Shown here: piece by piece, positions 1 through 64,000 of the stretch | Layout: each line of letters opens with the position of its first letter | Position numbering within the stretch: the stretch's first letter is position 1 | NCBI RefSeq assembly: GCF_900116555.1 | Contig: NZ_FPAT01000002.1 | Coordinates: 434,001 to 498,000 of the forward strand | DNA: 64,000 nucleotides | Reading direction: 5' to 3' | Origin: Actinopolyspora lacussalsi subsp. righensis | Lineage (GTDB): Bacteria > Actinomycetota > Actinomycetes > Mycobacteriales > Pseudonocardiaceae | The notes under the pieces: model-generated | What the model saw: the letters and a program-made list of their open reading frames with translations, nothing else | What the model was told of the DNA's origin: nothing | Database searches by the model: none | Made by a program: the position numbers and the translations under genes

Positions 1-1362
1 TTCCTGGTCATCGGTATCGTCGATCACCAGACCGGCACCAGGGACATCCGTGAACTCTCGGGGGTCGGTCGCCGTCTTCCCTGGGTGGCCACGGTGGCGG
101 TGCTGGCCGCCATGTCCATGTCCGGCGTGCCTCCGATGATCGGCTTCGTGGCGAAGGAGGCCGCGTTCGAGGCCTATCTCGGCGTCGGACCCGCGGTCGC
201 GGTCGAGGCGGGGCTCGTACTGGGATCCGTGCTCACGGTGGCCTACACCGCACGACTGCTGGTCGGCGGTTTCGCCTCCAAGCGCGACACGATGCCCACC
301 GAGGTCCACCCCCCGCCCGCCGGGATGCTGCTCCCGCCCGCCGTCACGGCGCTGCTGTGCCTGGCGCTCGGAGTCGCCTACCCGGTGACCGACGAACTCG
401 CCGCCACCTACGCCGAACGAGCCGCGGGCCACTCCGGGGAATACCACCTGGGGCTCTGGCACGGCTTCAACCTCCCGCTGGTGTTCTCCCTGATCACACT
501 GCTCGGTGGCCTGACGCTCGCCGCCTACAACGCCGGACTGAACCGGTTGCGTGATCGGTTGCCGAGCCCGCTCGACGCCCAGCGCGGCTACGAACGCGTC
601 ATGGGCTCGCTGGAACGGCTCGCCGTCGGGGTCACCGGCCGAGTGCAGGTGGGTTCCCTGCCCACCTACCTCGGGGTCATCCTGCTCACGGTGCTGGTCG
701 TTCCCGGCTCGGTGCTGTTGATCAGGGTCACCCCGATCGAACAGCTGCGCTGGTGGGACAACGTGCTGCAACTGCCGCTGGCGCTGGTCATCCTGATCGC
801 CGCGGCAGGGGTGCTCCGCGCGACACGACGGATCACGGCGGTGCTGCTCGTGGGAGTCATCGGCTACGCCATCGGTGGGATGTTCATCGTCGGCGGCGGT
901 CCCGACCTCGCGCTGACCCAGTTCCTGGTGGAGACGCTGACGCTGATCGCGTTCGTGCTGGTGCTGCGCCGGTTGCCCGCCCGGTTCACCGATACCCCCT
1001 CCTCACGTCGGGTGCGGTTGCCGAAGGTGCTGATCTCGCTGGCGGGCGGGGTGTTCGTCGGGTTCGCCGCGCTGATCTTCAGCTCGGCGCGCGACACCCC
1101 CTCGGCGGTGAGCGGGGAGTACCTGGAACACGCGGAGGAGGGCACCTCCGCCACCAACGTGGTCAACGCGATCATCATCGACTTCCGTGCCTTCGACACC
1201 GTGGGCGAACTCTCGGTACTGGCCGTGGCCGCCACCGGAGTGGCCAGCCTGGTGCTCAGTGCCAGGTCCGCACGTCGCAGGAAACACGCCAGGTCCGACT
1301 GGGAATCCCTGTCCGCGGCCGGGCGGGCTCCCGACGAACGCGGCGGAAAGGGGCGCACATGA
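1..1362 (+). CDS. mrpA: Na+/H+ antiporter subunit A (MrpA/MnhA), C-terminal part
   Basis: This is the C-terminal part of the large MrpA subunit of the multi-subunit Mrp cation/proton antiporter, a membrane complex related to complex I. The reading frame is open from base 1, so the start lies outside the window; the GTG at 85 is internal. The visible part begins in a NuoL/ND5-like stretch (SGVPPMIGFVAKEAAF), has many hydrophobic helices, and ends with the MrpA-specific C-terminal domain (GGGPDLALTQFLVETLTLIA) and a basic tail. The stop overlaps the next start as ATGA, as expected in the conserved mrpABCDEFG operon. Function is known from the family; truncation is only due to the window edge. 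Confidence 0.93.
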   Translation, partial: FLVIGIVDHQTGTRDIRELSGVGRRLPWVATVAVLAAMSMSGVPPMIGFVAKEAAFEAYLGVGPAVAVEAGLVLGSVLTVAYTARLLVGGFASKRDTMPTEVHPPPAGMLLPPAVTALLCLALGVAYPVTDELAATYAERAAGHSGEYHLGLWHGFNLPLVFSLITLLGGLTLAAYNAGLNRLRDRLPSPLDAQRGYERVMGSLERLAVGVTGRVQVGSLPTYLGVILLTVLVVPGSVLLIRVTPIEQLRWWDNVLQLPLALVILIAAAGVLRATRRITAVLLVGVIGYAIGGMFIVGGGPDLALTQFLVETLTLIAFVLVLRRLPARFTDTPSSRRVRLPKVLISLAGGVFVGFAALIFSSARDTPSAVSGEYLEHAEEGTSATNVVNAIIIDFRAFDTVGELSVLAVAATGVASLVLSARSARRRKHARSDWESLSAAGRAPDERGGKGRT

Positions 1363-1925
1363 CCGATCCCCGAGCATCCGACGGGCGGAGCGAAGCGGCC
1401 GAGGGTGCCTGGTTCCACTCCGACGCCCCGGCCGAGCGCTGGTTGCTCTCCGGTTACAGCCGGGATCCCCGGGAGCGGACCATCCTGCTGGAGCTCGTCG
1501 CGCGCGTGGTGTTCCCGACAGTGATCGTCTTCTCGGTGTACCTGCTGTTCGCCGGGCACTACCGCTCCGGCGGCGGATTCAGCGGTGGTCTGGTGGCGGG
1601 GCAGGCGTTCGTGCTGCGCTATCTCGCGGGCGGCAGACTGGACGACAGCTCCACGGTGTCCATGCGCCCACCGGTGCTGATCGGGATCGGACTGACGACC
1701 GCCGTGCTCACCGGTCTGGTGCCGGTGCTGTTCGGCGGTGTGGTGCTGGAGAGCGCGAGCTTCACCTTCGCCGTCCCGCTGCTCGGCAAGATCAAGGTGG
1801 TAAGCAGTCTGTTCCTGGACATCGGTGTCTATCTGTTGATCCTCGGAGTGGTGCTCGATCTGCTGCGCACACTCGGATCGGGAATCGAGGCCGACATCGC
1901 CGCGCCGGGAGGTAGTCCGCGATGA
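1359..1925 (+). CDS. mrpB: Na+/H+ antiporter subunit B (MrpB/MnhB)
   Basis: A 188-residue membrane protein matching the MnhB/MrpB domain: after a hydrophilic N-terminus of about 50 residues it has four predicted helices, with the conserved loop GHYRSGGGFSGGLVAGQAF between the first two. The start at 1359 was chosen because ATGA overlaps the mrpA stop; an upstream GTG start in the same frame at 753 would lie entirely inside mrpA. MrpB is an obligatory subunit of the hetero-oligomeric antiporter. The next gene again overlaps by four bases, so expression is likely translationally coupled. Confidence 0.93.
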   Translation: MTDPRASDGRSEAAEGAWFHSDAPAERWLLSGYSRDPRERTILLELVARVVFPTVIVFSVYLLFAGHYRSGGGFSGGLVAGQAFVLRYLAGGRLDDSSTVSMRPPVLIGIGLTTAVLTGLVPVLFGGVVLESASFTFAVPLLGKIKVVSSLFLDIGVYLLILGVVLDLLRTLGSGIEADIAAPGGSPR

Positions 1926-2344
1926 ACACCGTGAACCTGACGATGGCGATCGTGCTCGGCGGGCTCTACGCCACCGGGTTCTACCTGCTGCTGCAGCGTT
2001 CCCTGATGCGCGTGCTGCTGGGCATAGTGATCCTCGGGCACGGCGCCAACCTGCTGTTGCAACTGGCGGGTGGCAGTCAGGCCGGACGCCCCCCGATGCT
2101 CGGCGATGCCCCGATCGAGCGGATGGCCGATCCGTTGCCGCAGGCCATGGCCCTCACGGCCATCGTCATCACCTTCGCCTTGACCACATTCCTGCTCGCT
2201 CTCGCTTATCGCGCCTGGCAGTTGCTCGGGCACGACGAGGTGCAGGACGACGTGGAGGACCGCAGGATCCGCAGGTTGGAGGCCGAGTTGGCCGAAGGGG
2301 ACGAGGAGACCGAGCGGGAACTGGATTCGGAGGCCACCCGGTGA
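1922..2344 (+). CDS. mrpC: Na+/H+ antiporter subunit C (MrpC/MnhC, NuoK-like)
   Basis: A 140-residue protein with three hydrophobic helices and the NuoK-like sequence LGIVILGHGANLLL, followed by a charged C-terminal tail of about 30 residues (rich in Glu, Asp and Arg) that is longer than in many MrpC proteins. MrpC is the homologue of complex I subunit NuoK and forms part of the ion-translocating membrane arm. It sits between mrpB and mrpD with four-base overlaps on both sides. Confidence 0.93.
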   Translation: MNTVNLTMAIVLGGLYATGFYLLLQRSLMRVLLGIVILGHGANLLLQLAGGSQAGRPPMLGDAPIERMADPLPQAMALTAIVITFALTTFLLALAYRAWQLLGHDEVQDDVEDRRIRRLEAELAEGDEETERELDSEATR

Positions 2345-3876
2345 GCGAACTGGTAGCCGTTCCGGTGCTGCTTCCGCTGGCGGCGGCCGGACTGTCCATG
2401 GCGTTCGGACGGTTCGCCGACGTGCAACGCCTGCTCGGGCTGCTGGTGCTCGGCGTGATCGTCGTGGACGCGGCGGTGCTGCTGTACTTCGCCGACGTGC
2501 ACGGACCGCTGGTGCTGCACCTCGGCGGTTGGGCCGCTCCGGTGGGGATCGCGCTCGTGGCCGACCGGCTGGCCGCGCTGCTGCTGCTGATCAGCGTGGT
2601 CGTGATGTTCGCGGTGCTGCTGTACTCCATCGGCCAGCGCATCACCGACTACGGGCGCGGAACCGCCAGCACCACCTTCCACCCCATCTACCTGGTGCTG
2701 TGCTCGGGAGTGTCACTGGCCTACTTGACCGGTGACCTGTTCAACCTGTTCGTGGCGTTCGAGATCATGCTCGCCTCCTCCTACGTGCTGATCAACCGGC
2801 GAACCACCGCGAGCCGGGTGCGGGCGGGGATGACCTACACGATCGTGAGCCTGTCCTCCTCGGTGCTGTTCCTGACCATGATCGGGCTGGTCTACGCCGC
2901 CACCGGCACGGTGAGCCTGGCCGACCTCGCCCTGGAGATGGGGCAACTGCCGCCCGCGCCGGTGCGCGCGCTCGCGTTGCTGATGGTCATCGTGTTCGGC
3001 GTCAAGTCGGCCATGGTTCCGCTGCACTTCTGGCTGCCGGACAGCTACCCCAACGCGCCCGCGCCGATCACCGCCATCCTCGCCGCGTTGCTGACCAAGG
3101 TCGGTATCTACGCCATGATCCGCACCCAGATCCTGGTCTTCGAGCGCGAACCGAGCTGGCCGCTGATGCTCACGCTGGCGATGGCGACGATGATCGTCGG
3201 CGCGCTCGGCGCGCTCGCGCAGAACGACCTCAACCGGATGCTGTCGTTCCTGCTCGTGAGCCACATCGGGTTCATGCTGTTCGGACTCGGCGTCTACGAC
3301 ATCGCCGGCCTGACCGGGGTGATCCTCTACATCGTGCACCACATCACGGTGCAGGCCACGCTGTTCCTGGTCAGCGGTCTCATCACCCGCTACACCGGAA
3401 CGGTCGCGCTGAGCAGGATGGGTGGCCTGGCCAAGATATCCCCGCTGGTGGCCGTGCTGTTCGCCGTGCCAGCGTTGAGCCTGGCCGGGGTTCCCCCGTT
3501 CTCCGGCTTCGTCGCCAAGCTCGCGTTGCTGCGTTCCGGGATCGGGGTCGGCACCGTGTGGGGCTACGTGGCCACCGGTGTCGTGGTACTGACCAGCCTG
3601 CTCACGCTCTACGCGGTGGCCCGGGTGTGGAGCCGGGCCTTCTGGGGCCAGGTGCGTGAGCCCGAGGGCGATCCCGACCCCACCGACGAGCTCGTCGTCG
3701 GTACCGGGGACACCTCGCCGGGGATGGTGCGGGCCACCGGGGTGCTGGTGCTGTCCACCGTGCTCGTCGCGGCACTCGCCGGACCGCTCGCCGAGGTCAG
3801 CCAACGTGCCGCCACCGACCTGATCACCGGGGAGGCCTACCGCACGGCGGTGTTGGGAGGTGATTCCGGTGGTTGA
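2341..3876 (+). CDS. mrpD: Na+/H+ antiporter subunit D (MrpD/MnhD)
   Basis: A 511-residue polytopic protein of the proton-translocating NuoN/MrpD family. The sequence shows the family signatures LTGDLFNLFVAFEIMLASSY with its key glutamate, VKSAMVPLHFWLPDSYPNAP with the conserved lysine and histidine, and a C-terminal LAGVPPFSGFVAK segment. The GTG start overlaps the mrpC stop. It is expected to form one of the proton channels of the complex at the plasma membrane. Confidence 0.95.
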   Translation: MSELVAVPVLLPLAAAGLSMAFGRFADVQRLLGLLVLGVIVVDAAVLLYFADVHGPLVLHLGGWAAPVGIALVADRLAALLLLISVVVMFAVLLYSIGQRITDYGRGTASTTFHPIYLVLCSGVSLAYLTGDLFNLFVAFEIMLASSYVLINRRTTASRVRAGMTYTIVSLSSSVLFLTMIGLVYAATGTVSLADLALEMGQLPPAPVRALALLMVIVFGVKSAMVPLHFWLPDSYPNAPAPITAILAALLTKVGIYAMIRTQILVFEREPSWPLMLTLAMATMIVGALGALAQNDLNRMLSFLLVSHIGFMLFGLGVYDIAGLTGVILYIVHHITVQATLFLVSGLITRYTGTVALSRMGGLAKISPLVAVLFAVPALSLAGVPPFSGFVAKLALLRSGIGVGTVWGYVATGVVVLTSLLTLYAVARVWSRAFWGQVREPEGDPDPTDELVVGTGDTSPGMVRATGVLVLSTVLVAALAGPLAEVSQRAATDLITGEAYRTAVLGGDSGG

Positions 3877-4483
3877 TCCCGAACCGCGCCACCGGCACCG
3901 GCGCCGCCGTGGCGGCGAGCACGTGATCAGCAGACGGCACCCGGTCGGGAGAGCCGTCCGCAGGTTGCCGTTGCTGGTCTGGTTGGTGCTGGTCTGGTTG
4001 CTGCTCTGGGGGACCTACGATTTCGGCACGGTTTTCTTCGGGATCGTGGTGGGGCTGCTCGTCATCGGGTTCTTCCCGGCACCGCCGATCGCCACCGACA
4101 TCCGGTTGCGTCCACTGCGCGCCGGTCAGCTCGTGCTCTTCCTGGCATGGGATCTGGTGGTCTCCACGGGGCGGGTGGCTTTCGAGGCGATCGTGCGGGG
4201 ACCACGAGTGCGGGCGTCGATCGTGGCGGTGACGCTGGTAACCGACTCGGACCACCTGATGGCCATGGTGGCCAACGCGGTTTCGCTCGCCCCCGGCAAT
4301 TTCGTGTTGCAGATCGATCGGGCCAACCGGATCTGTTACGTCTACGCGCTCGGTGCGGGGGCACACGCCACCGAGCGGGTGCGGCGTGAGGTGCTCGGCT
4401 GGGAACGCCGGGTGGTTCGCGCGGTGGGAACGGGCGAGCAGGTGCGGATGGTGGATCGGAATCATCGGTCGGAGGTCGGATGA
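3869..4483 (+). CDS. mrpE: Na+/H+ antiporter subunit E (MrpE/MnhE)
   Basis: A small membrane protein (204 residues) of the MrpE family with a basic N-terminal tail and two closely spaced hydrophobic helices (PLLVWLVLVWLLLWGTYDFG), then a cytoplasmic domain containing MVANAVSLAPGNFVL, the typical family motif. The GTG at 3869 is preferred over the in-frame GTG at 3860 because GGGAGG at 3855-3860 then has about eight bases of spacing and the start overlaps the mrpD stop. The N-terminal run of Arg and His is richer than usual. Confidence 0.9.
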   Translation: MVDPEPRHRHRRRRGGEHVISRRHPVGRAVRRLPLLVWLVLVWLLLWGTYDFGTVFFGIVVGLLVIGFFPAPPIATDIRLRPLRAGQLVLFLAWDLVVSTGRVAFEAIVRGPRVRASIVAVTLVTDSDHLMAMVANAVSLAPGNFVLQIDRANRICYVYALGAGAHATERVRREVLGWERRVVRAVGTGEQVRMVDRNHRSEVG

Positions 4484-4749
4484 TGGGCGTGGTGTTCGCT
4501 ATCACATTCGGTTTGTTGTGTCTGGCCGGATTGCTTTCTCTGGGTCGTTTGCTGCTCGGACGGGGCACTTTGGATCGCATAGTGGCGTTGGACGTGTTCA
4601 TCACGTTGATCGTCGCCGCCACATGTGTGGGGATGGGCATGAACGAGGACGGATCGAATGTCGCGTTGGCCGCGGCATTCGCCCTGCTGGCGTTTATCGG
4701 TTCGGTCAGCGCCGCTCGTCTCGTCGAGAAGAAGGAGTCGCATCGATGA
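4480..4749 (+). CDS. mrpF: Na+/H+ antiporter subunit F (MrpF/MnhF)
   Basis: An 89-residue protein with three hydrophobic segments matching MrpF, including RGTLDRIVALDVF, the conserved polar stretch after the first helix. It starts at ATG 4480 in an ATGA overlap with mrpE; a second ATG follows immediately and may be used instead. MrpF is a small structural subunit needed for assembly and activity of the Mrp complex. Confidence 0.9.
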   Translation: MMGVVFAITFGLLCLAGLLSLGRLLLGRGTLDRIVALDVFITLIVAATCVGMGMNEDGSNVALAAAFALLAFIGSVSAARLVEKKESHR

Positions 4750-5096
4750 GCTGGCTGGATCTGTTCTCAGCGGTATGTCTGATAGCCGGTGCCGTGTCCT
4801 GTCTGTTCGGTGCGATAGGATTGTTGACTTTTCCCGATGTCGCGGCCCGGCTGCAGGCGGCGACCAAGCCACAAACCCTCGGACTCGTGCTGATACTGCT
4901 CGGCAGCGCGGTCCATCTGGAAGTGCGATACGCCTCGGGGCTCATTCTGGTCGGCCTGTTCCAGGCCATAACGGCACCGGTGTTGGCCCAGCTCGTCGGG
5001 CGTGCCGCCTATCGAGCGGGCAGCGTTCGCCGTGAAACTCTCGACACCGACCACCTTGCGCGGCGGATCGAACACGAACACGGCCGGACTTTGTGA
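4746..5096 (+). CDS. mrpG: Na+/H+ antiporter subunit G (MrpG/MnhG)
   Basis: A 116-residue protein and the last gene of the mrp operon. It has three hydrophobic segments and the MrpG-type sequence GAIGLLTFPDVAARLQAATKPQ in two adjoining pieces, with the conserved Phe-Pro-Asp and Lys-Pro. The ATG at 4746 overlaps the mrpF stop (ATGA); longer in-frame starts would lie inside mrpE/mrpF. With this gene the operon holds all seven subunits, so a functional antiporter is expected. Confidence 0.9.
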   Translation: MSWLDLFSAVCLIAGAVSCLFGAIGLLTFPDVAARLQAATKPQTLGLVLILLGSAVHLEVRYASGLILVGLFQAITAPVLAQLVGRAAYRAGSVRRETLDTDHLARRIEHEHGRTL

Positions 5097-5303
5097 CCGG
5101 CGACATTTTTCGTGTTTCAACTGCATATCGTTTGGCGCTGGAGTTTCACATTCGGCGGAACAGTCTTTACCGTGGTTCGCTGTGATATGCGGTCCGCGCT
5201 GGGGAAGCCACCACAGTGGCCGAACGCGTCCGTTGCGATCTTTGGTTGCTTACGGCGCAGATGGCAATTGTGTCGATATGCGCTGGAAAGGTGACGTACA
5301 GTA

Positions 5304-6968
5304 ATGAAACACCATCTGAAAGAGCACACCAATCCCCCGGTGTTCATCACCTCGGGGATCCTGGTGATCGCTTTCGTGCTTTGGGGCGTGCTCGCACCGT
5401 CGAATCTGGACACCGTCTCAAGCAATGTGAATAGCTTCATCACCACCAACTTCGAGTGGCTCTACATCCTCTCGGCCACGTTCTTCGTGGTCTTCGTGCT
5501 GGCGATCATGGTCAGTCGATTCGGCACGATCCGGATCGGTCCCCCGGAATCCCGGCCGGAGTACAGCAATCTCGCCTGGTTCGCGATGCTGTTCACCGCC
5601 GGCATGGGGATCGGCCTGGTCTTCTACGCCGTCGCCGAGCCGGTCTGGCACTTCGGGAACCCGCCGATCGGTGAGGCCGACACCCAGGCCGCGGCGCAAC
5701 GCGCGATGAACTTCACGTTCTTCCACTGGGGCTTGCATCCGTGGGCGATCTACATCGTGCTCGGCCTCGCACTGGGCTACTTCGCTTTCCGCAAGGGCCT
5801 GCCGCTGCGTCCGGCCGCCGCCTTCTACCCGCTGATCGGCAACTGGGTCTACCGCTGGCCGGGCCACATCGTCGACGTGCTCGCGGTGTTCGGCACGCTG
5901 TTCGGCCTAGCGACCTCGCTGGGGCTCGGCGGTAACCAGGTCGGTGCCGGTCTCAACGCGGTGTTCGGCATCGAGAACACCACGATGCTGCAGGTCATCA
6001 TCATCCTGGCGATCACCGCGGTTGCCGTTGTCTCGGTCATGTTCGGCATCGACAAGGGCATCCGGAACCTCTCGCTGATCAACCTGTGGTTGGCGTTCAT
6101 CCTGATGCTGTTCGTGTTCTTCTTCGGTCCCACGCTGGACCTGCTGAACATGCTGGCCAGCAACGTCGGCTACTACTTCCAGCACCTGCCGGAACTGAGC
6201 TTCCAGACCTTCCCGAACAACGGCAACGGCAGCGCCCAGGAGTGGCAGGCCGGCTGGACGCTGTTCTACTGGGGCTGGTGGATCGCCTGGTCACCGTTCG
6301 TGGGTATGTTCATCGCCCGGATCTCCTACGGCCGGACGATCCGCAACTTCATCGGCGGCGCCATGTTCGCCCCGGTCGGTGCCTCCTTCGTGTGGCTGAG
6401 CATCTTCGGCAACTCCGGCCTGCGTAGTGTGCTCTCCGGCTCCGAGGACGGTCAGGCACTCGTCGACGCCGGGTTCAACAAGGCGATGTTCGTGCTGCTG
6501 GACCAGCTTCCGGTGGCCGACATCATCTCGGTCCTCGCCTCCGTACTCGCGGTCGTCGTGATCGTGCTGTTCTTCGCCACCTCCTCGGACTCCGGCTCGC
6601 TGGTGGTCGACATCCTCACCAACGGCGGCGACCCGAACCCGAAGTGGCAGCAGCGACTGTTCTGGGCGATCGCGGAAGGTGTCATCGCCTGCGTGCTGCT
6701 CGCCGCCGGTGCGGCCAGCGGTGCCGACGCGCTGAGCGCGTTGCAGACCGCCTCGATCGTGACCGGGCTGCCGTTCTGCATCGTGCTGCTGCTGATGTGC
6801 CTGGGTATCGCCAAGGCACTCAGCCAGGAGCGGCCCAACCTGGCCGTGCAGCGTGAGCCCAGCCCGGTGGAGGGCATCCGCAGCAGTGCTGCCAGGACGC
6901 GCTCGGGCGCGAGCACCGGTAGTGGTTCCGGTTCGGACGGCTCCGGCAAGAAGGACTCCGACTCCTGA
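5304..6968 (+). CDS. BCCT-family betaine/choline/carnitine transporter
   Basis: A 554-residue, 12-helix secondary transporter of the BCCT family, which imports trimethylammonium osmolytes such as glycine betaine with Na+ (or H+). The glycine-rich stretch AGMGIGLVFYAVAEPVWHF and the family signature GWTLFYWGWWIAWSPFVGM are present. The Na+ coupling suggested by the Gly-Met-Gly-Ile-Gly motif fits the Mrp Na+ extruder just upstream. The ~200-bp gap between mrpG and the ATG, with GAAAGG about ten bases before the start, allows its own promoter. The last 45 residues are a Ser/Gly-rich hydrophilic tail. The exact substrate cannot be told from sequence. A strong terminator follows. Confidence 0.92.
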   Translation: MKHHLKEHTNPPVFITSGILVIAFVLWGVLAPSNLDTVSSNVNSFITTNFEWLYILSATFFVVFVLAIMVSRFGTIRIGPPESRPEYSNLAWFAMLFTAGMGIGLVFYAVAEPVWHFGNPPIGEADTQAAAQRAMNFTFFHWGLHPWAIYIVLGLALGYFAFRKGLPLRPAAAFYPLIGNWVYRWPGHIVDVLAVFGTLFGLATSLGLGGNQVGAGLNAVFGIENTTMLQVIIILAITAVAVVSVMFGIDKGIRNLSLINLWLAFILMLFVFFFGPTLDLLNMLASNVGYYFQHLPELSFQTFPNNGNGSAQEWQAGWTLFYWGWWIAWSPFVGMFIARISYGRTIRNFIGGAMFAPVGASFVWLSIFGNSGLRSVLSGSEDGQALVDAGFNKAMFVLLDQLPVADIISVLASVLAVVVIVLFFATSSDSGSLVVDILTNGGDPNPKWQQRLFWAIAEGVIACVLLAAGAASGADALSALQTASIVTGLPFCIVLLLMCLGIAKALSQERPNLAVQREPSPVEGIRSSAARTRSGASTGSGSGSDGSGKKDSDS

Positions 6969-6992
6969 GCCGAGCCCGTTCGCCGAAACAAG

Positions 6993-7036
6993 CGGGGCTT
7001 CCCGGCCGCACCGGCCGGGAAGCCCCGTTTTCTTTT
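6993..7036 (+). terminator. Rho-independent terminator after the BCCT gene
   Basis: A perfect 16-bp inverted repeat (6993-7008 with 7012-7027, arm CGGGGCTTCCCGGCCG) with a three-base loop is followed by a T-rich run, TTTTCTTTT, at 7028-7036. It starts 25 bases after the BCCT stop codon. Confidence 0.92.
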
Positions 7037-7067
7037 CGAGAGTGCTGGGGGCGGCGTAGGTGGGTGC

Positions 7068-7221
7068 TTGGCGGAACCTCTCGCACGGCTCTCGCCGCGG
7101 GGCCGGCGATATCGGGTAGCGACCTACACAACGCCTCCGGCGTCCTCGCGAGAGCCGCACGGGAGAACCCGCGGTCGGTCCTGCTGCGAGGGTGGTCGGA
7201 GTTCGGCACTGCGTCGAAGTG
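7068..7221 (+). repeat. Structured dispersed repeat, family R1, full-length copy 1
   Basis: This intergenic element matches the copy at 50179-50330 (opposite strand) over nearly all of its length. Nested pairings from outside in: GCGG with CCGC, a symmetrical AAC/AAC internal loop, CTCTCG with CGGGAG, GGCTCTCGC with GCGAGAGCC, GCCGG with CCGGC, and a tip hairpin GTAG-CGAC-CTAC at about 7117-7128. Beyond the hairpin a 3' part of about 45 bp (TGCGAGGGTGGTCGGAGTTC) is also shared with the 50-kb copy. No open reading frame is supported inside it. Confidence 0.8.
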
Positions 7222-7227
7222 ACGCGG

Positions 7228-7245
7228 CGATTTCGCGGGAAATCG
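7228..7245. repeat. 18-nt palindromic repeat, family P2
   Basis: CGATTTCGCGGGAAATCG, a near-perfect palindrome flanked by GCGG and ACGG. It is one of eleven intergenic copies in the window with consensus CGATTTC(G/T)CG(A/G)GAAATCG. It lies directly after the R1 repeat. Confidence 0.7.
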
Positions 7246-7537
7246 ACGGCGCTCGGAGTGCGGGGAGCCGACCGATGTACCTGGGGACCGTGTGGCGGTT
7301 TTCACAGGGGCGGTTCCCTCGTCCGGTCGGTTTCCGCCTCGGCTGCACGTTCGAAGCTTTACACGTTCGAGTGACCATTGATGGTCGTTCTGCTCCGATC
7401 TGGGGGATTTTTCGCTGAAAAGTCACTCATGGTGCCCAATATGGTGCAATGGTCACACTTAAGAGTGGCCACGGTTGGAGGTTCGGTTGTCTGTTGCGTG
7501 TGCTGTCCGAAAGCGACCCACGAGAGCAGGCGATCGT

Positions 7538-7906
7538 GTGACCGAAGCCACGCGACGCCGCTCGGCGCCGGTGCGCCTGTTCTGCTCGTTGCTGTTCTGC
7601 TTCGCGATCCTCCTCGCGGGGCAGTCCGGAGTCGCGGTGGCCGTCGAATCCCAAGTCCGTCCGGTGGTGGCCGAGTCCGCCACCTCCGAAAGTCCGAGCC
7701 GCGCAGCGCGCGGCGTCGCGTCGCGTGAGGACGGTCACACGTTGGCGCAGTCGGAGGGGAACTCGCCCTCCGACGATTCCGAGGGCGAGCAGGACCGCAG
7801 AACCGTGATCGGCGCGCTCGGTGTCGTCCTCGTCGTCGGGGTGCTGTTGCTCCGCCGCAAGCGCGGCAAGCAGTCGCTCATGGTTCGGTGGCGCAAACGC
7901 AGCTGA
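7538..7906 (+). CDS. Small membrane-anchored protein of unknown function
   Basis: A 122-residue protein I do not recognise. The GTG at 7538 is preferred over an upstream in-frame start at 7475 because it has GAGCAGG just before it and gives a clean signal-type N-terminus: basic residues, then LFCSLLFCFAILLAGQSGVAVA. The middle is hydrophilic, Ser/Glu/Asp-rich and probably extracytoplasmic. A second hydrophobic helix (VIGALGVVLVVGVLLL) precedes a strongly basic tail (RRKRGK). This layout resembles a surface protein with a sorting-type C-terminus, but there is no LPXTG motif. Confidence 0.55.
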   Translation: MTEATRRRSAPVRLFCSLLFCFAILLAGQSGVAVAVESQVRPVVAESATSESPSRAARGVASREDGHTLAQSEGNSPSDDSEGEQDRRTVIGALGVVLVVGVLLLRRKRGKQSLMVRWRKRS

Positions 7907-8311
7907 ACCCCCGCTTAACGGAACTCACGGTCTGTTTTGCGTGAATTTTCCGTCACTTGGACTAGACCTGAGCGAAATCCTGTGGGAGTTTCACAGTCGA
8001 CGGATCGCGTGGCGAACCGACGACACTGTGACGTTGTCGGAATTCGCCTCTCGACTTCGGGCACTGGCCCGGAGAAGTGGGTCGGCGCCGGGAAGCCCCC
8101 CGACCGGTGCCGATCCACCCGACACCCCCGGCCCACAGCGCGCAGTCGCCCGATGGCGCCGCTCGTTCACCGTTGGCCGTGTGACGGCTTCGTCCGGTCT
8201 TCGGTCCCCCTGAACTCCTTCACCCGTTCGGCGCGCCGAAGCGACCGGTGAGCTATCCGAGGCGCGTCCGAGGCGGCCACGAGTGCTCGTATCCTGCACT
8301 ATGGGTCGCAA
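7907..8311. other. Non-coding stretch before the amidohydrolase pair
   Basis: About 400 bases with several open frames in both directions, none of which has a credible protein composition or ribosome site. I see no repeat of the R1 or P2 families and no convincing terminator here. It probably holds the promoter for the downstream M20 genes. Confidence 0.4.
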
Positions 8312-9631
8312 ATGAGTACCGAATCCCCGCACAACAGTGGTCACGACACGGTTCGTCCGGCGAGGGAGCCGCTCGGTTCCGCCGGGCCGGAACCATCGAC
8401 GGGTGACCCGGGCCTCGCTTCGGCGTGGCGCGCCGCGGTGGACGAGTACCGGGCCGAGCTGCTGGGGCTGTCACACGATCTCCACGCCGACCCGGAGGTC
8501 AGTTTCGCCGAGCACCGTGCCGCCGAAACCGTCGCCGGGACACTCGCCGCGCACGGTTTTCACGTCCAGCGACCGGTGGCCGGGCTCGACACCGCTTTCA
8601 CCGCCGATTACGGCTCCGGGGAGTTCGTCGTCGGGCTTTGTGCCGAGTACGACGCGCTGCCCGAGGTCGGCCACGCCTGCGGGCACAACATCATCGCGGC
8701 CTCCGCCGTCGGGGCCGCGTTGACGCTGGCCGAGGTCGCCGAACGACTCGGAATCACCGTGCGTGTGCTCGGCACCCCCGCCGAGGAGATCGGTGGTGGC
8801 AAGATCACGATGCTGGAGGCGGGGCTGTTCGATCCGCTGGCGGCCGCTCTGATGATCCACCCCAGTCCGGCGGAGGTGTGTGCGCCGCGTTCGCTGGCCA
8901 TCACCGATCTGCGGGTCAGCTACACCGGGCGTGCGGCGCACGCGGCCGCGGCTCCGGAACTGGGGGTCAACGCCGCGGACGCGCTCACGGTGACCCAGGT
9001 GGCCGTCGGTCTGCTGCGGCAGCATCTGGAAGCCGGTCAGATGGTGCACGGCATAGTGACCTCCGGAGGGGCCGCGCCGAACATCGTGCCCGAGCGGGCC
9101 GCGGCCGAGTACAACCTGCGAGCGGCCGATCCGGAGTCGTTGGCCCGGTTGGAGGACCGGATACGCGCCTGCTTCGAGGCGGGGGGCACCGCCACCGGCT
9201 GCTCCACGGAAGTGGTGCGTGTCTCGCCCGTCTACACCCAGCTGTCCTCCGACGAGTGGCTCGCCGATGCGTACCGCCGCGCCGTGGTCGACCTCGGTCG
9301 TGATCCGGTCGCGCGTGCGGCGGAACGCGAGGGTGTGATCGGCAGTACCGACATGGGCAACGTGAGCCTTCGGATACCCGCCGTGCATCCGATGATCGCT
9401 CTGGAGTGCGGGGATGCGGTCAATCACCAGGCCGAGTTCGCGGCGGCGTGTGCCTCACCCTCGGCCGACAGAGCCGTTCTCGACGGTGCCGCCGCGCTCG
9501 CGCGCACCGCGGCGGCTGCCGCTCTCGACGGGGACCAGCGAGAGCGCTTGCTGGCCGCCGTCCGCAATCGAACAGCTTCCGGGTTTCGACGGTTGTCGAA
9601 CCGATTCTTCGCGTCGGGAGGCGTGACGTGA
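8312..9631 (+). CDS. M20-family amidohydrolase (AbgB/p-aminobenzoyl-glutamate hydrolase type)
   Basis: A 439-residue metallo-hydrolase of the M20D family, which removes acyl groups from N-acyl amino acids or small peptides in the cytoplasm. Metal-site motifs are visible: AEYDALPEVGHACGHN near residues 110-130 and PAEEIGGGK after it; the lid domain follows (TGRAAHAAAAPELGVNAADA). The first ~30 residues are hydrophilic and not part of the fold, so a downstream start is possible. Its stop overlaps the start of a second M20 gene (GTGA), suggesting a co-translated pair. The substrate cannot be assigned. Confidence 0.85.
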   Translation: MSTESPHNSGHDTVRPAREPLGSAGPEPSTGDPGLASAWRAAVDEYRAELLGLSHDLHADPEVSFAEHRAAETVAGTLAAHGFHVQRPVAGLDTAFTADYGSGEFVVGLCAEYDALPEVGHACGHNIIAASAVGAALTLAEVAERLGITVRVLGTPAEEIGGGKITMLEAGLFDPLAAALMIHPSPAEVCAPRSLAITDLRVSYTGRAAHAAAAPELGVNAADALTVTQVAVGLLRQHLEAGQMVHGIVTSGGAAPNIVPERAAAEYNLRAADPESLARLEDRIRACFEAGGTATGCSTEVVRVSPVYTQLSSDEWLADAYRRAVVDLGRDPVARAAEREGVIGSTDMGNVSLRIPAVHPMIALECGDAVNHQAEFAAACASPSADRAVLDGAAALARTAAAAALDGDQRERLLAAVRNRTASGFRRLSNRFFASGGVT

Positions 9632-11037
9632 CCGCGTTGGATTCGCTAGGTCCGAACACCCACGGTGGTAACTCCGTGGTCGACCATCCACCCGCAGACC
9701 CGCTCGCCGAGGAGGACGCCGCGCGGGCACCCGGTGACGGCGGTGACAGGTCATTCCGGGCGGACTCCACGACCGCGGTCGTCCCCAACGGGCCGGAACG
9801 CGCCATGAGCGAGACCATCGGTCCTGTGCGATCCGGGGTTGCGGATCCGGGACAAGGGCGCGGGCCCGCCTGGCTGGACGAGTGGATGGCCGACAACTCC
9901 GATCTCGTCGTGGCCTGGCGCAGGGAGCTGCACTCCAACCCCGAGCTCTCGCGCGCCGAGCACCGCACCACGAGGTTGTTGGTCGAGCAGCTCGAATCGC
10001 TCGGTCTCCGTCCCCGCAGACTGCCGGTCGGGACCGGGCTGATCTGTGACATCGGGCAGGAGACCCACGTCGCCCGCACGATCGCGCTGCGTGCCGACAT
10101 CGACGCGCTACCGCTCACCGAATCCACCGGTCTGCCGTTCGCCTCCAACACCGAGGGCGCGGCGCACTGCTGCGGCCACGACGCGCACACCGCCGTGCTG
10201 TTGGGGACCGCGATGGCGCTGGCCTCGGCTCCCGGCGCGCTGCCCGGCCGAGTGCGGTTGATCTTCCAACCCGCCGAGGAGGTCATGCCCGGTGGCGCGC
10301 TGGACGTGCTCGCCGCGGGTGGGCTCGACGGTGTCGACCGGATCTTCGGGCTGCACTGCGACCCGCGGTTGCCGGTGGGAACGGTCGGGACTCGCATCGG
10401 AGCCCTCACCTCGGCCAGCGATCCGGTGGAGGTGCGGTTGACCTCGCCGGGCGGTCACACTTCCCGGCCACATCTGACCGCCGACCTGGTGCACGCGTTG
10501 GGGACGTTGATAACCGGGTTGCCGACGCTGCTCTCGCGCAGGGTGGATCCGCGTACCGGGACCGTGCTCGCCTGGGGCGCGGTGCGTTCCGGGGAGGCAC
10601 CCAACGCCATCCCGCAGGAGGGGACCCTGCGCGGCACGCTGCGCACCGCCGACCGTGACACCTGGGCCGAGCTCGGTCCGCTGGTGCAGGAGCTGGTCCA
10701 GGGGTTGCTGGCCCCACTCGGGGTCGGTTACGACCTGCAGCACCGGCGCGGTGTGCCGCCGGTGGTCAACGACGCGGAGAGCACCCGGCTGATGCGAGCG
10801 GCCATCGGTGAGGCGCTGGGGGAACAGGCGCAGAGCGGTACACCGCAGTCCTCCGGAGGTGAGGACTTCGGGTGGTACCTGGAGCACGTGCCCGGCTCGT
10901 TCGCCCGACTCGGGGTGGCGGGTGAGGGGATGCCGGCCAACGACCTGCATCAACCGAACTTCGTACTGGACGAGCGCGCGCTGTTCGTGGGCGTTCGGAC
11001 GATGGTCCACACCGCGTTGACCGCGTTGCGGGAGTAG
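9628..11037 (+). CDS. M20-family N-acyl amino acid amidohydrolase
   Basis: Second M20D hydrolase of the pair. Motifs: ALRADIDALPLTE, HCCGHDAHTAVLLG and FQPAEEVMPGGA, all around the di-metal centre, then the SPGGHTSRPH lid segment and SSGGEDFGWYLEHVPG near the C-terminus. The GTG at 9628 overlaps the upstream stop (GTGA). The family fold begins only near residue 80 (WLDEWMADNSDLV), and ATG 9805 is an alternative start that would give about 410 residues, the usual family length. The first 60 codons may therefore be untranslated. Likely role: hydrolysis of N-acyl amino acids, with the specificity unknown. Confidence 0.85.
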   Translation: MTALDSLGPNTHGGNSVVDHPPADPLAEEDAARAPGDGGDRSFRADSTTAVVPNGPERAMSETIGPVRSGVADPGQGRGPAWLDEWMADNSDLVVAWRRELHSNPELSRAEHRTTRLLVEQLESLGLRPRRLPVGTGLICDIGQETHVARTIALRADIDALPLTESTGLPFASNTEGAAHCCGHDAHTAVLLGTAMALASAPGALPGRVRLIFQPAEEVMPGGALDVLAAGGLDGVDRIFGLHCDPRLPVGTVGTRIGALTSASDPVEVRLTSPGGHTSRPHLTADLVHALGTLITGLPTLLSRRVDPRTGTVLAWGAVRSGEAPNAIPQEGTLRGTLRTADRDTWAELGPLVQELVQGLLAPLGVGYDLQHRRGVPPVVNDAESTRLMRAAIGEALGEQAQSGTPQSSGGEDFGWYLEHVPGSFARLGVAGEGMPANDLHQPNFVLDERALFVGVRTMVHTALTALRE

Positions 11038-11138
11038 GGAAATCCACCTTCCACTGTCTCCTGTGCGGATGGTGCTTCGTCCCTGATTTCTGTCCTGGAG
11101 TATCGTTTTCCTTGCGTCGACGAGCTTTCCCTGGGCAA

Positions 11139-11187
11139 AACGGCCCGCTTTCGGTTTACGCGTGGGGAATGCCGGAAGCGGGCCGTT
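11139..11187 (-). terminator. Terminator-like hairpin between converging genes
   Basis: A 16-bp stem with one G-T mismatch (arms 11139-11154 and 11172-11187, core AACGGCCCGCTT) with a 17-base loop. Read on the minus strand the stem is followed by TTTT, so it most likely ends the DUF397/XRE transcript; it may also stop read-through from the M20 genes. Confidence 0.6.
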
Positions 11188-11202
11188 CCCGTTCGAGCAG
11201 GC

Positions 11203-11409
11203 TCAGGTGAGACCGTTGTTCTCTCGCTTGATCGCACCCAGGAACGATGCCCATTGGCCGCTGCCGAACACGAGCGTGCCGCCGTCGCGGTTCTTCGTGT
11301 CGCGTACACCGGCGAAGCCGGGCACGAGTGCTGCTTCCACACAGGCATCCTGTGTTTGGCTGCGACTGCTCTTGAACCAGTGAGCGCCCTGCAAGTCAGG
11401 CTTGTGCAC
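11203..11409 (-). CDS. DUF397 domain protein
   Basis: A 68-residue protein with the DUF397 signature: HWFKSSRS at the N-terminus, ACVEAALV, then VAVRDTK-like GVRDTKNRDG and a C-terminal WASFLGAIK. GTG at 11409 was chosen because GAAAGG sits eight bases upstream; longer in-frame starts would run into the XRE gene. DUF397 proteins are small partners of the XRE/DUF5753 regulators encoded next to them (as in the whiJ-type loci of Streptomyces), and the arrangement here is the same. Confidence 0.85.
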   Translation of the reverse strand: MHKPDLQGAHWFKSSRSQTQDACVEAALVPGFAGVRDTKNRDGGTLVFGSGQWASFLGAIKRENNGLT

Positions 11410-11426
11410 GGTGTGGGACCTTTCGC

Positions 11427-12296
11427 TTATGTCTCGGGGGCATACGACTGCTCGGCCACTGAGCGGATCAGTTCCAAGGATTCCCTGGGGCCCACTGCGG
11501 CGGCTTGCAGTCGGTTCCACAAACTAACGTAGTCGCTCACGGCTTCCTTGCTGTCCAGGTATCTCGCATCGTCGAATGATTCGACGTAGACGAAGTCCAG
11601 GTCGGGTGTGGTACCAGGTGAGGGGATTGTCAGGATCGTGAAGTCGTAGCTGATCGCTCCCGCGTACGTCTGAGCGTCGAAAGGTATGACCTGCATGTGG
11701 ATGTTGTCTTCCAGCGCCAGGTCGTACAGATAGTCAAGCTGCTGTCGCATGACCCCGCGATCGCCGATCTGCCGACGTAGACACGACTCGGAGAGTACGA
11801 AGGATGCCGAGGGTGGGGTCGACCGGGTGAGGATCGACTGCCGCTCCAGTCTGGCGGACACCGCCGCGTCCACATTGCTGTCATCGGCTCGTGGCGAGGA
11901 CGTCTCCAACGCTCGGATGTATGCCTCTGTCTGCAGGATACCCGGCATGATTTCGCCACGAACCTGACGTATGTCGCTGGCGTCGGTCTCCAGGTCCACG
12001 TACTGCCGGAACCACTCGGGGAAGACCGACCGGTAACCACCCCATCTGCCGCGTGCGCTCCGGGTGCGTGCCAATTCGAGCAACCAGTCCTTGTGTTCCT
12101 GCGTGTCACCGTACTCATCGAGTAGCAACAGCAGATCGCCCTTGGTGATACCGGATTGGCCCAGCTCCAAGCGGCTGATCTTCGTGGTTGCGCAGTCGAG
12201 GATGCGTGCGGCATCCGCCTGTTCGAGGCCTGCCGCCTGACGGGCGTGGCGTAGTTCGTTGCCGAGCTGCAACCGCCTGACCGTGGGTGTGGCCAT
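11427..12296 (-). CDS. XRE-family regulator with C-terminal DUF5753 (WhiJ-like)
   Basis: A 289-residue DNA-binding protein. Residues 8-65 form a helix-turn-helix domain (ELRHARQAAGL, then ADAARILDCATTKISRLELG); the rest matches the DUF5753 putative ligand domain (MPGILQTEAYIRAL; LERQSILTR; VIPFDAQTY). The start MATPTV at 12296 is preferred to a frame extension up to 12335 because it matches family length. It is followed 17 bases later by its DUF397 partner. An inverted repeat upstream (12391-12412) may be its operator. Such pairs modulate development or antibiotic production in Streptomyces; the target here is unknown. Confidence 0.88.
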   Translation of the reverse strand: MATPTVRRLQLGNELRHARQAAGLEQADAARILDCATTKISRLELGQSGITKGDLLLLLDEYGDTQEHKDWLLELARTRSARGRWGGYRSVFPEWFRQYVDLETDASDIRQVRGEIMPGILQTEAYIRALETSSPRADDSNVDAAVSARLERQSILTRSTPPSASFVLSESCLRRQIGDRGVMRQQLDYLYDLALEDNIHMQVIPFDAQTYAGAISYDFTILTIPSPGTTPDLDFVYVESFDDARYLDSKEAVSDYVSLWNRLQAAAVGPRESLELIRSVAEQSYAPET

Positions 12297-12390
12297 CCGT
12301 GTCCTCCAGGGGTGCCGAGTTTCTGCCGGGCACATTATCGATCACCGCACTTGCGGTTCGACGATCACCCTTTAGGAGTATCCACAAAGT

Positions 12391-12412
12391 AGGATTGCAG
12401 ATTTAGCATCCT
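12391..12412. promoter_or_regulatory. Inverted repeat upstream of the XRE gene, possible operator
   Basis: AGGATTGC-AGATTTA-GCATCCT, an imperfect inverted repeat in an unusually AT-rich stretch (12361-12450). It lies about 95 bases upstream of the XRE start and 37 bases before the first small ORF on the other strand, so it could control both directions. Related half-sites CCTTTAGG and CCTATAAAGG are nearby. The role is inferred from position only. Confidence 0.35.
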
Positions 12413-12448
12413 ATAAAGGAAGCCTGCTTTAGTGAGGCTACATTGGAG

Positions 12449-12568
12449 ATGCACTTTAATGCTTCTGCTGGAGCAGTGTTGATCGGTTACCCGGTGTTGC
12501 TCTTGGCCGCGGTCGTCGTAGCGGTGTGGCTGGTCATCGACGTCGGCCGTGACACGTGGGGCCGGTGA
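12449..12568 (+). CDS. Possible very small membrane protein
   Basis: A 39-residue open frame beginning at ATG 12449. It contains one long hydrophobic helix (VLIGYPVLLLAAVVVAVWL) followed by IDVGRDTWGR. Its stop overlaps the GTG of the next frame (GTGA), typical of coupled genes, but no good ribosome site precedes the ATG. I do not recognise it. Confidence 0.35.
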   Translation: MHFNASAGAVLIGYPVLLLAAVVVAVWLVIDVGRDTWGR

Positions 12569-12906
12569 GTGCTGTGCAGATCGTGATGTTCGGAGTCATC
12601 ATCTTTTCCGCGTTCCTGCCTTGGGCAGTTGTGATCTACGACCTTGAGTCCATGCGCACTTGGCGGGCTGTTCGCCGCGCGCGGCGAACGACCCGCGCTA
12701 TGTGGGTGCGCTACCCCGAGGCCCGACCCGCGCATGGACACCTGCCCTCCCAATACCCGGACAGCGGCGGACAGGTCATACCTCCGGTGGCCGGAGGAGT
12801 AACAGGGATGGTCGCTGAGAGACGGGGGCTCGATGAGCGTGATCTTGGCGCGCCTGCACGAGCGTCAGGCACCCGGCGCTCAGATGGTGCACATCTTCGC
12901 TGCTGA
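12565..12906 (+). CDS. Hypothetical small membrane protein
   Basis: A 113-residue open frame with one N-terminal hydrophobic helix (IVMFGVIIFSAFLPWAVVI) followed by an Arg-rich segment. Only the first ~70 residues look protein-like; the last ~25 codons overlap the next gene in another frame and have a low-complexity Arg/Gly composition, so the true end or a frameshift is uncertain. The GTG start overlaps the previous small frame. Function unknown. Confidence 0.4.
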   Translation: MSAVQIVMFGVIIFSAFLPWAVVIYDLESMRTWRAVRRARRTTRAMWVRYPEARPAHGHLPSQYPDSGGQVIPPVAGGVTGMVAERRGLDERDLGAPARASGTRRSDGAHLRC

Positions 12907-13273
12907 GCAGGACTCTCCGGATGGCATGCGCAAGGCGTATTGCGGATTCACCGCGCATTACTCGTGGCTGAAGAGTGTCAGCGGGTTGGCGGGCATGCCG
13001 TGCGAGCTGTGCCTGCTCGATGCGCCGCTGAAGGTCGCCGAGACGTCGGCCGAGGTGATCGAGCTGCCGACCGAGATCGACATGGCGGGGCCGCTGTTCG
13101 CCATTGGGTTGCGCGGCGAGCGCGTGTGGCACGAGGTGCCAAGTGATCCGATCGTCGGCGACTACGAGAGTCGCTCGGTCGTGCTCACCGTCTGTGGCTG
13201 CATGGGTTGGCTCATGCCCGGCGATCCGTATCTCGATTGGAGCAGGTGTCGAGAGTGCGACGAGACACGATGA
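12833..13273 (+). CDS. Hypothetical protein with zinc-type cysteine pairs
   Basis: A 146-residue soluble protein I do not recognise. Cysteines occur in pairs that could bind zinc: one Cys in KAYCGF, then MPCELC in the middle, VCGCMG and RCREC at the C-terminus. It belongs to a run of small genes downstream of and divergent from the XRE/DUF397 pair, with a four-base overlap to the next gene (ATGA). Such Cys-rich small proteins often accompany XRE/DUF397 loci in the order; no biochemical role can be given. Confidence 0.6.
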   Translation: MSVILARLHERQAPGAQMVHIFAAEQDSPDGMRKAYCGFTAHYSWLKSVSGLAGMPCELCLLDAPLKVAETSAEVIELPTEIDMAGPLFAIGLRGERVWHEVPSDPIVGDYESRSVVLTVCGCMGWLMPGDPYLDWSRCRECDETR

Positions 13274-13500
13274 GCGAGCGCGAGTGGCGGCAATCCGGCC
13301 TGGATGGGTTCAGTCACGGATTTCGCGCCGAGGGCGGCTGCGTCCCTTCCGCTGATCGCCACGTCTCCGAGGAGACCGATCCGGTGGAGTGCCTGATCAG
13401 TGAGTGTGGCGAAGTACTGCCGCTGGCGTTCGTGATGCATCACGACGGCGGACAGCGATGCGCCGCGTGTGCGCGTCTCACGTGCTTGTCCGGCTCGTGA
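13270..13500 (+). CDS. Hypothetical small Cys-rich protein
   Basis: A 76-residue frame starting at ATG 13270 in a four-base overlap with the preceding gene. It is soluble and has five cysteines, including ISECG and RCAACAR, plus HH in FVMHHDGG, which might form a metal site. Unrecognised; probably co-transcribed with its neighbours. Confidence 0.5.
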   Translation: MSEREWRQSGLDGFSHGFRAEGGCVPSADRHVSEETDPVECLISECGEVLPLAFVMHHDGGQRCAACARLTCLSGS

Positions 13501-13589
13501 CGTCTACACGAACCAGATCGACCAGAGCCCGGCCTACCGTCGCTGCCCCGACCTTCGGCGGTGGGCCGGTTCCATTTCGAGGACGACTC

Positions 13590-13778
13590 ATGCCCGAACC
13601 GCGTGGCTACATGCTGGCTATGAGTGGTGACCTGAACCCGGACCTTCTGACTCGTAATCATTTCCGTCCGGGCGCGGACGTGGCCGGGTCGCAGAGTAGT
13701 GAGTGGTCGTCCCAGTGGGCTCCGCCCGCGCCTGAGCTGCTGCGAGAGGTTCTGGACGGGTTGAGCGAGCTCACCTGA
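13590..13778 (+). CDS. Hypothetical small protein
   Basis: A 62-residue frame starting at ATG 13590, with GAGGAC eight bases before it. The protein is soluble with a Trp-rich centre (SSEWSSQWAPPAPELL) and an acidic helical end (REVLDGLSEL). The same frame is open upstream to 13404 but that part looks like non-coding composition. It ends 73 bases before the histidyl-tRNA synthetase gene. No function recognised. Confidence 0.45.
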   Translation: MPEPRGYMLAMSGDLNPDLLTRNHFRPGADVAGSQSSEWSSQWAPPAPELLREVLDGLSELT

Positions 13779-13851
13779 CGCACCGTGCTGTTGGAGGCGA
13801 CCGTTACGCTTAGTGCGGACCCGTAGTCATCGAGTCGCCCGAAGGATCACC

Positions 13852-15147
13852 GTGAGCGAGTACCTGTCCACCGAGCCCTACCGTGGAACCCGCGACTTCC
13901 TGCCCGACGAGATGTCGGTGCGCACTCAGGTGTTCCATCGGCTCTACGAGGTACTCGAACGTTACGGCTACCAGCGCTACGACGGTCCACAGTTGGAGCC
14001 GGTCGAGATTTACGAGTCCAAGTCCAGCCAGGAGATCGTCAATCAGCAGCTCTACACGCTGACCGATCACGGTGGGCGACGGCTCGCGCTGCGCCCGGAG
14101 ATGACTCCTTCGGTGGCGCGCATGATCGCGGGCAACGCGGGTTCGCTGACCTTCCCGGTGCGCTGGTACAGCCACCCGAACTGTCACCGCTATGAGCGCC
14201 CCCAGCGCGGGCGCGTGCGTGAGCACTGGCAGATCAATGTCGACCTGTTCGGCTCGTCCTCCACGGCGGTGGAGGTGGAGTTTTTGGAACTGATTCACGA
14301 CATGATGGCCAGCCTGGGCGCGAGCACCGACATGTGGCGGTTGAGGGTCAGCGACCGAGTGCTGCTGGATGCGCTGCTGACCCACATCGTCGGCGTTCCG
14401 CACGACAAGGTGCGCGAGACCGCGAACCTGCTGGACCGCTGGGAAAAGGTCAGCGCCGACACGCTGGCCGAAAGTGCCACCGAGATCGGCCTGTCGGAGG
14501 AACAGTTCGCCCGGCTGGCCGAGGTCGTCAAGGACGGTCGCGCCGCGATCGAGGAACTTCCCGTTGAGGTGCGCAACCAGTCCCGACTCATGCAGGTGCT
14601 CGACACGAGTGCGGCCGAGCTGATCGAGTTCGATCCGTTGATCGTGCGCGGGTTCGACTACTACACCTCCACGGTGTTCGAGGTGTTCGACACCGACCCG
14701 AGTAACCGCCGGTCGCTGTTCGGTGGTGGCCGCTACGACAACCTGGTGGGCCTGTTCAGCAACAAGGAGATCCCCGGCTTCGGGTTCGGGATGGGTGACG
14801 TCACGATCATCGACTTCCTCGACACCCACGGCCTGCTGCCGCGGCCGCGTACCGATGTGGATGTGGTGGTGATCCCCACAGAGGGACAGTTGTTCGATCC
14901 GGCGCGACGCGCTGCTCGGGTCCTGCGGGACGCGGGCCTGCGGGTCACCACGCCGCTGGATACGCGCAAGCTCGGCAAAGAGATCCAGCGCGCCGACAAG
15001 GCCGGTGCGCGAGCGGTGGTCATAGTCGGTCCGGATGACTGGGTATCCGAATTGGTCACCGTGCGGGATCTGGCCAGCGGGGAGCAGCATCAGACGACGT
15101 TGCACGCGCTGGATTCGTCCGTACGGGCGATCATTCCGTCCGAGTGA
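13852..15147 (+). CDS. hisS: Histidine--tRNA ligase (divergent HisRS)
   Basis: A 431-residue class II aminoacyl-tRNA synthetase that charges tRNA-His. Motif 1 region GTRDFLPDEM; class II motif 2 as HRYERPQRGRVREHWQINVD; the histidine-specific motif LIVRGFDYYTSTVFEVFD; GGRYDNLVG and PGFGFGMGDV near motif 3; and a C-terminal anticodon-binding domain (VVVIPTEGQLFDPA). GTG 13852 follows GAAGGA by five bases. The tip of motif 2 (EHWQINVDLFG, where common HisRS have a pattern like FHQ-G-E) and the placement amid accessory genes suggest this is a second, divergent HisRS. Whether a canonical copy exists elsewhere cannot be seen. Confidence 0.85.
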   Translation: MSEYLSTEPYRGTRDFLPDEMSVRTQVFHRLYEVLERYGYQRYDGPQLEPVEIYESKSSQEIVNQQLYTLTDHGGRRLALRPEMTPSVARMIAGNAGSLTFPVRWYSHPNCHRYERPQRGRVREHWQINVDLFGSSSTAVEVEFLELIHDMMASLGASTDMWRLRVSDRVLLDALLTHIVGVPHDKVRETANLLDRWEKVSADTLAESATEIGLSEEQFARLAEVVKDGRAAIEELPVEVRNQSRLMQVLDTSAAELIEFDPLIVRGFDYYTSTVFEVFDTDPSNRRSLFGGGRYDNLVGLFSNKEIPGFGFGMGDVTIIDFLDTHGLLPRPRTDVDVVVIPTEGQLFDPARRAARVLRDAGLRVTTPLDTRKLGKEIQRADKAGARAVVIVGPDDWVSELVTVRDLASGEQHQTTLHALDSSVRAIIPSE

Positions 15148-15192
15148 CATTCGTTTGCGAGCGTATGACCCACGATCGGAGTCTGGGTTGAA

Positions 15193-15208
15193 AAATAGGT
15201 TCCTATTT
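15193..15208. promoter_or_regulatory. Short inverted repeat in the 5' region of an unknown gene
   Basis: AAATAGG-TT-CCTATTT, two perfect 7-base arms, in an AT-rich patch 47 bases upstream of the ATG at 15255 and 45 bases after hisS. Possible operator or small hairpin; no factor can be named. Confidence 0.35.
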
Positions 15209-15254
15209 AAGCTGTTGCGGTATCAGGATTACCGAAAAGTGAGGGTAGGTTCCC

Positions 15255-15890
15255 ATGCCCCTGAGCGGTACCCAGTTCCTCAACGGCATCGCAGAGCACG
15301 GTATCCCCGCGAGTTGGGACGAGTTCGGCACGTACATGTCGCAGGACGGCGCGCTCGTGACTCATCTCGTCGCGGCGGTGCGGGAAGTCCACAACACCGG
15401 TAGCGATCAGGCGCGGGACGCCACCCTGCGCCTGTTCGATGAGAAGCGGGGCAACCTGGCCGCTGCCCGGAATCTGCTCGCCGACCGGATCGTGGCGTAT
15501 CGCGAGTCCGGTCGGTGGGCGGAACTGGACGCGGTGGTGCGATCGGCCGATGTGGATCAACTCATCGACAGCATGCGTGTTCACTTCGGCTTGCACCCGT
15601 TCCCCATCGCGCTGGAGTCGGTGCGCTTCAACTTCGAGTACGTGCGCCAGCACGGCTTCGAGGCGTTCTACCGGATGACCGATGAGTACCTGTTCGAGAT
15701 CGAACGCCTCACCACCGAGGCCCGGACGGCGTTCGAGACCGAACCGATTGGCGAGAGTTTCCCGCCGTTCTGGCTCTACAAACTCGACATGGTGAGTACG
15801 GAGGTTCCGTCGCATTGCCACATCTGCCAGAACCTGATCACCTTCGCCGAGCGCGCGCTGGATGATGATCGCGGCAGTTCTTTCGCGTAG
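15255..15890 (+). CDS. Protein of unknown function downstream of hisS
   Basis: A 211-residue soluble protein I do not recognise. It is predicted mostly helical, with acidic and aromatic segments (RVHFGLHPFPIALESVRFNF; MTDEYLFEIERLTTEAR) and a C-terminal HCHICQN that could bind metal. The start ATG has GAGGGTAGG about eight bases before it. It follows the divergent HisRS with a gap of ~105 bases containing an inverted repeat, so it may have its own control. No signal peptide or membrane helix. Confidence 0.6.
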   Translation: MPLSGTQFLNGIAEHGIPASWDEFGTYMSQDGALVTHLVAAVREVHNTGSDQARDATLRLFDEKRGNLAAARNLLADRIVAYRESGRWAELDAVVRSADVDQLIDSMRVHFGLHPFPIALESVRFNFEYVRQHGFEAFYRMTDEYLFEIERLTTEARTAFETEPIGESFPPFWLYKLDMVSTEVPSHCHICQNLITFAERALDDDRGSSFA

Positions 15891-16097
15891 AGTGCGATGA
15901 ACAGGGCTTCGTTCTTGCTGCGATCACACGGAACCCTTGATGTGGAGTAGTCGCTCTCCGATCCGTTGTGCAGGCCGGACCGGGATCCTCGTAGCGGATT
16001 CCTCGTCGCACTGCTCGCTGCCGGGTCGTACCGGGTTTCCCTGCGAAATCACCCGTCCGGGGTGTATCACCGCGTGCCGTTCGGCTCTCTTGTCGGT

Positions 16098-16967
16098 ATG
16101 AGCGAACGAACGGAACTAATCCCGTCGCGAGACCGGTGCGATGCCGAGCTGCTCGCGGCCGTGCGTGCTGCCGGGGCGTTGCCCCGGGGTCGGCTACGCG
16201 CCCGGTTCGGGCAGCGGCGACTGAGCGCCGCGTTGTCCCGTGGAACGGTGGCCGCGCAGTGGCCGGGAGTGCTGGTGCCTGCCGAGTCGCTGCACCAGCC
16301 GCGCACCCGTGCCCTGGCCGCGCTGTTGTGGGGAGCGCCCGGGGCGGTGCTGTCGGGGCCGACAGCACTCGCGGTGCACGGCTGTGCTCCCGTTCCCACC
16401 ACGACGTACCTGACCGTTGTCCACGACAGGCGGCCCCCGAGGGGAAGCGGACTCGTGGCCCGGCAGAGCCGGGTCCGCGAGTCCGAGGTGGTGGAACTGG
16501 ACGGGCTGCGCACCCAGGTGCTCGACGTCGCGCTGACCGAGGTGTTGTGCACGGCGGGCGACGCGACGTTCGCCTCGGCGTGCCTGCGGCGGACGCTTTC
16601 GGCGATGACGCCCGCCGCGGCGCGCCAGCTCGTCGAGCTGGTGCGGCGGCGCGTCGCCATCAGGGCCGACCGGCGCGGCACGCGCCGTGCCCTGGCGCTG
16701 CTCGCGGCCTGTCGCCGGGTCGACGGCCGTGCCGATGACCGGACCGCCGCCGAGGGGGTCGCCGAAGAGGCGGAGGGCTCAGCGAGCCGGGCCGGTGTTG
16801 CTGCAGGGCAGGGTGCGCAGTTTGGTCACGTAGTCGTTCGGCGCTCCGGCCCGCTCGGCGGCCTCGGCGATCAGTCCCAGGTAACGCGCGGAGGGCAGAC
16901 CGCCCTCGTAGGCGTCGAGCACGTACAGCCAGGCGAGTGTCGGACCGTCCAGGGTGTGGATCCGTAG
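16098..16967 (+). CDS. AbiEi-like / DUF559-type N-terminal protein, probably truncated
   Basis: The first ~215 residues resemble actinobacterial proteins that begin with an AbiEi-like winged-helix region and usually end in a DUF559 Vsr-like endonuclease domain: GALPRGRLRARFG, WPGVLVPAES, ALLWGAPGAVLSGPTALAVHG, TYLTVVHDRR, VLDVALTEVL. No endonuclease domain follows. From about 16780 the frame runs antisense through the gamma-glutamylcyclotransferase-like gene and has poor composition, so the true end was probably lost or shifted near 16740-16780. I start it at ATG 16098. It may be a decayed gene; function unknown. Confidence 0.5.
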   Translation: MSERTELIPSRDRCDAELLAAVRAAGALPRGRLRARFGQRRLSAALSRGTVAAQWPGVLVPAESLHQPRTRALAALLWGAPGAVLSGPTALAVHGCAPVPTTTYLTVVHDRRPPRGSGLVARQSRVRESEVVELDGLRTQVLDVALTEVLCTAGDATFASACLRRTLSAMTPAAARQLVELVRRRVAIRADRRGTRRALALLAACRRVDGRADDRTAAEGVAEEAEGSASRAGVAAGQGAQFGHVVVRRSGPLGGLGDQSQVTRGGQTALVGVEHVQPGECRTVQGVDP

Positions 16968-17237
16968 CCGCAGCTTCTTGTGCAGTCCCAGGTCCGAGCC
17001 CTCCCAGCGGTCGAGTTCCTGCTCGTCCTCGGAGCTGACGTCGTAGAGCACGGTGAAAACCTGCGCCTCCGGCTCCTCGACGATCGTCGCGAGTGCCCCT
17101 TCCCAGCCCACGTCCTCACCGCCGAAAGTGAGCCGCCAGTCCATCAACCAGCCTGTTCCCGTCATGGGCGAGTGGGGAGCGCGTTGCAGCATCTGGGTCG
17201 GATCCATGTTGGATCCGTAAGCGGCGTATAGCGGCAC
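16779..17237 (-). CDS. Gamma-glutamylcyclotransferase-like protein
   Basis: A 152-residue cytoplasmic protein of the gamma-glutamylcyclotransferase/AIG2 superfamily, whose members split gamma-glutamyl amides into 5-oxoproline. The N-terminal substrate loop YAAYGSNMDPTQM and the segment VLYDVSSEDEQELDRWEG, with the family's catalytic-type glutamate region, are clear. It overlaps the end of the preceding convergent frame by nearly 190 bases, which argues that the other frame is degraded at its 3' end. Confidence 0.8.
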   Translation of the reverse strand: MPLYAAYGSNMDPTQMLQRAPHSPMTGTGWLMDWRLTFGGEDVGWEGALATIVEEPEAQVFTVLYDVSSEDEQELDRWEGSDLGLHKKLRLRIHTLDGPTLAWLYVLDAYEGGLPSARYLGLIAEAAERAGAPNDYVTKLRTLPCSNTGPAR

Positions 17238-17551
17238 GGCTCACAGGATAACCACGCCTCGATCCGTTGTCCCCTCAAGCTGACCGTGCTCGGTTCGCTA
17301 CTTCGTGTGCTCGTGTGACACGCGGCTTCCGGCGGGTACCGGTGGGCCGCGCGAGCGGGGTGGCGGCGTACCGTTGGGCCGGCGGTTGCGAGCCCGGGGC
17401 GAGGGGTGCGAAATGGTCTCTACCAATTCCGGGCGAGGGCGACTCCGTCCCGCACGGCCGCGAGTGCACCCGAGTGCCGTGGCCGCCGCGTGGTGCCGGA
17501 CGACGGTTCGGAGCGCGAGCAGCGCGGAGCCGAGAACACGGTCCTGTGAAC

Positions 17552-17630
17552 GTGCCTACTCGATGTCGGTCCTCCCGGAGCGAGAACCGGTGGGAGGTTC
17601 CGCCAAGCAAGTACCCCGGCCAACCCGGGG
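17552..17630 (-). repeat. R1 repeat, partial copy 2 (5' half)
   Basis: On the minus strand this reads GGCGGAACCTCCC...CGGTTCTCGCTCCGGGAGG...CCGACATCGAGTAGG, matching the 5' half of the R1 elements at 19.8 and 26.0 kb; the 3' half is missing. It fills the 3' part of the 420-base gap (17238-17660) in front of lpdA; I see nothing else in the gap except the ribosome site. Confidence 0.65.
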
Positions 17631-17660
17631 TGGCAAAGTCCTATGAGGAGGTAGAGCGAA

Positions 17661-19064
17661 GTGTCCCGCATCGTAATCATGGGAGGCGGGCCCGCGGGCT
17701 ACGAGGCCGCCCTCGTGGCCGCCCAGAACGGGGCTGACGTCACGCTGGTGGAGGCCGAGGGACTGGGCGGAGCCTGTGTGCTCTACGACTGCGTGCCGTC
17801 GAAGACCTTCATAGCCTCCGGGGGCGCTCGCTCTTCCATCCGTGATGTGCAGGAACTCGGCATTCGGGTCAAGGAAGGTGCCGCGGACGTGGACACGGCC
17901 GTGGTGCACGGCAGGGTCAAGGGGCTCGCGCTGGCGCAGTCGGCCGACATCCGTTCCCGGGTCCACCGGGAGGGCGTCCGGATCCTGGGTGGCCGTGCGC
18001 GGTTCGTCGACGAGACGCTGGGACTGGCGCAGCACCGGATTCGGGTCGACCTCAGCGACGGCGGGCAGGAGGAGCTCGTCGCCGACTCCGTCCTGATCTC
18101 CACCGGCGCGACACCGCGCGTGCTGCCGGGAGCCCAGCCCGACGGCGAACGTATCCTGACCTGGCGACAGCTCTACGATCTGCCCGAACTCCCCGAACAC
18201 CTCGCGGTGGTGGGTTCCGGCGTCACCGGCGTCGAGTTCGCGTCCGCCTACGCCGAGATGGGCGTGAAGGTGACGCTGGTCTCCAGCCGTGACCGGGTGC
18301 TGCCGCACGAGGACGCCGATGCCGCCGCTGTGCTGGAGGAGGTGTTCTCCGAGCGGGGAGCCAGCGTGGTCAAGCACGCCCGCGCCGATCGCATCGACCG
18401 CACCGAGTCCGGGGTGCTGATCCACCTCAACGACGGGCGTCAGATCGAGGCCAGCCACGCGTTGATGACCGTGGGATCGGTGCCCAACACCGCCGACATC
18501 GGGCTGGATCGCATCGGTATCGAACCGGACCGTGCGGGTTACATCCCGGTGGACCGGGTGTCCCGAACCAGTGCGACCGGCGTCTACGCGGCCGGGGACT
18601 GCACCGGCGTGCTGCTGTTGGCCTCGGTGGCCGCGATGCAGGGGCGGATCGCGATGTGGCACGCGCTGGGCGAGGGGGTCACCCCGATCAAGCTCAAGAC
18701 GGTGGCCGCCAACGTCTTCACCCATCCCGAGATCGCGACCGTCGGGATCAGCCAGCAGGCGATCGAGTCCGGCGAGGTTCCCGCTCGAAGCGTCGTGCTG
18801 CCGCTCTCCGGTAACCCCCGCGCCAAGATGGAGGGGGTTCGCCGCGGCTTCCTCAAGGTCTTCTGCCGTCCGGCGACCGGTGTGGTCGTCGGTGGTGTGG
18901 TCGTGGCCCCCAACGCCAGTGAGCTGATCCTGCCGTTGGCGCTGTCGGTGCAGAACCAGGTCACAGTGGAGGACCTGGCCAACACCTTCTCGGTGTACCC
19001 GGCGCTTTCCGGGTCGTTGACCGAGGCGGGGAGGCAACTCATGCGCCACGACGATCTGGATTAG
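17661..19064 (+). CDS. lpdA: LpdA-type NAD(P)H-quinone/disulfide flavoprotein reductase
   Basis: A 467-residue FAD flavoprotein of the pyridine nucleotide-disulfide oxidoreductase family, closest in layout to mycobacterial LpdA. FAD-binding GGGPAGYEAALVAAQNGADV is at residues 8-27; a redox-type cysteine pair C39-x4-C44 lies in GGACVLYDCVPSKTF; the NAD-binding fold begins at VVGSGVTGVEFASAYAEMG; the second FAD motif is YAAGDCTG. The C-terminal His-Glu dyad of true lipoamide dehydrogenases is replaced by VYPALSGSLTEAGR, so a quinone reductase role is more likely. GTG start with GAGGAGG nine bases upstream. Confidence 0.85.
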   Translation: MSRIVIMGGGPAGYEAALVAAQNGADVTLVEAEGLGGACVLYDCVPSKTFIASGGARSSIRDVQELGIRVKEGAADVDTAVVHGRVKGLALAQSADIRSRVHREGVRILGGRARFVDETLGLAQHRIRVDLSDGGQEELVADSVLISTGATPRVLPGAQPDGERILTWRQLYDLPELPEHLAVVGSGVTGVEFASAYAEMGVKVTLVSSRDRVLPHEDADAAAVLEEVFSERGASVVKHARADRIDRTESGVLIHLNDGRQIEASHALMTVGSVPNTADIGLDRIGIEPDRAGYIPVDRVSRTSATGVYAAGDCTGVLLLASVAAMQGRIAMWHALGEGVTPIKLKTVAANVFTHPEIATVGISQQAIESGEVPARSVVLPLSGNPRAKMEGVRRGFLKVFCRPATGVVVGGVVVAPNASELILPLALSVQNQVTVEDLANTFSVYPALSGSLTEAGRQLMRHDDLD

Positions 19065-19097
19065 TGAGAGTCGGTGCCGCGCTCTCCGCAGCTGGTT

Positions 19098-19205
19098 GCG
19101 TGGCGGAACCTCACGAGCCGTCTCGCTGCGGGAGCCTCGACATCGGGTAGTTACTACACAACGTCGAGGCTGTCCTCGCGAGACGACCCGTGAGAACCCG
19201 CGGCG
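19098..19205 (+). repeat. R1 structured repeat, copy 3
   Basis: Same nested fold as copy 1 with compensating base changes: GCGG/CCGC, AAC/AAC loop, CTCACG/CGTGAG, CGTCTCGC/GCGAGACG, CCTCGAC/GTCGAGG, and tip GTAG-TTA-CTAC. It begins about 35 bases after the lpdA stop. The rest of the 350-base gap up to 19418 shows only a weak similarity to the 3' part of copy 1. Confidence 0.78.
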
Positions 19206-19418
19206 GTGCGTGTCGCGTGCGGGGAGGGGCGTGGCGGTGCGAGCTGCTTGGGAAGTTCGTGGCAAGCGAGCTGCGTTGGTGGCCGTTCGGCGCTGCGCGC
19301 CGAGACGAGGTCGTGGCATCGGGTTCGGGTCGGGAGCGCCGCTGTCGGCTTCCGGGGCTCAGCGAGGCTTCCGCGCCTCGGTGTGCGGTGCGGGGGTGGG
19401 TTGCGGGACATTGGTGTC

Positions 19419-19826
19419 GTGACTGAGCTTCCCGCGCTGATCTACGACGGTGACTGCGGGTTCTGCACCCGTAGCGTGCGCCTGGCCGACCGGCTTCCGG
19501 TTCGGGTCAGTTCCGTGCCCTGGCAGGAGGCGAACCTGGAGTGGCTGGGAGTGCCCGAACAGCGGGCGCGGAACGAGGTCGTGTTCGTCGACGAGTACCA
19601 CCGACTCCACGGTGGGGCCGCCGCGGTGGCGACGTTGCTGCGGCACTGTCGGGGCCCGTGGCGGCTGGCCGGATCCGTGCTCGCCGCGCCGGTGATCCGC
19701 TCGGTGGCGGATGCGATTTACCGCCTCGTGGCGAACAACCGGCACCGACTACCGGGTGAGACTCCTGCCTGTCAGCTGCCGCCCGAGCGCCGTCCCGGCA
19801 AAGCCGAGCGAGACTCCGGCCGCTGA
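19419..19826 (+). CDS. DUF393 thiol-disulfide oxidoreductase family protein
   Basis: A 135-residue protein of the DUF393 (DCC) family, small thioredoxin-like proteins with the hallmark DGDCGFC near the N-terminus (residues 10-16), so a CxxC redox pair is present. Downstream are W-Q-E (VPWQEANLEWLGV) and an IYRLVANNRHRL segment, typical of the family. GTG 19419 was chosen to begin just before the domain; the frame extends far upstream with non-coding composition. Cytoplasmic or membrane-associated; the partner is unknown. A repeat starts immediately after its stop. Confidence 0.82.
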   Translation: MTELPALIYDGDCGFCTRSVRLADRLPVRVSSVPWQEANLEWLGVPEQRARNEVVFVDEYHRLHGGAAAVATLLRHCRGPWRLAGSVLAAPVIRSVADAIYRLVANNRHRLPGETPACQLPPERRPGKAERDSGR

Positions 19827-19831
19827 TCGAA

Positions 19832-19930
19832 GTTTCCGGTCGGGTTGTCGGGTTGCTCGCTTGGCGGAACCTCCTGCCGGTTCTCGCTCCGGGAGTCCCG
19901 ACATCGGATGGCGACAACCGGTCGATTGGG
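19832..19930 (+). repeat. R1 repeat, short (TIR-bearing) form, copy 4
   Basis: Begins six bases after the stop codon with the terminal sequence GTTTCCGGTCGGGTTGTCG, continues with GGCGGAACCTCCTG, hairpin CTCC-TG...CCGGGAG, and CATCGGATGG, and ends in a degenerate inverted end CGACAACCGG. The GTAG/CTAC tip is broken in this copy. It makes up the first third of the 309-base gap before the next gene; nothing else is recognisable there. Confidence 0.65.
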
Positions 19931-20135
19931 ACTTATCGTGTAACGGTTCGACATCCACTCCGGATCTCACCGCGGCGCCCCGAATGGTTCCGTGCCTGGT
20001 CAGTGCCGATTCCGACTCCGAAGATCCCCGGTTGCGACCACCGAAAACCACGAGTCCGGTGTCACCATTTCGTGGATAATCATTCGGGATTGTCGCTGCC
20101 GAGCGTCCCGCGGGCAGGCGGGTAGGAGAGTGAAG

Positions 20136-21047
20136 GTGTTTCGGAGAAGACGTGGCGGCGCGGTCCCCGATCCGTGGGAGGAGGATCGGCAGCCGGGCAA
20201 CTCGCCGTTGGCGATCTTCGGTGTACTCGGTGTCGTGTTCCTGATCGTGCTGCTGGCCGTGGTGGCCGAGCCGGGCAAGCTGTTGGCCGGTGGGGGCGAG
20301 GACTCGGAGACCACCGAGGTCCCCGAGATGCGTGACGGCGTCCCGCAACCCGGATTCGAGCCCGTCGCGCTGTTGGAGGACAACCCGCTCAATTCGGAGA
20401 ACGCCTCACTGGAGCCCGCCGACTGCCGCCTGCCGGAGCTCGCCGAGTCCGAGACCCGGATGCGGCCCTATTACGATGCTGCCGTGCGCTGCCTGAACAC
20501 TCTCTGGCGCCCCGTTGTCGTCCGGGCCGACCTGAGCTGGGCACCACCCGAGGTGAGCCTGCGGTCCCGAACGAGCGACTGCAGTGAGACCGAGGGCACG
20601 AGCCGCCCCACCGCCTTCTACTGCGACGGCACCATCCACATGCCTCGCCAGTGGGTGCTCTCCGACATCGGCACCCGGGAGCCCGCCCACCTGATACTGC
20701 TGGCGCACGAGTACGGCCACCACGTGCAGCAGCGTGCCGGAGTCCTGCGCGCTTCCACCGTCCGTCAGGAGGGGGTCGAGGTACGAAGTCCGGAGTGGTT
20801 CCGGATCTCGCGTCGTCTCGAACTGCAGGCCGACTGCTATTCCGGAATGTTCATGGCCGCCGCCGCCGAGGGCGGGATGCTGCGGGAGCGCGTCGCGGAG
20901 CGGTTCGTCTCGGCAGCGGGAAGCACTCAGCTCAGCGACACCCACGGTTCACCGGGCAACCAGCGGGACTGGAAGCTGACGGGTTTTCGGGAACGCACCA
21001 CCGCTGCCTGCGACACGTGGAACGTCTCCGCCGAGCGAGTGCGCTGA
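20136..21047 (+). CDS. Neutral zinc metallopeptidase family protein, membrane-anchored
   Basis: A 303-residue protein of the putative neutral zinc metallopeptidase family (YpfJ-like). It has a basic N-terminus (FRRRRGG), one membrane helix (LAIFGVLGVVFLIVLLAVV), and an extracytoplasmic domain with the zinc motif HEYGHHVQ and the downstream ELQADCYSG glutamate/cysteine segment. Conserved GTREPAHLILLAHEYG precedes the motif. GTG 20136 is chosen because AGGAG lies eight bases upstream; GTG 20130 is also in frame. Substrates of this family are not well defined. Confidence 0.82.
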   Translation: MFRRRRGGAVPDPWEEDRQPGNSPLAIFGVLGVVFLIVLLAVVAEPGKLLAGGGEDSETTEVPEMRDGVPQPGFEPVALLEDNPLNSENASLEPADCRLPELAESETRMRPYYDAAVRCLNTLWRPVVVRADLSWAPPEVSLRSRTSDCSETEGTSRPTAFYCDGTIHMPRQWVLSDIGTREPAHLILLAHEYGHHVQQRAGVLRASTVRQEGVEVRSPEWFRISRRLELQADCYSGMFMAAAAEGGMLRERVAERFVSAAGSTQLSDTHGSPGNQRDWKLTGFRERTTAACDTWNVSAERVR

Positions 21048-21270
21048 TTCCGCCATCCCGTTCCCGCCGGTCTCGGCTGTCCGGCGTTCCTCCCGGTGTT
21101 CGGTTACGCTTTGTCCGTCCGTTCGCGCGGAGCGTGTGATCACCGCTCCGGCAGGAGCGGAACCGGGGATTTCCGACTGGGAGGACTCCGGGCTGAGGGG
21201 CTCAGGACAGGGGACTCAGGACGGGGGATTCCGGGCAGACACCACACGGCCCTCCGGGCGGGGAGGATCG

Positions 21271-22158
21271 ATGTCCGAAAACGCCGCGCACGCACGAACA
21301 CACTGGCGTTACCGACGGGGACTCGGTGGCGAGATGCTCGCCGAGGTGCTGGGGACCTTCATCCTGTTGCTGCTCGGTTGTGGCGCCGTCGCGGTGGCCG
21401 TGGCCGCGCTGCCCGAATCGGGCCGACAGGTGACCGACTTCGGCCCGGCCAACTGGCTGATCATCATCTGGGGCTGGGGCTTCGGCGTGGTCTTCGGAGT
21501 CTACGCGGCGGGTGGCGTCAGCGGGGCGCACATCAATCCCGCCGTGACCCTCGCGTTCGCCGTTCGCAGGGCCTTTCCCTGGTACAAGGTGGTGCCCTAC
21601 TGGTTCGCCCAGGTCGTGGGGGCGTTTCTGGCGGCGGCGCTGGTCTACGCGGTCTACGCGCCCGCCATCGATTCCCTCAACGCCTCCGAGGGGCTGGCTC
21701 GCTCCGAGTCGCTGGACACCTTCTCCATCTTCGCCACCTTCCCCGCCGAGTACTTCGGCGGCGGCTGGTGGGGGCCATTTTTGGACCAAGTGGTCGGCAC
21801 CGGGATTCTGGTGTGCCTGATCTTCGCGTTGATCGACACGCGCAACATGGCGCCCTCCTCCAACATGGGCCCGTTCCTGATCGGGATGGTCGTCACCGTG
21901 GTCGGCCTGACCTTCGGACCGAACGCGGGCTACGCCATCAACCCGGCGCGTGACTTCGGTCCGCGGTTGTGGACCTTCGTGGCGGGCTGGGACGAGATCG
22001 CCTTCCCGGGCAACTACGAGTGGTTCTCGTGGTACTTCTGGATACCGATAGTGGGGCCACTCGTCGGTGGTGTGATCGGCGCGGTCGTCTACGACCTGTT
22101 CGTCGGTCAAGTGCTGACGGAGCGGACGAAACCCGAGGTGGGTCGCGTTCCCGAGTGA
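21271..22158 (+). CDS. MIP-family aquaporin / glycerol facilitator
   Basis: A 295-residue channel of the major intrinsic protein family. Both selectivity motifs are intact: SGAHINPAVTLAFAV and YAINPARDFGPR; the aspartate after the second NPA is typical of glycerol facilitators. Six helices with the two re-entrant loops can be traced. ATG 21271 was chosen because GGGAGG lies just upstream; the frame runs back to 21136 with non-coding composition. It is unlinked to the other glycerol genes, 13 kb away, where a second, shorter MIP gene lies. Confidence 0.88.
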   Translation: MSENAAHARTHWRYRRGLGGEMLAEVLGTFILLLLGCGAVAVAVAALPESGRQVTDFGPANWLIIIWGWGFGVVFGVYAAGGVSGAHINPAVTLAFAVRRAFPWYKVVPYWFAQVVGAFLAAALVYAVYAPAIDSLNASEGLARSESLDTFSIFATFPAEYFGGGWWGPFLDQVVGTGILVCLIFALIDTRNMAPSSNMGPFLIGMVVTVVGLTFGPNAGYAINPARDFGPRLWTFVAGWDEIAFPGNYEWFSWYFWIPIVGPLVGGVIGAVVYDLFVGQVLTERTKPEVGRVPE

Positions 22159-22176
22159 CCACTCCGGCCGGGGAAC

Positions 22177-23481
22177 CTACTCGCCCGGCCGTTCCAGCAG
22201 CGAGAGCAGTGGCGCCGCCTTGGTCAGGCACTCCTGCCACTCCGCGGTCGCGTCCGAATCGGCGGTGATCCCGCCGCCCACTCCGAAGGCGACCTCACCG
22301 GCCGAGTACTCCAGCGTCCGGATGGCCACGTTGAGCTCGGTGCCGCCCACGGGCGAGGACATGCCCACGGCACCGCAGTAGACCTCCCGGGGGTCGGACT
22401 CCAGCTCGGAGATGATCTCGAGCGCACGCACCTTCGGAGCACCGGTGACCGAGGCGGGCGGGAAGGTGGCCCGCAGCAGCTCGGCGTCACCGGTATCCGG
22501 TGGCAACTCCGCCCGCACCTCGGAAACCAGGTGCCACACCCCGGGATGTGCCTCGACACGCAGCAGTTTCGGTGTTGTCACGGTGCCGGTCCGGGCTACC
22601 CGCCCCAGATCGTTGCGGGACATGTCCACGATCATCACGTTCTCGGCGATGTCCTTGCGCGAACCGCGCAGCACATCGGCGTTGTGGTCGTCCTCGGGGC
22701 CGCGTCGCGGCGTGGTCCCCTTGATCGGGCTGCTCCGCACCACCCTGCCGTGCCGGGCCAGGAACAGCTCCGGCGAGAGCGAGGCCACCGCGCCCCAGTC
22801 CCCGGCCACATAGGCGGCTCGGGCCGGATCGAACCGCGCGCTGCCGGTGGCGAACAGCTCCAGCGGACTGCCGGTGAACGGCACCGCGAACCGGCTGCAG
22901 ATGTTCGCCTGGAAGATCTCGCCGTCCGCGATCTCCTCCACGCAGCGCCGCACGGACTTGCGATGTCGATCGGCGTCGGGCACGACGACCGTGCCCGCGC
23001 CCGCGGTGTTCCCGGCCTCCCTGCCCGCCGCTTCCGCGACGAGTGCACCGAGTTCCTCGGCCAGGGCGCGCGGTTCCCCCTCGGCGATCGTCTCGAACCA
23101 CCACTGCCCCCGCCGGTCACGCCGCAACACGTGATCCGTCCAGCCCCACGCCGCCACCGGGAGGCGTCGCCTGTCGGGGCGTGCTCCTGCCGGATCGGTC
23201 AGCTCGTAGCCCAGATACCCGATCCAGCCCCCGCCGACGGCGTCCTCCGGGGCTCCGGGCTCACGGGTGACCTCCGGTTGCCGGTCGATCACGTCGAACG
23301 CGGTGTCCGGCTCGACCGGAAGCACCCGGACCGAGGGAACCAGGACGGTGCTCCCGCCGAACCAGCTGCCCGTCAGCGCCGCGGGGGGTGGCAGCCCGCG
23401 ATCACTGGCACGTTGTTCGAGAGCACGCAGCACGTCGGTGGCTGCCGCGGCGCTCTCGAGGGGCCGGACGACTAATCGCAC
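22177..23481 (-). CDS. pabB: Aminodeoxychorismate synthase component I (PabB)
   Basis: A 434-residue chorismate-utilising enzyme that, with a glutaminase partner (PabA), makes 4-amino-4-deoxychorismate for folate. Catalytic-domain motifs are complete: SLSPELFLARHG, SSPIKGTTPRRG (the PIKGT lysine separates PabB from TrpE, which has PIAGT), IVDMSRNDLGRV, and SVTGAPKVRALEII, with GVGGGITADSD near the end. The GTG at 23481 is preferred; a TTG lies five codons upstream. It converges with the aquaporin gene; an imperfect GGCCGGG/CCCGGCC repeat between the stops may act as a shared terminator. It is divergent from maf. Confidence 0.88.
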   Translation of the reverse strand: MRLVVRPLESAAAATDVLRALEQRASDRGLPPPAALTGSWFGGSTVLVPSVRVLPVEPDTAFDVIDRQPEVTREPGAPEDAVGGGWIGYLGYELTDPAGARPDRRRLPVAAWGWTDHVLRRDRRGQWWFETIAEGEPRALAEELGALVAEAAGREAGNTAGAGTVVVPDADRHRKSVRRCVEEIADGEIFQANICSRFAVPFTGSPLELFATGSARFDPARAAYVAGDWGAVASLSPELFLARHGRVVRSSPIKGTTPRRGPEDDHNADVLRGSRKDIAENVMIVDMSRNDLGRVARTGTVTTPKLLRVEAHPGVWHLVSEVRAELPPDTGDAELLRATFPPASVTGAPKVRALEIISELESDPREVYCGAVGMSSPVGGTELNVAIRTLEYSAGEVAFGVGGGITADSDATAEWQECLTKAAPLLSLLERPGE

Positions 23482-23642
23482 ACCGCCAGTATGCAACCGT
23501 GCCGAACAGTCGTCCCGGGCTCACCCGAATCAGGTAATTTCGGTCACCGCTGTCGGTGGGGCGCTCGTCTCGGTCTCGGGCCACCGGCTTGACGGGACCA
23601 CCGCGGCGAACCGTTCGGCTGTTCGCGACTACAGTCCTCGGT

Positions 23643-24311
23643 GTGCGTTTGGTACTGGCTTCCGCGTCGCCCGCCCGCCTGTCCGTGCTCCGTAGCGCCG
23701 GGGTGGAGCCGGTGGTGCGGGTCTCCGGGGTCGACGAGCACGCGGTGACCGCCTCGTTGCCCGAGCCCTCGCCCGCCGAGGTCGTCACCGCCCTCGCCCG
23801 TGCGAAGGCTTCGGCCGTGGTGGATCGAGTGGCGGCCGAGTTCCCGGACGCGGTGATCGTGGGCTGCGACTCGATGTTGTGGACCCCGGGCGAGCACGCG
23901 GACGAACTCGTGGGCAAGCCCGAGACCCCGGAGCTGGCCGCCGAGCGCTGGGGGCGGATGGCCGGCGGCACCGGCAGTCTGCTGACCGGCCACGCGGTGC
24001 TGCGGCTGCGGGACGGCACGACGGTGGCCGAACACAGCGATCACCTCGCCACGACCGTCCGATTCGGTCGACCTTCCCGCGCCGAACTGGACAGCTACAT
24101 CGCCACCGGTGAACCCATGAAGGTGGCGGGCGGTTTCACCCTGGACGGATTCGGTGGCTGGTTCATCACCGGAGTGGACGGCGATCCCGCCAGCGTGCTC
24201 GGCATCAGCCTCTCGCTGACCAGGTCGTTGCTGGCCGAGGTCGGGGTCAGCGTAGTTTCACTGTGGAACGCACCGAGCGCCGAACGTGATGAGGCCGCTC
24301 TGCCGGAGTGA
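23643..24311 (+). CDS. maf: Maf-family nucleoside triphosphate pyrophosphatase
   Basis: A 222-residue Maf/HAM1-like enzyme that hydrolyses non-canonical or pyrimidine NTPs to NMP and PPi, a house-cleaning role linked to septum control. The start VRLVLASASPARLSVLRSAG contains the conserved S-x-S-P-x-R-like loop, VGCDSMLW carries the catalytic aspartate, and GKPETPELA and GEPMKVAGGFTLDG follow. The GTG at 23643 gives the normal family start; the frame extends to 23556 without support. Divergent from pabB with a gap of about 160 bases. Confidence 0.87.
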   Translation: MRLVLASASPARLSVLRSAGVEPVVRVSGVDEHAVTASLPEPSPAEVVTALARAKASAVVDRVAAEFPDAVIVGCDSMLWTPGEHADELVGKPETPELAAERWGRMAGGTGSLLTGHAVLRLRDGTTVAEHSDHLATTVRFGRPSRAELDSYIATGEPMKVAGGFTLDGFGGWFITGVDGDPASVLGISLSLTRSLLAEVGVSVVSLWNAPSAERDEAALPE

Positions 24312-24628
24312 GCACGGTTACATCCGGTGCTTTCGCGGAACAAAACGAAATCGCGGCGCCGTTGACCATGACCGCGATGGCACCTTCACCCCGCCGGGCC
24401 CCGGCGCTGTACCTGACGCAACGCCTGCACGTCGATCTGCGACGGCAGGCCAGTTGTGTTTGTCGCCCGTGATTCCTCCGGGCGGAGTCCTCTCCTGCCG
24501 ACGGCGGTGATCGCTGCCCCCGAACGCGCGATCCCGTTCGACTCCTCCCGAGCCGATGCCGTTCTCGTGTCCGTTCCTCGACCGCCCCGCTCACGGCGGT
24601 CGAATCCGTGAATCTCCGGGAGACAACC
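24312..24628. other. Intergenic stretch between maf and the dicarboxylate symporter
   Basis: About 315 bases. No R1 or P2 repeat, no convincing terminator and no supported small gene. The last part holds the ribosome site GGGAG for the downstream symporter. Confidence 0.4.
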
Positions 24629-26020
24629 GTGTCCGACGTCGAATCCCCGCGACCAGCTCGTTTCCGGTTACGTTTCAATCCCAAGGTGTTCGGGCTGGCG
24701 GTGCTCGCCTCGCTGTTGCTCGGAGCCCTGCTCGGTTGGGTCGCCGACTCGACCGGAGCGGACTGGCTCGTCACCACGCTGGACACCATCGGGTCCACTT
24801 TCACCAAGCTGCTGACATTCACGGTGCTGCCGCTGATCTTCACCGCGATCGTGCTCGGCATCACCAGTCTTCGTTCCGTGGGCGGCGGCCGGACCGCTGC
24901 CCGCCTCGGCGGCAAGACCGCCGTGTGGTTCGCCGCCACCTCGTTGATCGCGGTGCTGATCGGTATCGGGGTGGCCAATCTGCTGCGTCCCGGCCAGGGG
25001 CTCGACATCTCGCCGGACCAGCAGCGCGTCGACGAGGTCAACGAGATGACCGGCGGCTCGTGGCTGGATCTCGTCACGGGGCTCGTCCCCGAGCACCTGG
25101 TCGGCGCCTTCGCCAACGGCGAGACGCTGCAGGTCGTGTTCGTCTCGCTGCTCGTCGGGGCGGCCGCCTACAGCCTGGGGGACAAGGCAGGCCCGTTCGT
25201 GGAGTTCAACCGGGCCGTGTTCGAGATCATCCAGCGTGTGCTGGGATGGATCATCCGGCTCGCGCCGCTCGGAACCCTCGGACTGATCGGCAACGCGGTG
25301 GCCAGCTACGGCAACGAGTTCTTCGTCCCGCTGCTCAAGCTCACGGGGGCCACCTACCTGGCTTGCGCGTTGGTGCTGTTCGCCGTCTACCCGCTGTTGC
25401 TGTGGTTCGTGGCCAGGGTCAGCCCCGCGAAGTTCTTCGGGAAGGCGTGGACGGTGCTCCAGTTCGCCTTCGTCTCCCGCTCCTCCGGTGCCAGCCTGCC
25501 GCTGAGCCGTCAGACCGCGGTCAACCTCGGAGTGGAACGCTCCTACGCGAGTTTCGCGGTCCCGCTGGCCACCACCACGAAGATGGACGGCTGCGCCGCG
25601 GTGTACCCGGCGGTGGGCTCCATCTTCATCGCGAACCTGTTCGGCTTCCACATGGGGCCGGTGCAGTACCTGACCATCGTGGCCGTCGCCGTGTTCGGCG
25701 CGATCGCGACCGCCGGCGTGACCGGCTGGTTCACCATGCTGACGCTGACAGTGGGGGCGCTGGACTTCCCGCCCGCCATGATCGCCACCGGGATCGCCAT
25801 CGCCTACGCGGTGGACCCGATCATGGACATGATGCGGACGATGACCAATGTGGCCGGTCAGATCACCGTGCCCACGGTGGTCGCGCGTACCGAGGGGCTC
25901 CTGGACGACGAGGTGCTGCGCGCACCCAGCGCCCCACCGCTGTTCGACGGCCCGGAGGAGGCGACGTCCGCCGACTCGCGGGGCCCCGGCACGGGTGAGC
26001 CCGTTCCGGCGAGGGCCTGA
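24629..26020 (+). CDS. Dicarboxylate/amino acid:cation symporter (DAACS family)
   Basis: A 463-residue membrane transporter of the DAACS/glutamate transporter family, which imports C4-dicarboxylates or glutamate with Na+ or H+. Visible family features: PLIFTAIVLGITSL in the third helix region, the serine-rich re-entrant loop FVSRSSGASLPLS, TTTKMDGCAAVYPAVG (with the N/D-M-D-G ion site variant) and AVDPIMDMMRTMTNVAGQI. GTG 24629 has GGGAG six bases upstream. The exact substrate is not readable. A short R1 repeat begins six bases after its stop. Confidence 0.88.
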   Translation: MSDVESPRPARFRLRFNPKVFGLAVLASLLLGALLGWVADSTGADWLVTTLDTIGSTFTKLLTFTVLPLIFTAIVLGITSLRSVGGGRTAARLGGKTAVWFAATSLIAVLIGIGVANLLRPGQGLDISPDQQRVDEVNEMTGGSWLDLVTGLVPEHLVGAFANGETLQVVFVSLLVGAAAYSLGDKAGPFVEFNRAVFEIIQRVLGWIIRLAPLGTLGLIGNAVASYGNEFFVPLLKLTGATYLACALVLFAVYPLLLWFVARVSPAKFFGKAWTVLQFAFVSRSSGASLPLSRQTAVNLGVERSYASFAVPLATTTKMDGCAAVYPAVGSIFIANLFGFHMGPVQYLTIVAVAVFGAIATAGVTGWFTMLTLTVGALDFPPAMIATGIAIAYAVDPIMDMMRTMTNVAGQITVPTVVARTEGLLDDEVLRAPSAPPLFDGPEEATSADSRGPGTGEPVPARA

Positions 26021-26025
26021 TCGAA

Positions 26026-26139
26026 GTTTTCCGGTCGGGTTGTCGAGCCGCTCGCTCGGCGGAACCTCCCGCCGGCTCTCGCTCCGGGAGGCCCGAGATC
26101 GAGTAGGTACTACGCCACTCGACAACACGACCGGAAGAC
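26026..26139 (+). repeat. R1 repeat, short form with terminal inverted repeats, copy 5
   Basis: The best-preserved short form. Ends are inverted: GTTTTCCGGTCGGGTTGTCG at 26026-26045 against CGACAACACGACCGGAAGAC at 26120-26139. Inside are GGCGGAACCTCCCG, hairpin CTCCCG/CGGGAG, stem CGAG/CTCG and tip GTAG-GTA-CTAC. No target duplication is evident. It looks like a MITE-type or structured RNA element. The remainder of the gap to 26414 contains only the promoter region of accA3. Confidence 0.72.
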
Positions 26140-26414
26140 ACCAGTGATGGATCCGTCGTGCTCCCGCTCCCCGGCCGGTTGTGCGGCGTAACTCTCCGAG
26201 AGCCCGTTTGACCGGCAACGTCGCGACGAACGGTGCCTGGCCGGGTCGGACCGGTTTCGGAGGTCAGCCGCCCCGGACGGGGAGCGGGGGCGGAACGTCC
26301 GGTCCGGCCCGCCCGCGGTTGTGTCCGTCCGTGCTTCGGCGGGCACCTACCCAGGTGAGGTGTCGAGCTCTTAGACTCTTGAGCGGCCCACGCTGTCGTG
26401 ACAGGAGGTACGAG

Positions 26415-28202
26415 GTGCCCGAGCAGGACTCGACCACGCGTAATCGGATACGCAAGGTGCTGGTCGCGAATCGGGGTGAGATCGCGGTCCGCGTGGTGCG
26501 GGCGTGTGCGGATGCGGGCATCGGTAGCGTGGCGGTCTACGCGGAGCCCGATTCGGAGGCACCGTTCGTCCGGCTCGCGGACGAGGCGTTCGCACTCGGG
26601 GGAACCACCGCGGCCGAGAGCTATCTCGACATCGCCAAGGTCGTCGAGGCCGCCCGGCGCAGCGGCGCCGACGCGGTGCATCCCGGCTACGGTTTCCTGT
26701 CGGAGAACGCCGATTTCGCCCAGGCGGTGCTGGACGCGGGCCTGACCTGGATCGGCCCGTCGCCGCGCGCGATTCGGGATCTGGGGGACAAGGTCACCGC
26801 TCGGCACATCGCCACCAAGGCGGGCGCGCCGCTCGTTCCGGGAACACAGGATCCGGTCTCCGGCTCCGACGAGGTCGTCGAGTTCGCCAAGGAGAACGGT
26901 CTGCCGGTGGCGGTCAAGGCCGCGTTCGGCGGTGGTGGGCGTGGCCTCAAGGTGGCCCGCACCATCGAGGAGATTCCCGAGCTGTACGACTCGGCGGTTC
27001 GGGAGGCCGAAGGGGCTTTCGGTCGTGGGGAGTGCTTCGTGGAGCGCTACCTCGACCGGCCGCGCCACGTGGAGGCGCAGGTGGTGGCCGACCAGCACGG
27101 CAACGTGATCGTGGTGGGCACCAGGGACTGCTCGCTGCAGCGCAGGCACCAGAAGCTGGTGGAGGAGGCCCCCGCCCCGTTCCTGACCGACGATCAGCGG
27201 GAACGCATCCACTCCGCCGCCAAGGCCATCTGCTCCGAGGCGGGATACCACGGTGCGGGCACCGTGGAGTTCCTGGTCGGTGAGGACGGCACGATCTCGT
27301 TCCTGGAGGTCAACACCAGGCTGCAGGTCGAGCACCCCGTCTCCGAGGAGACCACCGGCATCGACCTGGTGCGGCAGCAGTTCCTGATCGCCGAGGGCGA
27401 GCGGCTGGAGTTCACCGCGGATCCACCCGCGCGGGGGCACTCCATCGAGTTCCGCATCAACGGTGAGGACGCGGGCAGGAACTTCCTTCCCACCCCGGGC
27501 ACGGTCACCGGGTTCGTGCCGCCGGCAGGACCGGGCGTTCGGGTGGACGCGGGTGTGGAGACCGACAGCGTCATCGGCGGCCAGTTCGACTCGTTGCTGG
27601 CGAAGGTGATCGTCACCGGTGCCGACCGCACCGAGGCGTTGCAGCGTTCCCGCCGCGCGTTGGACGAGATGGCCGTGGAGGGCATCGCCACGGTGCTGCC
27701 GTTCCACCGGGTGGTGTTGCGCGATCCCGCCTTCACCGGCGCCGACGGTTTCACCGTGCACACCCGCTGGATCGAGACCGAGTTCGACAACACCATCGAA
27801 CCCCACACGGGCGGCACCGACGCGGGGGAGAACGAGCAGCGCCAGCGCATCACCGTCGAGGTCGGTGGCAGGCGGCTGGAGGTCTCACTGCCCGCGGGGC
27901 TGGGTGCGAACGTGGGAGGAGCGGACCCCGCACCGGCCGCCAAACCCCGTAAACGGCGTTCCGCCACCTCGGGGGCGGCCCCGTCCGGTGACGCGGTGAC
28001 CGCCCCGATGCAGGGCACGGTGGTCACCGTCGCCGTCGAGGACGGGCAGCACGTCGAAGCGGGCGATAAGCTGGTGGTGCTGGAGGCCATGAAGATGGAG
28101 AATCCGGTGACCGCGCACAAGAGCGGAATGGTCACCGGCCTCAAGGCGCAGCCCGGTGACTCCATCAGCCAGGAGACGACGCTCTGCGAGATCAAGGACT
28201 GA
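26415..28202 (+). CDS. accA3: Acyl-CoA carboxylase biotin-carboxylase/BCCP subunit (AccA3-like)
   Basis: A 595-residue alpha chain of acetyl/propionyl-CoA carboxylase. Residues ~12-460 are biotin carboxylase ([20 protein letters not shown]; the ATP-grasp glycine loop [31 protein letters not shown]). An Ala/Pro/Arg linker leads to a C-terminal biotin carrier domain with biotinyl-lysine K560 in [11 protein letters not shown] 26415 has AGGAGG six bases upstream. It would work with AccD (41510-43147) and AccE (41104-41391) encoded 13 kb away and be biotinylated by BirA (43367-44200), supplying malonyl- or methylmalonyl-CoA. Confidence 0.93.
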
Positions 28203-28218
28203 CCGAACTACCTCCGGG

Positions 28219-28240
28219 CGACAACACGAGCGGAAAAGCT
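28219..28240 (+). repeat. Solo terminal repeat of the short R1 form
   Basis: CGACAACACGAGCGGAAAAGCT, one 3'-type end of the TIR seen at 26120-26139 (CGACAACACGACCGGAAGAC), standing alone 17 bases after the accA3 stop and before the DUF1707 gene. Confidence 0.45.
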
Positions 28241-28252
28241 GGGTGAGCACCG

Positions 28253-28648
28253 TTGGCCGAGCGGGGCGATGGGGTTCGTATCGGTGATCAGGACCGCGAT
28301 CGGGTGATCGCCCTGCTCGGCGAGCACTTTTCAGCCGGAAGGCTGGAGATCGATGAGTTCGACGAGCGGTGCACGCGGGCGGCCCGGGCGCGGTTCCGCG
28401 CGGACGTGGCGGTGTTGTTCGCCGACCTGCCCGCTCCTCATCCGGAGGTGCTGGTTCCTCGTGACTCCGGTACGACGTCCGAACCGGAGCGGGAAGGTGC
28501 GTCGCGCGCGCCGCGTGCTCGGCGCGGCGCGTTGCTCGGGATCTCCGTCGCGGTCGCACTGCTCGGTCTGCTGGTGGTCACCAGGCAGTTCTGGGCGCTG
28601 CTGCCGATGATCGGTTTCGTCTTCGTCTGGTTCGGCACGCGCAAGTGA
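28253..28648 (+). CDS. DUF1707 domain membrane protein
   Basis: A 131-residue protein. The N-terminus matches the DUF1707 (SHOCT-like) domain: RIGDQDRDRVIALLGEHF, SAGRLEIDEFDERC, ARFRADVAVLFADLP. After a charged linker there are two hydrophobic helices (LLGISVAVALLGLLVV and LLPMIGFVFVWF). Start is TTG 28253, the only in-frame option close to the domain. DUF1707 proteins are common small membrane proteins of actinobacteria with no defined role. Confidence 0.75.
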   Translation: MAERGDGVRIGDQDRDRVIALLGEHFSAGRLEIDEFDERCTRAARARFRADVAVLFADLPAPHPEVLVPRDSGTTSEPEREGASRAPRARRGALLGISVAVALLGLLVVTRQFWALLPMIGFVFVWFGTRK

Positions 28649-28783
28649 CCTGTCGACCCCGACGGGGCGGAGCTCGGGATCGCATTCGCCGATGGGTGTT
28701 TCGTCGACCCGTCCGACCGGCCCGGAGTTCCGCGTGGAGTGCGTGGCGTACACCCGCGGTGTCCGGTGGGTTACGCTTGCGGC

Positions 28784-29425
28784 ATGCGCAGCCGGATGAC
28801 CGCTGCACGGTTTCTGCTCGCCGGGTTGGGCGGTGTGCTGTTCCTGCTCGGTGGATGTGCGGTGCTGCCGACTCGTGAGGCCGCCGACAGCGCGCCGATT
28901 CCGCCCGAGCCGATCCCGTTGCCCGAACGCGAGAGCGGTTCGTTGCCGCCACGGCCCACCGAGATCTCGTTGCGGGGGCTGAACCCCTGCGGGTTGCTGA
29001 CAGCGCGGCAACGTACCGCGCTCGGCTTCGACCGCGACCCGTTGCCAGGGGTGGAGGAGGGATTCGACAACGCTTCCACCTGCAGCTACCGGAACAGCCG
29101 GGCCAAGGTGGGAGCCAGGTTCGCACTGGTCACGGGTGAGGACATGAATGTCTGGACCAGCGACACCGCACAGGTCAGGGCGACTCCGGTGGTGCTCGAC
29201 GATTTTCCGGCACTGGTGATTCGCACCCCCGGTCTGCGGCTGGCCTGCAACGTGGCCGTGGACGTGGCGGAGGGGCAGCACCTGGACGTGCTGTACCGCG
29301 ACGACGGTGCCGATCGTCCGGCCACGTTGGATCAGCTGTGCGCGGGCGCGCGCCGGGTGGCCACAGCGGCGGTACGAACGCTGCGGGGCCCGGTCAGCAC
29401 CGACTCCCCAGCGCCCGGCGGCTGA
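28784..29425 (+). CDS. DUF3558 lipoprotein
   Basis: A 213-residue predicted lipoprotein: a basic start (MRSRMTAAR), hydrophobic signal and a lipobox LLGGC, then a secreted domain of the DUF3558 type with NPCGLLTARQRTALG and paired cysteines (TCSYRN, LACNVAVDV, QLCAGA). ATG 28784 gives a normal lipoprotein signal; the frame extends to 28739. DUF3558 lipoproteins are frequently found beside WXG100/PPE/EspG genes in Pseudonocardiales, as here. Role unknown. Confidence 0.8.
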   Translation: MRSRMTAARFLLAGLGGVLFLLGGCAVLPTREAADSAPIPPEPIPLPERESGSLPPRPTEISLRGLNPCGLLTARQRTALGFDRDPLPGVEEGFDNASTCSYRNSRAKVGARFALVTGEDMNVWTSDTAQVRATPVVLDDFPALVIRTPGLRLACNVAVDVAEGQHLDVLYRDDGADRPATLDQLCAGARRVATAAVRTLRGPVSTDSPAPGG

Positions 29426-29444
29426 CTTCGTGCGGCCCGGGCGT

Positions 29445-29517
29445 CGATTTCTCGCGAAATCGCCGGGCCGGTGGTGCGGTGCTCGGCCCCGGGTGGTGCC
29501 GATTTCTCGCGAAATCG
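29445..29517. repeat. Two P2 palindromes in tandem
   Basis: Two identical copies of CGATTTCTCGCGAAATCG at 29445-29462 and 29500-29517, 37 bases apart, 20 bases after the DUF3558 stop. Both are in the orientation TCGATTT...AAATCGCC. They could form hairpins in the 3' end of the transcript. Confidence 0.7.
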
Positions 29518-29659
29518 CCGCACTCGCACCGCCGAGCGGATCGAGGTAACAGCTTCCGAGTAACGTTGCGTGTCTAAATCTTGCCGCTATCGGACTACTG
29601 CCCATCTCCCTCATGAGCCATTAGAGTGTGCTGGCGGATTTCCGAGAGTGGAGGCGATC

Positions 29660-30040
29660 GTGCCGAATGGTTCCGAACTGGACGGTGTGACCGATTCGCC
29701 CTCCGCCACCGAGGCGGTGGGAGCCGGGTCCGTGCGCGTCGAGCCGTCAGCCATCCCGAATCTGATCAGCTCGTTGCAGTCCTCGTTGGACGCCGTCGGT
29801 GTGCAGATCGAGCACGCCATCACCGAACTCCGGATTCATCCCTGGGCCGGGGACCCGGTCAGCACCGGAGTCGCCGCGAAGTTCAACGAGCACTCGGTCG
29901 GTGGCGACCGGGCCGCACTGACCGCGTTGTACGGGTACCGCGACCGGTTGCAGTCCGCTTCCGACGCGTTGCGTGCGGTGGAGCGCCGCTACTCGGAGAC
30001 CGAGGACGCCAACACTTCCAGGATGCGGACGGGCTGCTGA
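29660..30040 (+). CDS. WXG100/PE-like small protein
   Basis: A 126-residue helical protein with no signal peptide. The body (VEPSAIPNLISSLQSSLD ... IHPWAGDPVSTGVAAKFNE ... LQSASDALRAVERRYSETED) has the helix-turn-helix hairpin layout of WXG100/PE-type type VII secretion substrates, with PWAGD at the turn in place of WxG. GTG 29660 has GTGGAGG upstream. It lies with a PPE-like and an EspG gene, so it is likely the small partner of the PPE-like protein. The family assignment is from layout, not from a strict motif. Confidence 0.65.
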   Translation: MPNGSELDGVTDSPSATEAVGAGSVRVEPSAIPNLISSLQSSLDAVGVQIEHAITELRIHPWAGDPVSTGVAAKFNEHSVGGDRAALTALYGYRDRLQSASDALRAVERRYSETEDANTSRMRTGC

Positions 30041-30052
30041 CCGGTTGATTGA

Positions 30053-30190
30053 GGTTTTCCGATCGGGTTGTCGGGGTGCTCGCTTGGCGGAACCTCCCGC
30101 TGGCTCTCGCTCCAGGGCCCGACCTCGGGTAGCGACCTACACGACGTCGGTCCGTCCTCGCGAGAGCACGACGCGGGAGAACCCGCGGGT
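30053..30190 (+). repeat. R1 repeat, hybrid long form, copy 6
   Basis: Starts with the TIR-type end GGTTTTCCGATCGGGTTGTCG as in the short form, but then shows the complete long hairpin: GCGG/CCGC, AAC/AAC, CTCCCG/CGGGAG, GGCTCTCGC/GCGAGAGCA, CCGAC/GTCGG and tip GTAG-CGAC-CTAC. It links the short and long forms as one family. It sits between the WXG100/PE-like gene and the PPE-like gene and is probably transcribed with them. Confidence 0.75.
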
Positions 30191-30294
30191 GGTTACCTTG
30201 CCGAACGGCTCCGATGTTTCCAACGAGGGAAAGTCCCACGTCGATCGGCGACACGGCAGGAAAGCAGCAGTCGAATTCCCGTGGGAGGACGTCG

Positions 30295-31188
30295 ATGAGT
30301 GACCACCGCTGGCAGGGCTACACCCATGCCGAGCTCTTCGAGCTGCTGCACCAGGGGCCCGGTCCCTCGGCTTCGGGGTCTTCCGCGCATCGGTGGCGCG
30401 AGTTGGAGACCGCCTTCCGGGAGATCGACGACGGCATGGCCGCCGCGCTGAAGGCGGTAGCCGCGGACTGGCAGGGCGAGGCCGCCGACAGTGTCCGCCG
30501 TGGACTGCTACCGCTGCACGAGTGGGCTGACGAGGTCACGCTGGCCGCGGCACGGATGCGGCAGTGCTCCGAGCACCAGGCCGAACTCGTCGCCAGGGCC
30601 CGGGCCGAGATGCCGCCCCCGGTCCGGGTGACTTCCGAGGAGCCGAACGCCTTCACCTCGACCCTGGTTCACCTGTTCGGCGGGCAGACCGACTACGAGC
30701 TACGCGAGCAGCAGCAGCACGCCGCCGAGCAGCGCGCGTTCGACGTCATGCGCCGCTACCAGGCGGCTTCCGAGGCCAACACCACCTCGCTGGCCTCCTT
30801 CGAGACACCACCACAGGTGGTGGTCGACGCGCCCGCCGGGACCTCTTCGGGCGGCGGCGGGAGCGGCCGGGGTGACATCACGATCTCCTGGACCAGACCG
30901 CACTCGGAGGGCGCCGTCACCGGCAGGGGCGGTGCGGGCGGGGGTAACGCCACTCCGAGCTCCGCTCGTCCCACCGGTGGCAGCACCGGGGGCGGTTCCC
31001 CTCGTTCCGGTTCCGTCAACGGAGCCCCGGCGAGTACTCACGGCACGGCGTCACCGCGATCCTCCCGCCCCGAGCGGGAGGAGGAAAGCGAGATCTCGGT
31101 CGAGGCCACCGAGTCCGAGGGAGGGACCGGCCCGTTCGACGAACCCAGGGTTTCCGCTCGTCCGGTCATCGGGGGTGAGCCCTCGTGA
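30295..31188 (+). CDS. PPE-like / WXG-domain protein with Ser-Gly-rich tail
   Basis: A 297-residue protein. The first ~175 residues form a PPE/WXG-type helical domain (WQGYTHAELFELLHQGPG; ADWQGEAADSVRRGLLPLHEWAD with the W-x-G turn). Then follows a long low-complexity Gly/Ser/Thr/Pro tail (SSGGGGSGRGD ... GGSTGGGSPRSGS) and an acidic end. ATG 30295 has GGGAGG seven bases upstream. The GTGA overlap with espG shows tight coupling; EspG chaperones bind PPE proteins in mycobacteria, so this is the probable client. Confidence 0.75.
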   Translation: MSDHRWQGYTHAELFELLHQGPGPSASGSSAHRWRELETAFREIDDGMAAALKAVAADWQGEAADSVRRGLLPLHEWADEVTLAAARMRQCSEHQAELVARARAEMPPPVRVTSEEPNAFTSTLVHLFGGQTDYELREQQQHAAEQRAFDVMRRYQAASEANTTSLASFETPPQVVVDAPAGTSSGGGGSGRGDITISWTRPHSEGAVTGRGGAGGGNATPSSARPTGGSTGGGSPRSGSVNGAPASTHGTASPRSSRPEREEESEISVEATESEGGTGPFDEPRVSARPVIGGEPS

Positions 31189-31997
31189 CCGGAGTCTTCG
31201 GCGCGGACGATCCCGCCGAGCCGATCTCGTTGTCGGACCTGGAGTTCGACGTGTTGCTGGAGCACCTGGGCATCGCCGATCCGCCGCTGGTGCTCAAGGT
31301 GCCCTCACCGGGCAGAACCCACGAGCGGCGCCGCGAGCTGTGTGAAGCGGCCTGGCGCTCGATGAGCGAGCGCGGGTTGTGCGCCGGAAACGCCCCGGTC
31401 GACTCGCTGCGGCGGATGATGTCGGTGCTCGAAGCACCCACCCGCGAGGTGGACGGCCGCTGTTGGTTGGGCCGCGGTGTCCGGGTGCTGGCGGCGGCGC
31501 GTGGGGAGGGCGACTCCGCCGAGGCGGTACTGGCCGTCAAGGACGAACAGCGGCTTCTGCTGCGTCCGGCGGCAACCACCGGGCTGGCCCGTGAGGCGCT
31601 GTCCGTGCTGCCCGAGATCGCCGCGGGAAGTGGACGTTCGGTCAGCCTGCCGAGCGCGGATCTGGAAGCGGCGGCCGCCGAAGCGGGTGACGATCTCCCG
31701 GCGCTGCGTGCCGCGCTGTCCGCACGCGGGGTGCGCGCCGACGAGGCCGATGTACTGGTGGGAATGCTGGACGGAGTGCACGCCAGCGGCCAGTTCGGCG
31801 CCGCGGTCCGGCGGGGGGCCGCGGCGCGGCACCGCGCCGAGCACGTGGTCGGTTTCTTCGATTCCCGCGCCGGTCGCCATGTCCAGTTGCGGCGCGACAC
31901 CTCCTCCGGCGAGCCGTGGAGCACCGTCGCGCCCGTGGACCGGCGCGGTCTGGTGAACCGGGTCGCGGAGCTCGCGACGGAACTGCTGCCCGCCTGA
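31185..31997 (+). CDS. espG: ESX secretion-associated EspG-family protein
   Basis: A 270-residue cytoplasmic protein matching the EspG family of type VII secretion chaperones: the opening ISLSDLEFDVLLEHLGI, the central LLLRPAATTGLAREALSVLP, and the final HVVGFFDSRAGRHVQLRRD ... LVNRVAELATELL. It starts in a four-base overlap with the PPE-like gene. No ESX membrane components (EccB/C/D/E, MycP) are in the window, so the secretion machine must be elsewhere. A strong bidirectional hairpin follows. Confidence 0.85.
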   Translation: MTGVFGADDPAEPISLSDLEFDVLLEHLGIADPPLVLKVPSPGRTHERRRELCEAAWRSMSERGLCAGNAPVDSLRRMMSVLEAPTREVDGRCWLGRGVRVLAAARGEGDSAEAVLAVKDEQRLLLRPAATTGLAREALSVLPEIAAGSGRSVSLPSADLEAAAAEAGDDLPALRAALSARGVRADEADVLVGMLDGVHASGQFGAAVRRGAAARHRAEHVVGFFDSRAGRHVQLRRDTSSGEPWSTVAPVDRRGLVNRVAELATELLPA

Positions 31998-32023
31998 TCG
32001 GCCACTCACCCCGACGGTGGTCA

Positions 32024-32070
32024 CCCGGCGGTTCGGGAGTCGGAACGGCTCCGGTTCCCGAACCGCCGGG
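32024..32070. terminator. Bidirectional terminator between espG and glpD
   Basis: A perfect 15-bp inverted repeat (CCCGGCGGTTCGGGA at 32024-32038, complement at 32056-32070) with a 17-base loop, in the 95-base gap between two convergent genes. No T-run follows on either side, as is common for actinomycete terminators. Confidence 0.7.
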
Positions 32071-32091
32071 CTGTGATCGCCTTCCCCGGGA

Positions 32092-33834
32092 TCAGCCCAC
32101 CGGTTCCACGATGCCCTCGCGGGCCTCGGGGGCCGCCACCCGAGTGGCGTCGGCGGCCTGGTCGTCCGGCTGGCTCTGCGACTCGCGTTCGGCGGCCACC
32201 CGCGCCGAGTAGCGCTCGACCTCACTGGTGATCCGCTGCTCGTCCCAGCCGAGCTCGGCGCCGATCAGCCTGGCCACCTGGTCCGCGCAGTCCACCCCGC
32301 GATGCGGGTACTCGAAGGAGATGCGGGTACGCCTGGTCAGTACGTCCTCCAGGTGCAGCGCCCCCTCGTAGCGCACCGCGTAGGCTACCTCGGCCCGCAG
32401 GTAGTTGGGGGCCTCGTCGATCGGTTTCAGCAGCTCCGGATCGCTGTCGCCGAGCGCCAGCACCTCGTGGATCATCGAGCCGTAGCGGTCCAGCAGGTGC
32501 CGCACGCGATAGGGGTGCAGTCCGTGGGCCGCCGCGAGCTGGTCGGCCTGGTTCACCAGCGCGTGGTAGCCGTCAGCCCCCAGCAGCGGGACCTTGTCGG
32601 TGATCGAGGAGGCCATGCGGCCGGACACGTCGTTGCCGATCGCGTCCACCGCGTCCTTGGCCATCACCCGGTAGGTGGTGTACTTGCCACCCGCGATCGC
32701 CACCATCCCGGGGGCCACCCGGGACACCTCGTGCTCCCGGGAGAGCTTCGAGGTGTCGTCGTTCTCGCCGGCCAGCAGCGGACGCAGCCCCGCGTAGACC
32801 CCCTCGATGTCCGAGTGGGTCAGCGGTGTGGCGAGCACGCTGTTGACGTGGTCCAGGATGTAGTCGATGTCGCGCTTGGTGGCCGCGGGGTGGGCCAGGT
32901 CCAGGTTCCAGTCCGTGTCCGTGGTCCCGATGATCCAGTGGTTGCCCCACGGGATCACGAACAGCACGGACTTCTCGGTCCGGAGGATCAGCCCGCTGTC
33001 CGAGACGATCTTCTCGCGCGGGACCACCACGTGCACGCCCTTGCTCGCGCGCACCCGGAAATGTCCGCGTCCCCCGGACAGGCGCTGCAGCTCGTCGGTC
33101 CACACACCTGTCGCGTTGATGACCGCCTGGGCACGGACCTCGGTCTCCCTGCCGTCCTCGACGTCACGCAGCCGCGCGCCCGCGATCCGGTCGGCCTCGT
33201 GCAGGAACTCCACCACCTGGGTGGAGGTGCGTACCACCGCGCCGTAGCGTGCCGCGGTGCGCGCCACGGTCATGGTGTGCCTGGCGTCGTCGGCCTGGGC
33301 GTCGTAGTAGCGGATACCGCCGATCATCGCGTCCTGCTTGAGGGCGGGCACCATTCGCCGCGCCCCGGCGCGTGTCAGGTGCTTCTGCCCCGGCACCGAC
33401 CGGGCGCCACCCATGCGGTCGTAGAGCAGCAGTCCGGCGGCCGTGTAGGGGCGTTCCCACACCCGGTGGGTCAGCGGGTAGAGGAAGCTGACGGGTTTCA
33501 CCAGGTGCGGCGCGAGCCGGTTGAGCATCAGCTCCCGCTCGTGCAGCGCCTCGCGCACCAGGGAGAACTCGAGCTGCTCCAGGTACCGCAGCCCACCGTG
33601 GAACAGTTTGCTGGAGCGGCTGGAGGTGCCTGCCGCCAGATCGCGGGCCTCCACCAGCGCCACCCGCAGTCCCCGGGTGGCCGCGTCGAGCGCGACCCCG
33701 GCTCCGGTGATACCGCCACCGATGACGACGACGTCGAACTCCTCGCTGCCGAGGCGCCGCCAGTTCTCCTCGTGCTCCTCGGGGCCGAGCTTGCCCTGTG
33801 GCTGCCCGGTGACTTCCGGTTTGTCGCTGGCCAC
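32092..33834 (-). CDS. glpD: Aerobic glycerol-3-phosphate dehydrogenase (GlpD)
   Basis: A 580-residue FAD enzyme that oxidises sn-glycerol-3-phosphate to dihydroxyacetone phosphate at the membrane. FAD-binding VVIGGGITGAGVALDAATRG is near residue 35, then SRSSKLFHGGLRYLEQLEF, INATGVWTDELQRL and IAGGKYTTYR, all typical of GlpD; a C-terminal helical domain follows. GTG 33834 is chosen because GAGGAGG lies six bases upstream; the frame runs on to 33888. It is divergent from glpF/glpK and adjacent to its likely regulator glpR. Confidence 0.93.
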   Translation of the reverse strand: MASDKPEVTGQPQGKLGPEEHEENWRRLGSEEFDVVVIGGGITGAGVALDAATRGLRVALVEARDLAAGTSSRSSKLFHGGLRYLEQLEFSLVREALHERELMLNRLAPHLVKPVSFLYPLTHRVWERPYTAAGLLLYDRMGGARSVPGQKHLTRAGARRMVPALKQDAMIGGIRYYDAQADDARHTMTVARTAARYGAVVRTSTQVVEFLHEADRIAGARLRDVEDGRETEVRAQAVINATGVWTDELQRLSGGRGHFRVRASKGVHVVVPREKIVSDSGLILRTEKSVLFVIPWGNHWIIGTTDTDWNLDLAHPAATKRDIDYILDHVNSVLATPLTHSDIEGVYAGLRPLLAGENDDTSKLSREHEVSRVAPGMVAIAGGKYTTYRVMAKDAVDAIGNDVSGRMASSITDKVPLLGADGYHALVNQADQLAAAHGLHPYRVRHLLDRYGSMIHEVLALGDSDPELLKPIDEAPNYLRAEVAYAVRYEGALHLEDVLTRRTRISFEYPHRGVDCADQVARLIGAELGWDEQRITSEVERYSARVAAERESQSQPDDQAADATRVAAPEAREGIVEPVG

Positions 33835-33983
33835 CAGCGTCCTCCTCGCTCGTTTCGCAGCCCACCGCCCCTGGGCGGAACGCCTCATCGCCAGTACGTC
33901 CGACAGCGCTCATGATGCCGGATCGACACTCCCCGCGCGTGGTGCGTTACTGACAGTGTCGGGGTCGCGAGGTCGGGCCGGGG

Positions 33984-34772
33984 TCATCCGGCTCGCTGTA
34001 CCGTCGCTCCCCGCTCTCGCAGCACCTCGACCTCGGCTTCCGGGGTTCTCGAATCCACGATCACGGTGTCGAAGTGCTCGGCGGGTGTGACCGCGTGCAG
34101 TGCGCGCCTGTTGAACTTGGTGTGGTCGACGTAGAGCACGCGGCGACTCGCCGAGGCGAGCATGGCCTTTTTGAGCTGCACCATTTCCTGTTGCGGATAA
34201 AAGCAGACACCGTCGGTGACTGCCGAGACGGACATGATCGCGAGATCCACTCGCATACCGCGGAGCGCGTCCAGCGCCATGCCCCCTACGAAGGCGTCCG
34301 CCCAGGGCAGAAAGTCGCCTCCGACGCAGATCAGATGGATTCCCTGTTGTCCGGCGAGTTCGTCGAACACTCCCCGGTGGTTGGTCACCACGGTCAGCGG
34401 AGCCCGTTCCGGCAGCAGCCGTGCCAGGTAGACCCCGGTCGTCGAATCGTCGAGCACCAGCGCCTGTCCGGGCTCGACCAGTTCGACCGCCGCCTTGGCG
34501 AGTTCGGTCTTCTCCGCCTCGTTCTGCTGCATCCGGTACTCGGACGCGGCCTCGTACAGCAGTGAGGAGGCGGCGGAGACGTATCCCCGGTTGCGGTGCA
34601 CCAGCCCCTGGGACTCCAGTTCGGCCAGATCCCGGTAGACGGTCATCGCGCTGGCTTCCACTGTCGCGATCAGGTCGTCGATGCGCAGGTTTCCCTCGGC
34701 CATGACCAGATCGGTGATCTTGCGCCTGCGGTCCTGTTGTCGCCCGGAAGGTCGCCTGCCCTGCGTGGCCAT
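33984..34772 (-). CDS. glpR: DeoR-family glycerol regulon repressor (GlpR-like)
   Basis: A 262-residue DeoR-type regulator. The N-terminal helix-turn-helix (RRKITDLVMAEGNLRIDDL, SAMTVYRDLAELE) is followed by the sugar-phosphate sensing domain (VLDDSTTGVYLARLLPE, TNHRGVFDEL, CVGGDF, DHTKFNRRAL). The start MATQG at 34772 is spaced six bases from AGAGGA, better than the ATG at 34778. Set between glpD and glpF/glpK, it is inferred to repress these genes in the absence of glycerol-3-phosphate. Confidence 0.85.
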   Translation of the reverse strand: MATQGRRPSGRQQDRRRKITDLVMAEGNLRIDDLIATVEASAMTVYRDLAELESQGLVHRNRGYVSAASSLLYEAASEYRMQQNEAEKTELAKAAVELVEPGQALVLDDSTTGVYLARLLPERAPLTVVTNHRGVFDELAGQQGIHLICVGGDFLPWADAFVGGMALDALRGMRVDLAIMSVSAVTDGVCFYPQQEMVQLKKAMLASASRRVLYVDHTKFNRRALHAVTPAEHFDTVIVDSRTPEAEVEVLRERGATVQRAG

Positions 34773-34914
34773 CGTCATTCCTCTCGCACCACTCCTGTTT
34801 CACGGACAGGTGCCATCCTCCACCGCCGCCGGAACCCCTGTCCGTCATCCGGACGGGTTCTCGTGAACGGGGGAGTGCTCCCGGACGTCACAAGTAAACC
34901 ATCTGAACCGATAA

Positions 34915-34944
34915 AAACATCAAGCTGAGGTTATTGCAATGTTT
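34915..34944. promoter_or_regulatory. Possible GlpR operator between glpR and glpF
   Basis: An inverted repeat AAACAT-N18-ATGTTT in an AT-rich patch of the ~370-base divergent region (34773-35139). Arms are 24 bases apart, about two helical turns. Assignment to GlpR is inference from position; no site was compared. Confidence 0.3.
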
Positions 34945-35059
34945 CTTTTCACAGGTCTAGTGTGACCCAATCTTCCATACCGAGAAACCCGGACTTCAGC
35001 CGGAGGTGGTAACCGATATGCGGTGGTACACGACACACGAACGTTCGCCTCGGTCGCGA

Positions 35060-35104
35060 CCGAGTAGTGCCCAGCCGAGTAGTGCCCAGCCGAGCGGCGC
35101 ACTG
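35060..35104 (+). repeat. 15-bp tandem repeat upstream of glpF
   Basis: Two perfect units of CCGAGTAGTGCCCAG (35060-35074 and 35075-35089) and a third degenerate unit up to 35104, 35 bases before the glpF start. The unit is related (11 of 15 bases) to the tandem unit found downstream of the same gene at 35901-35975. Confidence 0.75.
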
Positions 35105-35139
35105 TCCCGTCCGAGCTATGTGCCGACGGGAGGCGCGAG

Positions 35140-35883
35140 ATGAGCGCGGGCGCGATCTTCCTCTTCGAGCTGCTGGGCACGGCCACGCTGACTCTGCTCG
35201 GCTGCGGTGTGGTCGCCAACGTGACGTTGCGCGACACGCTCGGGAACAGCGGCGGATGGCTGCTGGTCAACTTCGGTTGGGGCTTCGCCGTGTTCGCCGG
35301 TGCGAGCATCGCCGCCCCCGCCGGGGCGCACATCAACCCGGCCGTGACCTTCGGGCTGGCGGTCAACGGGCAACTCGACTGGTCACTGGTGCCGGTTTAC
35401 CTGTCCGCACAGCTCGTCGGTGGTGCGCTGGGTGCCGCGGTCTGCTGGGCCGCCTACAAGCTGCAGTTCGACAGCCACGACGACCCGGCCAACACCCTGG
35501 GCATCTTCGCGACCGGCCCCACGGTGCGCAACGCGCCGTGGAACCTGGTCACCGAGATCATCGGCACCTTCGTGCTGGTGTTCTGGATCCTGCTCAGCCC
35601 CGGCGCCAGCTCGGGACCCGACGGTATTCCGGAGTTCGGCAACGCCGCGCTCGGTTACGCGGCCGTGGCCTTCATCGTCATCGGCATCGGCAGTTCGCTC
35701 GGCGGGCCGACCGGATACGCCATCAACCCCGCCCGCGATCTCGGTCCCCGTATCGCCTACGCACTGCTGCCGATCAAGGGCAAGGGCGGCGCGGACTGGG
35801 CCTACTCCTGGGTGCCGATCCTCGGCCCGATCATCGGCGGTTCCGCGGCGGGAGCACTCGCGCTCGCCATGCCCCTCGGCTGA
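35140..35883 (+). CDS. glpF: Glycerol uptake facilitator (GlpF, MIP family)
   Basis: A 247-residue MIP channel for glycerol entry. NPA motifs are in GAHINPAVTFGLAV and YAINPARDLGPR, with the glycerol-facilitator aspartate after the second motif. Six helices fit the length. GGGAGG lies seven bases before the ATG. It is followed by glpK after 230 bases, forming the glycerol uptake pair, and is flanked on both sides by related 15-bp tandem repeats. It is only moderately similar to the other MIP protein at 21271-22158, so the two are not a recent duplication. Confidence 0.92.
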   Translation: MSAGAIFLFELLGTATLTLLGCGVVANVTLRDTLGNSGGWLLVNFGWGFAVFAGASIAAPAGAHINPAVTFGLAVNGQLDWSLVPVYLSAQLVGGALGAAVCWAAYKLQFDSHDDPANTLGIFATGPTVRNAPWNLVTEIIGTFVLVFWILLSPGASSGPDGIPEFGNAALGYAAVAFIVIGIGSSLGGPTGYAINPARDLGPRIAYALLPIKGKGGADWAYSWVPILGPIIGGSAAGALALAMPLG

Positions 35884-35900
35884 TCGAGTTCCGCGCGACT

Positions 35901-35975
35901 GAGCGCTGCCCGGCCGAGCGCTGCCCGGCCGAGCGCTGCCCGGCCGAGCGCTGCCCGGCCGAGCGCTGCCCGGCC
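35901..35975 (+). repeat. 15-bp tandem repeat downstream of glpF (five perfect units)
   Basis: Five exact units of GAGCGCTGCCCGGCC at 35901-35975 followed by a degenerate one. Each unit contains AGCGCT and CCGG palindromes. The array lies 18 bases after the glpF stop and 140 bases before glpK, so it is in the transcript if the two genes are co-transcribed. Confidence 0.85.
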
Positions 35976-36115
35976 GGGCACTGCTCCCGTCCGACCGGCA
36001 GACCCGAGCGTTTCCCGCACCCGATCCGAGCCCTGCCCATCGCTGTCAAAGCGGGCATTCTCGGAGCTGACACCCGCACATCACCAACCACACGCGTCGA
36101 TCGGAAGGTAGCGAC

Positions 36116-37624
36116 ATGGCCTCCTACATCGCAGCCATCGACCAGGGGACGACCTCGACCCGGTGCATAGTCTTCGACCATGCCGGGCAGGTGGTCTCCG
36201 TAGACCAGGTGGAGCACCAGCAGATCCTGCCCCGGGCGGGCTGGGTCGAGCACGACCCGATGGAAGTCTGGACCAACACGCGGCAGGTGTGTGCCGGTGC
36301 GCTGGCCAAGGCCGACCTGGTGCTGTCCGAGATAGCCGCCGTCGGCATCACCAACCAGCGCGAGACCACCGTGGTCTGGGATCGCCACACCGGTGAACCC
36401 GTCTACAACGCCATCGTCTGGCAGGACACCCGCACCGACGCCATCGTCAACGAACTGGCACAGGGCGAGGGCGGCCAGAACAGGTACCAGTCCCGGACCG
36501 GTCTGCCGTTGGCCACCTACTTCGCGGGCCCCAAGATCCGCTGGATCCTGGACAACGTGGAGGGGGCGCGGGAACGCGCCGAACGCGGCGAACTGATGTT
36601 CGGCACCATGGACACCTGGGTGCTCTGGAACTCCACCGGAGGCACCGAGGGCGGGCTGCACATCACCGACCCCACCAACGCCTCCCGCACCATGCTGATG
36701 GACCTGCGGACGCTGAGCTGGGACCCCGACATCTGCGCGGAGTTCGGCATCCCCGTGTCCATGCTCCCGGAGATCCGCTCCTCCTCCGAGGTCTACGGTC
36801 ACTTCCGGGAGCGGGGCGTGCTCGGCGGGCTGCCGATCGCGGGAATCCTCGGTGACCAGCAGGCGGCGACCTTCGGGCAGGCGTGCCTGACCCCCGGCGA
36901 GGCCAAGAACACCTACGGCACCGGTAACTTCCTGCTGCTCAACACCGGAACCGAGCCCGTGCTCAGCGAGAACGGCCTGATCACCACCGTCGGCTACAAG
37001 ATCGACGACCAGCCCACGGTCTACTGCCTGGAAGGCTCGATCGCCGTCACCGGCTCGCTGGTGCAGTGGATGCGCGACAACCTCGGCATGATCGGCAGCG
37101 CTCCCGAGATCGAACCGATCGCGGCCTCGGTGGAGGACAACGGCGGCGCCTACTTCGTGCCCGCCTTCTCCGGGCTGTTCGCGCCGCACTGGCGCTCGGA
37201 CGCTCGCGGCGTGATCGCCGGTCTGACCAGGTTCGTCAACCGCGGCCACATCGCGCGCGCGGTGCTGGAGGCGACCGCCTTCCAGACCCGCGAGGTCGCC
37301 GAGGCGATGAACGCGGACTCCGGTGTCGAACTCAAGGCGCTCAAGGTCGACGGCGGGATGGTCAACAACGAGCTGCTGATGCAGTTCCAGGCCGACATCC
37401 TCAACGTGCCCGTCATCCGTCCGAAGGTCAACGAGACCACCGCGCTCGGCGCGGCCTACGCCGCCGGACTGGCCGTCGGATTCTGGTCCGGTGAGAAGGA
37501 CATCCGCGCGAACTGGGCCAAGGACAAGGAGTGGGACCCGAAGATGTCCGAGCAGGTCCGGGAGCAGCAGTACGGCGAGTGGCAGAAGGCCGTCACCAAG
37601 ACCTTCGGCTGGGTCGAGGATTGA
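36116..37624 (+). CDS. glpK: Glycerol kinase
   Basis: A 502-residue FGGY-family kinase making sn-glycerol-3-phosphate from glycerol and ATP. It shows the phosphate loop [27 protein letters not shown]-like [49 protein letters not shown] and the C-terminal [25 protein letters not shown] lies six bases before the ATG. Together with GlpF and GlpD it completes glycerol catabolism. The stop codon sits directly against the end of an IS200/IS605-type element. Confidence 0.95.
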
Positions 37625-37628
37625 ATCT

Positions 37629-37650
37629 TCCCCCGTCTGGAGGCGGGGGA
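37629..37650 (-). ncRNA. Right-end hairpin, likely 3' part of the TnpB guide (omega) RNA
   Basis: Stem TCCCCCG/CGGGGGA with an 8-base loop, just beyond the tnpB stop. In the family, the guide RNA of TnpB is transcribed from the 3' end of tnpB into the right end and beyond, with such hairpins. If the tip is near 37622, the guide would be copied from the last codons of glpK. This is inference from known TnpB biology; transcription was not seen. Confidence 0.45.
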
Positions 37651-37658
37651 TTCCTGAC

Positions 37659-38888
37659 TCAGGCAGCCCGGTCACGCAGCAGGTGACCGGGTCTCACGCC
37701 CTCAACATCAGCCGGGGTGAAACCAGCCCGGACCGGCATCACGCGTGCGGAGTTCTTGTCCCTCGGGGATGAGGCTCCGCACGCGGTGCAGGTAAACGTT
37801 CGTTCTGACAGCGGCAGGCGGTGCTTGGCTCTCGCCCCGCAGTGCGCGCAGTCCATCGTTGTGTATTTCGGGTCCACCAACCGCAGGTCCCGCCCGTGCT
37901 TACGGGCCTGCTCGACCAACGCGGTCTTGGTCGCGCCGATCGCGGCATCGGCGGCCTTGCGGGCCATTGTGGTCTTGGCGAGGAACTTCGGCTTGAAGTC
38001 CTCCACGGCGATCTGGTCGTGGTGGCGGGCAACACTCTTCGCCCACTTACGGCCGGTGTCCTGCCGCTGACGGGCGACCTTCTTGTGCGCTTTCGCCGCT
38101 TGGCGTTGCTCCTTGCGGTAACCCTTGGTTTGCGGCTTGTTCCGTGGGCGCTCACGCCGCGACATCTGGCGTTGGTAGTGCGCGAGACGCTGCTGAGCGC
38201 GTTTGCCGTGCTGGGCGTGCGGCAGATCGTAGGCGCCATCGGTGGTGGTGGCGGTTTCGGTCAAGCCCCAGTCGATACCGATCGCTCGGCCGGCTCCCGG
38301 AAGCGGTTCGGCGGCGACCTGTACGACGAACGACGCGTACCAGTGCCCGAGGTTGTCCTGATACACCCGCACCGACGACGGTTCGGACGGCAGGTCGCGG
38401 GACCAGACCACGGTCAGCTCGATCCCGCCCGCCAGGTACAGACGCCCGTCCTTCACGCGGAAGCCGCGCTTGGTGTAGGCCAAGCTGGGGCGGGTGTCCT
38501 TGTCCCGCTTGATCCGGGGCATTCCGGCGCGCTGCTTCATCGGCAAGCGGGCCTTGATGTCCTTGAGTGCTTTCGCGCGAGACTTCCCGAAGTCGCGGAT
38601 GGTCTGCTGCTGCGGCACTGTCGCACCTTCACGCAGCCACCGGTTTGCCTGCCGCGCTTCGGTCAGAAGCTTGTCCAGCCAGGCCGGGCCGCACTTGTCG
38701 TCCGCCCCGGTGGCCTTGTTGTCGCGATAGACCTTGCGGGACATGGCTACGCATTCGTTCCATACCCACCGGCAGCGTCCCCACTCCTCGCGGAGCTGCT
38801 TCTCGGCGGTGTTGGACACGCGCAGGCGGAACAGGTACCGCGCACTGGCGGTGTCTGTTTCCTGCGGTGTCATGTCCATGCCGATCAT
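37659..38888 (-). CDS. tnpB: IS605 OrfB / TnpB RNA-guided nuclease
   Basis: A 409-residue TnpB. N-terminal OrfB helix-turn-helix (YLFRLRVSNTAEKQLREEWG, WVWNECVAMSR), then the RuvC-type nuclease with Asp in AIGIDWGLTETA, Glu in IAVEDF, a zinc ribbon (CAHCGARAK ... CTACGA) and the last Asp in RDKNSA. All catalytic residues are present. ATG 38888 is the most natural start; the frame continues into the tnpA region. TnpB nicks the donor-joint DNA guided by its omega RNA and helps the element persist; it is the ancestor group of Cas12. Confidence 0.9.
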   Translation of the reverse strand: MIGMDMTPQETDTASARYLFRLRVSNTAEKQLREEWGRCRWVWNECVAMSRKVYRDNKATGADDKCGPAWLDKLLTEARQANRWLREGATVPQQQTIRDFGKSRAKALKDIKARLPMKQRAGMPRIKRDKDTRPSLAYTKRGFRVKDGRLYLAGGIELTVVWSRDLPSEPSSVRVYQDNLGHWYASFVVQVAAEPLPGAGRAIGIDWGLTETATTTDGAYDLPHAQHGKRAQQRLAHYQRQMSRRERPRNKPQTKGYRKEQRQAAKAHKKVARQRQDTGRKWAKSVARHHDQIAVEDFKPKFLAKTTMARKAADAAIGATKTALVEQARKHGRDLRLVDPKYTTMDCAHCGARAKHRLPLSERTFTCTACGASSPRDKNSARVMPVRAGFTPADVEGVRPGHLLRDRAA

Positions 38889-38903
38889 TGTAGCATTTGG
38901 TTT

Positions 38904-39323
38904 ATGGGTACAGATGGGGACTTCCGCACTGGTCGACATGTGGTTTTCGCGATGCACGCGCACTTGGTTTTCGTCACGAAATGCCGGCACCCGGTCTTCA
39001 CCGACACGCACCTGCGGCGGATGCACGAGGTCATGCGGCAGGTGTGCGAGGACTTCGAGACCGAGCTCGAAGAGTTCAACGGCGAGGCCAACCACGTGCA
39101 CCTGCTCGTCAACTTCCCGCCGAAGGTCGCGGTATCGAAGCTGGTCAACAGCTTGAAAGGTGTCTCGTCACGGATGCTGCGCAAGGAGTTCGAGGATCTG
39201 CGGTTCGCCTACTGGAAAGGTGTCCGTCTGTGGTCCGGCTCGTACTTCGCCGGGTCAGTCGGCGGGGCGCCGATCTCGGTGGTGCGGCAGTACATCGAGC
39301 AGCAGGCGCGGCCGGTTGTGTAG
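38904..39323 (+). CDS. tnpA: IS200-family transposase (TnpA, Y1 HUH)
   Basis: A 139-residue REP/IS200 transposase that cuts and joins single-stranded DNA. The HUH motif is in ANHVHLLVNFPP and the catalytic tyrosine in VVRQYIEQQ; AHLVFVTKCRHPVFT at the N-terminus is the usual family beginning. ATG 38904 is 15 bases from the divergent tnpB start. The length is normal and the gene intact. Confidence 0.92.
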   Translation: MGTDGDFRTGRHVVFAMHAHLVFVTKCRHPVFTDTHLRRMHEVMRQVCEDFETELEEFNGEANHVHLLVNFPPKVAVSKLVNSLKGVSSRMLRKEFEDLRFAYWKGVRLWSGSYFAGSVGGAPISVVRQYIEQQARPVV

Positions 39324-39362
39324 GCCACCGCTGGGCCAGTTGAGCGGGAAGTTGATGCGCTT

Positions 39363-39386
39363 CCTCCCCGCCCTGAAGGGCGAGGC
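39363..39386 (+). repeat. Subterminal hairpin at the tnpA-side end
   Basis: CCCCGCCC-TGAA-GGGCGAGG, a stem-loop with one bulge, 40 bases after the tnpA stop. Such imperfect hairpins are the TnpA recognition sites at IS200/IS605 ends. The exact cleavage position is not defined. Confidence 0.55.
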
Positions 39387-39556
39387 ATCCGCGCTACGTT
39401 CGCCCGGTGAGTTCCCGGCGGAAGTGATCGCTCCCGCCGGGTCACCTCGGCGCCCACTGGAGGTGGCCCGGCGGGGCGGTCCGCTGTGGTGCGGGACCGC
39501 CGTCGGCCGCCCTGGCTTCCGAGCCGGTGCGGTGCGCTGGGTAATGTATCCGACTC

Positions 39557-40351
39557 GTGAGCGTCGAGGGCGAGTCCCGACTGTTGACCGACATCATCAC
39601 CGAACTGCGCGCGGCGGGTTGTGTGTTCGCCGAGGACGAGGCGGAACTGCTGCTCCGGACCGCCGGGACGCGTGCCGAGCTGGCCGAGCTGACCCGGTGC
39701 AGGATCGACGGCCTGCCGCTGGAGGTGGTGCTCGGCTGGGCGGAGTTCCTCGGTGACCGATTCGTGGTGGAACCCGGCGTGTTCGTCCCCCGACGGCGCA
39801 GCGAGTTCCTGGCCGAACAGGCGATCTCGCTGGTGAGACCCGGTGCCGTGGTGGTCGAGCTGTGCTGCGGCTCCGCGGCGATCGCGGCGGCAGTGGCCCG
39901 CGCCGCGGAGCGGATCGAACCGCACGCCTGCGACATCGACCCCAACTGCGTGCGCTGCGCGCGCCGCAACCTCGCGGACCTCGGTGGCACGGTTCACCGG
40001 GGAGATCTCTACGAGCCGCTGCCAGGGGAACTGCGCGGGCGGGTGGAGCTGCTGCTGGCCAACGCGCCCTACGTGCCCACCGAGGAGATCGCGTCGATGC
40101 CGCCGGAGGCGCGGGAGCACGAGCCCCCGGTGGCGCTGGACGGCGGGGCGGACGGGCTCGACGTGCATCGCGCGGTCGCCGCCGAGGCCCCGGAGTGGTT
40201 GTCGCCGGGTGGGCGGTTGCTGCTGGAGACCAGCGGGTGGCAGGCCGAACGCTCGGCAGCCGTCTGCGCCGAGTACGGGCTGGACACCCGGGTGACCCGC
40301 TGCGAGGAGACCGATGCCACAGTGATCATCGCGACCGCGCCCGGGGCCTGA
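39557..40351 (+). CDS. Putative protein N5-glutamine methyltransferase (HemK/PrmC-related)
   Basis: A 264-residue SAM-dependent methyltransferase. It has an N-terminal helical region (LLTDIITELRAAGCVFAEDE), RFVVEPGVFVPRRRSEFL, the SAM loop VVELCCGSAAIAAAVAR, the acidic residue in ACDIDPNCV, and NAPYVP, a variant of the NPPY active-site motif found in a HemK-related subgroup. It is unlikely to be the main PrmC, which carries NPPY and sits beside prfA. Start GTG 39557. The gene lies just past the IS element. Confidence 0.75.
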   Translation: MSVEGESRLLTDIITELRAAGCVFAEDEAELLLRTAGTRAELAELTRCRIDGLPLEVVLGWAEFLGDRFVVEPGVFVPRRRSEFLAEQAISLVRPGAVVVELCCGSAAIAAAVARAAERIEPHACDIDPNCVRCARRNLADLGGTVHRGDLYEPLPGELRGRVELLLANAPYVPTEEIASMPPEAREHEPPVALDGGADGLDVHRAVAAEAPEWLSPGGRLLLETSGWQAERSAAVCAEYGLDTRVTRCEETDATVIIATAPGA

Positions 40352-40364
40352 CTCGGTGGCCCGG

Positions 40365-40382
40365 CGATTTCGCGAGAAATCG
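40365..40382. repeat. P2 palindrome
   Basis: CGATTTCGCGAGAAATCG flanked by CCGG and ACGG, 13 bases after the methyltransferase stop; the consensus form of the family. Confidence 0.7.
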
Positions 40383-40613
40383 ACGGCGCTGCCTCGACGG
40401 TGCCCTGTTGACGGTGCCGCCGCTGAGCCCTCCGAAGGCGCGGATACCCGGATACGGCCCTGCTGCGGCAGCGCGGAGGCACGTGGATGGCAGCATTGGG
40501 GTCAGCGAGCCGCTCCGGCCGTCCCGGCGAACGTTCCGGCCGGTTGTCCCCGCGAGCCGGGGCACGAAGATGCGGGGTGTGAAGAGCCGGGGCACGAACG
40601 AGAGGCGCGGGGA

Positions 40614-40820
40614 ATGAACGAGCAGTACTCACCGAACTTCAAGCACGGGCCGAACACGGTGTGCCCGAACTGCGGCGGATTCCAGAAGGTCAGCGAACCC
40701 CGCCTCTACATGATCCGGGCCACCGAGGAGACCCACGCCGGGATGACGCTGGGGGAGTGGCGTACCTGCCCGCAGTGCCAGGGGGACGGGCACACCCCCG
40801 GCCTCCGCCCTCCGGTGTGA
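40614..40820 (+). CDS. Small zinc-ribbon protein
   Basis: A 68-residue protein with two CxxC pairs, TVCPNCGGFQKV and RTCPQCQGDGHTPG; the second resembles the DnaJ-type CxxCxGxG pattern. It likely binds one zinc. ATG 40614 was chosen over a long upstream extension (to 40356), which has non-coding composition and includes the P2 repeat. Function unknown; similar mini-proteins are common in actinobacteria. Confidence 0.65.
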   Translation: MNEQYSPNFKHGPNTVCPNCGGFQKVSEPRLYMIRATEETHAGMTLGEWRTCPQCQGDGHTPGLRPPV

Positions 40821-40850
40821 AAGTGGCCCGGTCTTCTTTGCCCGGGTGGT

Positions 40851-40980
40851 CGGTTAGCCGGCACGTGAGTCGGCGCCTTGCTGTGTTGGGCCGGCTCTTG
40901 AGTAGCGACCTACGCGGCGAGCGGCCCGGCCTCGCAATGCATCCGACTCACGCACCGGGGACACGCGCGCTGCTTAACCG
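40851..40980. repeat. R1-related structured element, variant form
   Basis: Different outer stems but the same tip as R1: CGGTTA (40851) with TAACCG (40975), CGTGAGTCGG (40864-40873) with CCGACTCACG (40943-40952), GGCCGG with CCGGCC, GCTC with GAGC, and tip hairpin GTAG-CGAC-CTAC. It lies in the gap between the zinc-ribbon gene and accE and contains no gene. Confidence 0.6.
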
Positions 40981-41008
40981 CATGGTTCCGTCCCGGCGAG
41001 CGGCGCGG

Positions 41009-41087
41009 TGATTCCGCGAGAAATCGACGCCTCCCCCCCCGGGGCCGCGCACCCGCACCACCGGCGCGGCGATTTCGTGGGAAATCG
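41009..41087. repeat. Two P2 palindromes near the accE 3' end
   Basis: TGATTCCGCGAGAAATCG at 41009-41026 and CGATTTCGTGGGAAATCG at 41070-41087, 43 bases apart in the same orientation, separated by a C-run (CCTCCCCCCCC). They lie just downstream of the accE stop and may serve in transcript ends. Confidence 0.65.
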
Positions 41088-41103
41088 ACGCCAACGGACG
41101 GAC

Positions 41104-41391
41104 TCACATCGGCAGGGCGGAGGCGCGCCAGGCGTTCGGGCCGGGCCGCATCGGCCGCCTGCCACCGGGATAGCGCAGCGCGGAGCCGGGGTCACCCCAC
41201 ATCGACATGCGTTCGGGCCGTTCGCCCCCGTCGCCGGAACTCGCCGCCGCGATCCCCACCAGCGCCGCGGTCAACGCGGCCACCTCCACGTCGTCGGGCC
41301 TGCCCCGCTCGACCCGCAGCACGGGCTGCTGGGCACCATCCGTCTCGGAAGCGGATGACTCACCGGACTCGGCAACGGGCTCGTCGCTCAA
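41104..41391 (-). CDS. accE: Acyl-CoA carboxylase epsilon subunit (AccE-like)
   Basis: A 95-residue small subunit. The C-terminal half has the typical epsilon pattern: LRVERGRPDDVEVAALTAAL and a final W-rich part with SMWGDPG and NAWRASALPM. The N-terminus is acidic and Ser-rich. TTG 41391 is chosen because GAAGG lies six bases upstream; the frame extends to 41451. It follows accD on the same strand with a hairpin in between. Epsilon subunits stabilise AccA3-AccD5 type complexes. Confidence 0.82.
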   Translation of the reverse strand: MSDEPVAESGESSASETDGAQQPVLRVERGRPDDVEVAALTAALVGIAAASSGDGGERPERMSMWGDPGSALRYPGGRRPMRPGPNAWRASALPM

Positions 41392-41461
41392 GGTGCACCT
41401 TCCATCGGCGGGTGTGCGTGCCGGAGACGCCAGCATAACGACGCCCGGCACGCGGTGGACA

Positions 41462-41494
41462 GTGCTCGCGGCACGATCGCCGCACCGCGAGCAC
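41462..41494 (-). terminator. Hairpin between accD and accE
   Basis: GTGCTCGCGG (41462-41471) with CCGCGAGCAC (41485-41494), a perfect 10-bp stem with a 13-base loop in the ~120-base intergenic region. It could attenuate read-through from accD to accE or protect an mRNA end; no T-run. Confidence 0.45.
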
Positions 41495-41509
41495 CACGAC
41501 CGGCCCCGT

Positions 41510-43147
41510 TCAGAGCGGGATGTTGCCGTGTTTCTTGGCGGGCAGCGTGTCCTTCTTGTTCCGCAGCATCCGCAGTGATCGCGCCAGGTAGCCCCGGGTG
41601 TGGGAGGGCGGGATCACCGAGTCCACGTAACCGCGCTCGGCCGCCTCGTACGGGTTGCACAGGGTGTCCTCGTACTCCTGCTGCAACTGCGCACGCACCG
41701 CCTCGACGTCGTCGCCACGCTCGGCGGCCTCGGAGAGCTGCCTGCGGTAGAGGATGTTGGTCGCGCCCTGCGCGCCCATCACCGCGATCTCGGCGGTGGG
41801 CCAGGCCAGGTTGATGTCGGCGCCCAGGTGCTTGGACCCCATCACGTCGTAGGCACCGCCGTATGCCTTGCGGGTGATGACCGTGGCCAGCGGGACGGTG
41901 GCCTCGGCATAGGCGTAGAGCAGTTTCGCGCCGCGCCTGATGATGCCGTTCCACTCCTGGTCCGTGCCGGGCAGGAAACCGGGCACGTCCACGAAGGTGA
42001 CCACCGGGATGTTGAACGAGTCGCAGGTGCGGACGAACCGCGCGGCCTTCTCGCTGGCCTCGATGTCCAGCGTGCCCGCCATCTGGGTGGGCTGGTTGGC
42101 GACCACTCCGACGCTGTGGCCCTCGATGCGTCCGTACCCGACCACCATGTTGGGTGCGAACAGCGCGGAGACCTCGCAGAAGTCGCCGTCGTCGAGGACC
42201 CGGGTGATCGCCTCGTGGATGTCGTAGGGCTGGTTCGGCGAGTCCGGCACCAGCGTGTCCAGTTCCCGGTCGGCCTCGGTGAGGTTGTCGGCGACCGTCC
42301 CGCTCTCGGCGGGCGCGTCCGACACCGGCGGCTCGGCCAGGTTGTTCGACGGCATGTAGGACAACAGCTCCTGCACGTAGGCGATCGCGTCGTCCTCGTC
42401 GGAGGCCATGTAGTGCGCGTTGCCCGACTTCGAGTTGTGCGAGTGCGCCCCGCCGAGCTCCTCGAAGGTCACGTCCTCACCGGTGACGGTCTTGATCACG
42501 TCGGGGCCGGTGATGAACATGTGTGAGGTCTGGTCGACCATCACGGTGAAGTCGGTGATCGCGGGGGAGTACACCGCGCCACCCGCGCACGGACCCATGA
42601 TCAGCGAGATCTGCGGGATCACCCCGGAGGCGTGGGTGTTGCGCTTGAAGATCTCGGCGTAGAGCCCCAGCGCGGCCACGCCTTCCTGGATGCGGGCACC
42701 ACCGGAGTCGTTGATCCCGATCAACGGGCACCCGGTCTTGAGGGCCAGATCCATCACCTTGACGATCTTCTCGCCGAACACCTCGCCCAGCGAACCGCCG
42801 AACACGGTGAAGTCCTGCGAGAACACGCACACCTGGCGACCGTCCACTGTGCCGTAACCGGTCACCACACCGTCGCCGTACGGGCGGGACTGCTCCATTC
42901 CGAAGTTCGTCGAGCGGTGGCGGGCGTGCTCGTCCAACTCGATGAACGAGCCCTCGTCCAGCAGCATGTCGATGCGTTCGCGGGCGGTGTACTTGCCCTT
43001 GGCGTGCTGTTTCTCCACCGCACGTTCGGAACCGGCGTGTACCGCCTCGTGGTTGCGCCGATACAGATCGGCCAACTTCCCGGCCGTGGTGTGAATGTCC
43101 GGCTCACCGACAGACGGCTCACCAATCGGTTCGGTCGCACTGCTCAT
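41510..43147 (-). CDS. accD: Acyl-CoA carboxylase beta subunit (AccD, carboxyltransferase)
   Basis: A 545-residue carboxyltransferase of the AccD5/PccB type. N-half: [58 protein letters not shown] and [18 protein letters not shown]-half: [39 protein letters not shown] and the end [17 protein letters not shown]. It transfers carboxyl from biotin to acetyl- or propionyl-CoA and pairs with AccA3 and AccE. Divergent from birA. Confidence 0.94.
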
Positions 43148-43366
43148 GCCCGGAAGCCTAGCCAGCCGAACTCGTCTCCCACGAAGAGGTCTCGGGTGAC
43201 GAGTATCACCTTTCCGGTGGATGGGGGTCCACCGATTGCCCGCTGAGGGTTATCGGGAAGTGTCGCCGCGTTCGCGGTCGAGTTCGCATCGCGCCCGGGG
43301 TCGGTGACGCGCGGTACATCGGAAGACCGGTCACCACTCGGGCCACCTACGGCATAGCCTGGGCAC

Positions 43367-44200
43367 ATGACCGCCCCGCCCCCGCTGGACGCCGACGCAC
43401 TGCGCGCCCGCCTGCTCGACGACGGCCCGTACCGGGCGCTCGACGTGGTGACCGTGACCGGTTCGACCAACACCGACCTGGTCGCCGCGGCCAGTGCCGG
43501 TTCCCCCGACCGCACCGTGCTCATCGCGGAGGAGCAGCAGGCGGGCAAGGGAAGGATGCGGCGCTCCTGGGTCTCGCCGCGTTACTACGGGCTGCACGTG
43601 AGCGTGCTGCTGCGTCCCGTGGTGGCGGCGCGTACCGCGCTGTCCTGGCTCCCGCTGCTGGCGGGCACCGCGCTGGCCGAGACGGTGCGGGAGACCACCG
43701 GGCTGGCCGCCGAGCTGAAGTGGCCCAACGACCTCCTCCTGGGAGACGACCGCAAGGCGGCGGGCATTCTGGCCGAGGCGGTGAGCACTCTGGACGGTAT
43801 GGCGGTGGTGCTGGGCATCGGCGTCAACGTGCACCACGACGCGGCGAGCCTGCCCGAGAGCGCGGGTGGGCTCCCCGCGACCTCCATCGCCGCCGAGGGG
43901 GGCAAGGTCGACCGCACCGAGCTGCTGGCCGGTCTGCTGGAACGGTTGTCCGAGATCGAGCTGCGTTGGCGCGAGGGGGTGTCCGAGGACGCCCTGGACG
44001 GCGGGGTGCTGGAACGCTATCGGCCGCTTTGCGGCACGATCGGCCGCTGGGTGCGTGTCGAACTCGGCGGTGGCCGGATACTCGAAGGCGAGGCCCGCGA
44101 CGTCGATACCCAGGGCAGGCTCGTGGTCCGCGACCGCGACGGGACGCGCACGCCGGTCTCCGCCGGTGACGTGGTGCACCTGCGTCCGGCCCAGCGCTGA
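43367..44200 (+). CDS. birA: Biotin--[acyl-CoA carboxylase] ligase (BirA)
   Basis: A 277-residue biotin protein ligase, without the N-terminal DNA-binding domain, so not a repressor. Motifs: VTGSTNTDLVAAASAG, AEEQQAGKGRMRRSW with the adenylation GxGxxG-like loop, LKWPNDLLLGDDRKAAGIL and GIGVNVHHD; an SH3-like C-terminal domain follows. It attaches biotin to AccA3. It is divergent from accD with 219 bases between. The 3' end shows a 17-base duplication: CAGCGCTGACCACG occurs at 44192 and again at 44209, including the stop codon. Confidence 0.9.
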   Translation: MTAPPPLDADALRARLLDDGPYRALDVVTVTGSTNTDLVAAASAGSPDRTVLIAEEQQAGKGRMRRSWVSPRYYGLHVSVLLRPVVAARTALSWLPLLAGTALAETVRETTGLAAELKWPNDLLLGDDRKAAGILAEAVSTLDGMAVVLGIGVNVHHDAASLPESAGGLPATSIAAEGGKVDRTELLAGLLERLSEIELRWREGVSEDALDGGVLERYRPLCGTIGRWVRVELGGGRILEGEARDVDTQGRLVVRDRDGTRTPVSAGDVVHLRPAQR

Positions 44201-44429
44201 CCACGACACAGCGCTGACCACGGCCCAGCCGTTGACCTTCGATACGGCTGTTCCGACACCGGGCCACCGGGGGCGGCCGGGCGTTCTCCGACGTGCCACG
44301 ATCCCGCCCCGAACCGGTCGATCCGCGCTTCGCGAGGGCGTGCTCGCGATCTCCCGGACAGGCACGGGAACCGGTCGAGGTTCCGGTACGGTGAGCGTGG
44401 CCCGTCGCTGATCCGAAGGGGGACTACAG

Positions 44430-44939
44430 GTGGCTTATCCCGATGATCAGCTCGGTGAGGGTGAGCAGGTGCTGGTGCACCGGCACCCCCACTGGAAACT
44501 GCTGGTGGGTCCGGTGCTCGCGCTGCTCGTGGTGCTGGCCGGCTTCGGCGCTCTCGTGCTGTTCACCGAGTCGCTCGCCTGGCGCACCCCGGTACTCGCC
44601 GCGGGCGGGATCCTCGGGTTCGTGCTGCTGCTCTGGCTGGTGCTGACTCCGCTGCTGCGCTGGCGCACCACCCACTTCGTGGTCACCAACCACCGGCTGA
44701 TGATCCGCGAGGGGGTCTTCACCCGCTCCGGCGTGCACATCCCACTCGGGCGGATCAACAGCGTCCGATCCAGCCGGGGGCTGCTGGACCGGCTGCTCGG
44801 CAGCGGAACGCTGATAATCGAGTCCGCCTCGGACGAACCCCTGGAGTTCGACGACATCCCGGAGGTGAACCGGGTGCAGTCGCTGCTGTACGGCGCGGTC
44901 GAGGGCGAGCCACACGATCACTACCCGGAGGATCGCTGA
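44430..44939 (+). CDS. PH domain-containing membrane protein (bPH2/YdbS-like)
   Basis: A 169-residue protein with two membrane helices (LLVGPVLALLVVLAGFGALVL and VLAAGGILGFVLLLWLVL) and then a bacterial PH-like domain (WRTTHFVVTNHRLMIREGVF, RINSVRSSRGLLDRLLGSGTL). The GTG start follows AGGGGGACTACAG. Proteins like this are common beside birA and accD in actinobacteria, but their role is unknown. Confidence 0.8.
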   Translation: MAYPDDQLGEGEQVLVHRHPHWKLLVGPVLALLVVLAGFGALVLFTESLAWRTPVLAAGGILGFVLLLWLVLTPLLRWRTTHFVVTNHRLMIREGVFTRSGVHIPLGRINSVRSSRGLLDRLLGSGTLIIESASDEPLEFDDIPEVNRVQSLLYGAVEGEPHDHYPEDR

Positions 44940-44977
44940 TCGCTCGCCGTCCCGGGACGAGGCGATGATTCCGGGTT

Positions 44978-45036
44978 TCTCCCGCCGATGCTCCGTATCG
45001 AGTAGCGTCCTACACCCGTTGGGACCAACGAGAAGC
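44978..45036 (+). repeat. Degenerate R1-like core
   Basis: TTTCTCCCG...GTATCGAGTAGCGTCCTACACCC...ACGAGAAGC: the tip stem GTAG-CGTC-CTAC and flanking bases agree with R1, with TTCTC pairing to GAGAA outside. The other stems are not preserved. It lies in the gap before the HMG-CoA lyase gene. Confidence 0.4.
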
Positions 45037-45071
45037 GGTGCGATCCGTGATCCGTGGAAGGAGACTTGTTG

Positions 45072-46022
45072 ATGGGTGTACGTGCGCTGGGCCTGCCGGA
45101 GGCCACTCGTTCCCCGAACACGCCGGAACTCCCCGAACAGGTGACCATCTGGGAGGTGGGGCCTCGTGACGGGCTGCAGAACGAGAGCGGGGTGATCCCC
45201 TCCGCCGTCAAACTGGAGTTCCTCAACCGGCTCAACGCCGCCGGCCTGCCGGTCATCGAGACCACGAGCTTCGTGCACCCCGACTGGGTTCCGCAGCTGG
45301 CCGACGCCGGCGAGGTCATCAACGGGCTCTCCCCCAAACCCGGCGTGCGCTACCCGGTGCTGGTGCCCAACCAGCGCGGCCTCGACCGCGCCAGGGAGGC
45401 AGCGGTCTCCGACATCGCGATCTTCGCCTCCGCCACCGAGAGCTTCGCCCAGCGCAACCTCAACCGGAGCTTCGAGGAGCAGTTCGAGATGTTCCGCCCG
45501 GTCGTGCGGGGTGCGGCGTCCTCCGGCATGCGGGTCCGCGGCTACCTCTCGATGGTCTTCGGCGATCCGTGGCAGGGTGCCGTGCCGGTCGAGCAGGTGG
45601 TCGACGCGGGCAAGCGGCTGTTGGGAATGGGCTGTGACCAGCTCTCGCTGGGCGACACCATCGGTGTGGCCACGCCCGGCCAGGTCGAGAGCGTGCTGCG
45701 CGGTTTCTACGAGGCCGACATCACCGCTGACCGGCTGGCCGTGCACTTCCACGACACCTACGGTCAGGCACTGGCCAACACCTACGCCGCACTGCGGCTG
45801 GGGATCAGCACCGTCGACGCCTCGGCGGGTGGACTGGGCGGCTGCCCCTACGCGGGCTCGGCGACCGGCAATCTGGCCACCGAGGACCTGGTCTGGATGC
45901 TCTCGGGGTTGGGAATCGAGCACGGTGTCGACCTGGAGCTGCTCGTCGACACCAGCACCTGGATGGCCGAGCGACTCGGCAAACCGAGCCCCTCGCCGGT
46001 GGTCAAGGCGCTGGCGCGATGA
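45072..46022 (+). CDS. Hydroxymethylglutaryl-CoA lyase
   Basis: A 316-residue TIM-barrel lyase that splits HMG-CoA into acetoacetate and acetyl-CoA, the last step of leucine breakdown. IWEVGPRDGLQNESGVIP carries the catalytic Arg-Asp, VIETTSFVHPDWVPQLADA follows, then VHFHDTYGQALAN with the metal histidines and AGGLGGCPYAGSATGN with the catalytic cysteine. ATG 45072 has GGAAGGAG eight bases upstream, better than the frame start at 45054. Overlaps cbiZ by ATGA. Confidence 0.9.
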   Translation: MGVRALGLPEATRSPNTPELPEQVTIWEVGPRDGLQNESGVIPSAVKLEFLNRLNAAGLPVIETTSFVHPDWVPQLADAGEVINGLSPKPGVRYPVLVPNQRGLDRAREAAVSDIAIFASATESFAQRNLNRSFEEQFEMFRPVVRGAASSGMRVRGYLSMVFGDPWQGAVPVEQVVDAGKRLLGMGCDQLSLGDTIGVATPGQVESVLRGFYEADITADRLAVHFHDTYGQALANTYAALRLGISTVDASAGGLGGCPYAGSATGNLATEDLVWMLSGLGIEHGVDLELLVDTSTWMAERLGKPSPSPVVKALAR

Positions 46023-46687
46023 CGATCTCGGAGACCGTGCGCTTCCCGGCCACGAGCACGCGCATCCTGCGGGGACAACCGCTGCTGGCCTGGGAGTGCC
46101 CCGGTGAGTGGTTGACCGTTTCCTCCGGCTCGTACGGCGGCGGTCTCGGACTCCGTCGCTGGGTGCTCAACGCCACCGTCCCCAGTGGATACGACCGCCC
46201 CGATCCGGCCGAGCACATCGCCGAGATGGCCGGGGAACTGGAGCTCGAAGGGCCGGGCACCGGACTGTTGACCGCGGTGGACGTGCGGCACGAGGTGACC
46301 GCCGTCGAATCGGGTGTGCGGGCGAGCGTGACCACCGGGGTGGGCTATCCGATCTGGGCCGCGCACGATGCCGCCGACACCTCGCACCTGGTGCGGGACC
46401 ACATGCCGGGAACCATCAACGCGGTGTGCTTCCTCCCGGTGCGGTTGAGCGAGTCCGCGCTGGTCAACCTGGTCGCCACCGTCGCCGAGGCGAAGGCGCA
46501 GGCCCTGTCGGAGGCGGGGGTGCCCGGTACCGGCACCTGCACCGACGCGACCGTGCTGCTGTGTCCGTCGGAAGGCGAGCCCGAGCCGTACGGCGGGCCG
46601 CGTTCCGTGCTCGGCGCGCCGCTGGCTCGGGTGATCCACCGGGCGGTGACCGAGGGGCTGCGCGTGACCAACCCGCGGCACGGCTGA
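46019..46687 (+). CDS. cbiZ: Adenosylcobinamide amidohydrolase (CbiZ-like)
   Basis: A 222-residue protein of the CbiZ family, which removes the aminopropanol side chain of adenosylcobinamide to salvage corrinoids. Recognised by SSGSYGGGLGLRRWVLNATVP at the start (in two parts), TAVDVRHEVTAVESGVRASV, TTGVGYP, and the C-terminal TDATVLLCPSEGEPEPYGGP. It overlaps the HMG-CoA lyase gene by four bases, so the two are co-translated, an odd functional pairing. No cobalamin riboswitch was recognised upstream. Confidence 0.82.
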   Translation: MTISETVRFPATSTRILRGQPLLAWECPGEWLTVSSGSYGGGLGLRRWVLNATVPSGYDRPDPAEHIAEMAGELELEGPGTGLLTAVDVRHEVTAVESGVRASVTTGVGYPIWAAHDAADTSHLVRDHMPGTINAVCFLPVRLSESALVNLVATVAEAKAQALSEAGVPGTGTCTDATVLLCPSEGEPEPYGGPRSVLGAPLARVIHRAVTEGLRVTNPRHG

Positions 46688-46703
46688 TCGCGTGTCTCGG
46701 TGA

Positions 46704-46733
46704 TCCGTCCCGGAACGTTCTTACTCGGACGGA
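46704..46733 (+). terminator. Possible terminator after cbiZ
   Basis: TCCGTCC (46704-46710) pairs with GGACGGA (46727-46733) around a 16-base loop containing TTCTTACT, 17 bases after the cbiZ stop. Weak, with no T-run. Confidence 0.35.
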
Positions 46734-46830
46734 ACCGGTTCGGCGGTTCACACGTCCGAACGTGCGGCTCGCCCCTGTCCGTCGGAGCGGATCCGAGCGA
46801 GCTAGGTGGCAGGCAGCGGGAGGAAGGTGA

Positions 46831-47337
46831 GTGGCGTTGACCGACCATCGGACGCAGGTCGAGGAGATGATCGCCGACTACCGGCGCAGCAGCCAGCGGC
46901 TTTCCGAGGTCGACGAGGAGCTCGCCTCGATCGAGGAGACCGCCGGTGACGAGCGGGGGGACGTATCGGTCACCGTCGGCTCCGGGGGAGCGTTGCGACG
47001 GGTGTGGCTGGCCGAACAGGTCTACCGCACGCACTCCCCGGACGAACTCGGCAGGCTGATCGTGCGGCTGTCCGCCACGGCCACCGCGCGGATCGCCGAA
47101 CGCACCGACGCGGTGCTCGCGACGGTGCTCCCGTCCGGCTCCGACCCCGCCGCCTTACGCGTCGACTCCGCGACGTCCGCTGCCGCCGCTTCCTCCGTCA
47201 CCGGGGTGTCGGTGCCCAACGGCTCCGGCGTTGCGGACAATGGGCCGCGGAATTCGGCAGCGGAGCCCGAGCAGGACGAGTCGCTCGAACCCCGCAGCTG
47301 GCTGCGGGACGTCGGAGCGGCGGAACGGGACCGGTGA
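46831..47337 (+). CDS. YbaB/EbfC-family-like protein of a toxin locus
   Basis: A 168-residue protein. The first ~105 residues have a YbaB/EbfC-like layout: a long helix (RTQVEEMIADYRRSSQRLSE), a beta stretch (GDVSVTVGSGGALRRVWL) and a final helix (DELGRLIVRLSATATARIAE). The C-terminus is disordered (Ser/Ala/Glu-rich). GGGAGGAAGG lies before the GTG. In Pseudonocardiales this type of protein often leads WXG100-toxin operons, as here; a role in DNA binding is not shown. Confidence 0.7.
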   Translation: MALTDHRTQVEEMIADYRRSSQRLSEVDEELASIEETAGDERGDVSVTVGSGGALRRVWLAEQVYRTHSPDELGRLIVRLSATATARIAERTDAVLATVLPSGSDPAALRVDSATSAAAASSVTGVSVPNGSGVADNGPRNSAAEPEQDESLEPRSWLRDVGAAERDR

Positions 47338-47666
47338 TGACAGGTTTCCACAGTGAACTCGGGAAACTCACCGAGCACGCCGGTGAGTTCACCGAGCACG
47401 CGGAACAGGCCAGGCGGATCCGGGACGAGCTGCGCACCGCCCTGGATGCCTCGGGCGACTGCTGGGGCTCCGACGAGGCGGGAGCCAGGTTCGCCGAGCT
47501 GCACCTCCCCGGCGTCGAGCGCGCGCTGCGCGGGCTCGAACGGTTGCCGGACGAGCTCGCGGAGATGGGAACGAAGCTGTCGGAGACGGCCGAGACCTAC
47601 CGCCGCACCGACGAGGCGGCGGCCGAACGACTTGACGGGATCGATGCCGGGCCGGAACGGGAGTGA
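47337..47666 (+). CDS. WXG100/EspC-like type VII secretion partner
   Basis: A 109-residue, two-helix protein without signal peptide. Helix 1 LTEHAGEFTEHAEQARRIRDEL, turn DCWGSDEAGARF containing the W-G pair, helix 2 GLERLPDELAEMGTKLSETA (each split here to short stretches). It starts in a one-base overlap with the YbaB-like gene and ends overlapping the toxin gene by four bases (GTGA/ATGA type). It is the likely secretion partner of the TNT protein. Confidence 0.75.
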   Translation: MTGFHSELGKLTEHAGEFTEHAEQARRIRDELRTALDASGDCWGSDEAGARFAELHLPGVERALRGLERLPDELAEMGTKLSETAETYRRTDEAAAERLDGIDAGPERE

Positions 47667-50116
47667 TCGGAGTGGGGATCGAACTTCCCGTCGAACTGCG
47701 CGGGGTGGCCGAACGCACCGGCACGCACTGGCCGGAGGCCGATGAGGACGCCATGCGCGAGGCGGCGGCCGCCTGGCGCCGTGCCGCCGGTTCGCTGCAC
47801 AGGTTGGCGGCTACTTCCGACACCTCCGCCGGCGGAGCGCTCGCCTCGATCGAGGGTGAGACGGCGCGGGCCGCTAGCGGTCACTGGCAGGGTTTCGTCG
47901 ACCCGGACACCGGCCGGTTGCCCGGTTGCGCACGGGAGTGCGCGGCGGCGGCCGACCGGCTGGATCACGCGGCGGAGCAGGTGGGTGCCGCCAAGGTGCG
48001 CATCGTGCGGGAACTGGTCACGCTGGCCAAGCGGACCGCCGCGGCCGAGCGGGCCGCCGTGGCGGGGAACCCCTCCGCCGCGTTGCGGGCCGAGTCCGCC
48101 GTGGGGGACGCGGCCACCAACATCGCGGAGCTGAACCGGAGTCTGGTCGGGGCGGTGGACAGTTCGGGCGGGGTCACCATCGATTCGGGTGCGTCCCCCG
48201 GTTCCGCACCGCCCGACTCAGCGCCGTTCGGCGCTACCGAGGCGGAAGACGAACCGGCCGGTGTCGTCGAGGCGGTCGCGAACCCGGTGTCGGATGTGAG
48301 TTCGGTGGGGGACGCCGTTTCAGGGGCGGGTGCCCTGGTGGATGAAGGAGCTGTCGGCGAGGCGGGCAACCGTGCGGCTTCGCCGGCGGACCCGCCCTCG
48401 GCACCGGCTGACGAGCCCGCTGCGCCGGGGCAGGAATCCGAGCGCGGGGAGCCCGACACATCCCGCAGCCGGATATCGGAGCTCCTCTCGCCCGTGTCCG
48501 GACCCGACGAGCGGGGTCCGGTCGTGGGGCCGGATGGCACTGGGCCTCCTCTACACGCTAATCAGCCGGGAGAGGCCGCCGACCGGGAACTGACGGGACC
48601 GGTCTCGCCGGACACGGTTCGACGCGCCGCTGCCGGACCGGCGGGCGGCCCGGAGGCCGGGACCGGACCGATACCCGTCGTGGATCCCGCCGCGTCCTCG
48701 GCTCCCGACGTCGCACCGGTATCGGGCGTGGGTGGCGAGCGCACCGATGTCGAGCGTGACCCGATCACCGCGCCGCAGGCCGTGCACCAGGCATGGGCGT
48801 CTCCCGCCGCCGCGCCGCCACCCGCACCGCCGGGTCCGGCCGCGCCGCCACCCGCCGGTCCCGCACCGCAACCCGGCGCCGTCCCGCAGGGTCCCGCCGG
48901 ACAACCGGGAATGACTGGACAGCCCGGAATGACTGGACAGCCGGGGACCACCGGTCAGCCGCAGCGGCCGGGTGTGCCACCGCCTCCGGCCGCTCCCGGG
49001 CATGGCAGGGGAGCCGGACAGCCGGAGCCCGGACAGGCGGCTCCGCGCCCCGGCCCTCCGGTGCGGGGCGGTTACCAGCCCACCGGGACGGCCCATCCGG
49101 GTGTGGCGCCACCGGTGGGACGTAATCCGTTCGCTCCCGGCGGCGGCATCTCGCAACAGCCCCCGCCACCACCGCACCCAGCGCAGCAGCACCCACCGCA
49201 GCAATCTCCCCAGCCGCAATCCCCACAACAGCAGCCGGTCGAGGGGCGACGCCCGCTGCGGGAGAACCAGCGGGACCCAGCCGTCGTGGCGTTCGTGCTG
49301 CACCAGTTCCCGCTGGGGCACATGCCGGTGGCCGAGACCCGACCGAGCAGGCAGTGGTCACCCTCCGGGCAACCGTCCGAACGGGACACCTTCACGGTGC
49401 CGCCGCGGTCGCATCCGCGTGCGGACCTCGTCGAGGAGTACGCCGTTGTCGGGCTCGCGCGCTCCACCGAGCACCGAGCCGCTCCGGGAGCGGCGGAGGA
49501 CGCGGACCGCACGGTCCCCGAGGAGCTGCTCGTCGACTACGAACCACTCGGCCCGGAAGCCGAGGTCGGCGAGTTCGAGTGGGAACGGCGTTACCTGCTT
49601 CCCGGGCCGGGTGGGAACCGCACGCACGCCTACGACTGGCCGGTGCGGCACGGTTTCGCGGACAACGGCGTGGCGGAACCCGACCCCGAGGTGTTGCCGC
49701 CGGGCACGATGCTCGATCGGCTGGGTGATGAGTGGGGACTCGTGCTGGCTCCCGAGGGGACCGCGTTCGCCGACCGTTCGCTGCCTCCGGAGTTCCGCGA
49801 GCGGGCATATCGGCGTTACCGGGTGGTGCACCCGTTGCCGGTGTGGCTCACCCGGGCGGTCGCCTGGTTCGAGCAGCCCGGCACGGGGCTGCGCTACCGC
49901 ACGACGCACCCGATCGCCGAGCTGGTGGCCCTGGGCCTGCTGACCGATCCGACCGTCGGAGCCGAACAGGCCACCGACTCGGAAAACGTGACCGAGTCCG
50001 AACCGGACTCCACACCCTCGGACCTCGCGGCGGAGTCCGATGAGACGGAACAGACCGTGCGAATCCGGAGTAACGACATGAGTTCGGTGGAGGATTCCGC
50101 CGGAGCGATGCGCTGA
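47663..50116 (+). CDS. Polymorphic toxin with C-terminal TNT NAD+ glycohydrolase domain
   Basis: An 817-residue protein in three parts. Residues ~1-170 are a helical WXG/PPE-like export domain (GVAERTGTHWPEADEDAM; SGHWQGFVDPDTG). Residues ~175-540 are a disordered Ala/Pro/Glu/Gln linker with GQPGMT repeats and PPPPP runs. Residues ~640-765 match the TNT domain (tuberculosis necrotizing toxin fold), which hydrolyses NAD+: HAYDWPVRHGF (Y657), LPPGTMLDRLGDEWG (R686), YRRYRVVHPLPVW and AWFEQPGTGLRYR (Q738). These agree with TNT active-site positions by pattern. It follows a WXG100 gene and precedes an immunity-like gene, so it is inferred to be an exported or contact toxin acting on NAD+. Confidence 0.85.
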   Translation: MIGVGIELPVELRGVAERTGTHWPEADEDAMREAAAAWRRAAGSLHRLAATSDTSAGGALASIEGETARAASGHWQGFVDPDTGRLPGCARECAAAADRLDHAAEQVGAAKVRIVRELVTLAKRTAAAERAAVAGNPSAALRAESAVGDAATNIAELNRSLVGAVDSSGGVTIDSGASPGSAPPDSAPFGATEAEDEPAGVVEAVANPVSDVSSVGDAVSGAGALVDEGAVGEAGNRAASPADPPSAPADEPAAPGQESERGEPDTSRSRISELLSPVSGPDERGPVVGPDGTGPPLHANQPGEAADRELTGPVSPDTVRRAAAGPAGGPEAGTGPIPVVDPAASSAPDVAPVSGVGGERTDVERDPITAPQAVHQAWASPAAAPPPAPPGPAAPPPAGPAPQPGAVPQGPAGQPGMTGQPGMTGQPGTTGQPQRPGVPPPPAAPGHGRGAGQPEPGQAAPRPGPPVRGGYQPTGTAHPGVAPPVGRNPFAPGGGISQQPPPPPHPAQQHPPQQSPQPQSPQQQPVEGRRPLRENQRDPAVVAFVLHQFPLGHMPVAETRPSRQWSPSGQPSERDTFTVPPRSHPRADLVEEYAVVGLARSTEHRAAPGAAEDADRTVPEELLVDYEPLGPEAEVGEFEWERRYLLPGPGGNRTHAYDWPVRHGFADNGVAEPDPEVLPPGTMLDRLGDEWGLVLAPEGTAFADRSLPPEFRERAYRRYRVVHPLPVWLTRAVAWFEQPGTGLRYRTTHPIAELVALGLLTDPTVGAEQATDSENVTESEPDSTPSDLAAESDETEQTVRIRSNDMSSVEDSAGAMR

Positions 50117-50178
50117 TGTCTTTTTGTCCTCTTGGTGCTGGGACAGTTCTACTGTGGCTCCCCGCGTGGGACTCCCAC

Positions 50179-50330
50179 CACTTCCGCAGGCCGAACTCCG
50201 ACCGCCCTCGCAGCCGGCACCGCCGCGGGTTCTCCCGTGCGGCTCTCGCGAGGACGGCCCCGACGTTGTGTAGCCGCTACCCGATGTCGGGGCACCCGCA
50301 GCGAGAGCCGTGCGAGAGGTTCCGCCAAGT
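50179..50330 (-). repeat. R1 structured repeat, full-length copy 7 (reverse orientation)
   Basis: Read on the minus strand it repeats copy 1 over ~150 bases, including the outer stems (GCGG/CCGC, CTCTCG/CGGGAG, GGCTCTCGC/GCGAGAGCC) and the 3' extension GTCGGAGTTCGG. Inner stem is CCCCGAC/GTCGGGG where copy 1 has GCCGG/CCGGC, and the tip is GTAG-CGG-CTAC, so pairing is kept while bases differ. It is inserted between the toxin and its immunity-like gene. Confidence 0.8.
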
Positions 50331-50377
50331 GACTCTCCACGCAAATCGAGGTAGCAGAGTCCTGCTGAGGAGGCCGT

Positions 50378-50947
50378 GTGAATTCTGAATCCGTGTTGGG
50401 ATGGCTGGAGGCGATGGGAGTGCCACCGCGGGTGGTTTCCGTCGCGGCCGAGCGCGACGACGCCTGGTGCCTGCTGCGGGACGACTCCGAAGGACAACAG
50501 GTCTGGGACGTGTTCTGGCGTGAGCAGGGCAACCGCTACGACTGGGCGCGGTTCTCGGACGAACGGGTGGCTTGTTTCTACCTGTTCGGACGGTTGACCT
50601 GGACCCAGGCGCTGCGGGGCGCGGTCGGCCCGCTCGACTCCGGCAGCACACCGCCCAGGGGAGTCCCGATCCCCGGTGGCTCCGCCGATCCCGGCAGCGG
50701 TTTCCCCGATGCGGGCGGCGGTTCCTCCGAATCCGCCAGCGCTTCTTCGGGGGCTGGTAGCGCTTCTTCGGGGTCTGGCAGCGCTTCTTCGGGGTCCGGT
50801 AGCGGCTCCCCCGATGTGGGCAACGGCCCGGCGACCCCCGCCACCGGCAACACCCCGGCCGAGCCCGACTCCGGGAGTTCCCACCGGGATACTTCCGGAA
50901 CCGAGCAGGGTGCCGCCAGGTCGGAACGGCACACCTCGGGCGGCTGA
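50378..50947 (+). CDS. Probable TNT immunity factor with Ser-Gly repeat tail
   Basis: A 189-residue protein. The first ~85 residues look like the immunity factors coded after TNT toxins: VLGWLEAMGVPPRVVSVAAE, DDAWCLLRDDSEGQQVWDVFWRE, GNRYDWARFSDERVACFYLFGRL (given in parts). The rest is a low-complexity Ser/Gly/Pro tail made from 21-base DNA repeats (unit AGCGCTTCTTCGGGG plus six variable bases, 50738-50803). GTG 50378 has GAGGAGG five bases upstream. Role in neutralising the NADase is inferred from position and domain pattern. Confidence 0.7.
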   Translation: MNSESVLGWLEAMGVPPRVVSVAAERDDAWCLLRDDSEGQQVWDVFWREQGNRYDWARFSDERVACFYLFGRLTWTQALRGAVGPLDSGSTPPRGVPIPGGSADPGSGFPDAGGGSSESASASSGAGSASSGSGSASSGSGSGSPDVGNGPATPATGNTPAEPDSGSSHRDTSGTEQGAARSERHTSGG

Positions 50948-50964
50948 GCACCCCGCCCGCGCGG

Positions 50965-50982
50965 CGATTTCGCGAGAAATTG
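50965..50982. repeat. P2 palindrome
   Basis: CGATTTCGCGAGAAATTG flanked by GCGG and ACAC, 18 bases after the immunity gene stop; one mismatch at the end of the core. Confidence 0.65.
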
Positions 50983-51030
50983 ACACCGGCCCGGCCGACG
51001 CGCTTCCTCCTGGAACGGTTCCGAAAACGA

Positions 51031-51046
51031 GTGTACGATCGTCCGC
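51031..51046. promoter_or_regulatory. Operator-like palindrome upstream of the MFS gene
   Basis: GTGTACGATCGTCCGC, 14 of 16 bases identical to the perfect palindrome before the acetyltransferase gene (52326-52341). It ends 22 bases before the MFS start. The shared site suggests control by the TetR protein encoded at 52937-53497. Confidence 0.6.
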
Positions 51047-51068
51047 TCCGGTGGGTAGGCTGCCGCGC

Positions 51069-52277
51069 ATGACCGTTGCCGCACCATCCCGACCCACCCA
51101 GGTCGAGCGGCGGGCTCGCGTGGCCGTTGCCGTGCTGTTCTTCACCAACGGAGCCCTGTTCGCCAATCTGCTGCCGAGATTTCCGCAGATCAAGGCGGAT
51201 CTCGGACTCGGCAACGCCGCCTACGGGGTGGCTGTCGTGGCGTTCCCGATGGGGGCCATCGTCGCCGGCCTGGCCGCAGGGGTGGCCGTCCGGCGGCTGG
51301 GTTCCGCGCGGGTGGCGGTCGCGGGCACCCTGCTGACCGCGGTGGGAATCCTGGTCGCGGGAACGGCGGGTTCGGTCGCGATGTTCGCGGGAGCACTGCT
51401 TCTCGCCGGTGCGATGGATTCGTTGACCGATGTCGCGCAGAACGCCCACGGATTGCGGGTGCAGCGCCGCTACGGACGTTCCATCATCAACTCGTTCCAC
51501 GCCATCTGGTCCATCGGGGCAGTGACCGGCGGATCCATGGCCGCCGCCGCGATCGCCCTCGACCTCTCACGGGCCCAGCACCTGGCGATCTCTGCGGCGG
51601 TGTTCGTGCTCGCGGCCTGTGCCGCTTGGACGTTCTGCCTGCCCGAGTCCGACGACGAATCCACCCCGGAAGCCGACGCCGACCTCGGGAAGGCGGGACG
51701 GGCGGAGCGCGTGCTCCCGGGGCGGCGCATCGCGTTCGTGCTGGCATCGCTCGTCGTCATCGCCATGGCCGGAACGCTCGTCGAGGACGCGGGCAACTCC
51801 TGGGCCACGCTCTACCTCTCCGAATCGCTGCACGCGCCCGCGACGTTGGCGGCCCAGGGCTACGTGGCGCTGGTTGCGGCCCAGTTCGTCGGCCGCATCC
51901 TCGGTGATCGGCTCGTCGAACGGTTCGGGCAGCGCACCGTGGCCCGTTCCGGTGGTCTGATCACCGCCGTCGGTATGGGCCTGGCGCTGGCTGTTCCGAC
52001 CGTGCCCGGCACGGTCCTCGGCTTCGCCGCCGCCGGGTTCGGGGTGGCGACGCTGGTGCCCGCCGCGATGCACGAGGCCGACGAGCTGCCCGGGCTCAAG
52101 CGGGGGTCGGGGCTGACCGTGGTCTCCTGGCTCATGCGGCTGGGCTTCCTGCTGTCCCCGCCGCTGGTCGGCCTGGTCGCCGATACGGCAGGCCTCCGGG
52201 TGGGGCTGCTGGTGGTGCCGCTGGCCGGGGTGCTCGTGCTGTTGTTCGCGGGAGTGTTGAGCAACCGGCGCGCCTGA
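51069..52277 (+). CDS. MFS transporter
   Basis: A 402-residue major facilitator protein with about 12 helices and a charged central loop (CLPESDDESTPEADADLG). The first helix region FFTNGALFANLLPRFPQIKADL and the loop GLAAGVAVRRLGSARVAVAG resemble the YbjJ-like/sugar-efflux-type MFS subgroup (NGALFANLLPRFPxIK). ATG 51069 is chosen; the frame extends far upstream without support. It shares an operator-like palindrome with the acetyltransferase-TetR unit 60 bases downstream. Confidence 0.85.
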   Translation: MTVAAPSRPTQVERRARVAVAVLFFTNGALFANLLPRFPQIKADLGLGNAAYGVAVVAFPMGAIVAGLAAGVAVRRLGSARVAVAGTLLTAVGILVAGTAGSVAMFAGALLLAGAMDSLTDVAQNAHGLRVQRRYGRSIINSFHAIWSIGAVTGGSMAAAAIALDLSRAQHLAISAAVFVLAACAAWTFCLPESDDESTPEADADLGKAGRAERVLPGRRIAFVLASLVVIAMAGTLVEDAGNSWATLYLSESLHAPATLAAQGYVALVAAQFVGRILGDRLVERFGQRTVARSGGLITAVGMGLALAVPTVPGTVLGFAAAGFGVATLVPAAMHEADELPGLKRGSGLTVVSWLMRLGFLLSPPLVGLVADTAGLRVGLLVVPLAGVLVLLFAGVLSNRRA

Positions 52278-52325
52278 GCCGTGATCGGTAGATACTCCGA
52301 TTCGGGCGTTCCGGATCGGACCGGA

Positions 52326-52341
52326 GCGTACGATCGTACGC
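52326..52341. promoter_or_regulatory. Perfect 16-bp palindrome abutting the acetyltransferase start
   Basis: GCGTACGATCGTACGC, a perfect palindrome ending at the base before the ATG. A near copy lies upstream of the MFS gene. It leaves no room for a normal ribosome site, so the mRNA may be leaderless or the site overlaps the transcription start. Confidence 0.65.
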
Positions 52342-52923
52342 ATGCCGAGTGACTACTTCGCGGACGATCCGCGCACGAATCTCGAACGCATGGCGGCCGG
52401 GGACCTGTATATCGCCGACGACCCCGAGTTCGGCCGCAGGCAGCGGCGGGCAGTACGACTGGCCGCCCGCTACCAGGCCGCCTACGTCGAGGATCCGGAC
52501 GCGGCGCGGCCGATCCTCGCCGAACTGCTCGGCTCGGTGGGCGATGAGGTGCACCTGCGGCCACCACTGCACGTGGACTACGGCAGCAACATCACGATCG
52601 GGGCGCGCAGCTTCGTCAACTACAACCTCACCGCGCTGGACGTCGCGTCGATCACCATCGGCGAGGACTGCCAGATCGGTCCGGGAGTCCAGCTGCTCAC
52701 CCCGACACATCCGCTGGAACCGCAACCCCGGCGCGACAAGCTGGAGGCCGCGAGCCCGATCGCCATCGGCGACAACGTGTGGCTCGGCGGCGGCTGCGTC
52801 GTGCTGCCCGGCGTGACCATCGGCGAGAACTCCGTCATCGGTGCCGGTGCGGTGGTGACCAGGGACGTGCCCGCCGACGTCGTCGCCGTCGGCAATCCGG
52901 CCCGCGAGGTCCGCGACCTCTAG
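52342..52923 (+). CDS. Maltose/galactoside O-acetyltransferase family protein
   Basis: A 193-residue hexapeptide-repeat acetyltransferase that moves acetyl from acetyl-CoA to a sugar hydroxyl. N-terminal Mac domain: DYFADDPRTNLERMAAGDLY, then left-handed beta helix with YGSNITIGARSFVNYN, the catalytic-type histidine in LLTPTHPLEPQPRR, and VWLGGGCVVLPGVTIGENSV. Length and motifs fit the family (LacA/Maa). The next gene is a TetR regulator, separated by 1-13 bases, so the two form an operon. Confidence 0.88.
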   Translation: MPSDYFADDPRTNLERMAAGDLYIADDPEFGRRQRRAVRLAARYQAAYVEDPDAARPILAELLGSVGDEVHLRPPLHVDYGSNITIGARSFVNYNLTALDVASITIGEDCQIGPGVQLLTPTHPLEPQPRRDKLEAASPIAIGDNVWLGGGCVVLPGVTIGENSVIGAGAVVTRDVPADVVAVGNPAREVRDL

Positions 52924-52936
52924 GATGCTCGGTGTC

Positions 52937-53497
52937 ATGGCTACCGGACACACCGACCCGAGGCGCCGCGAGCGCATCATCGAAGCGACCCTCGACCTGA
53001 TCGCCGAGGAGGGGATCGCCAACGTCTCCCACCGCAGGATCGCCACCCGGGCGGGGGTGCCGTTGGGGTCGATGACCTACCACTTCGGCGGGCTGGAGGA
53101 GCTGCTCCGGGAGGCGTTCGGCAGGTTCGCCGAGCGGATCGTCGCCCTGTTCGACAGCTACCTCGCCGCGCCGACCGACCGGGAGCGGGCCAGGGACGCG
53201 GTGACCGACCTCATCCACGAGCTGTCCGAGGACGATCAGCGCTACCTGGTGCTCACCCAGGAGCTCTACACCCTGGCCGCCCGGCAGCCCGCCTACCGGG
53301 AACTGACCAAGGAGTGGATGCGCCGCAGCCGGGTCCACCTGGAGAAGCACTTCGACCCGGACACGGCCCGCCAGCTCGACGCCCTCATCGAGGGAATGAC
53401 CCTGCACCGCGCCCTGACTCCCGAACCCCACGACCGAGCCCTCACCCGCGAGGCCGTCACCCGCATCACCACGAGAGACTCGAATGAGAGGTGCTAG
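52937..53497 (+). CDS. TetR-family transcriptional regulator
   Basis: A 186-residue regulator with a standard TetR helix-turn-helix (RRRERIIEATLDLIAEEGI, ANVSHRRIATRAGVPLGSMTYHFG) and a helical C-terminal ligand domain (DQRYLVLTQELYTLAARQPAYREL). The ATG at 52937 gives the typical start; the ATG at 52925 is also in frame. It probably binds the palindromes at 51031 and 52326, controlling the MFS gene and its own operon. The AT-rich island begins right after its stop. Confidence 0.85.
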   Translation: MATGHTDPRRRERIIEATLDLIAEEGIANVSHRRIATRAGVPLGSMTYHFGGLEELLREAFGRFAERIVALFDSYLAAPTDRERARDAVTDLIHELSEDDQRYLVLTQELYTLAARQPAYRELTKEWMRRSRVHLEKHFDPDTARQLDALIEGMTLHRALTPEPHDRALTREAVTRITTRDSNERC

Positions 53498-53779
53498 GTC
53501 CAGTGTCACTGCCATGCTCTCGCAGAGAGTGAAGTAGGTTTGTGGCTGTCTCGTGCAGGAATCCTATGAAGCAGTTCTTTTGATTAGCTCATTCGGTCAT
53601 AGCTTCCACGTCCAGTGCCTTTTCAGGTTATCTGTCTATCCTTGACGAAGGAAAAATTTCACAGTCGCATATTTACTGCATTTAGGTTGACGGAGTTATG
53701 TACTTTAACATTCGGAGGTTCGATTAAGAGGAATAGTTGCGGCGCGAAGGTGCCCTGGTTGACTCCAGGTAGGAAAAGA

Positions 53780-53872
53780 ATGTCCTTGTTTGATCTACCG
53801 CCGCTGTTTATCTCGTCGTACTTAGCGTACAATACAAAAAGAAGATGTTTGTCTAGTTTGGATGGTCGTTGA
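53780..53872 (+). CDS. Possible 30-residue leader ORF of the mCpol gene
   Basis: ATG 53780, preceded by AGGAAAAG, opens a 30-codon frame (begins MSLFDLPPLFISSYLAYN, ends CLSSLDGR) whose stop overlaps the TTG start of the mCpol gene as TTGA. The overlap suggests translational coupling. It could be a leader peptide or a chance frame; the longer version from 53615 looks less likely. Confidence 0.35.
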   Translation: MSLFDLPPLFISSYLAYNTKRRCLSSLDGR

Positions 53873-55338
53873 AAACAAAAACGTTCAGATTTCGGTACTG
53901 GGTAGATGATTTCGAGAATTTCTTTTTCTGGTTTTCCGTCGCTTTTGTTGCTGGAGCGGGACCAAATATTGCAGACGACTGGGGAAGTGGAGGGCTTGTT
54001 TCTGTAGGTGTTTTCATGGGCATAATCGCCGCATTGTTCTGGTATAAAAATAAAAGAAAATATGGAGTTGGTGTCTACATTAGCCTGCCATCAAAGAATG
54101 ACAAAACAAGAGAGAAATATCCTCCCCTTTCGATTCGAAAAACAATGGATCGTTCGCATAGGGACTGGTTTATCTATGGGCCTGACAAGTTGACAAATTC
54201 AGAGATTGAAAGAGCAAATTGGGTGATTGACACTATAGGGTACCGAATAGAAGAAGCTAAAACTAAAAACCAAGAGGACCATCCACTGTTTTTCTATATA
54301 CACAGCCGTCTTCCTGAAGCGTTTGCTGTTGGACAGAAGGCGGCAATTCTCTGGGATAGGGATGTGTATCCTGAAGAAAACTATGATTCTTCTTGGTATG
54401 CTTTGGATATAGATTTCCGTGTGCGCTCATTCGCTCGATACAACAGGAGTGAGCGTATATACGAGTTAAATTTAAGAGAAATTTTTAACGGATACAGTTC
54501 TGAACTAAATTCTGATCCGGGTTATCGCTGGTTTGATAATATCGATCTGAAAGAGATAAGAAGCTATAGAGATCTGGCACCGCTTAAACGTTCACAGTTG
54601 GCTGTCATTTTGCATATAGAACATGTGGAAGGGAGCTCGCGTGCTTTTCGTGACAGTGCAGCGTTGGCCTCTGCCGGAGTTGCTAACAATGGCTACTTAG
54701 TCACGGGAGAAGACGAGTGCGATGAAGCAGTATTTTTCAGTGTTGGAGCAAAGCAATTCTTTCAAAAGTTACAAAACGGAGAGGCAGAGTCGATAGTTCG
54801 TAATATACTGCATACGTGCCAAAAGTACAGTGCACGTGTGTATGGGCGTCAAGATAATCCAGTTCGATTACTTACGAACGCCCCTTCTGTCTTCGCATTT
54901 GCGGCCGGGGCTTATTTCCCTATGAATAGTAAGTTAATTCGTTACTCGCAAGATCGCGATGGTCCAGAATATACAGAATCGAGTGATTTGATTGCCATTA
55001 TCGATGGCGATGATGTTGGAGCTCAAACGGAGAGTAGCCTACTTTCTCGTGATTTGGAAACCGCTGTTGAATGGAGTAACAAAGCTGATAAATCCTTGCG
55101 GAACATCGTACAAAAAGTAATAGAAGTAAGTGGTGTTTATCTTGTTTCTTCGGGGGGAGATAGCGCAATATTTGCATTACCCAAAAGCGCTCTCCCTGTA
55201 TTCTTGGAAACCCTCGAGTATCTTCGAGAAGAAACAGGATTCCGGGTTTCGTGCGGTTACGGTGCAGACTCCAGGGAAGCCTTTGTTTCTTTGCGTATTG
55301 CCAAAAATTCTGGAAAGAATGTCAGCATTGGAGCTTGA
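53869..55338 (+). CDS. 2TM - CARF/SAVED-like sensor - mCpol fusion (Panoptes-like defence protein)
   Basis: A 489-residue protein read as three parts. Residues ~17-59 hold two membrane helices (ENFFFWFSVAFVAGAG; LVSVGVFMGIIAALFWY) ended by basic KNKRK. Residues ~65-360 show two CARF/SAVED-like halves, recognised by HPLFFYIHSRLPEAFAVGQ (138-156) and LLTNAPSVFAFAAGAYFP (334-351). Residues ~370-489 match mCpol, the minimal CRISPR polymerase: metal motif IIDGDDVG (377-384) and GGDS (429-432) where polymerases have GGDD, then GFRVSCGYGAD and SLRIAKNSGKN. mCpols make cyclic nucleotides, and in Panoptes a separate 2TM protein senses them; here both lie in one chain. Start TTG 53869 is the only one possible: the frame is closed at 53854. 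Very AT-rich codons indicate transfer. The sensor fold is my inference. Confidence 0.8.
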   Translation: MKTKTFRFRYWVDDFENFFFWFSVAFVAGAGPNIADDWGSGGLVSVGVFMGIIAALFWYKNKRKYGVGVYISLPSKNDKTREKYPPLSIRKTMDRSHRDWFIYGPDKLTNSEIERANWVIDTIGYRIEEAKTKNQEDHPLFFYIHSRLPEAFAVGQKAAILWDRDVYPEENYDSSWYALDIDFRVRSFARYNRSERIYELNLREIFNGYSSELNSDPGYRWFDNIDLKEIRSYRDLAPLKRSQLAVILHIEHVEGSSRAFRDSAALASAGVANNGYLVTGEDECDEAVFFSVGAKQFFQKLQNGEAESIVRNILHTCQKYSARVYGRQDNPVRLLTNAPSVFAFAAGAYFPMNSKLIRYSQDRDGPEYTESSDLIAIIDGDDVGAQTESSLLSRDLETAVEWSNKADKSLRNIVQKVIEVSGVYLVSSGGDSAIFALPKSALPVFLETLEYLREETGFRVSCGYGADSREAFVSLRIAKNSGKNVSIGA

Positions 55339-55557
55339 GGTGATGTTGTCACGATGTATTCGAAAAAACTGACACTTGCATCCTTCTGGTTCTTTCGGGG
55401 TATTCGGTCTTGTTAGTGTATCGAGTTTTGGAAGTGTGTTGACGATGTGCAGTATATAGGCGACATAAGGAAATATATGATGATCGGTCCGGAGGGTAGA
55501 TTCAGGCGCTTACTCCGAGCAGTTATATTCTTTTTTGGTAAGATGACGCAGAATAAA

Positions 55558-55583
55558 GCCCATCCAGAACACTCTGGATGGGC
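55558..55583 (-). terminator. Terminator of the second DUF397/XRE unit
   Basis: A perfect 11-bp stem (GCCCATCCAGA, 55558-55568 with 55573-55583) and a 4-base loop; on the minus strand it is followed by TTTATT. It lies 20 bases beyond the DUF397 stop and also faces the end of the mCpol gene, so it may act both ways. Confidence 0.8.
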
Positions 55584-55602
55584 CGTGCTGTCTGTGTAGG
55601 AT

Positions 55603-55794
55603 TCAGTTGAACCGACTGCTCTTCACTGCGTTGATGAACGTTGTCCACTGCTGGTGGTTAGCGGTCAAGTATCCGGCTGATCGATTCTTGGTGTCGCGCA
55701 CTGCCGCGCCTTCGTTGATGCGGCCAATTTCGAGGCAGCTGCTGTTGGGGCCGGAGTAGCTGGATTTGCGCCACTGGTGGGGTAACGTATTCAT
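55603..55794 (-). CDS. DUF397 domain protein (second copy)
   Basis: A 63-residue DUF397 protein: HQWRKSSYSGPNSSCLEIG, AAVRDTKNRSAGYL and a final WTTFINAVKSSRF. It begins in a four-base overlap with the XRE gene upstream. Its sequence is only loosely like the copy at 11203-11409. The XRE partner has lost its N-terminus, so this copy may be orphaned in function. Confidence 0.85.
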   Translation of the reverse strand: MNTLPHQWRKSSYSGPNSSCLEIGRINEGAAVRDTKNRSAGYLTANHQQWTTFINAVKSSRFN

Positions 55795-56575
55795 TGGGAA
55801 TTTCCTTCGAACTGCTGCGCTATTGATTCCATGAGGTTTTCAGAATCTGCGGGGTTCATAGTCGTGCTGAGGAGTGTCTCCATTTCGTCGCGGTAAGCTT
55901 TGACGTCCTGGACGTCGTAGAGGAAGGCGGGGTCGCGAAAGTGTTCCAGGTGCACGATGGGAGCGGCTTTCGTGAACTCGTAGAACACGAAGGCTCCATC
56001 GTGGTCCAGTGTCCAGTGGCGCACCTCGCTGGAGAGAACGCGCACGGTGATGTTGTCATGGTGTGACAGTTCGATGATGTGGCGTAGCTGTTCTGCCATG
56101 ACGGCGTCGGTGCCGAAGGGGTCGCGGAATGCCCGCTCGGTCACCACTACGTCCAGGTGACGCGGTATGTTCAACATGGCTGTTCGTGCCATGCGTAGCT
56201 CGACACGGACATCCCGCTCATCGGGCGGAAGGCTGATCATTGTTTCGTGTGCGTAGGAACGAGTCTGCAACGGCCCGGGAATCAGCAGCGGTGCCACGTG
56301 CAGCACGCGATCAGCCGTTCTGTCGAACTCCGACAGTTCGATGAGGTGGCGGTGCAGTCCCTTGGAGCTGTCGGCGATCAGGTTCGGTGCTGTCGCTGTG
56401 CTCGCGAACTCGACCAGCTCGTCGTATCTGGCTCCGGTGACTCCGAGAGTTCCGGCGACGCGGGCCACGTATTCGGGTTTCGGTGCGCGCTCGCCTCGTT
56501 CGTAGCGGGAGACGGTCCCCTGCGAGACTTCCAGGAGTTTTCCCAGATCACGAACAGTGGAAGCTGGAGCAGGCT
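55791..56575 (-). pseudogene. XRE/DUF5753 regulator lacking its N-terminal helix
   Basis: The frame encodes a normal DUF5753 regulator from VRDLGKLLEVSQGTVSRYERG onward (helices 2-3 of the HTH), then the ligand domain (LLIPGPLQTRSYAHETM, ELRMARTAMLN, VRVLSSEVRHW, FLYDVQDVKAYRDEM). Upstream of about 56556 the sequence stops resembling the family: helix 1 and the natural start are missing, and the frame continues open to 57227 only as antisense of other genes. Compare the complete paralogue at 11427-12296. No good start codon lies near the break, so I treat it as truncated; a cryptic upstream start cannot be excluded. Confidence 0.65.
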
Positions 56576-56758
56576 TCCTACGACATTCCGGCCCGGCAGG
56601 CCACCCCGAGGCAGTGCGCCGAACTCGCCGGAGTGCTGCAGCGGCTCTCGGATGAGCTGCGTGACTACGCCGCCGCGCTGGCCTTCGGCGGCGGCCAGCC
56701 GCCGGAATCTGGGTCGATCGACCCGGACGAGTTCCGTAGGCGGGGTGAGGCGGAGTGA
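56558..56758 (+). pseudogene. C-terminal remnant of an unknown protein at the scar
   Basis: Plus-strand frame coding ASYDIPARQATPRQCAELAG, VLQRLSDELRDYAAALAFGG and GSIDPDEFRRRGEAE before the stop at 56756-56758. The composition is protein-like and differs from antisense noise, but no start codon lies in frame at the 5' border (the GTG at 56557 is one base off). It begins where the XRE gene on the other strand breaks off, so both appear cut by one rearrangement. Family unknown. Confidence 0.5.
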
Positions 56759-56791
56759 CGACGCATCCGGCGATGCTGCTGACCACCGGTC

Positions 56792-57190
56792 GTGCTGACG
56801 GCCACCGCGATCGTGCTGGGCGGCTGGGGCAATCGGGCGAGTTATCGGCCCCGCCACGCCAGCGGCAGCGGCCCGGCCGCCAGACGGCTGGCCGCACTGC
56901 GGCTGGAGCACTATTTCCGGGACGAACGCCCCACCACCGAGTTGATCGGCTGGCCGCTGTGCGACCCGGACGAGCATCCGCACCTGTTTCGGCTCGACCC
57001 ACCGGCCCCGGTGGTCCCGTCACTGACGCCGACACCGGAGTCGCCACCGGCCGTGCCGCATCCCACAAGCCCGACCACCGTGAATACCGCTCCCGCCGTT
57101 TCCGCTGCCTCCCCTGAACCCGCGTCGGTGGCAGAGCCTCCCGAGCTGGCGCTGTTGCGCCGCGTCCTCGACGGACTCCACCGCCTCTAG
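56792..57190 (+). CDS. Hypothetical protein next to the remnant
   Basis: A 132-residue frame starting at GTG 56792: a short hydrophobic start (LTATAIVLGGWGNRAS), a soluble section (AALRLEHYFRDERPTTELIG, DPDEHPHLFRLDPPAP) and a Pro/Thr/Ala-rich part ending in LALLRRVLDGLHRL. A start GTG at 56755 in the next frame (MTTHPAMLLTTG) would read into this protein if one base near 56788 were absent, giving a complete N-terminal helix; a frameshift is therefore possible. Unrecognised. Confidence 0.5.
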   Translation: MLTATAIVLGGWGNRASYRPRHASGSGPAARRLAALRLEHYFRDERPTTELIGWPLCDPDEHPHLFRLDPPAPVVPSLTPTPESPPAVPHPTSPTTVNTAPAVSAASPEPASVAEPPELALLRRVLDGLHRL

Positions 57191-57312
57191 ACACTGACTC
57201 GCCCCAGCTTCCGTCCCCCACGACCACTCTTCACCCAGACCGGCCCGGAACCGTGCACTCGGCACACCCCCGACACCCGCCGAGACACACCCCGGGCCCG
57301 GTGGCGGGGCGT

Positions 57313-57375
57313 CAATTTCCCACGAAATCGCCGCGCGCCTCCCCACACTGCGGCGACGATTTCCCACGAAATGTA
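57313..57375. repeat. Two P2 palindromes in the gene-free stretch
   Basis: CAATTTCCCACGAAATCG (57313-57330) and CGATTTCCCACGAAATGT (57358-57375), both with CCCACG centres and in the same orientation. They lie in the ~650-base gap (57191-57845), which otherwise holds the CRISPR relic and no supported gene. Confidence 0.6.
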
Positions 57376-57596
57376 CGCACCGCCACCACCAAACCCCGCC
57401 CGGCCGGGCCTCCCTCCCCGCTCCCACCCGGCCGGGCGGGGACCCCCCACACAGCAGACAACAATGGTGGAAACCGCTACCGGAGTCATCGACAATCCAG
57501 CCTCCGAAGCGGTTCGCCCGAAGCTTATGTGTCCGAAGAGGAGTAACCACGTGGTTCTCACAACGCCTTCACGCCGCTAGAATCCCAGCGCAGTGA

Positions 57597-57686
57597 GTGC
57601 AGGCCCCGCGCACGCGGGGATAGACCGCAGCGCAGCGCGGTCAGCATGGTGGTGGTTCTGTAGGCCCCCGCACGCGGGGAGAGCTG
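57597..57686 (+). CRISPR. Two-repeat CRISPR relic, type I-E-like
   Basis: Repeat 1 begins at 57597 (GTGCAGGCCCCGCGCACG, then CGGGGATAGACC) and repeat 2 at 57658 (CTGTAGGCCCCCGCACG, then CGGGGAGAGCTG). The stem GCCCC-CGC-ACGCGGGG is the classic type I-E actinobacterial hairpin. The start-to-start distance is 61 bases, the exact type I-E period (29 + 32). Repeat 2 is degenerate, no third unit is seen at 57719, and no cas gene is in the window. A decayed array or isolated mini-array. Confidence 0.55.
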
Positions 57687-57845
57687 CGGACTCACGTAGC
57701 CATCGGCGCGCGGGTAGTGCTCATTCCGCAGGAACAGCGAGCGCTACCCGGCGCACCGCGCGAACCCAAAGCAACCAGCGCACCCGGCGCGGTACCGCCG
57801 ATCAGCGGATCCGCAGCCACACCACCCTGGCAACCACCCAGCCCC

Positions 57846-58628
57846 TCAACCGTCCAGCGCGCGCAGCGCGGCCCGGTGCAGCGCGCCGTTGGAGCTCAGC
57901 GCGTTGCCGCCGTCGAAGCGCGGCTCGCCGGACAGGTCGGTGAAGCCGCCCCCGGCCTCCTCGACGATCACCTGCGCCGCCGCGAGGTCCCAGGGATTGC
58001 CCAGCGGCTCGGCCGCCAGATCTATCACGCCCTCGGCCACCAGGCAGTGGTGCCAGAAGTCCCCGAAAGCCCGGCTCTCCCAGCAGCTGTCCACCAGCCG
58101 CAGGTAGTCCGCGCGCCGCTCCAGCTCGCTCCAGCTGCCCAGATTCGTGGTGGAGACGTAGGCATCGCCCAGCTCGGTCACCCCGGAGACCGAGATCCGC
58201 TCCGCGTCACCCTCGGCACCGACCCGCCGATAAGCACCCTCACCGGCGGCGGCCCACCAGCGCCGCCCCAGCGCCGGAGCGCTGATCACACCGACCACCG
58301 GCGAGCCGTTCTCGACCAGCGCCAGCAGCGTCGCCCACGCGGGCACCCCGCGCAGGAAGTTCTTGGTCCCGTCGATCGGGTCGATGATCCAACTGCGCCC
58401 GGCCGTCGCGCTGCCGCCGCGCTCCTCACCCACCACCACGTCGTCCGGGCGGTGCTCGGCCAGCTCCGCGCGCACCGCGTCCTCCACGGCCACGTCCGCG
58501 TCGGTCACCGGCGTCCGGTCGGGCTTGCTCGTCGTCCGCAGATCGGCCGCCTGGAACCGGGCGGTGGTGATCTCGTCGGCACGGTCGGCCAGGCGCCGCG
58601 CCAGCTCGTGATCGGTAACTGCGCTCAC
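57846..58628 (-). CDS. hisN: Histidinol-phosphatase (HisN, inositol monophosphatase family)
   Basis: A 260-residue Mg2+-dependent phosphatase that makes histidinol from histidinol-phosphate. IMPase signatures: SKPDRTPVTDADVAVE, GEERGG, WIIDPIDGTKNFLRGVP and NPWDLAAAQVIVEEAGG. The pattern of residues after DGT and the GDFWHH segment fit the HisN subgroup rather than SuhB. It is divergent from the response regulator. A P2 repeat lies in the gap. Confidence 0.85.
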   Translation of the reverse strand: MSAVTDHELARRLADRADEITTARFQAADLRTTSKPDRTPVTDADVAVEDAVRAELAEHRPDDVVVGEERGGSATAGRSWIIDPIDGTKNFLRGVPAWATLLALVENGSPVVGVISAPALGRRWWAAAGEGAYRRVGAEGDAERISVSGVTELGDAYVSTTNLGSWSELERRADYLRLVDSCWESRAFGDFWHHCLVAEGVIDLAAEPLGNPWDLAAAQVIVEEAGGGFTDLSGEPRFDGGNALSSNGALHRAALRALDG

Positions 58629-58756
58629 GCCCGCAGCCTATAGACCACCGCCGCCGCACCCACCCGGTGGTGCCGCCGGGTGGGTGCGGTCGCCGGACTC
58701 TCGCAGCCCCCGCGCCCCAACCGGGTACCCGCCCAACCGGGTGCCCGGCCGGGCGT

Positions 58757-58774
58757 CGATCTCTCGCGAAATCG
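58757..58774. repeat. P2 palindrome
   Basis: CGATCTCTCGCGAAATCG, flanked by GCGT and CCGC, in the divergent gap between hisN and the response regulator, 89 bases before the latter. Confidence 0.65.
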
Positions 58775-58862
58775 CCGCGCCCGTGAGGGGAACACCCCGC
58801 GCTCGGTGCTCGCGCGGCGACACACCGGCTCGGGGGCTCCGAGTGCAACTAGGCTGGGACCC

Positions 58863-59537
58863 GTGAGCGTAGTGCTGCTGGCCGAGGATGATCCAGCCAT
58901 CGCGATGCCACTGTCCAGGGCGCTGCAGCGGGAAGGCTACTCGGTGCGGGTGCTGGAGGACGGCAACGCGACGTTGCGTGAGACCTGCGCGGGAGGTGTC
59001 GACCTGCTGGTACTCGATCTCGGGCTTCCCGGGATGGACGGGCTCGAGGTGTGTCGCAGGCTCCGTGCCCGCGGCAGGGGGACACCGGTGCTCATGCTCA
59101 CCGCGCGCACCGACGAGGTGGACTTCGTCGTGGGGCTGGACGCCGGTGCCGACGACTACGTGGCCAAGCCGTTTCGACTCGCCGAGCTGATGGCGCGGAT
59201 CCGTGCGCTGCTGCGGCGCAACTCGCCCGAGACACTGGAGGCCGGTGGCGTCCGGCTGGAACTCACCGCCCGGCGGGTGCTGGTCGACGACGAGGAGGTC
59301 CAGCTGGCCAACAAGGAGTTCGAGCTGTTACGCGTGCTCATGTGGCACGCGGGGGAAGTGGTCACGCGGGAGGAGATCCTGGAGCAGGTCTGGCCCGAAC
59401 CCAGCCGCAAGGGCAGCAAGACGCTGGACATGCACATCTCCTGGCTGCGCCGCAAGCTCGGTGACGGCCACTACCGGACCGCCGAGCAGCGGATCGCCAC
59501 CGTGCGCGGCGTCGGGTTCCGGTTCAACACCGACTGA
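58863..59537 (+). CDS. OmpR-family response regulator
   Basis: A 224-residue regulator. The receiver domain has the acidic pair EDD near residue 9, phospho-acceptor D52 in LLVLDLGLPGMDGL, and K in DDYVAKPF; the winged-helix DNA-binding domain follows (LANKEFELLRVLMWHAGEVV; KTLDMHISWLRRKL; IATVRGVGFRF). GTG 58863 opens the domain directly. It is followed by a histidine kinase and ABC exporter genes, which it probably controls. Confidence 0.92.
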   Translation: MSVVLLAEDDPAIAMPLSRALQREGYSVRVLEDGNATLRETCAGGVDLLVLDLGLPGMDGLEVCRRLRARGRGTPVLMLTARTDEVDFVVGLDAGADDYVAKPFRLAELMARIRALLRRNSPETLEAGGVRLELTARRVLVDDEEVQLANKEFELLRVLMWHAGEVVTREEILEQVWPEPSRKGSKTLDMHISWLRRKLGDGHYRTAEQRIATVRGVGFRFNTD

Positions 59538-59617
59538 TCCCGCGAACAATCGGGGGACCGACGACCGGACCTCCCGCGCCGCCAACCCCGTGACCTCGGT
59601 TGGTTCCGGCGTGGAAT

Positions 59618-59643
59618 CACCCCGACAACCCGATCGGAAAAGC
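59618..59643 (-). repeat. Solo R1 terminal fragment before the kinase gene
   Basis: On the minus strand: GCTTTTCCGATCGGGTTGTCG followed by GGGTG, the same as the left end of copy 6 (30053). It occupies the region right before the histidine kinase start, so it supplies the upstream sequence of that gene's ribosome site area. Confidence 0.5.
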
Positions 59644-59650
59644 CCAACCA

Positions 59651-60919
59651 ATGCGCAAACGACTGCTGCAGGCGACCCTGCTGGCCGTCGCGCTCACCGC
59701 GTTCGTGCTCGGTATCCCGCTCGTGGTCAGCGCGCTGAAGCTGGTCGAGGACATCACGCGCGGGGACCTGTCCGGCAGGGCACAGCAGATCGCGACCCGG
59801 CTCGATGAGCAGGTCGCCGCCGGTGAACCGATCGAGCTGTCCAACGTCCGGCTGGTGGTGCCCGACGACGCCAGGCTGACCGTCCGGATCAGCGACCGCA
59901 CCTACACCTACGGCACGGATCCCGGCGAGGACCCGCTGGTCGAGACGGTGTCGATGGTGCAGAGCGGCACCGTGCGGCTGGCGGTGCCCAGCTCCCCGGT
60001 GCGCACCCAGCAGATCCAGGTCGCGGGCGGTATCTCGTTGCTGGCGGTGCTGTCGGCGGCCACCGGCGGATTTGTCGCCATCGTCACCGCGCGCAGGCTC
60101 GCCGACCCGCTGCGCCACGTGGCCGACCGCGCCAACCGGCTCGGCGCGGGGGACTTCCGGCCCGACCCCAAGCGGCACGGCGTGCCCGAGCTCGACCGGG
60201 TCGCCGACGCGCTCGACGCTTCCGGAGCCGCGCTCTCGCAGCTCATGCAGCGGGAACGCGAGCTGGTAGGCGACGTCTCCCATCAGCTGCGCAGCAGGCT
60301 CACCGCGTTGCAGCTGCGGCTGGAGGCGCTGGCCGAGACCGAGGACGAGGAGACCGCCGAGGAGGCGGGCGCCGCGCTGGAGCAGGCAGAGCGGCTGTCC
60401 GGGGTGCTGGACGACCTGCTCGCCGCGGCCACCGCCGCCCGGGCCCGCGACGCCGAACCGCTCGACGTCTCCGCCGAGCTCTCCGGGGTCGCCGAGGAGT
60501 GGCGGGAACAGTTCCGCGCCCAGGGGCGCACCCTGCGGCTGCGGATCGAGAAGGAACTGCTGGCCAGGGCCACCCCGGCGCGGCTGCGCGAGGCGCTGGG
60601 GGTGTTGCTGGACAACGCGCTGCGGCACGGCGAGGGGACCGTCACGCTGTCCGCCAAGTACGGCAGCGGCACCGTGCTGGTGCAGGTGGCCGACAGCGGC
60701 GGCGGGGTTCCCGAGGAACTGGTGCCGCACGTGTTCACCCGTGGTTTCTCCGGCGGCGGTTCCACCGGCGTGGGGTTGGCGCTGGCCCGAGCCCTCATCG
60801 AGGCCGACAGCGGTCGGCTGGAGCTGAGCCGTCCGGCCACCTTCGAGATCTACCTGCCGGTGGCCAGGGCCGACGACGTGCTCGGGGTCCCGTGGCAGAC
60901 CGACTCCACCCCGCGTTGA
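59651..60919 (+). CDS. Sensor histidine kinase
   Basis: A 422-residue membrane kinase. Helix 1 (LLQATLLAVALTAFVLGIPLVV), an extracellular part of ~110 residues, helix 2 (IQVAGGISLLAVLSAATGGFVAI, in parts), a HAMP linker (RRLADPLRHVADRANRLGAGDF), HisKA with phospho-accepting H211 in VGDVSHQLRSRLTAL, and the ATPase domain with LLDNALRHGEG, VADSGGGVP and GGGSTGVGLALAR. ATG 59651 is chosen; no clear ribosome site is seen, as an R1 fragment replaces it. Pairs with the response regulator. Confidence 0.9.
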   Translation: MRKRLLQATLLAVALTAFVLGIPLVVSALKLVEDITRGDLSGRAQQIATRLDEQVAAGEPIELSNVRLVVPDDARLTVRISDRTYTYGTDPGEDPLVETVSMVQSGTVRLAVPSSPVRTQQIQVAGGISLLAVLSAATGGFVAIVTARRLADPLRHVADRANRLGAGDFRPDPKRHGVPELDRVADALDASGAALSQLMQRERELVGDVSHQLRSRLTALQLRLEALAETEDEETAEEAGAALEQAERLSGVLDDLLAAATAARARDAEPLDVSAELSGVAEEWREQFRAQGRTLRLRIEKELLARATPARLREALGVLLDNALRHGEGTVTLSAKYGSGTVLVQVADSGGGVPEELVPHVFTRGFSGGGSTGVGLALARALIEADSGRLELSRPATFEIYLPVARADDVLGVPWQTDSTPR

Positions 60920-61088
60920 TCCCGGTGAACCGCGTTGCCCTCGGTGGTTCCCGCCCCGGGACGTTCCCTCGACCTCCCGCTGAGCCGGTCCGGAACGATG
61001 TGATCATCGTCATCGCTTCGCCGTTCCGGCTTTGTCCGCGAGCCACGGTTGCTACCTTCGCGATGATCTTTCTCGCGGAGGTGCCCTG

Positions 61089-61118
61089 GTGGCGATGCGG
61101 AACCGCGCATGTGGGTGA
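61089..61118 (+). CDS. Possible 9-residue leader peptide of the ABC exporter
   Basis: GTG 61089 has the only good ribosome site (GGAG 61077-61080, eight bases away) but its frame reads MAMRNRACG and stops at 61118, overlapping the permease start at 61109. Either a coupled leader peptide or a sign of a frameshift, since MRNR...MWVKLVV would make a natural N-terminus. Confidence 0.3.
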   Translation: MAMRNRACG

Positions 61119-62110
61119 AGCTGGTCGTCAGCGGTCTGCTGCTGGGGGTGTTGAGCGCGTTCGCCGCGTGGGCGGTGCACTGGTCGTTCGAGGATCATCA
61201 GGAGACCACCTACGAGCTGCCGGGCGCGGTGACCAAGCTGTCGCTCGGTCACGGGCCGCGGGAGGTCGACCCGGCGGCCCGGCCCGAGGCGACGGCCGAG
61301 CTGCGCGAATACCTCGTCGAGCACTCGCTGACGCTGGTCATCGTTCCCGCCGGTGACGGCCCGCCTCGGTTGGTGGTGGCCGATCCCGCGGGCGTGCTGC
61401 CCTGGTACACCCCGCCGAATCCCACGGGGAAGCACGAGCCGGGCCGGGCGCGGCGGGGCTACGTGTTCGAGGACACCTACTCGCAACGGCGGTGGCGGCG
61501 GGGGAGCTCCCCCACGCTGGTGCCTGCGGAAATCGAGATCGTCGGCACGGTCTCCCCGCCCGAGGATGCCGATGATTTGCAGTACGTCCGTCCGCTCGGC
61601 GAGTACCCGCTGCCGCTCGGCCAGTACCTCGTCAACACCGACGACCCCGGCGAGCTCGCCGAGATCCGGGACATCGCGTATCGCGCCGGTTTCGCGGACT
61701 TCTCGACGGAGCGCGTGCCGTTGTGGCAGCACCTCCGCGATGACCCGTTGGTGGGGAGCACCGGCACGCTGCTGGGCGCCGGGTGTCTGGCGGCGATGCT
61801 GTTCTGGACGTTGGGGCTGCGCGACCGGGCCGGTGAGTTCGCGATCCGTACCCGGCACGGCGCCACCCGTGCCCGGTTGGTGCGGCAGGTGTGGCCGCGC
61901 GGCCTGCCGTTCCAACTGCTGGGGATCGTGCTCGGGGTGGCGATCACGGGAGCGCTGGTGTCGCTGGTCGGGCTCCGGCCACCGGATCGGGTCGACTGGC
62001 TGGTCATGGCGGCCGCCGTGACGGGCGGGCTGCTGGCGGCGGCACCGACGTGGCTGCTGGCCACCGTGCTCGGAACCCGAGTGCGAAGCGGGGTGGGGCG
62101 TGCCGAGTGA
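61109..62110 (+). CDS. ABC exporter permease, first subunit (FtsX/MacB-like)
   Basis: A 333-residue membrane protein with a first helix (KLVVSGLLLGVLSAFAAW), a large extracytoplasmic domain of ~180 residues, and three helices in the C-terminal part (TGTLLGAGCLAAMLFWTLGL; LGIVLGVAITGALVSLVGL; VMAAAVTGGLLAAAPTWLL). The ...IRTRHGATRARLVRQ segment after helix 2 is the coupling-type motif of FtsX/MacB permeases. Overlaps the next permease by 11 bases. Confidence 0.75.
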   Translation: MWVKLVVSGLLLGVLSAFAAWAVHWSFEDHQETTYELPGAVTKLSLGHGPREVDPAARPEATAELREYLVEHSLTLVIVPAGDGPPRLVVADPAGVLPWYTPPNPTGKHEPGRARRGYVFEDTYSQRRWRRGSSPTLVPAEIEIVGTVSPPEDADDLQYVRPLGEYPLPLGQYLVNTDDPGELAEIRDIAYRAGFADFSTERVPLWQHLRDDPLVGSTGTLLGAGCLAAMLFWTLGLRDRAGEFAIRTRHGATRARLVRQVWPRGLPFQLLGIVLGVAITGALVSLVGLRPPDRVDWLVMAAAVTGGLLAAAPTWLLATVLGTRVRSGVGRAE

Positions 62111-63179
62111 ACTCCGGGGCGGTGTCCGGATGGCGCTGCGGCGCTGGCCCACCATGCTGTCGCTGGCCGCCATGATCGGCCTGGCCTGCGTGGTGCTGGT
62201 CGTGCTGCTCGTCGACGTGCTCGTCCAGTTCAAGGCGCTGCGCGGCGGCCACGAGCTGCGCGAGCGCGGCGCGGTGGTCTTCAAGCCGTACTACGGCTCC
62301 TCCGAGGTCACCTCGGTGCCCGACCGGACGGTCGCCGATCTCGTCGACATGATCCGCGCGGAGCGCGCCTACACCGCCGTCATCGGAAACGCGCGGCTGA
62401 ACAGCCCGGACTTCGCGGGTGGTGTGCCGACGGTGCTGTTCATCGGCTCGGAGCTGGCGGAGACCGTGCCCGACCTGGAACTCTGCGAGCCCGCTCCCTG
62501 CGCCATGCGCGGCGCCGAGGTGGCCCCACCGGCCGAGCCGGTCGGGATCGCGGGCCACATCTTCACCGACTTCGAGCGACTGCCCCGCTCCGCCACCCAC
62601 TTCGAGACCCATCTCGGCGCGGTGTCGCTGGACGAGCGGATGGTGCTGAACCTGCCGCCGGAGAGCCTGCCCCGGCTCAACCGGTACGAGCGCGAGGAGG
62701 CGATGTCGCGAGCGGTGCTGCTGGAGGTGAGTGACTCCGAACTCGACAGCTATCTCGCGGGCAACGCGGCGGGCGAGCTCTACCTCGTGCCGCACCGCGT
62801 CGCGGTCGACCAGCCGAAGCGGCTCTCCGGGATCATGGTCGCCGCCACGATGTACGTGGCCGGGATGGCGGCCTTCCTCTCGCTGGTGCTGCTCGCGTTC
62901 GCCGCCACCGCGCGGCGGACGCTGTATCGGGAGCGGGCGGTCTTCGCGATCCGGCGCACCCACGGTGCGAGCGGCGGACACCTCGCCGTCCGGCTCGCCG
63001 GGTTCGTCGGCGTCGTGGTCCTCCTCCCGCCGTTGCCACCGCTGGTCGGGCTCCTGCTGGTCGGCGGTCCGCTCGCCTCGGCGGCGGGGTGGATGGCGGT
63101 GCTGGTCGTGGTGATCTTCCTGGGGCTGTGGGGCTGGACCGTGAAACAGCAGCGCGGGCACGAGCTGAAAGGCCGGTGA
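62100..63179 (+). CDS. ABC exporter permease, second subunit (FtsX-like)
   Basis: A 359-residue permease: basic start RMALRRWPTML, helix 1 (LSLAAMIGLACVVLVVLLVDVLV, in parts), a ~190-residue external domain with a cysteine pair (LCEPAPC), then three C-terminal helices. FAIRRTHGASGGHLAVRL repeats the coupling-type motif seen in the first permease. GTG 62100 overlaps the previous gene. The two permeases and the ATPase form one exporter of the MacB class; substrate unknown, perhaps a peptide or antibiotic. Confidence 0.78.
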   Translation: MPSELRGGVRMALRRWPTMLSLAAMIGLACVVLVVLLVDVLVQFKALRGGHELRERGAVVFKPYYGSSEVTSVPDRTVADLVDMIRAERAYTAVIGNARLNSPDFAGGVPTVLFIGSELAETVPDLELCEPAPCAMRGAEVAPPAEPVGIAGHIFTDFERLPRSATHFETHLGAVSLDERMVLNLPPESLPRLNRYEREEAMSRAVLLEVSDSELDSYLAGNAAGELYLVPHRVAVDQPKRLSGIMVAATMYVAGMAAFLSLVLLAFAATARRTLYRERAVFAIRRTHGASGGHLAVRLAGFVGVVVLLPPLPPLVGLLLVGGPLASAAGWMAVLVVVIFLGLWGWTVKQQRGHELKGR

Positions 63180-63185
63180 ACCATC

Positions 63186-63902
63186 ATGGCCCTGCTGCGG
63201 GCATCCGGACTGTCCAAGACCTACGGGCAGGGGCGGCTGCGTGTCGAGGCGCTGCACGAGGTGTCGCTCTCGGTCGGGGCGGGCGAGGCGGTGGCCCTGA
63301 TGGGGCCTTCCGGCTGCGGCAAGTCCACCCTGCTGAACCTGCTCGGGCTCACCCTGCCGGTCACCAGCGGCGAACTCGTCGTGCGCGGCGAGCCCGCACC
63401 CACCCGGGAACGGGATCGGGCGCGGCTGCGCAACGAGTTCTTCGGCTACCTCCACCAGGAGTTCGCCATCGTCGAGTCCGACACCGTCGCGGCCAATGTC
63501 ACGATCCCGCTGGAGTACGCCCGACCGCGCATCGGCAGGCGGCAGCGGCTCGAACGCGCCCGCCGAGCCGTGGACAGCGTCGGCCTCGGTTGGGCACTGC
63601 GCCGCAGGGCAGCGGAACTCTCCGGCGGCGAGCGGCAGCGGGTCGCCATCGCGCGGGCACTGGTCAACGAGCCCCATCTGGTGATCGCCGACGAACCCAC
63701 CGCCGCCCTCGACCTCGCCACGGCCCGGGAGATCGTGACGCTGCTGCTGTCGACGCGGCAGCGGGGCGCCTCGATCCTGGTGGCCACGCACGACCCCCGC
63801 GTAGCCGAGCGGTGCGACCGCGTCGTCGAAATGGCGGACGGCCGGTTGGCGGCCGAGCGGACCGAGCCGCACGCCGATACCGGAAACCACGGCAGCACGT
63901 AG
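63186..63902 (+). CDS. ABC transporter ATP-binding protein (LolD/MacB class)
   Basis: A 238-residue ATPase with all motifs: Walker A GPSGCGKST (K46), Q-loop FFGYLHQEFAIVESDTV, signature ELSGGERQRVAIARAL, Walker B HLVIADEPTAALD and the switch His in VATHDPRV. It drives the two permeases upstream, six bases after the second. The sequence GTGAACCATC before the ATG has no strong ribosome site, so coupling is likely. After its stop the last ~100 bases of the window show nothing. Confidence 0.92.
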   Translation: MALLRASGLSKTYGQGRLRVEALHEVSLSVGAGEAVALMGPSGCGKSTLLNLLGLTLPVTSGELVVRGEPAPTRERDRARLRNEFFGYLHQEFAIVESDTVAANVTIPLEYARPRIGRRQRLERARRAVDSVGLGWALRRRAAELSGGERQRVAIARALVNEPHLVIADEPTAALDLATAREIVTLLLSTRQRGASILVATHDPRVAERCDRVVEMADGRLAAERTEPHADTGNHGST

Positions 63903-64000
63903 TGCGATTCGACCGGGAACCCCTGTCCGCCGGGTGAGAACTCGCTTCGGAGACGGCTCGCCGGTCTTCGACCACCGGCGCCTCGTCCCCGGTGTCGCCG

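Follow-up and report, generated by a model that had tools for sequence, protein, structure and literature searches.

Gene Content of the Locus

The window analysed here, a stretch of 64,000 nucleotides from Actinopolyspora lacussalsi subsp. righensis, encodes a single chain in which two likely transmembrane helices (2TM) are followed by a SAVED-fold sensor, as predicted, and a C-terminal mCpol cyclase domain (Table 1). The TTG start of the open reading frame (ORF) coincides with the position at which homologues begin to align. The gene lies in an AT-rich insert (GC 43.3% at 53500-55560, vs. 70.5% at 40000-53400), and the foreign base composition described in an earlier reading made from the sequence alone (hereafter the sequence-only reading) is thereby borne out. 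In a blastn comparison with a genome of the same species (G399), similarity stops at 53472 and restarts at 55573, with different DNA in between. Apart from the fusion, the insert contains an ORF of 85 aa that has no Pfam match; no separate S-2TM-beta effector gene adjoins the fusion. Beside the insert, at 55600-57230 (minus strand), are an HTH/DUF5753 regulator and, adjoining it, a small ORF that we take to be of the DUF397 type, a pairing common in actinomycetes. Two degenerate palindromic GC-rich repeats (57605-57623 and 57665-57683, 60 bp apart), with similar stretches found by blastn in G399, G007, and G004, are reminiscent of the remnants of a type I-E CRISPR array.

Table 1. Features of the fusion gene and its surroundings, in window coordinates.
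Feature	Position	Strand	Remarks
Left flank of the hotspot: gene with unnamed product, beginning MNSESV	50378..50947	+	Conserved
TetR-family regulator	52925..53497	+	Pfam TetR_N; neighbour, not thought to be part of the system
AT-rich insert in the hotspot	53500..55570		GC 0.43 vs. 0.70; blastn break against G399
2TM-SAVED-mCpol fusion gene	53869..55338	+	489 aa; TTG as start codon; uninterrupted by stops
Two likely transmembrane helices, residues ~18-36 and 39-57	53920..54039	+	Hydropathy; short loop between
SAVED-fold sensor domain, residues 61-366	54049..54966	+	Predicted fold
mCpol cyclase domain, residues 373-489	54985..55335	+	Pfam, NCBIfam, PDB sequence and fold matches
Catalytic motif D379-G-D381-D382	55003..55014	+	D379 = KpOptS D6
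GGDS hairpin, residues 429-432	55153..55164	+	D431 = KpOptS D57; invariant in 5/5
Inositol-monophosphatase-like gene, conserved right flank	57846..58628	-	Pfam Inositol_P, E 1.4e-48

Domains of the Fusion Protein

The C-terminus matches the mCpol models of Pfam (PF18182; residues 376-485, E 9.2e-20, 71.6 bits against a cut-off of 26.4) and NCBIfam (NF033576; 41.3 against a cut-off of 40), and both models match all five fusion homologues described below (E up to 1). By sequence, its closest relatives in the PDB are structures of Panoptes mCpol (9mnr, E 2.5e-7), and the region superposes on OptS with the palm fold and two catalytic aspartates present. Profile, sequence, and fold therefore uphold the assignment to mCpol made in the sequence-only reading, together with its two motifs (IDGDDVG at 378-384 and GGDS at 429-432); far from belonging to an unrelated fold that lacks the catalytic carboxylates, the domain aligns D379 and D431 with D6 and D57 of KpOptS, the residues whose replacement by Asn abolishes product formation according to PMC12657218.

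D379, G380, and D381 are invariant in the five fusions, and D382 is replaced by Asn in one. Also invariant is Ser403, the counterpart of KpOptS S30, which is described as a base-contact residue (PMC12657218). It had been suggested that the Ser of GGDS might alter activity or product. We find no such warning sign: the hairpin (G429-G430-D431-S432) is kept in all five fusions, and the position following the catalytic Asp is occupied by Gly in KpOptS, which is active, and by Asp in the mCpol of a Nostoc plasmid. The cyclase motifs accepted in a survey of Cas10 all have an acid as the last residue (PMC11229360); GGDS would be unusual for Cas10, but not for mCpol, and its Ser is a signature of the fusion clade.

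For the middle region, comparison of the predicted model with known folds places 27 SAVED entries before everything else. These matches include the membrane SAVED protein Cap14/3TM-SAVED bound to 2',3'-cGAMP, an activated filament of SAVED-CHAT, and a Cap5 tetramer in its activated state, and the predicted fold consists of two fused CARF-like units, i.e., SAVED. By sequence profile, SAVED models score below their cut-offs (Pfam: 14.7 vs. 26.2, E 0.026; NCBIfam, residues 282-370: 19.7 vs. 33, E 4.8e-4). The region is thus, as modelled, a divergent SAVED-fold domain. The two segments previously read as CARF/SAVED-type (138-156 and 334-351) do fall inside it, as parts of a SAVED rather than a CARF fold.

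The N-terminal pair of membrane helices is supported as likely by hydropathy, since residues 39-57 (1.93) and 18-36 (1.21, only a modest score) are the two best 19-residue windows of the protein, and also of the mean of the five homologues (2.07 and 1.51). The next window, a buried SAVED strand, follows closely (1.12-1.13 in this protein, 1.32 in the homologue mean), and in the G050 homologue a window of the SAVED fold outranks the second helix. The residues KNKRK stand after helix 2, and by the positive-inside rule the C-terminus is probably cytosolic. The full-length structure model, built from three sequences, is weak (mean pLDDT 64, pTM 0.52), and weakest in the membrane part, where it shows a single long helix (12-62) of low confidence.

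Distribution and Conservation

Searches with the fusion protein give matches in four of 100 relatives, and a profile of those homologues in four of 397 genomes of the order, the genome of the window being counted in both. The two samples overlap, and distinct full-length fusions number five: that of the window and those of A. mortivallis (G006; 65% identity to the window protein), Streptoalloteichus tenebrarius (G009), G050, and G330. None has an internal stop, and the proposal that synthase, sensor, and membrane effector occupy one polypeptide holds for all five genomes. In a sample of the class, two of 394 genomes matched, namely the window itself and G931, whose chain lacks mCpol. mCpol is rare in the phylum: one of 396 genomes, that of the window, scores above the cut-off, and one further genome below it. 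For the pair of Actinopolyspora genes, dN is 0.26 and dS 2.45 (near saturation); calculated for each of three parts of this pair, dN is 0.23-0.27 and dS is at or close to saturation. Pairwise identities of the 2TM+SAVED part and the mCpol part are correlated (r 0.98 over ten pairs; r 0.60 when the one close pair is removed), which gives no strong independent sign that the two halves descended jointly. The GC content of the five genes is 43% and 45% in the two Actinopolyspora copies, and 51%, 57%, and 64% in the others.

A recognisable partner gene is absent at four of the five fusion loci. The G050 copy is flanked by a peptidase gene on one side and a superoxide dismutase gene on the other. 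Close to the S. tenebrarius copy there are unclassified ORFs and others that may serve defence, the latter including one for a Schlafen-type helicase and one for an HNH endonuclease (L007:10550-13690). Genome-wide, the Cap15 model (PF18153) matches none of the five carriers, a result that is uninformative alone, as controls gave no match either. The CD-NTase model PF18144 is unmatched in six genomes at E up to 0.001, against matches in three of 14 control genomes.

An Insertion Hotspot in Actinopolyspora

The Actinopolyspora locus between the MNSESV gene and the inositol-phosphatase gene is a hotspot. The phosphatase gene has a close match in all 10 genomes of the genus (own genome included). 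Measured between matched parts, the two flanks are 24, 135, and 181 bp apart in G002, G005, and G001, respectively. The gap is 2354 bp wide in A. mortivallis, with the fusion as the sole ORF picked in it, and 7.1 kb wide in the window; G399, of the same species as the window, has 9.9 kb, and the genomes G003, G004, and G008 have 14.7-17.5 kb. For G007, no match to the left flank lies within the stretch examined.

Type III CRISPR genes occupy this slot in four of the 10 genomes (G003, G004, G007, and G008), each of which has a Cas10-palm match 9.1-12.3 kb from the phosphatase gene. For G003, profiles identify Cas10, a Csm3-like RAMP, another RAMP, and a Cas11-like ORF; for the other three, the type III genes beyond the Cas10 palm are read from ORF order only. 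By alignment, a membrane-associated CARF gene is present in these four genomes and in G399. The G399 gene (L049:9373-10539; PDLC01166, E 1e-181) sits at the position that the fusion has in the window, and the matching genes in L045-L048 are divergent from the type III operon. G399 has no match to the Cas10-palm model (PF22335) genome-wide, and its CARF gene is perhaps an orphan effector. A small protein with hydrophobic stretches (VKRTPPRG...TVFAV; L045:3309-3755, with equivalents in L046, L048, and L049) is kept at the hotspot edge, close to the TetR gene.

The rarity of the gene could be read as that of a decaying protein or one without a defence role, such as a housekeeping second-messenger switch. 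We consider this highly improbable in view of the patchy presence, the low dN, the slot common to type III loci, and the foreign composition of both Actinopolyspora copies, a feature that the G330 copy, not being AT-rich (64% GC), does not share.

Association With Type III CRISPR

In G330, the fusion (L036:8656-10128, minus strand) is followed 175 bp on, on the same strand, by Cmr2 with GGDD (TIGR02577, above cut-off), then by Cmr3 and three RAMP ORFs. Repeats of CRISPR-like type lie upstream, and the same run also has a CARF-RelE-like frame and a match to a six-helix membrane protein model; the membrane protein (PADLOC Mem_01) and the CARF-RelE frame (L036:1371-2741 and L036:2732-4297) are candidate type III effectors. 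G330 is the only one of the five fusion carriers in which the Cas10-palm model PF22335 finds a match; the genome of the window has none.

The relative in G931 is a 399-aa 2TM-SAVED protein without mCpol (its helices read by eye), encoded directly upstream of a Cas10 ORF on the same strand; repeats of CRISPR-like type lie alongside, as does a Cas6-like ORF that scores below the cut-off. The alignment between the fusion profile and this protein spans 306 columns (hhalign E 4.8e-9), covering the N-terminal three quarters. The PADLOC family of this protein, PDLC01176, is found in 15 of 397 genomes of the order, or 11 after removal of four spurious matches. Six of these 11 have a Cas10-palm match (five above the cut-off) and five do not, and in four of them the distance between Cas10 and the mCpol-free 2TM-SAVED gene is 4.0, 4.6, 10.3, and 15.2 kb. 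Within Actinopolyspora, G002 carries such a gene (L077:8305-9273) on a contig other than that of its Cas10 match. Against the fusions themselves PDLC01176 is weak (E 3.5e-5 for G330 and 1.1e-3 for G050), and those of the window, A. mortivallis, and S. tenebrarius are unmatched.

Given the kinship with the G931 protein and the occurrence of PDLC01176 genes near Cas10, the effector half resembles an ancillary effector of type III systems, and the fusion as a whole has the look of one equipped with its own cyclase. The fusion might itself serve type III systems, SAVED reading Cas10 products in trans while mCpol boosts, competes with, or guards the signal. The G330 arrangement, the type III genes in the slot of the window in four of 10 genus genomes, and the mCpol-free 2TM-SAVED genes within 16 kb of Cas10 in four of 11 genomes are consistent with this; with the Cas10 palm unmatched in four of five carriers, the window's included, we regard it as improbable. 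Speaking against a necessary type III link, a Cas10-palm match occurs in only one of the five carriers; PF18144 is matched in none of the six genomes.

Proposed Mode of Action

The reading that we favour, with middling confidence, is that of a self-contained effector: a type III-style 2TM-SAVED protein that brings its own mCpol and applies the inhibitory logic of Panoptes in cis, presumably in defence against phage. Chains would associate via mCpol; pairing of the fused chains is expected because the active site pocket of KpOptS is formed by two protomers (PMC12657218). The mCpol domain would produce a cyclic dinucleotide continuously, and the product would occupy the SAVED domains within that assembly, keeping the membrane helices silent. 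A phage sponge or nuclease that strips the product would allow the helices to assemble, so that the membrane is damaged and infection stopped. Toxin and antidote enzyme would be inseparable, as Panoptes logic in cis. In Panoptes, mCpol is constitutive and its product restrains the 2TM toxin (PMC12657218; PMC12657230).

The sign of the signal cannot be read from the sequence, and according to PMC12657218 it is still to be seen whether mCpol effectors beyond OptE are inhibited or activated. The opposite logic in cis would have mCpol off until infection, its product then filling SAVED and opening the helices, as in CBASS and type III CRISPR. SAVED effectors in those systems are generally switched on by their ligand, and the 2TM-SAVED kin near Cas10 would be expected to answer Cas10 products. 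Profile searches, however, recognise no additional infection-sensing domain in the chain, and the mCpol of Panoptes is constitutive, so that we hold activation to be rather unlikely. We prefer the inhibitory sign, as constitutive activity is what the mCpols studied to date show, and fusing such a synthase to a killer activated by its product would be suicide for the host. The favoured reading has a difficulty of its own as a decoy: although Panoptes usually accompanies CBASS, the CD-NTase model PF18144 (0/6 genomes) and, for the most part, the Cas10 palm (1/5 carriers) go unmatched, so the host signal that a phage would be attacking, and with it the cause of depletion, is not evident. The single chain simplifies the question of sign, as a point mutant of the cyclase would be lethal if the signal is inhibitory and harmless if it is activating.

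We tentatively suggest a one-gene inhibitory system, in which a miniature Cas10 was grafted onto a type III membrane SAVED effector. In most of the lineages found it would operate outside CRISPR loci, and where it adjoins a Cmr operon its role may be to guard the type III signal from phage ring nucleases and sponges, as Panoptes guards CBASS.

Comparison With Known Systems

The mCpol synthase of Panoptes is present in the fusion; the operon with a separate effector is not. OptS is a separate protein (PDB 9mnr, 9pd0, and 9nwn; chains of 125-131 residues), whereas mCpol is fused here, and the partner OptE combines 2TM with a beta-barrel, where the fusion combines 2TM with SAVED. Panoptes often stands beside CBASS. 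Two-gene operons in which 2TM-SAVED or 2TM-CARF genes neighbour mCpol are described in PMC12657218; these have the same parts as the fusion, in two genes rather than one chain. On a Nostoc plasmid, mCpol is paired with a partner that matches the CARF_TM model, whose hydrophobic stretch (read by eye) is at the C-terminus, unlike the N-terminal one here.

The fusion had been called unusual. Fused mCpol does have precedent: in PMC12657218, mCpol genes are described as "coupled in operons or fused" to domains of the HEPN and 2TM kinds, and the PADLOC family CARF_HEPN_mCpol (PDLC01967, 471 positions), judged by name and length, unites sensor, effector, and C-terminal mCpol in one chain. That family has a CARF sensor and a HEPN effector instead of SAVED and 2TM, and matches only the mCpol part of the window protein. 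PDLC01176 2TM-SAVED proteins (named CorA-like) share the membrane segment and SAVED but have no mCpol in the chain. Cap14/3TM-SAVED of CBASS (PDB 9om7, 9wq2, and 9wq3) is a fold relative of the SAVED part. In CBASS, the signal is made by a separate CD-NTase; here PF18144 is unmatched in the six genomes searched. No description of 2TM-SAVED-mCpol in one chain was found in the running text of the literature searched. The parts and logic are already known, and the single-chain 2TM-SAVED-mCpol appears to be a new arrangement of them. Through the shared chromosomal slot, the related effector half, and the one copy adjoining a Cmr operon, the fusion ties signalling of the Panoptes type to type III CRISPR instead of to CBASS.
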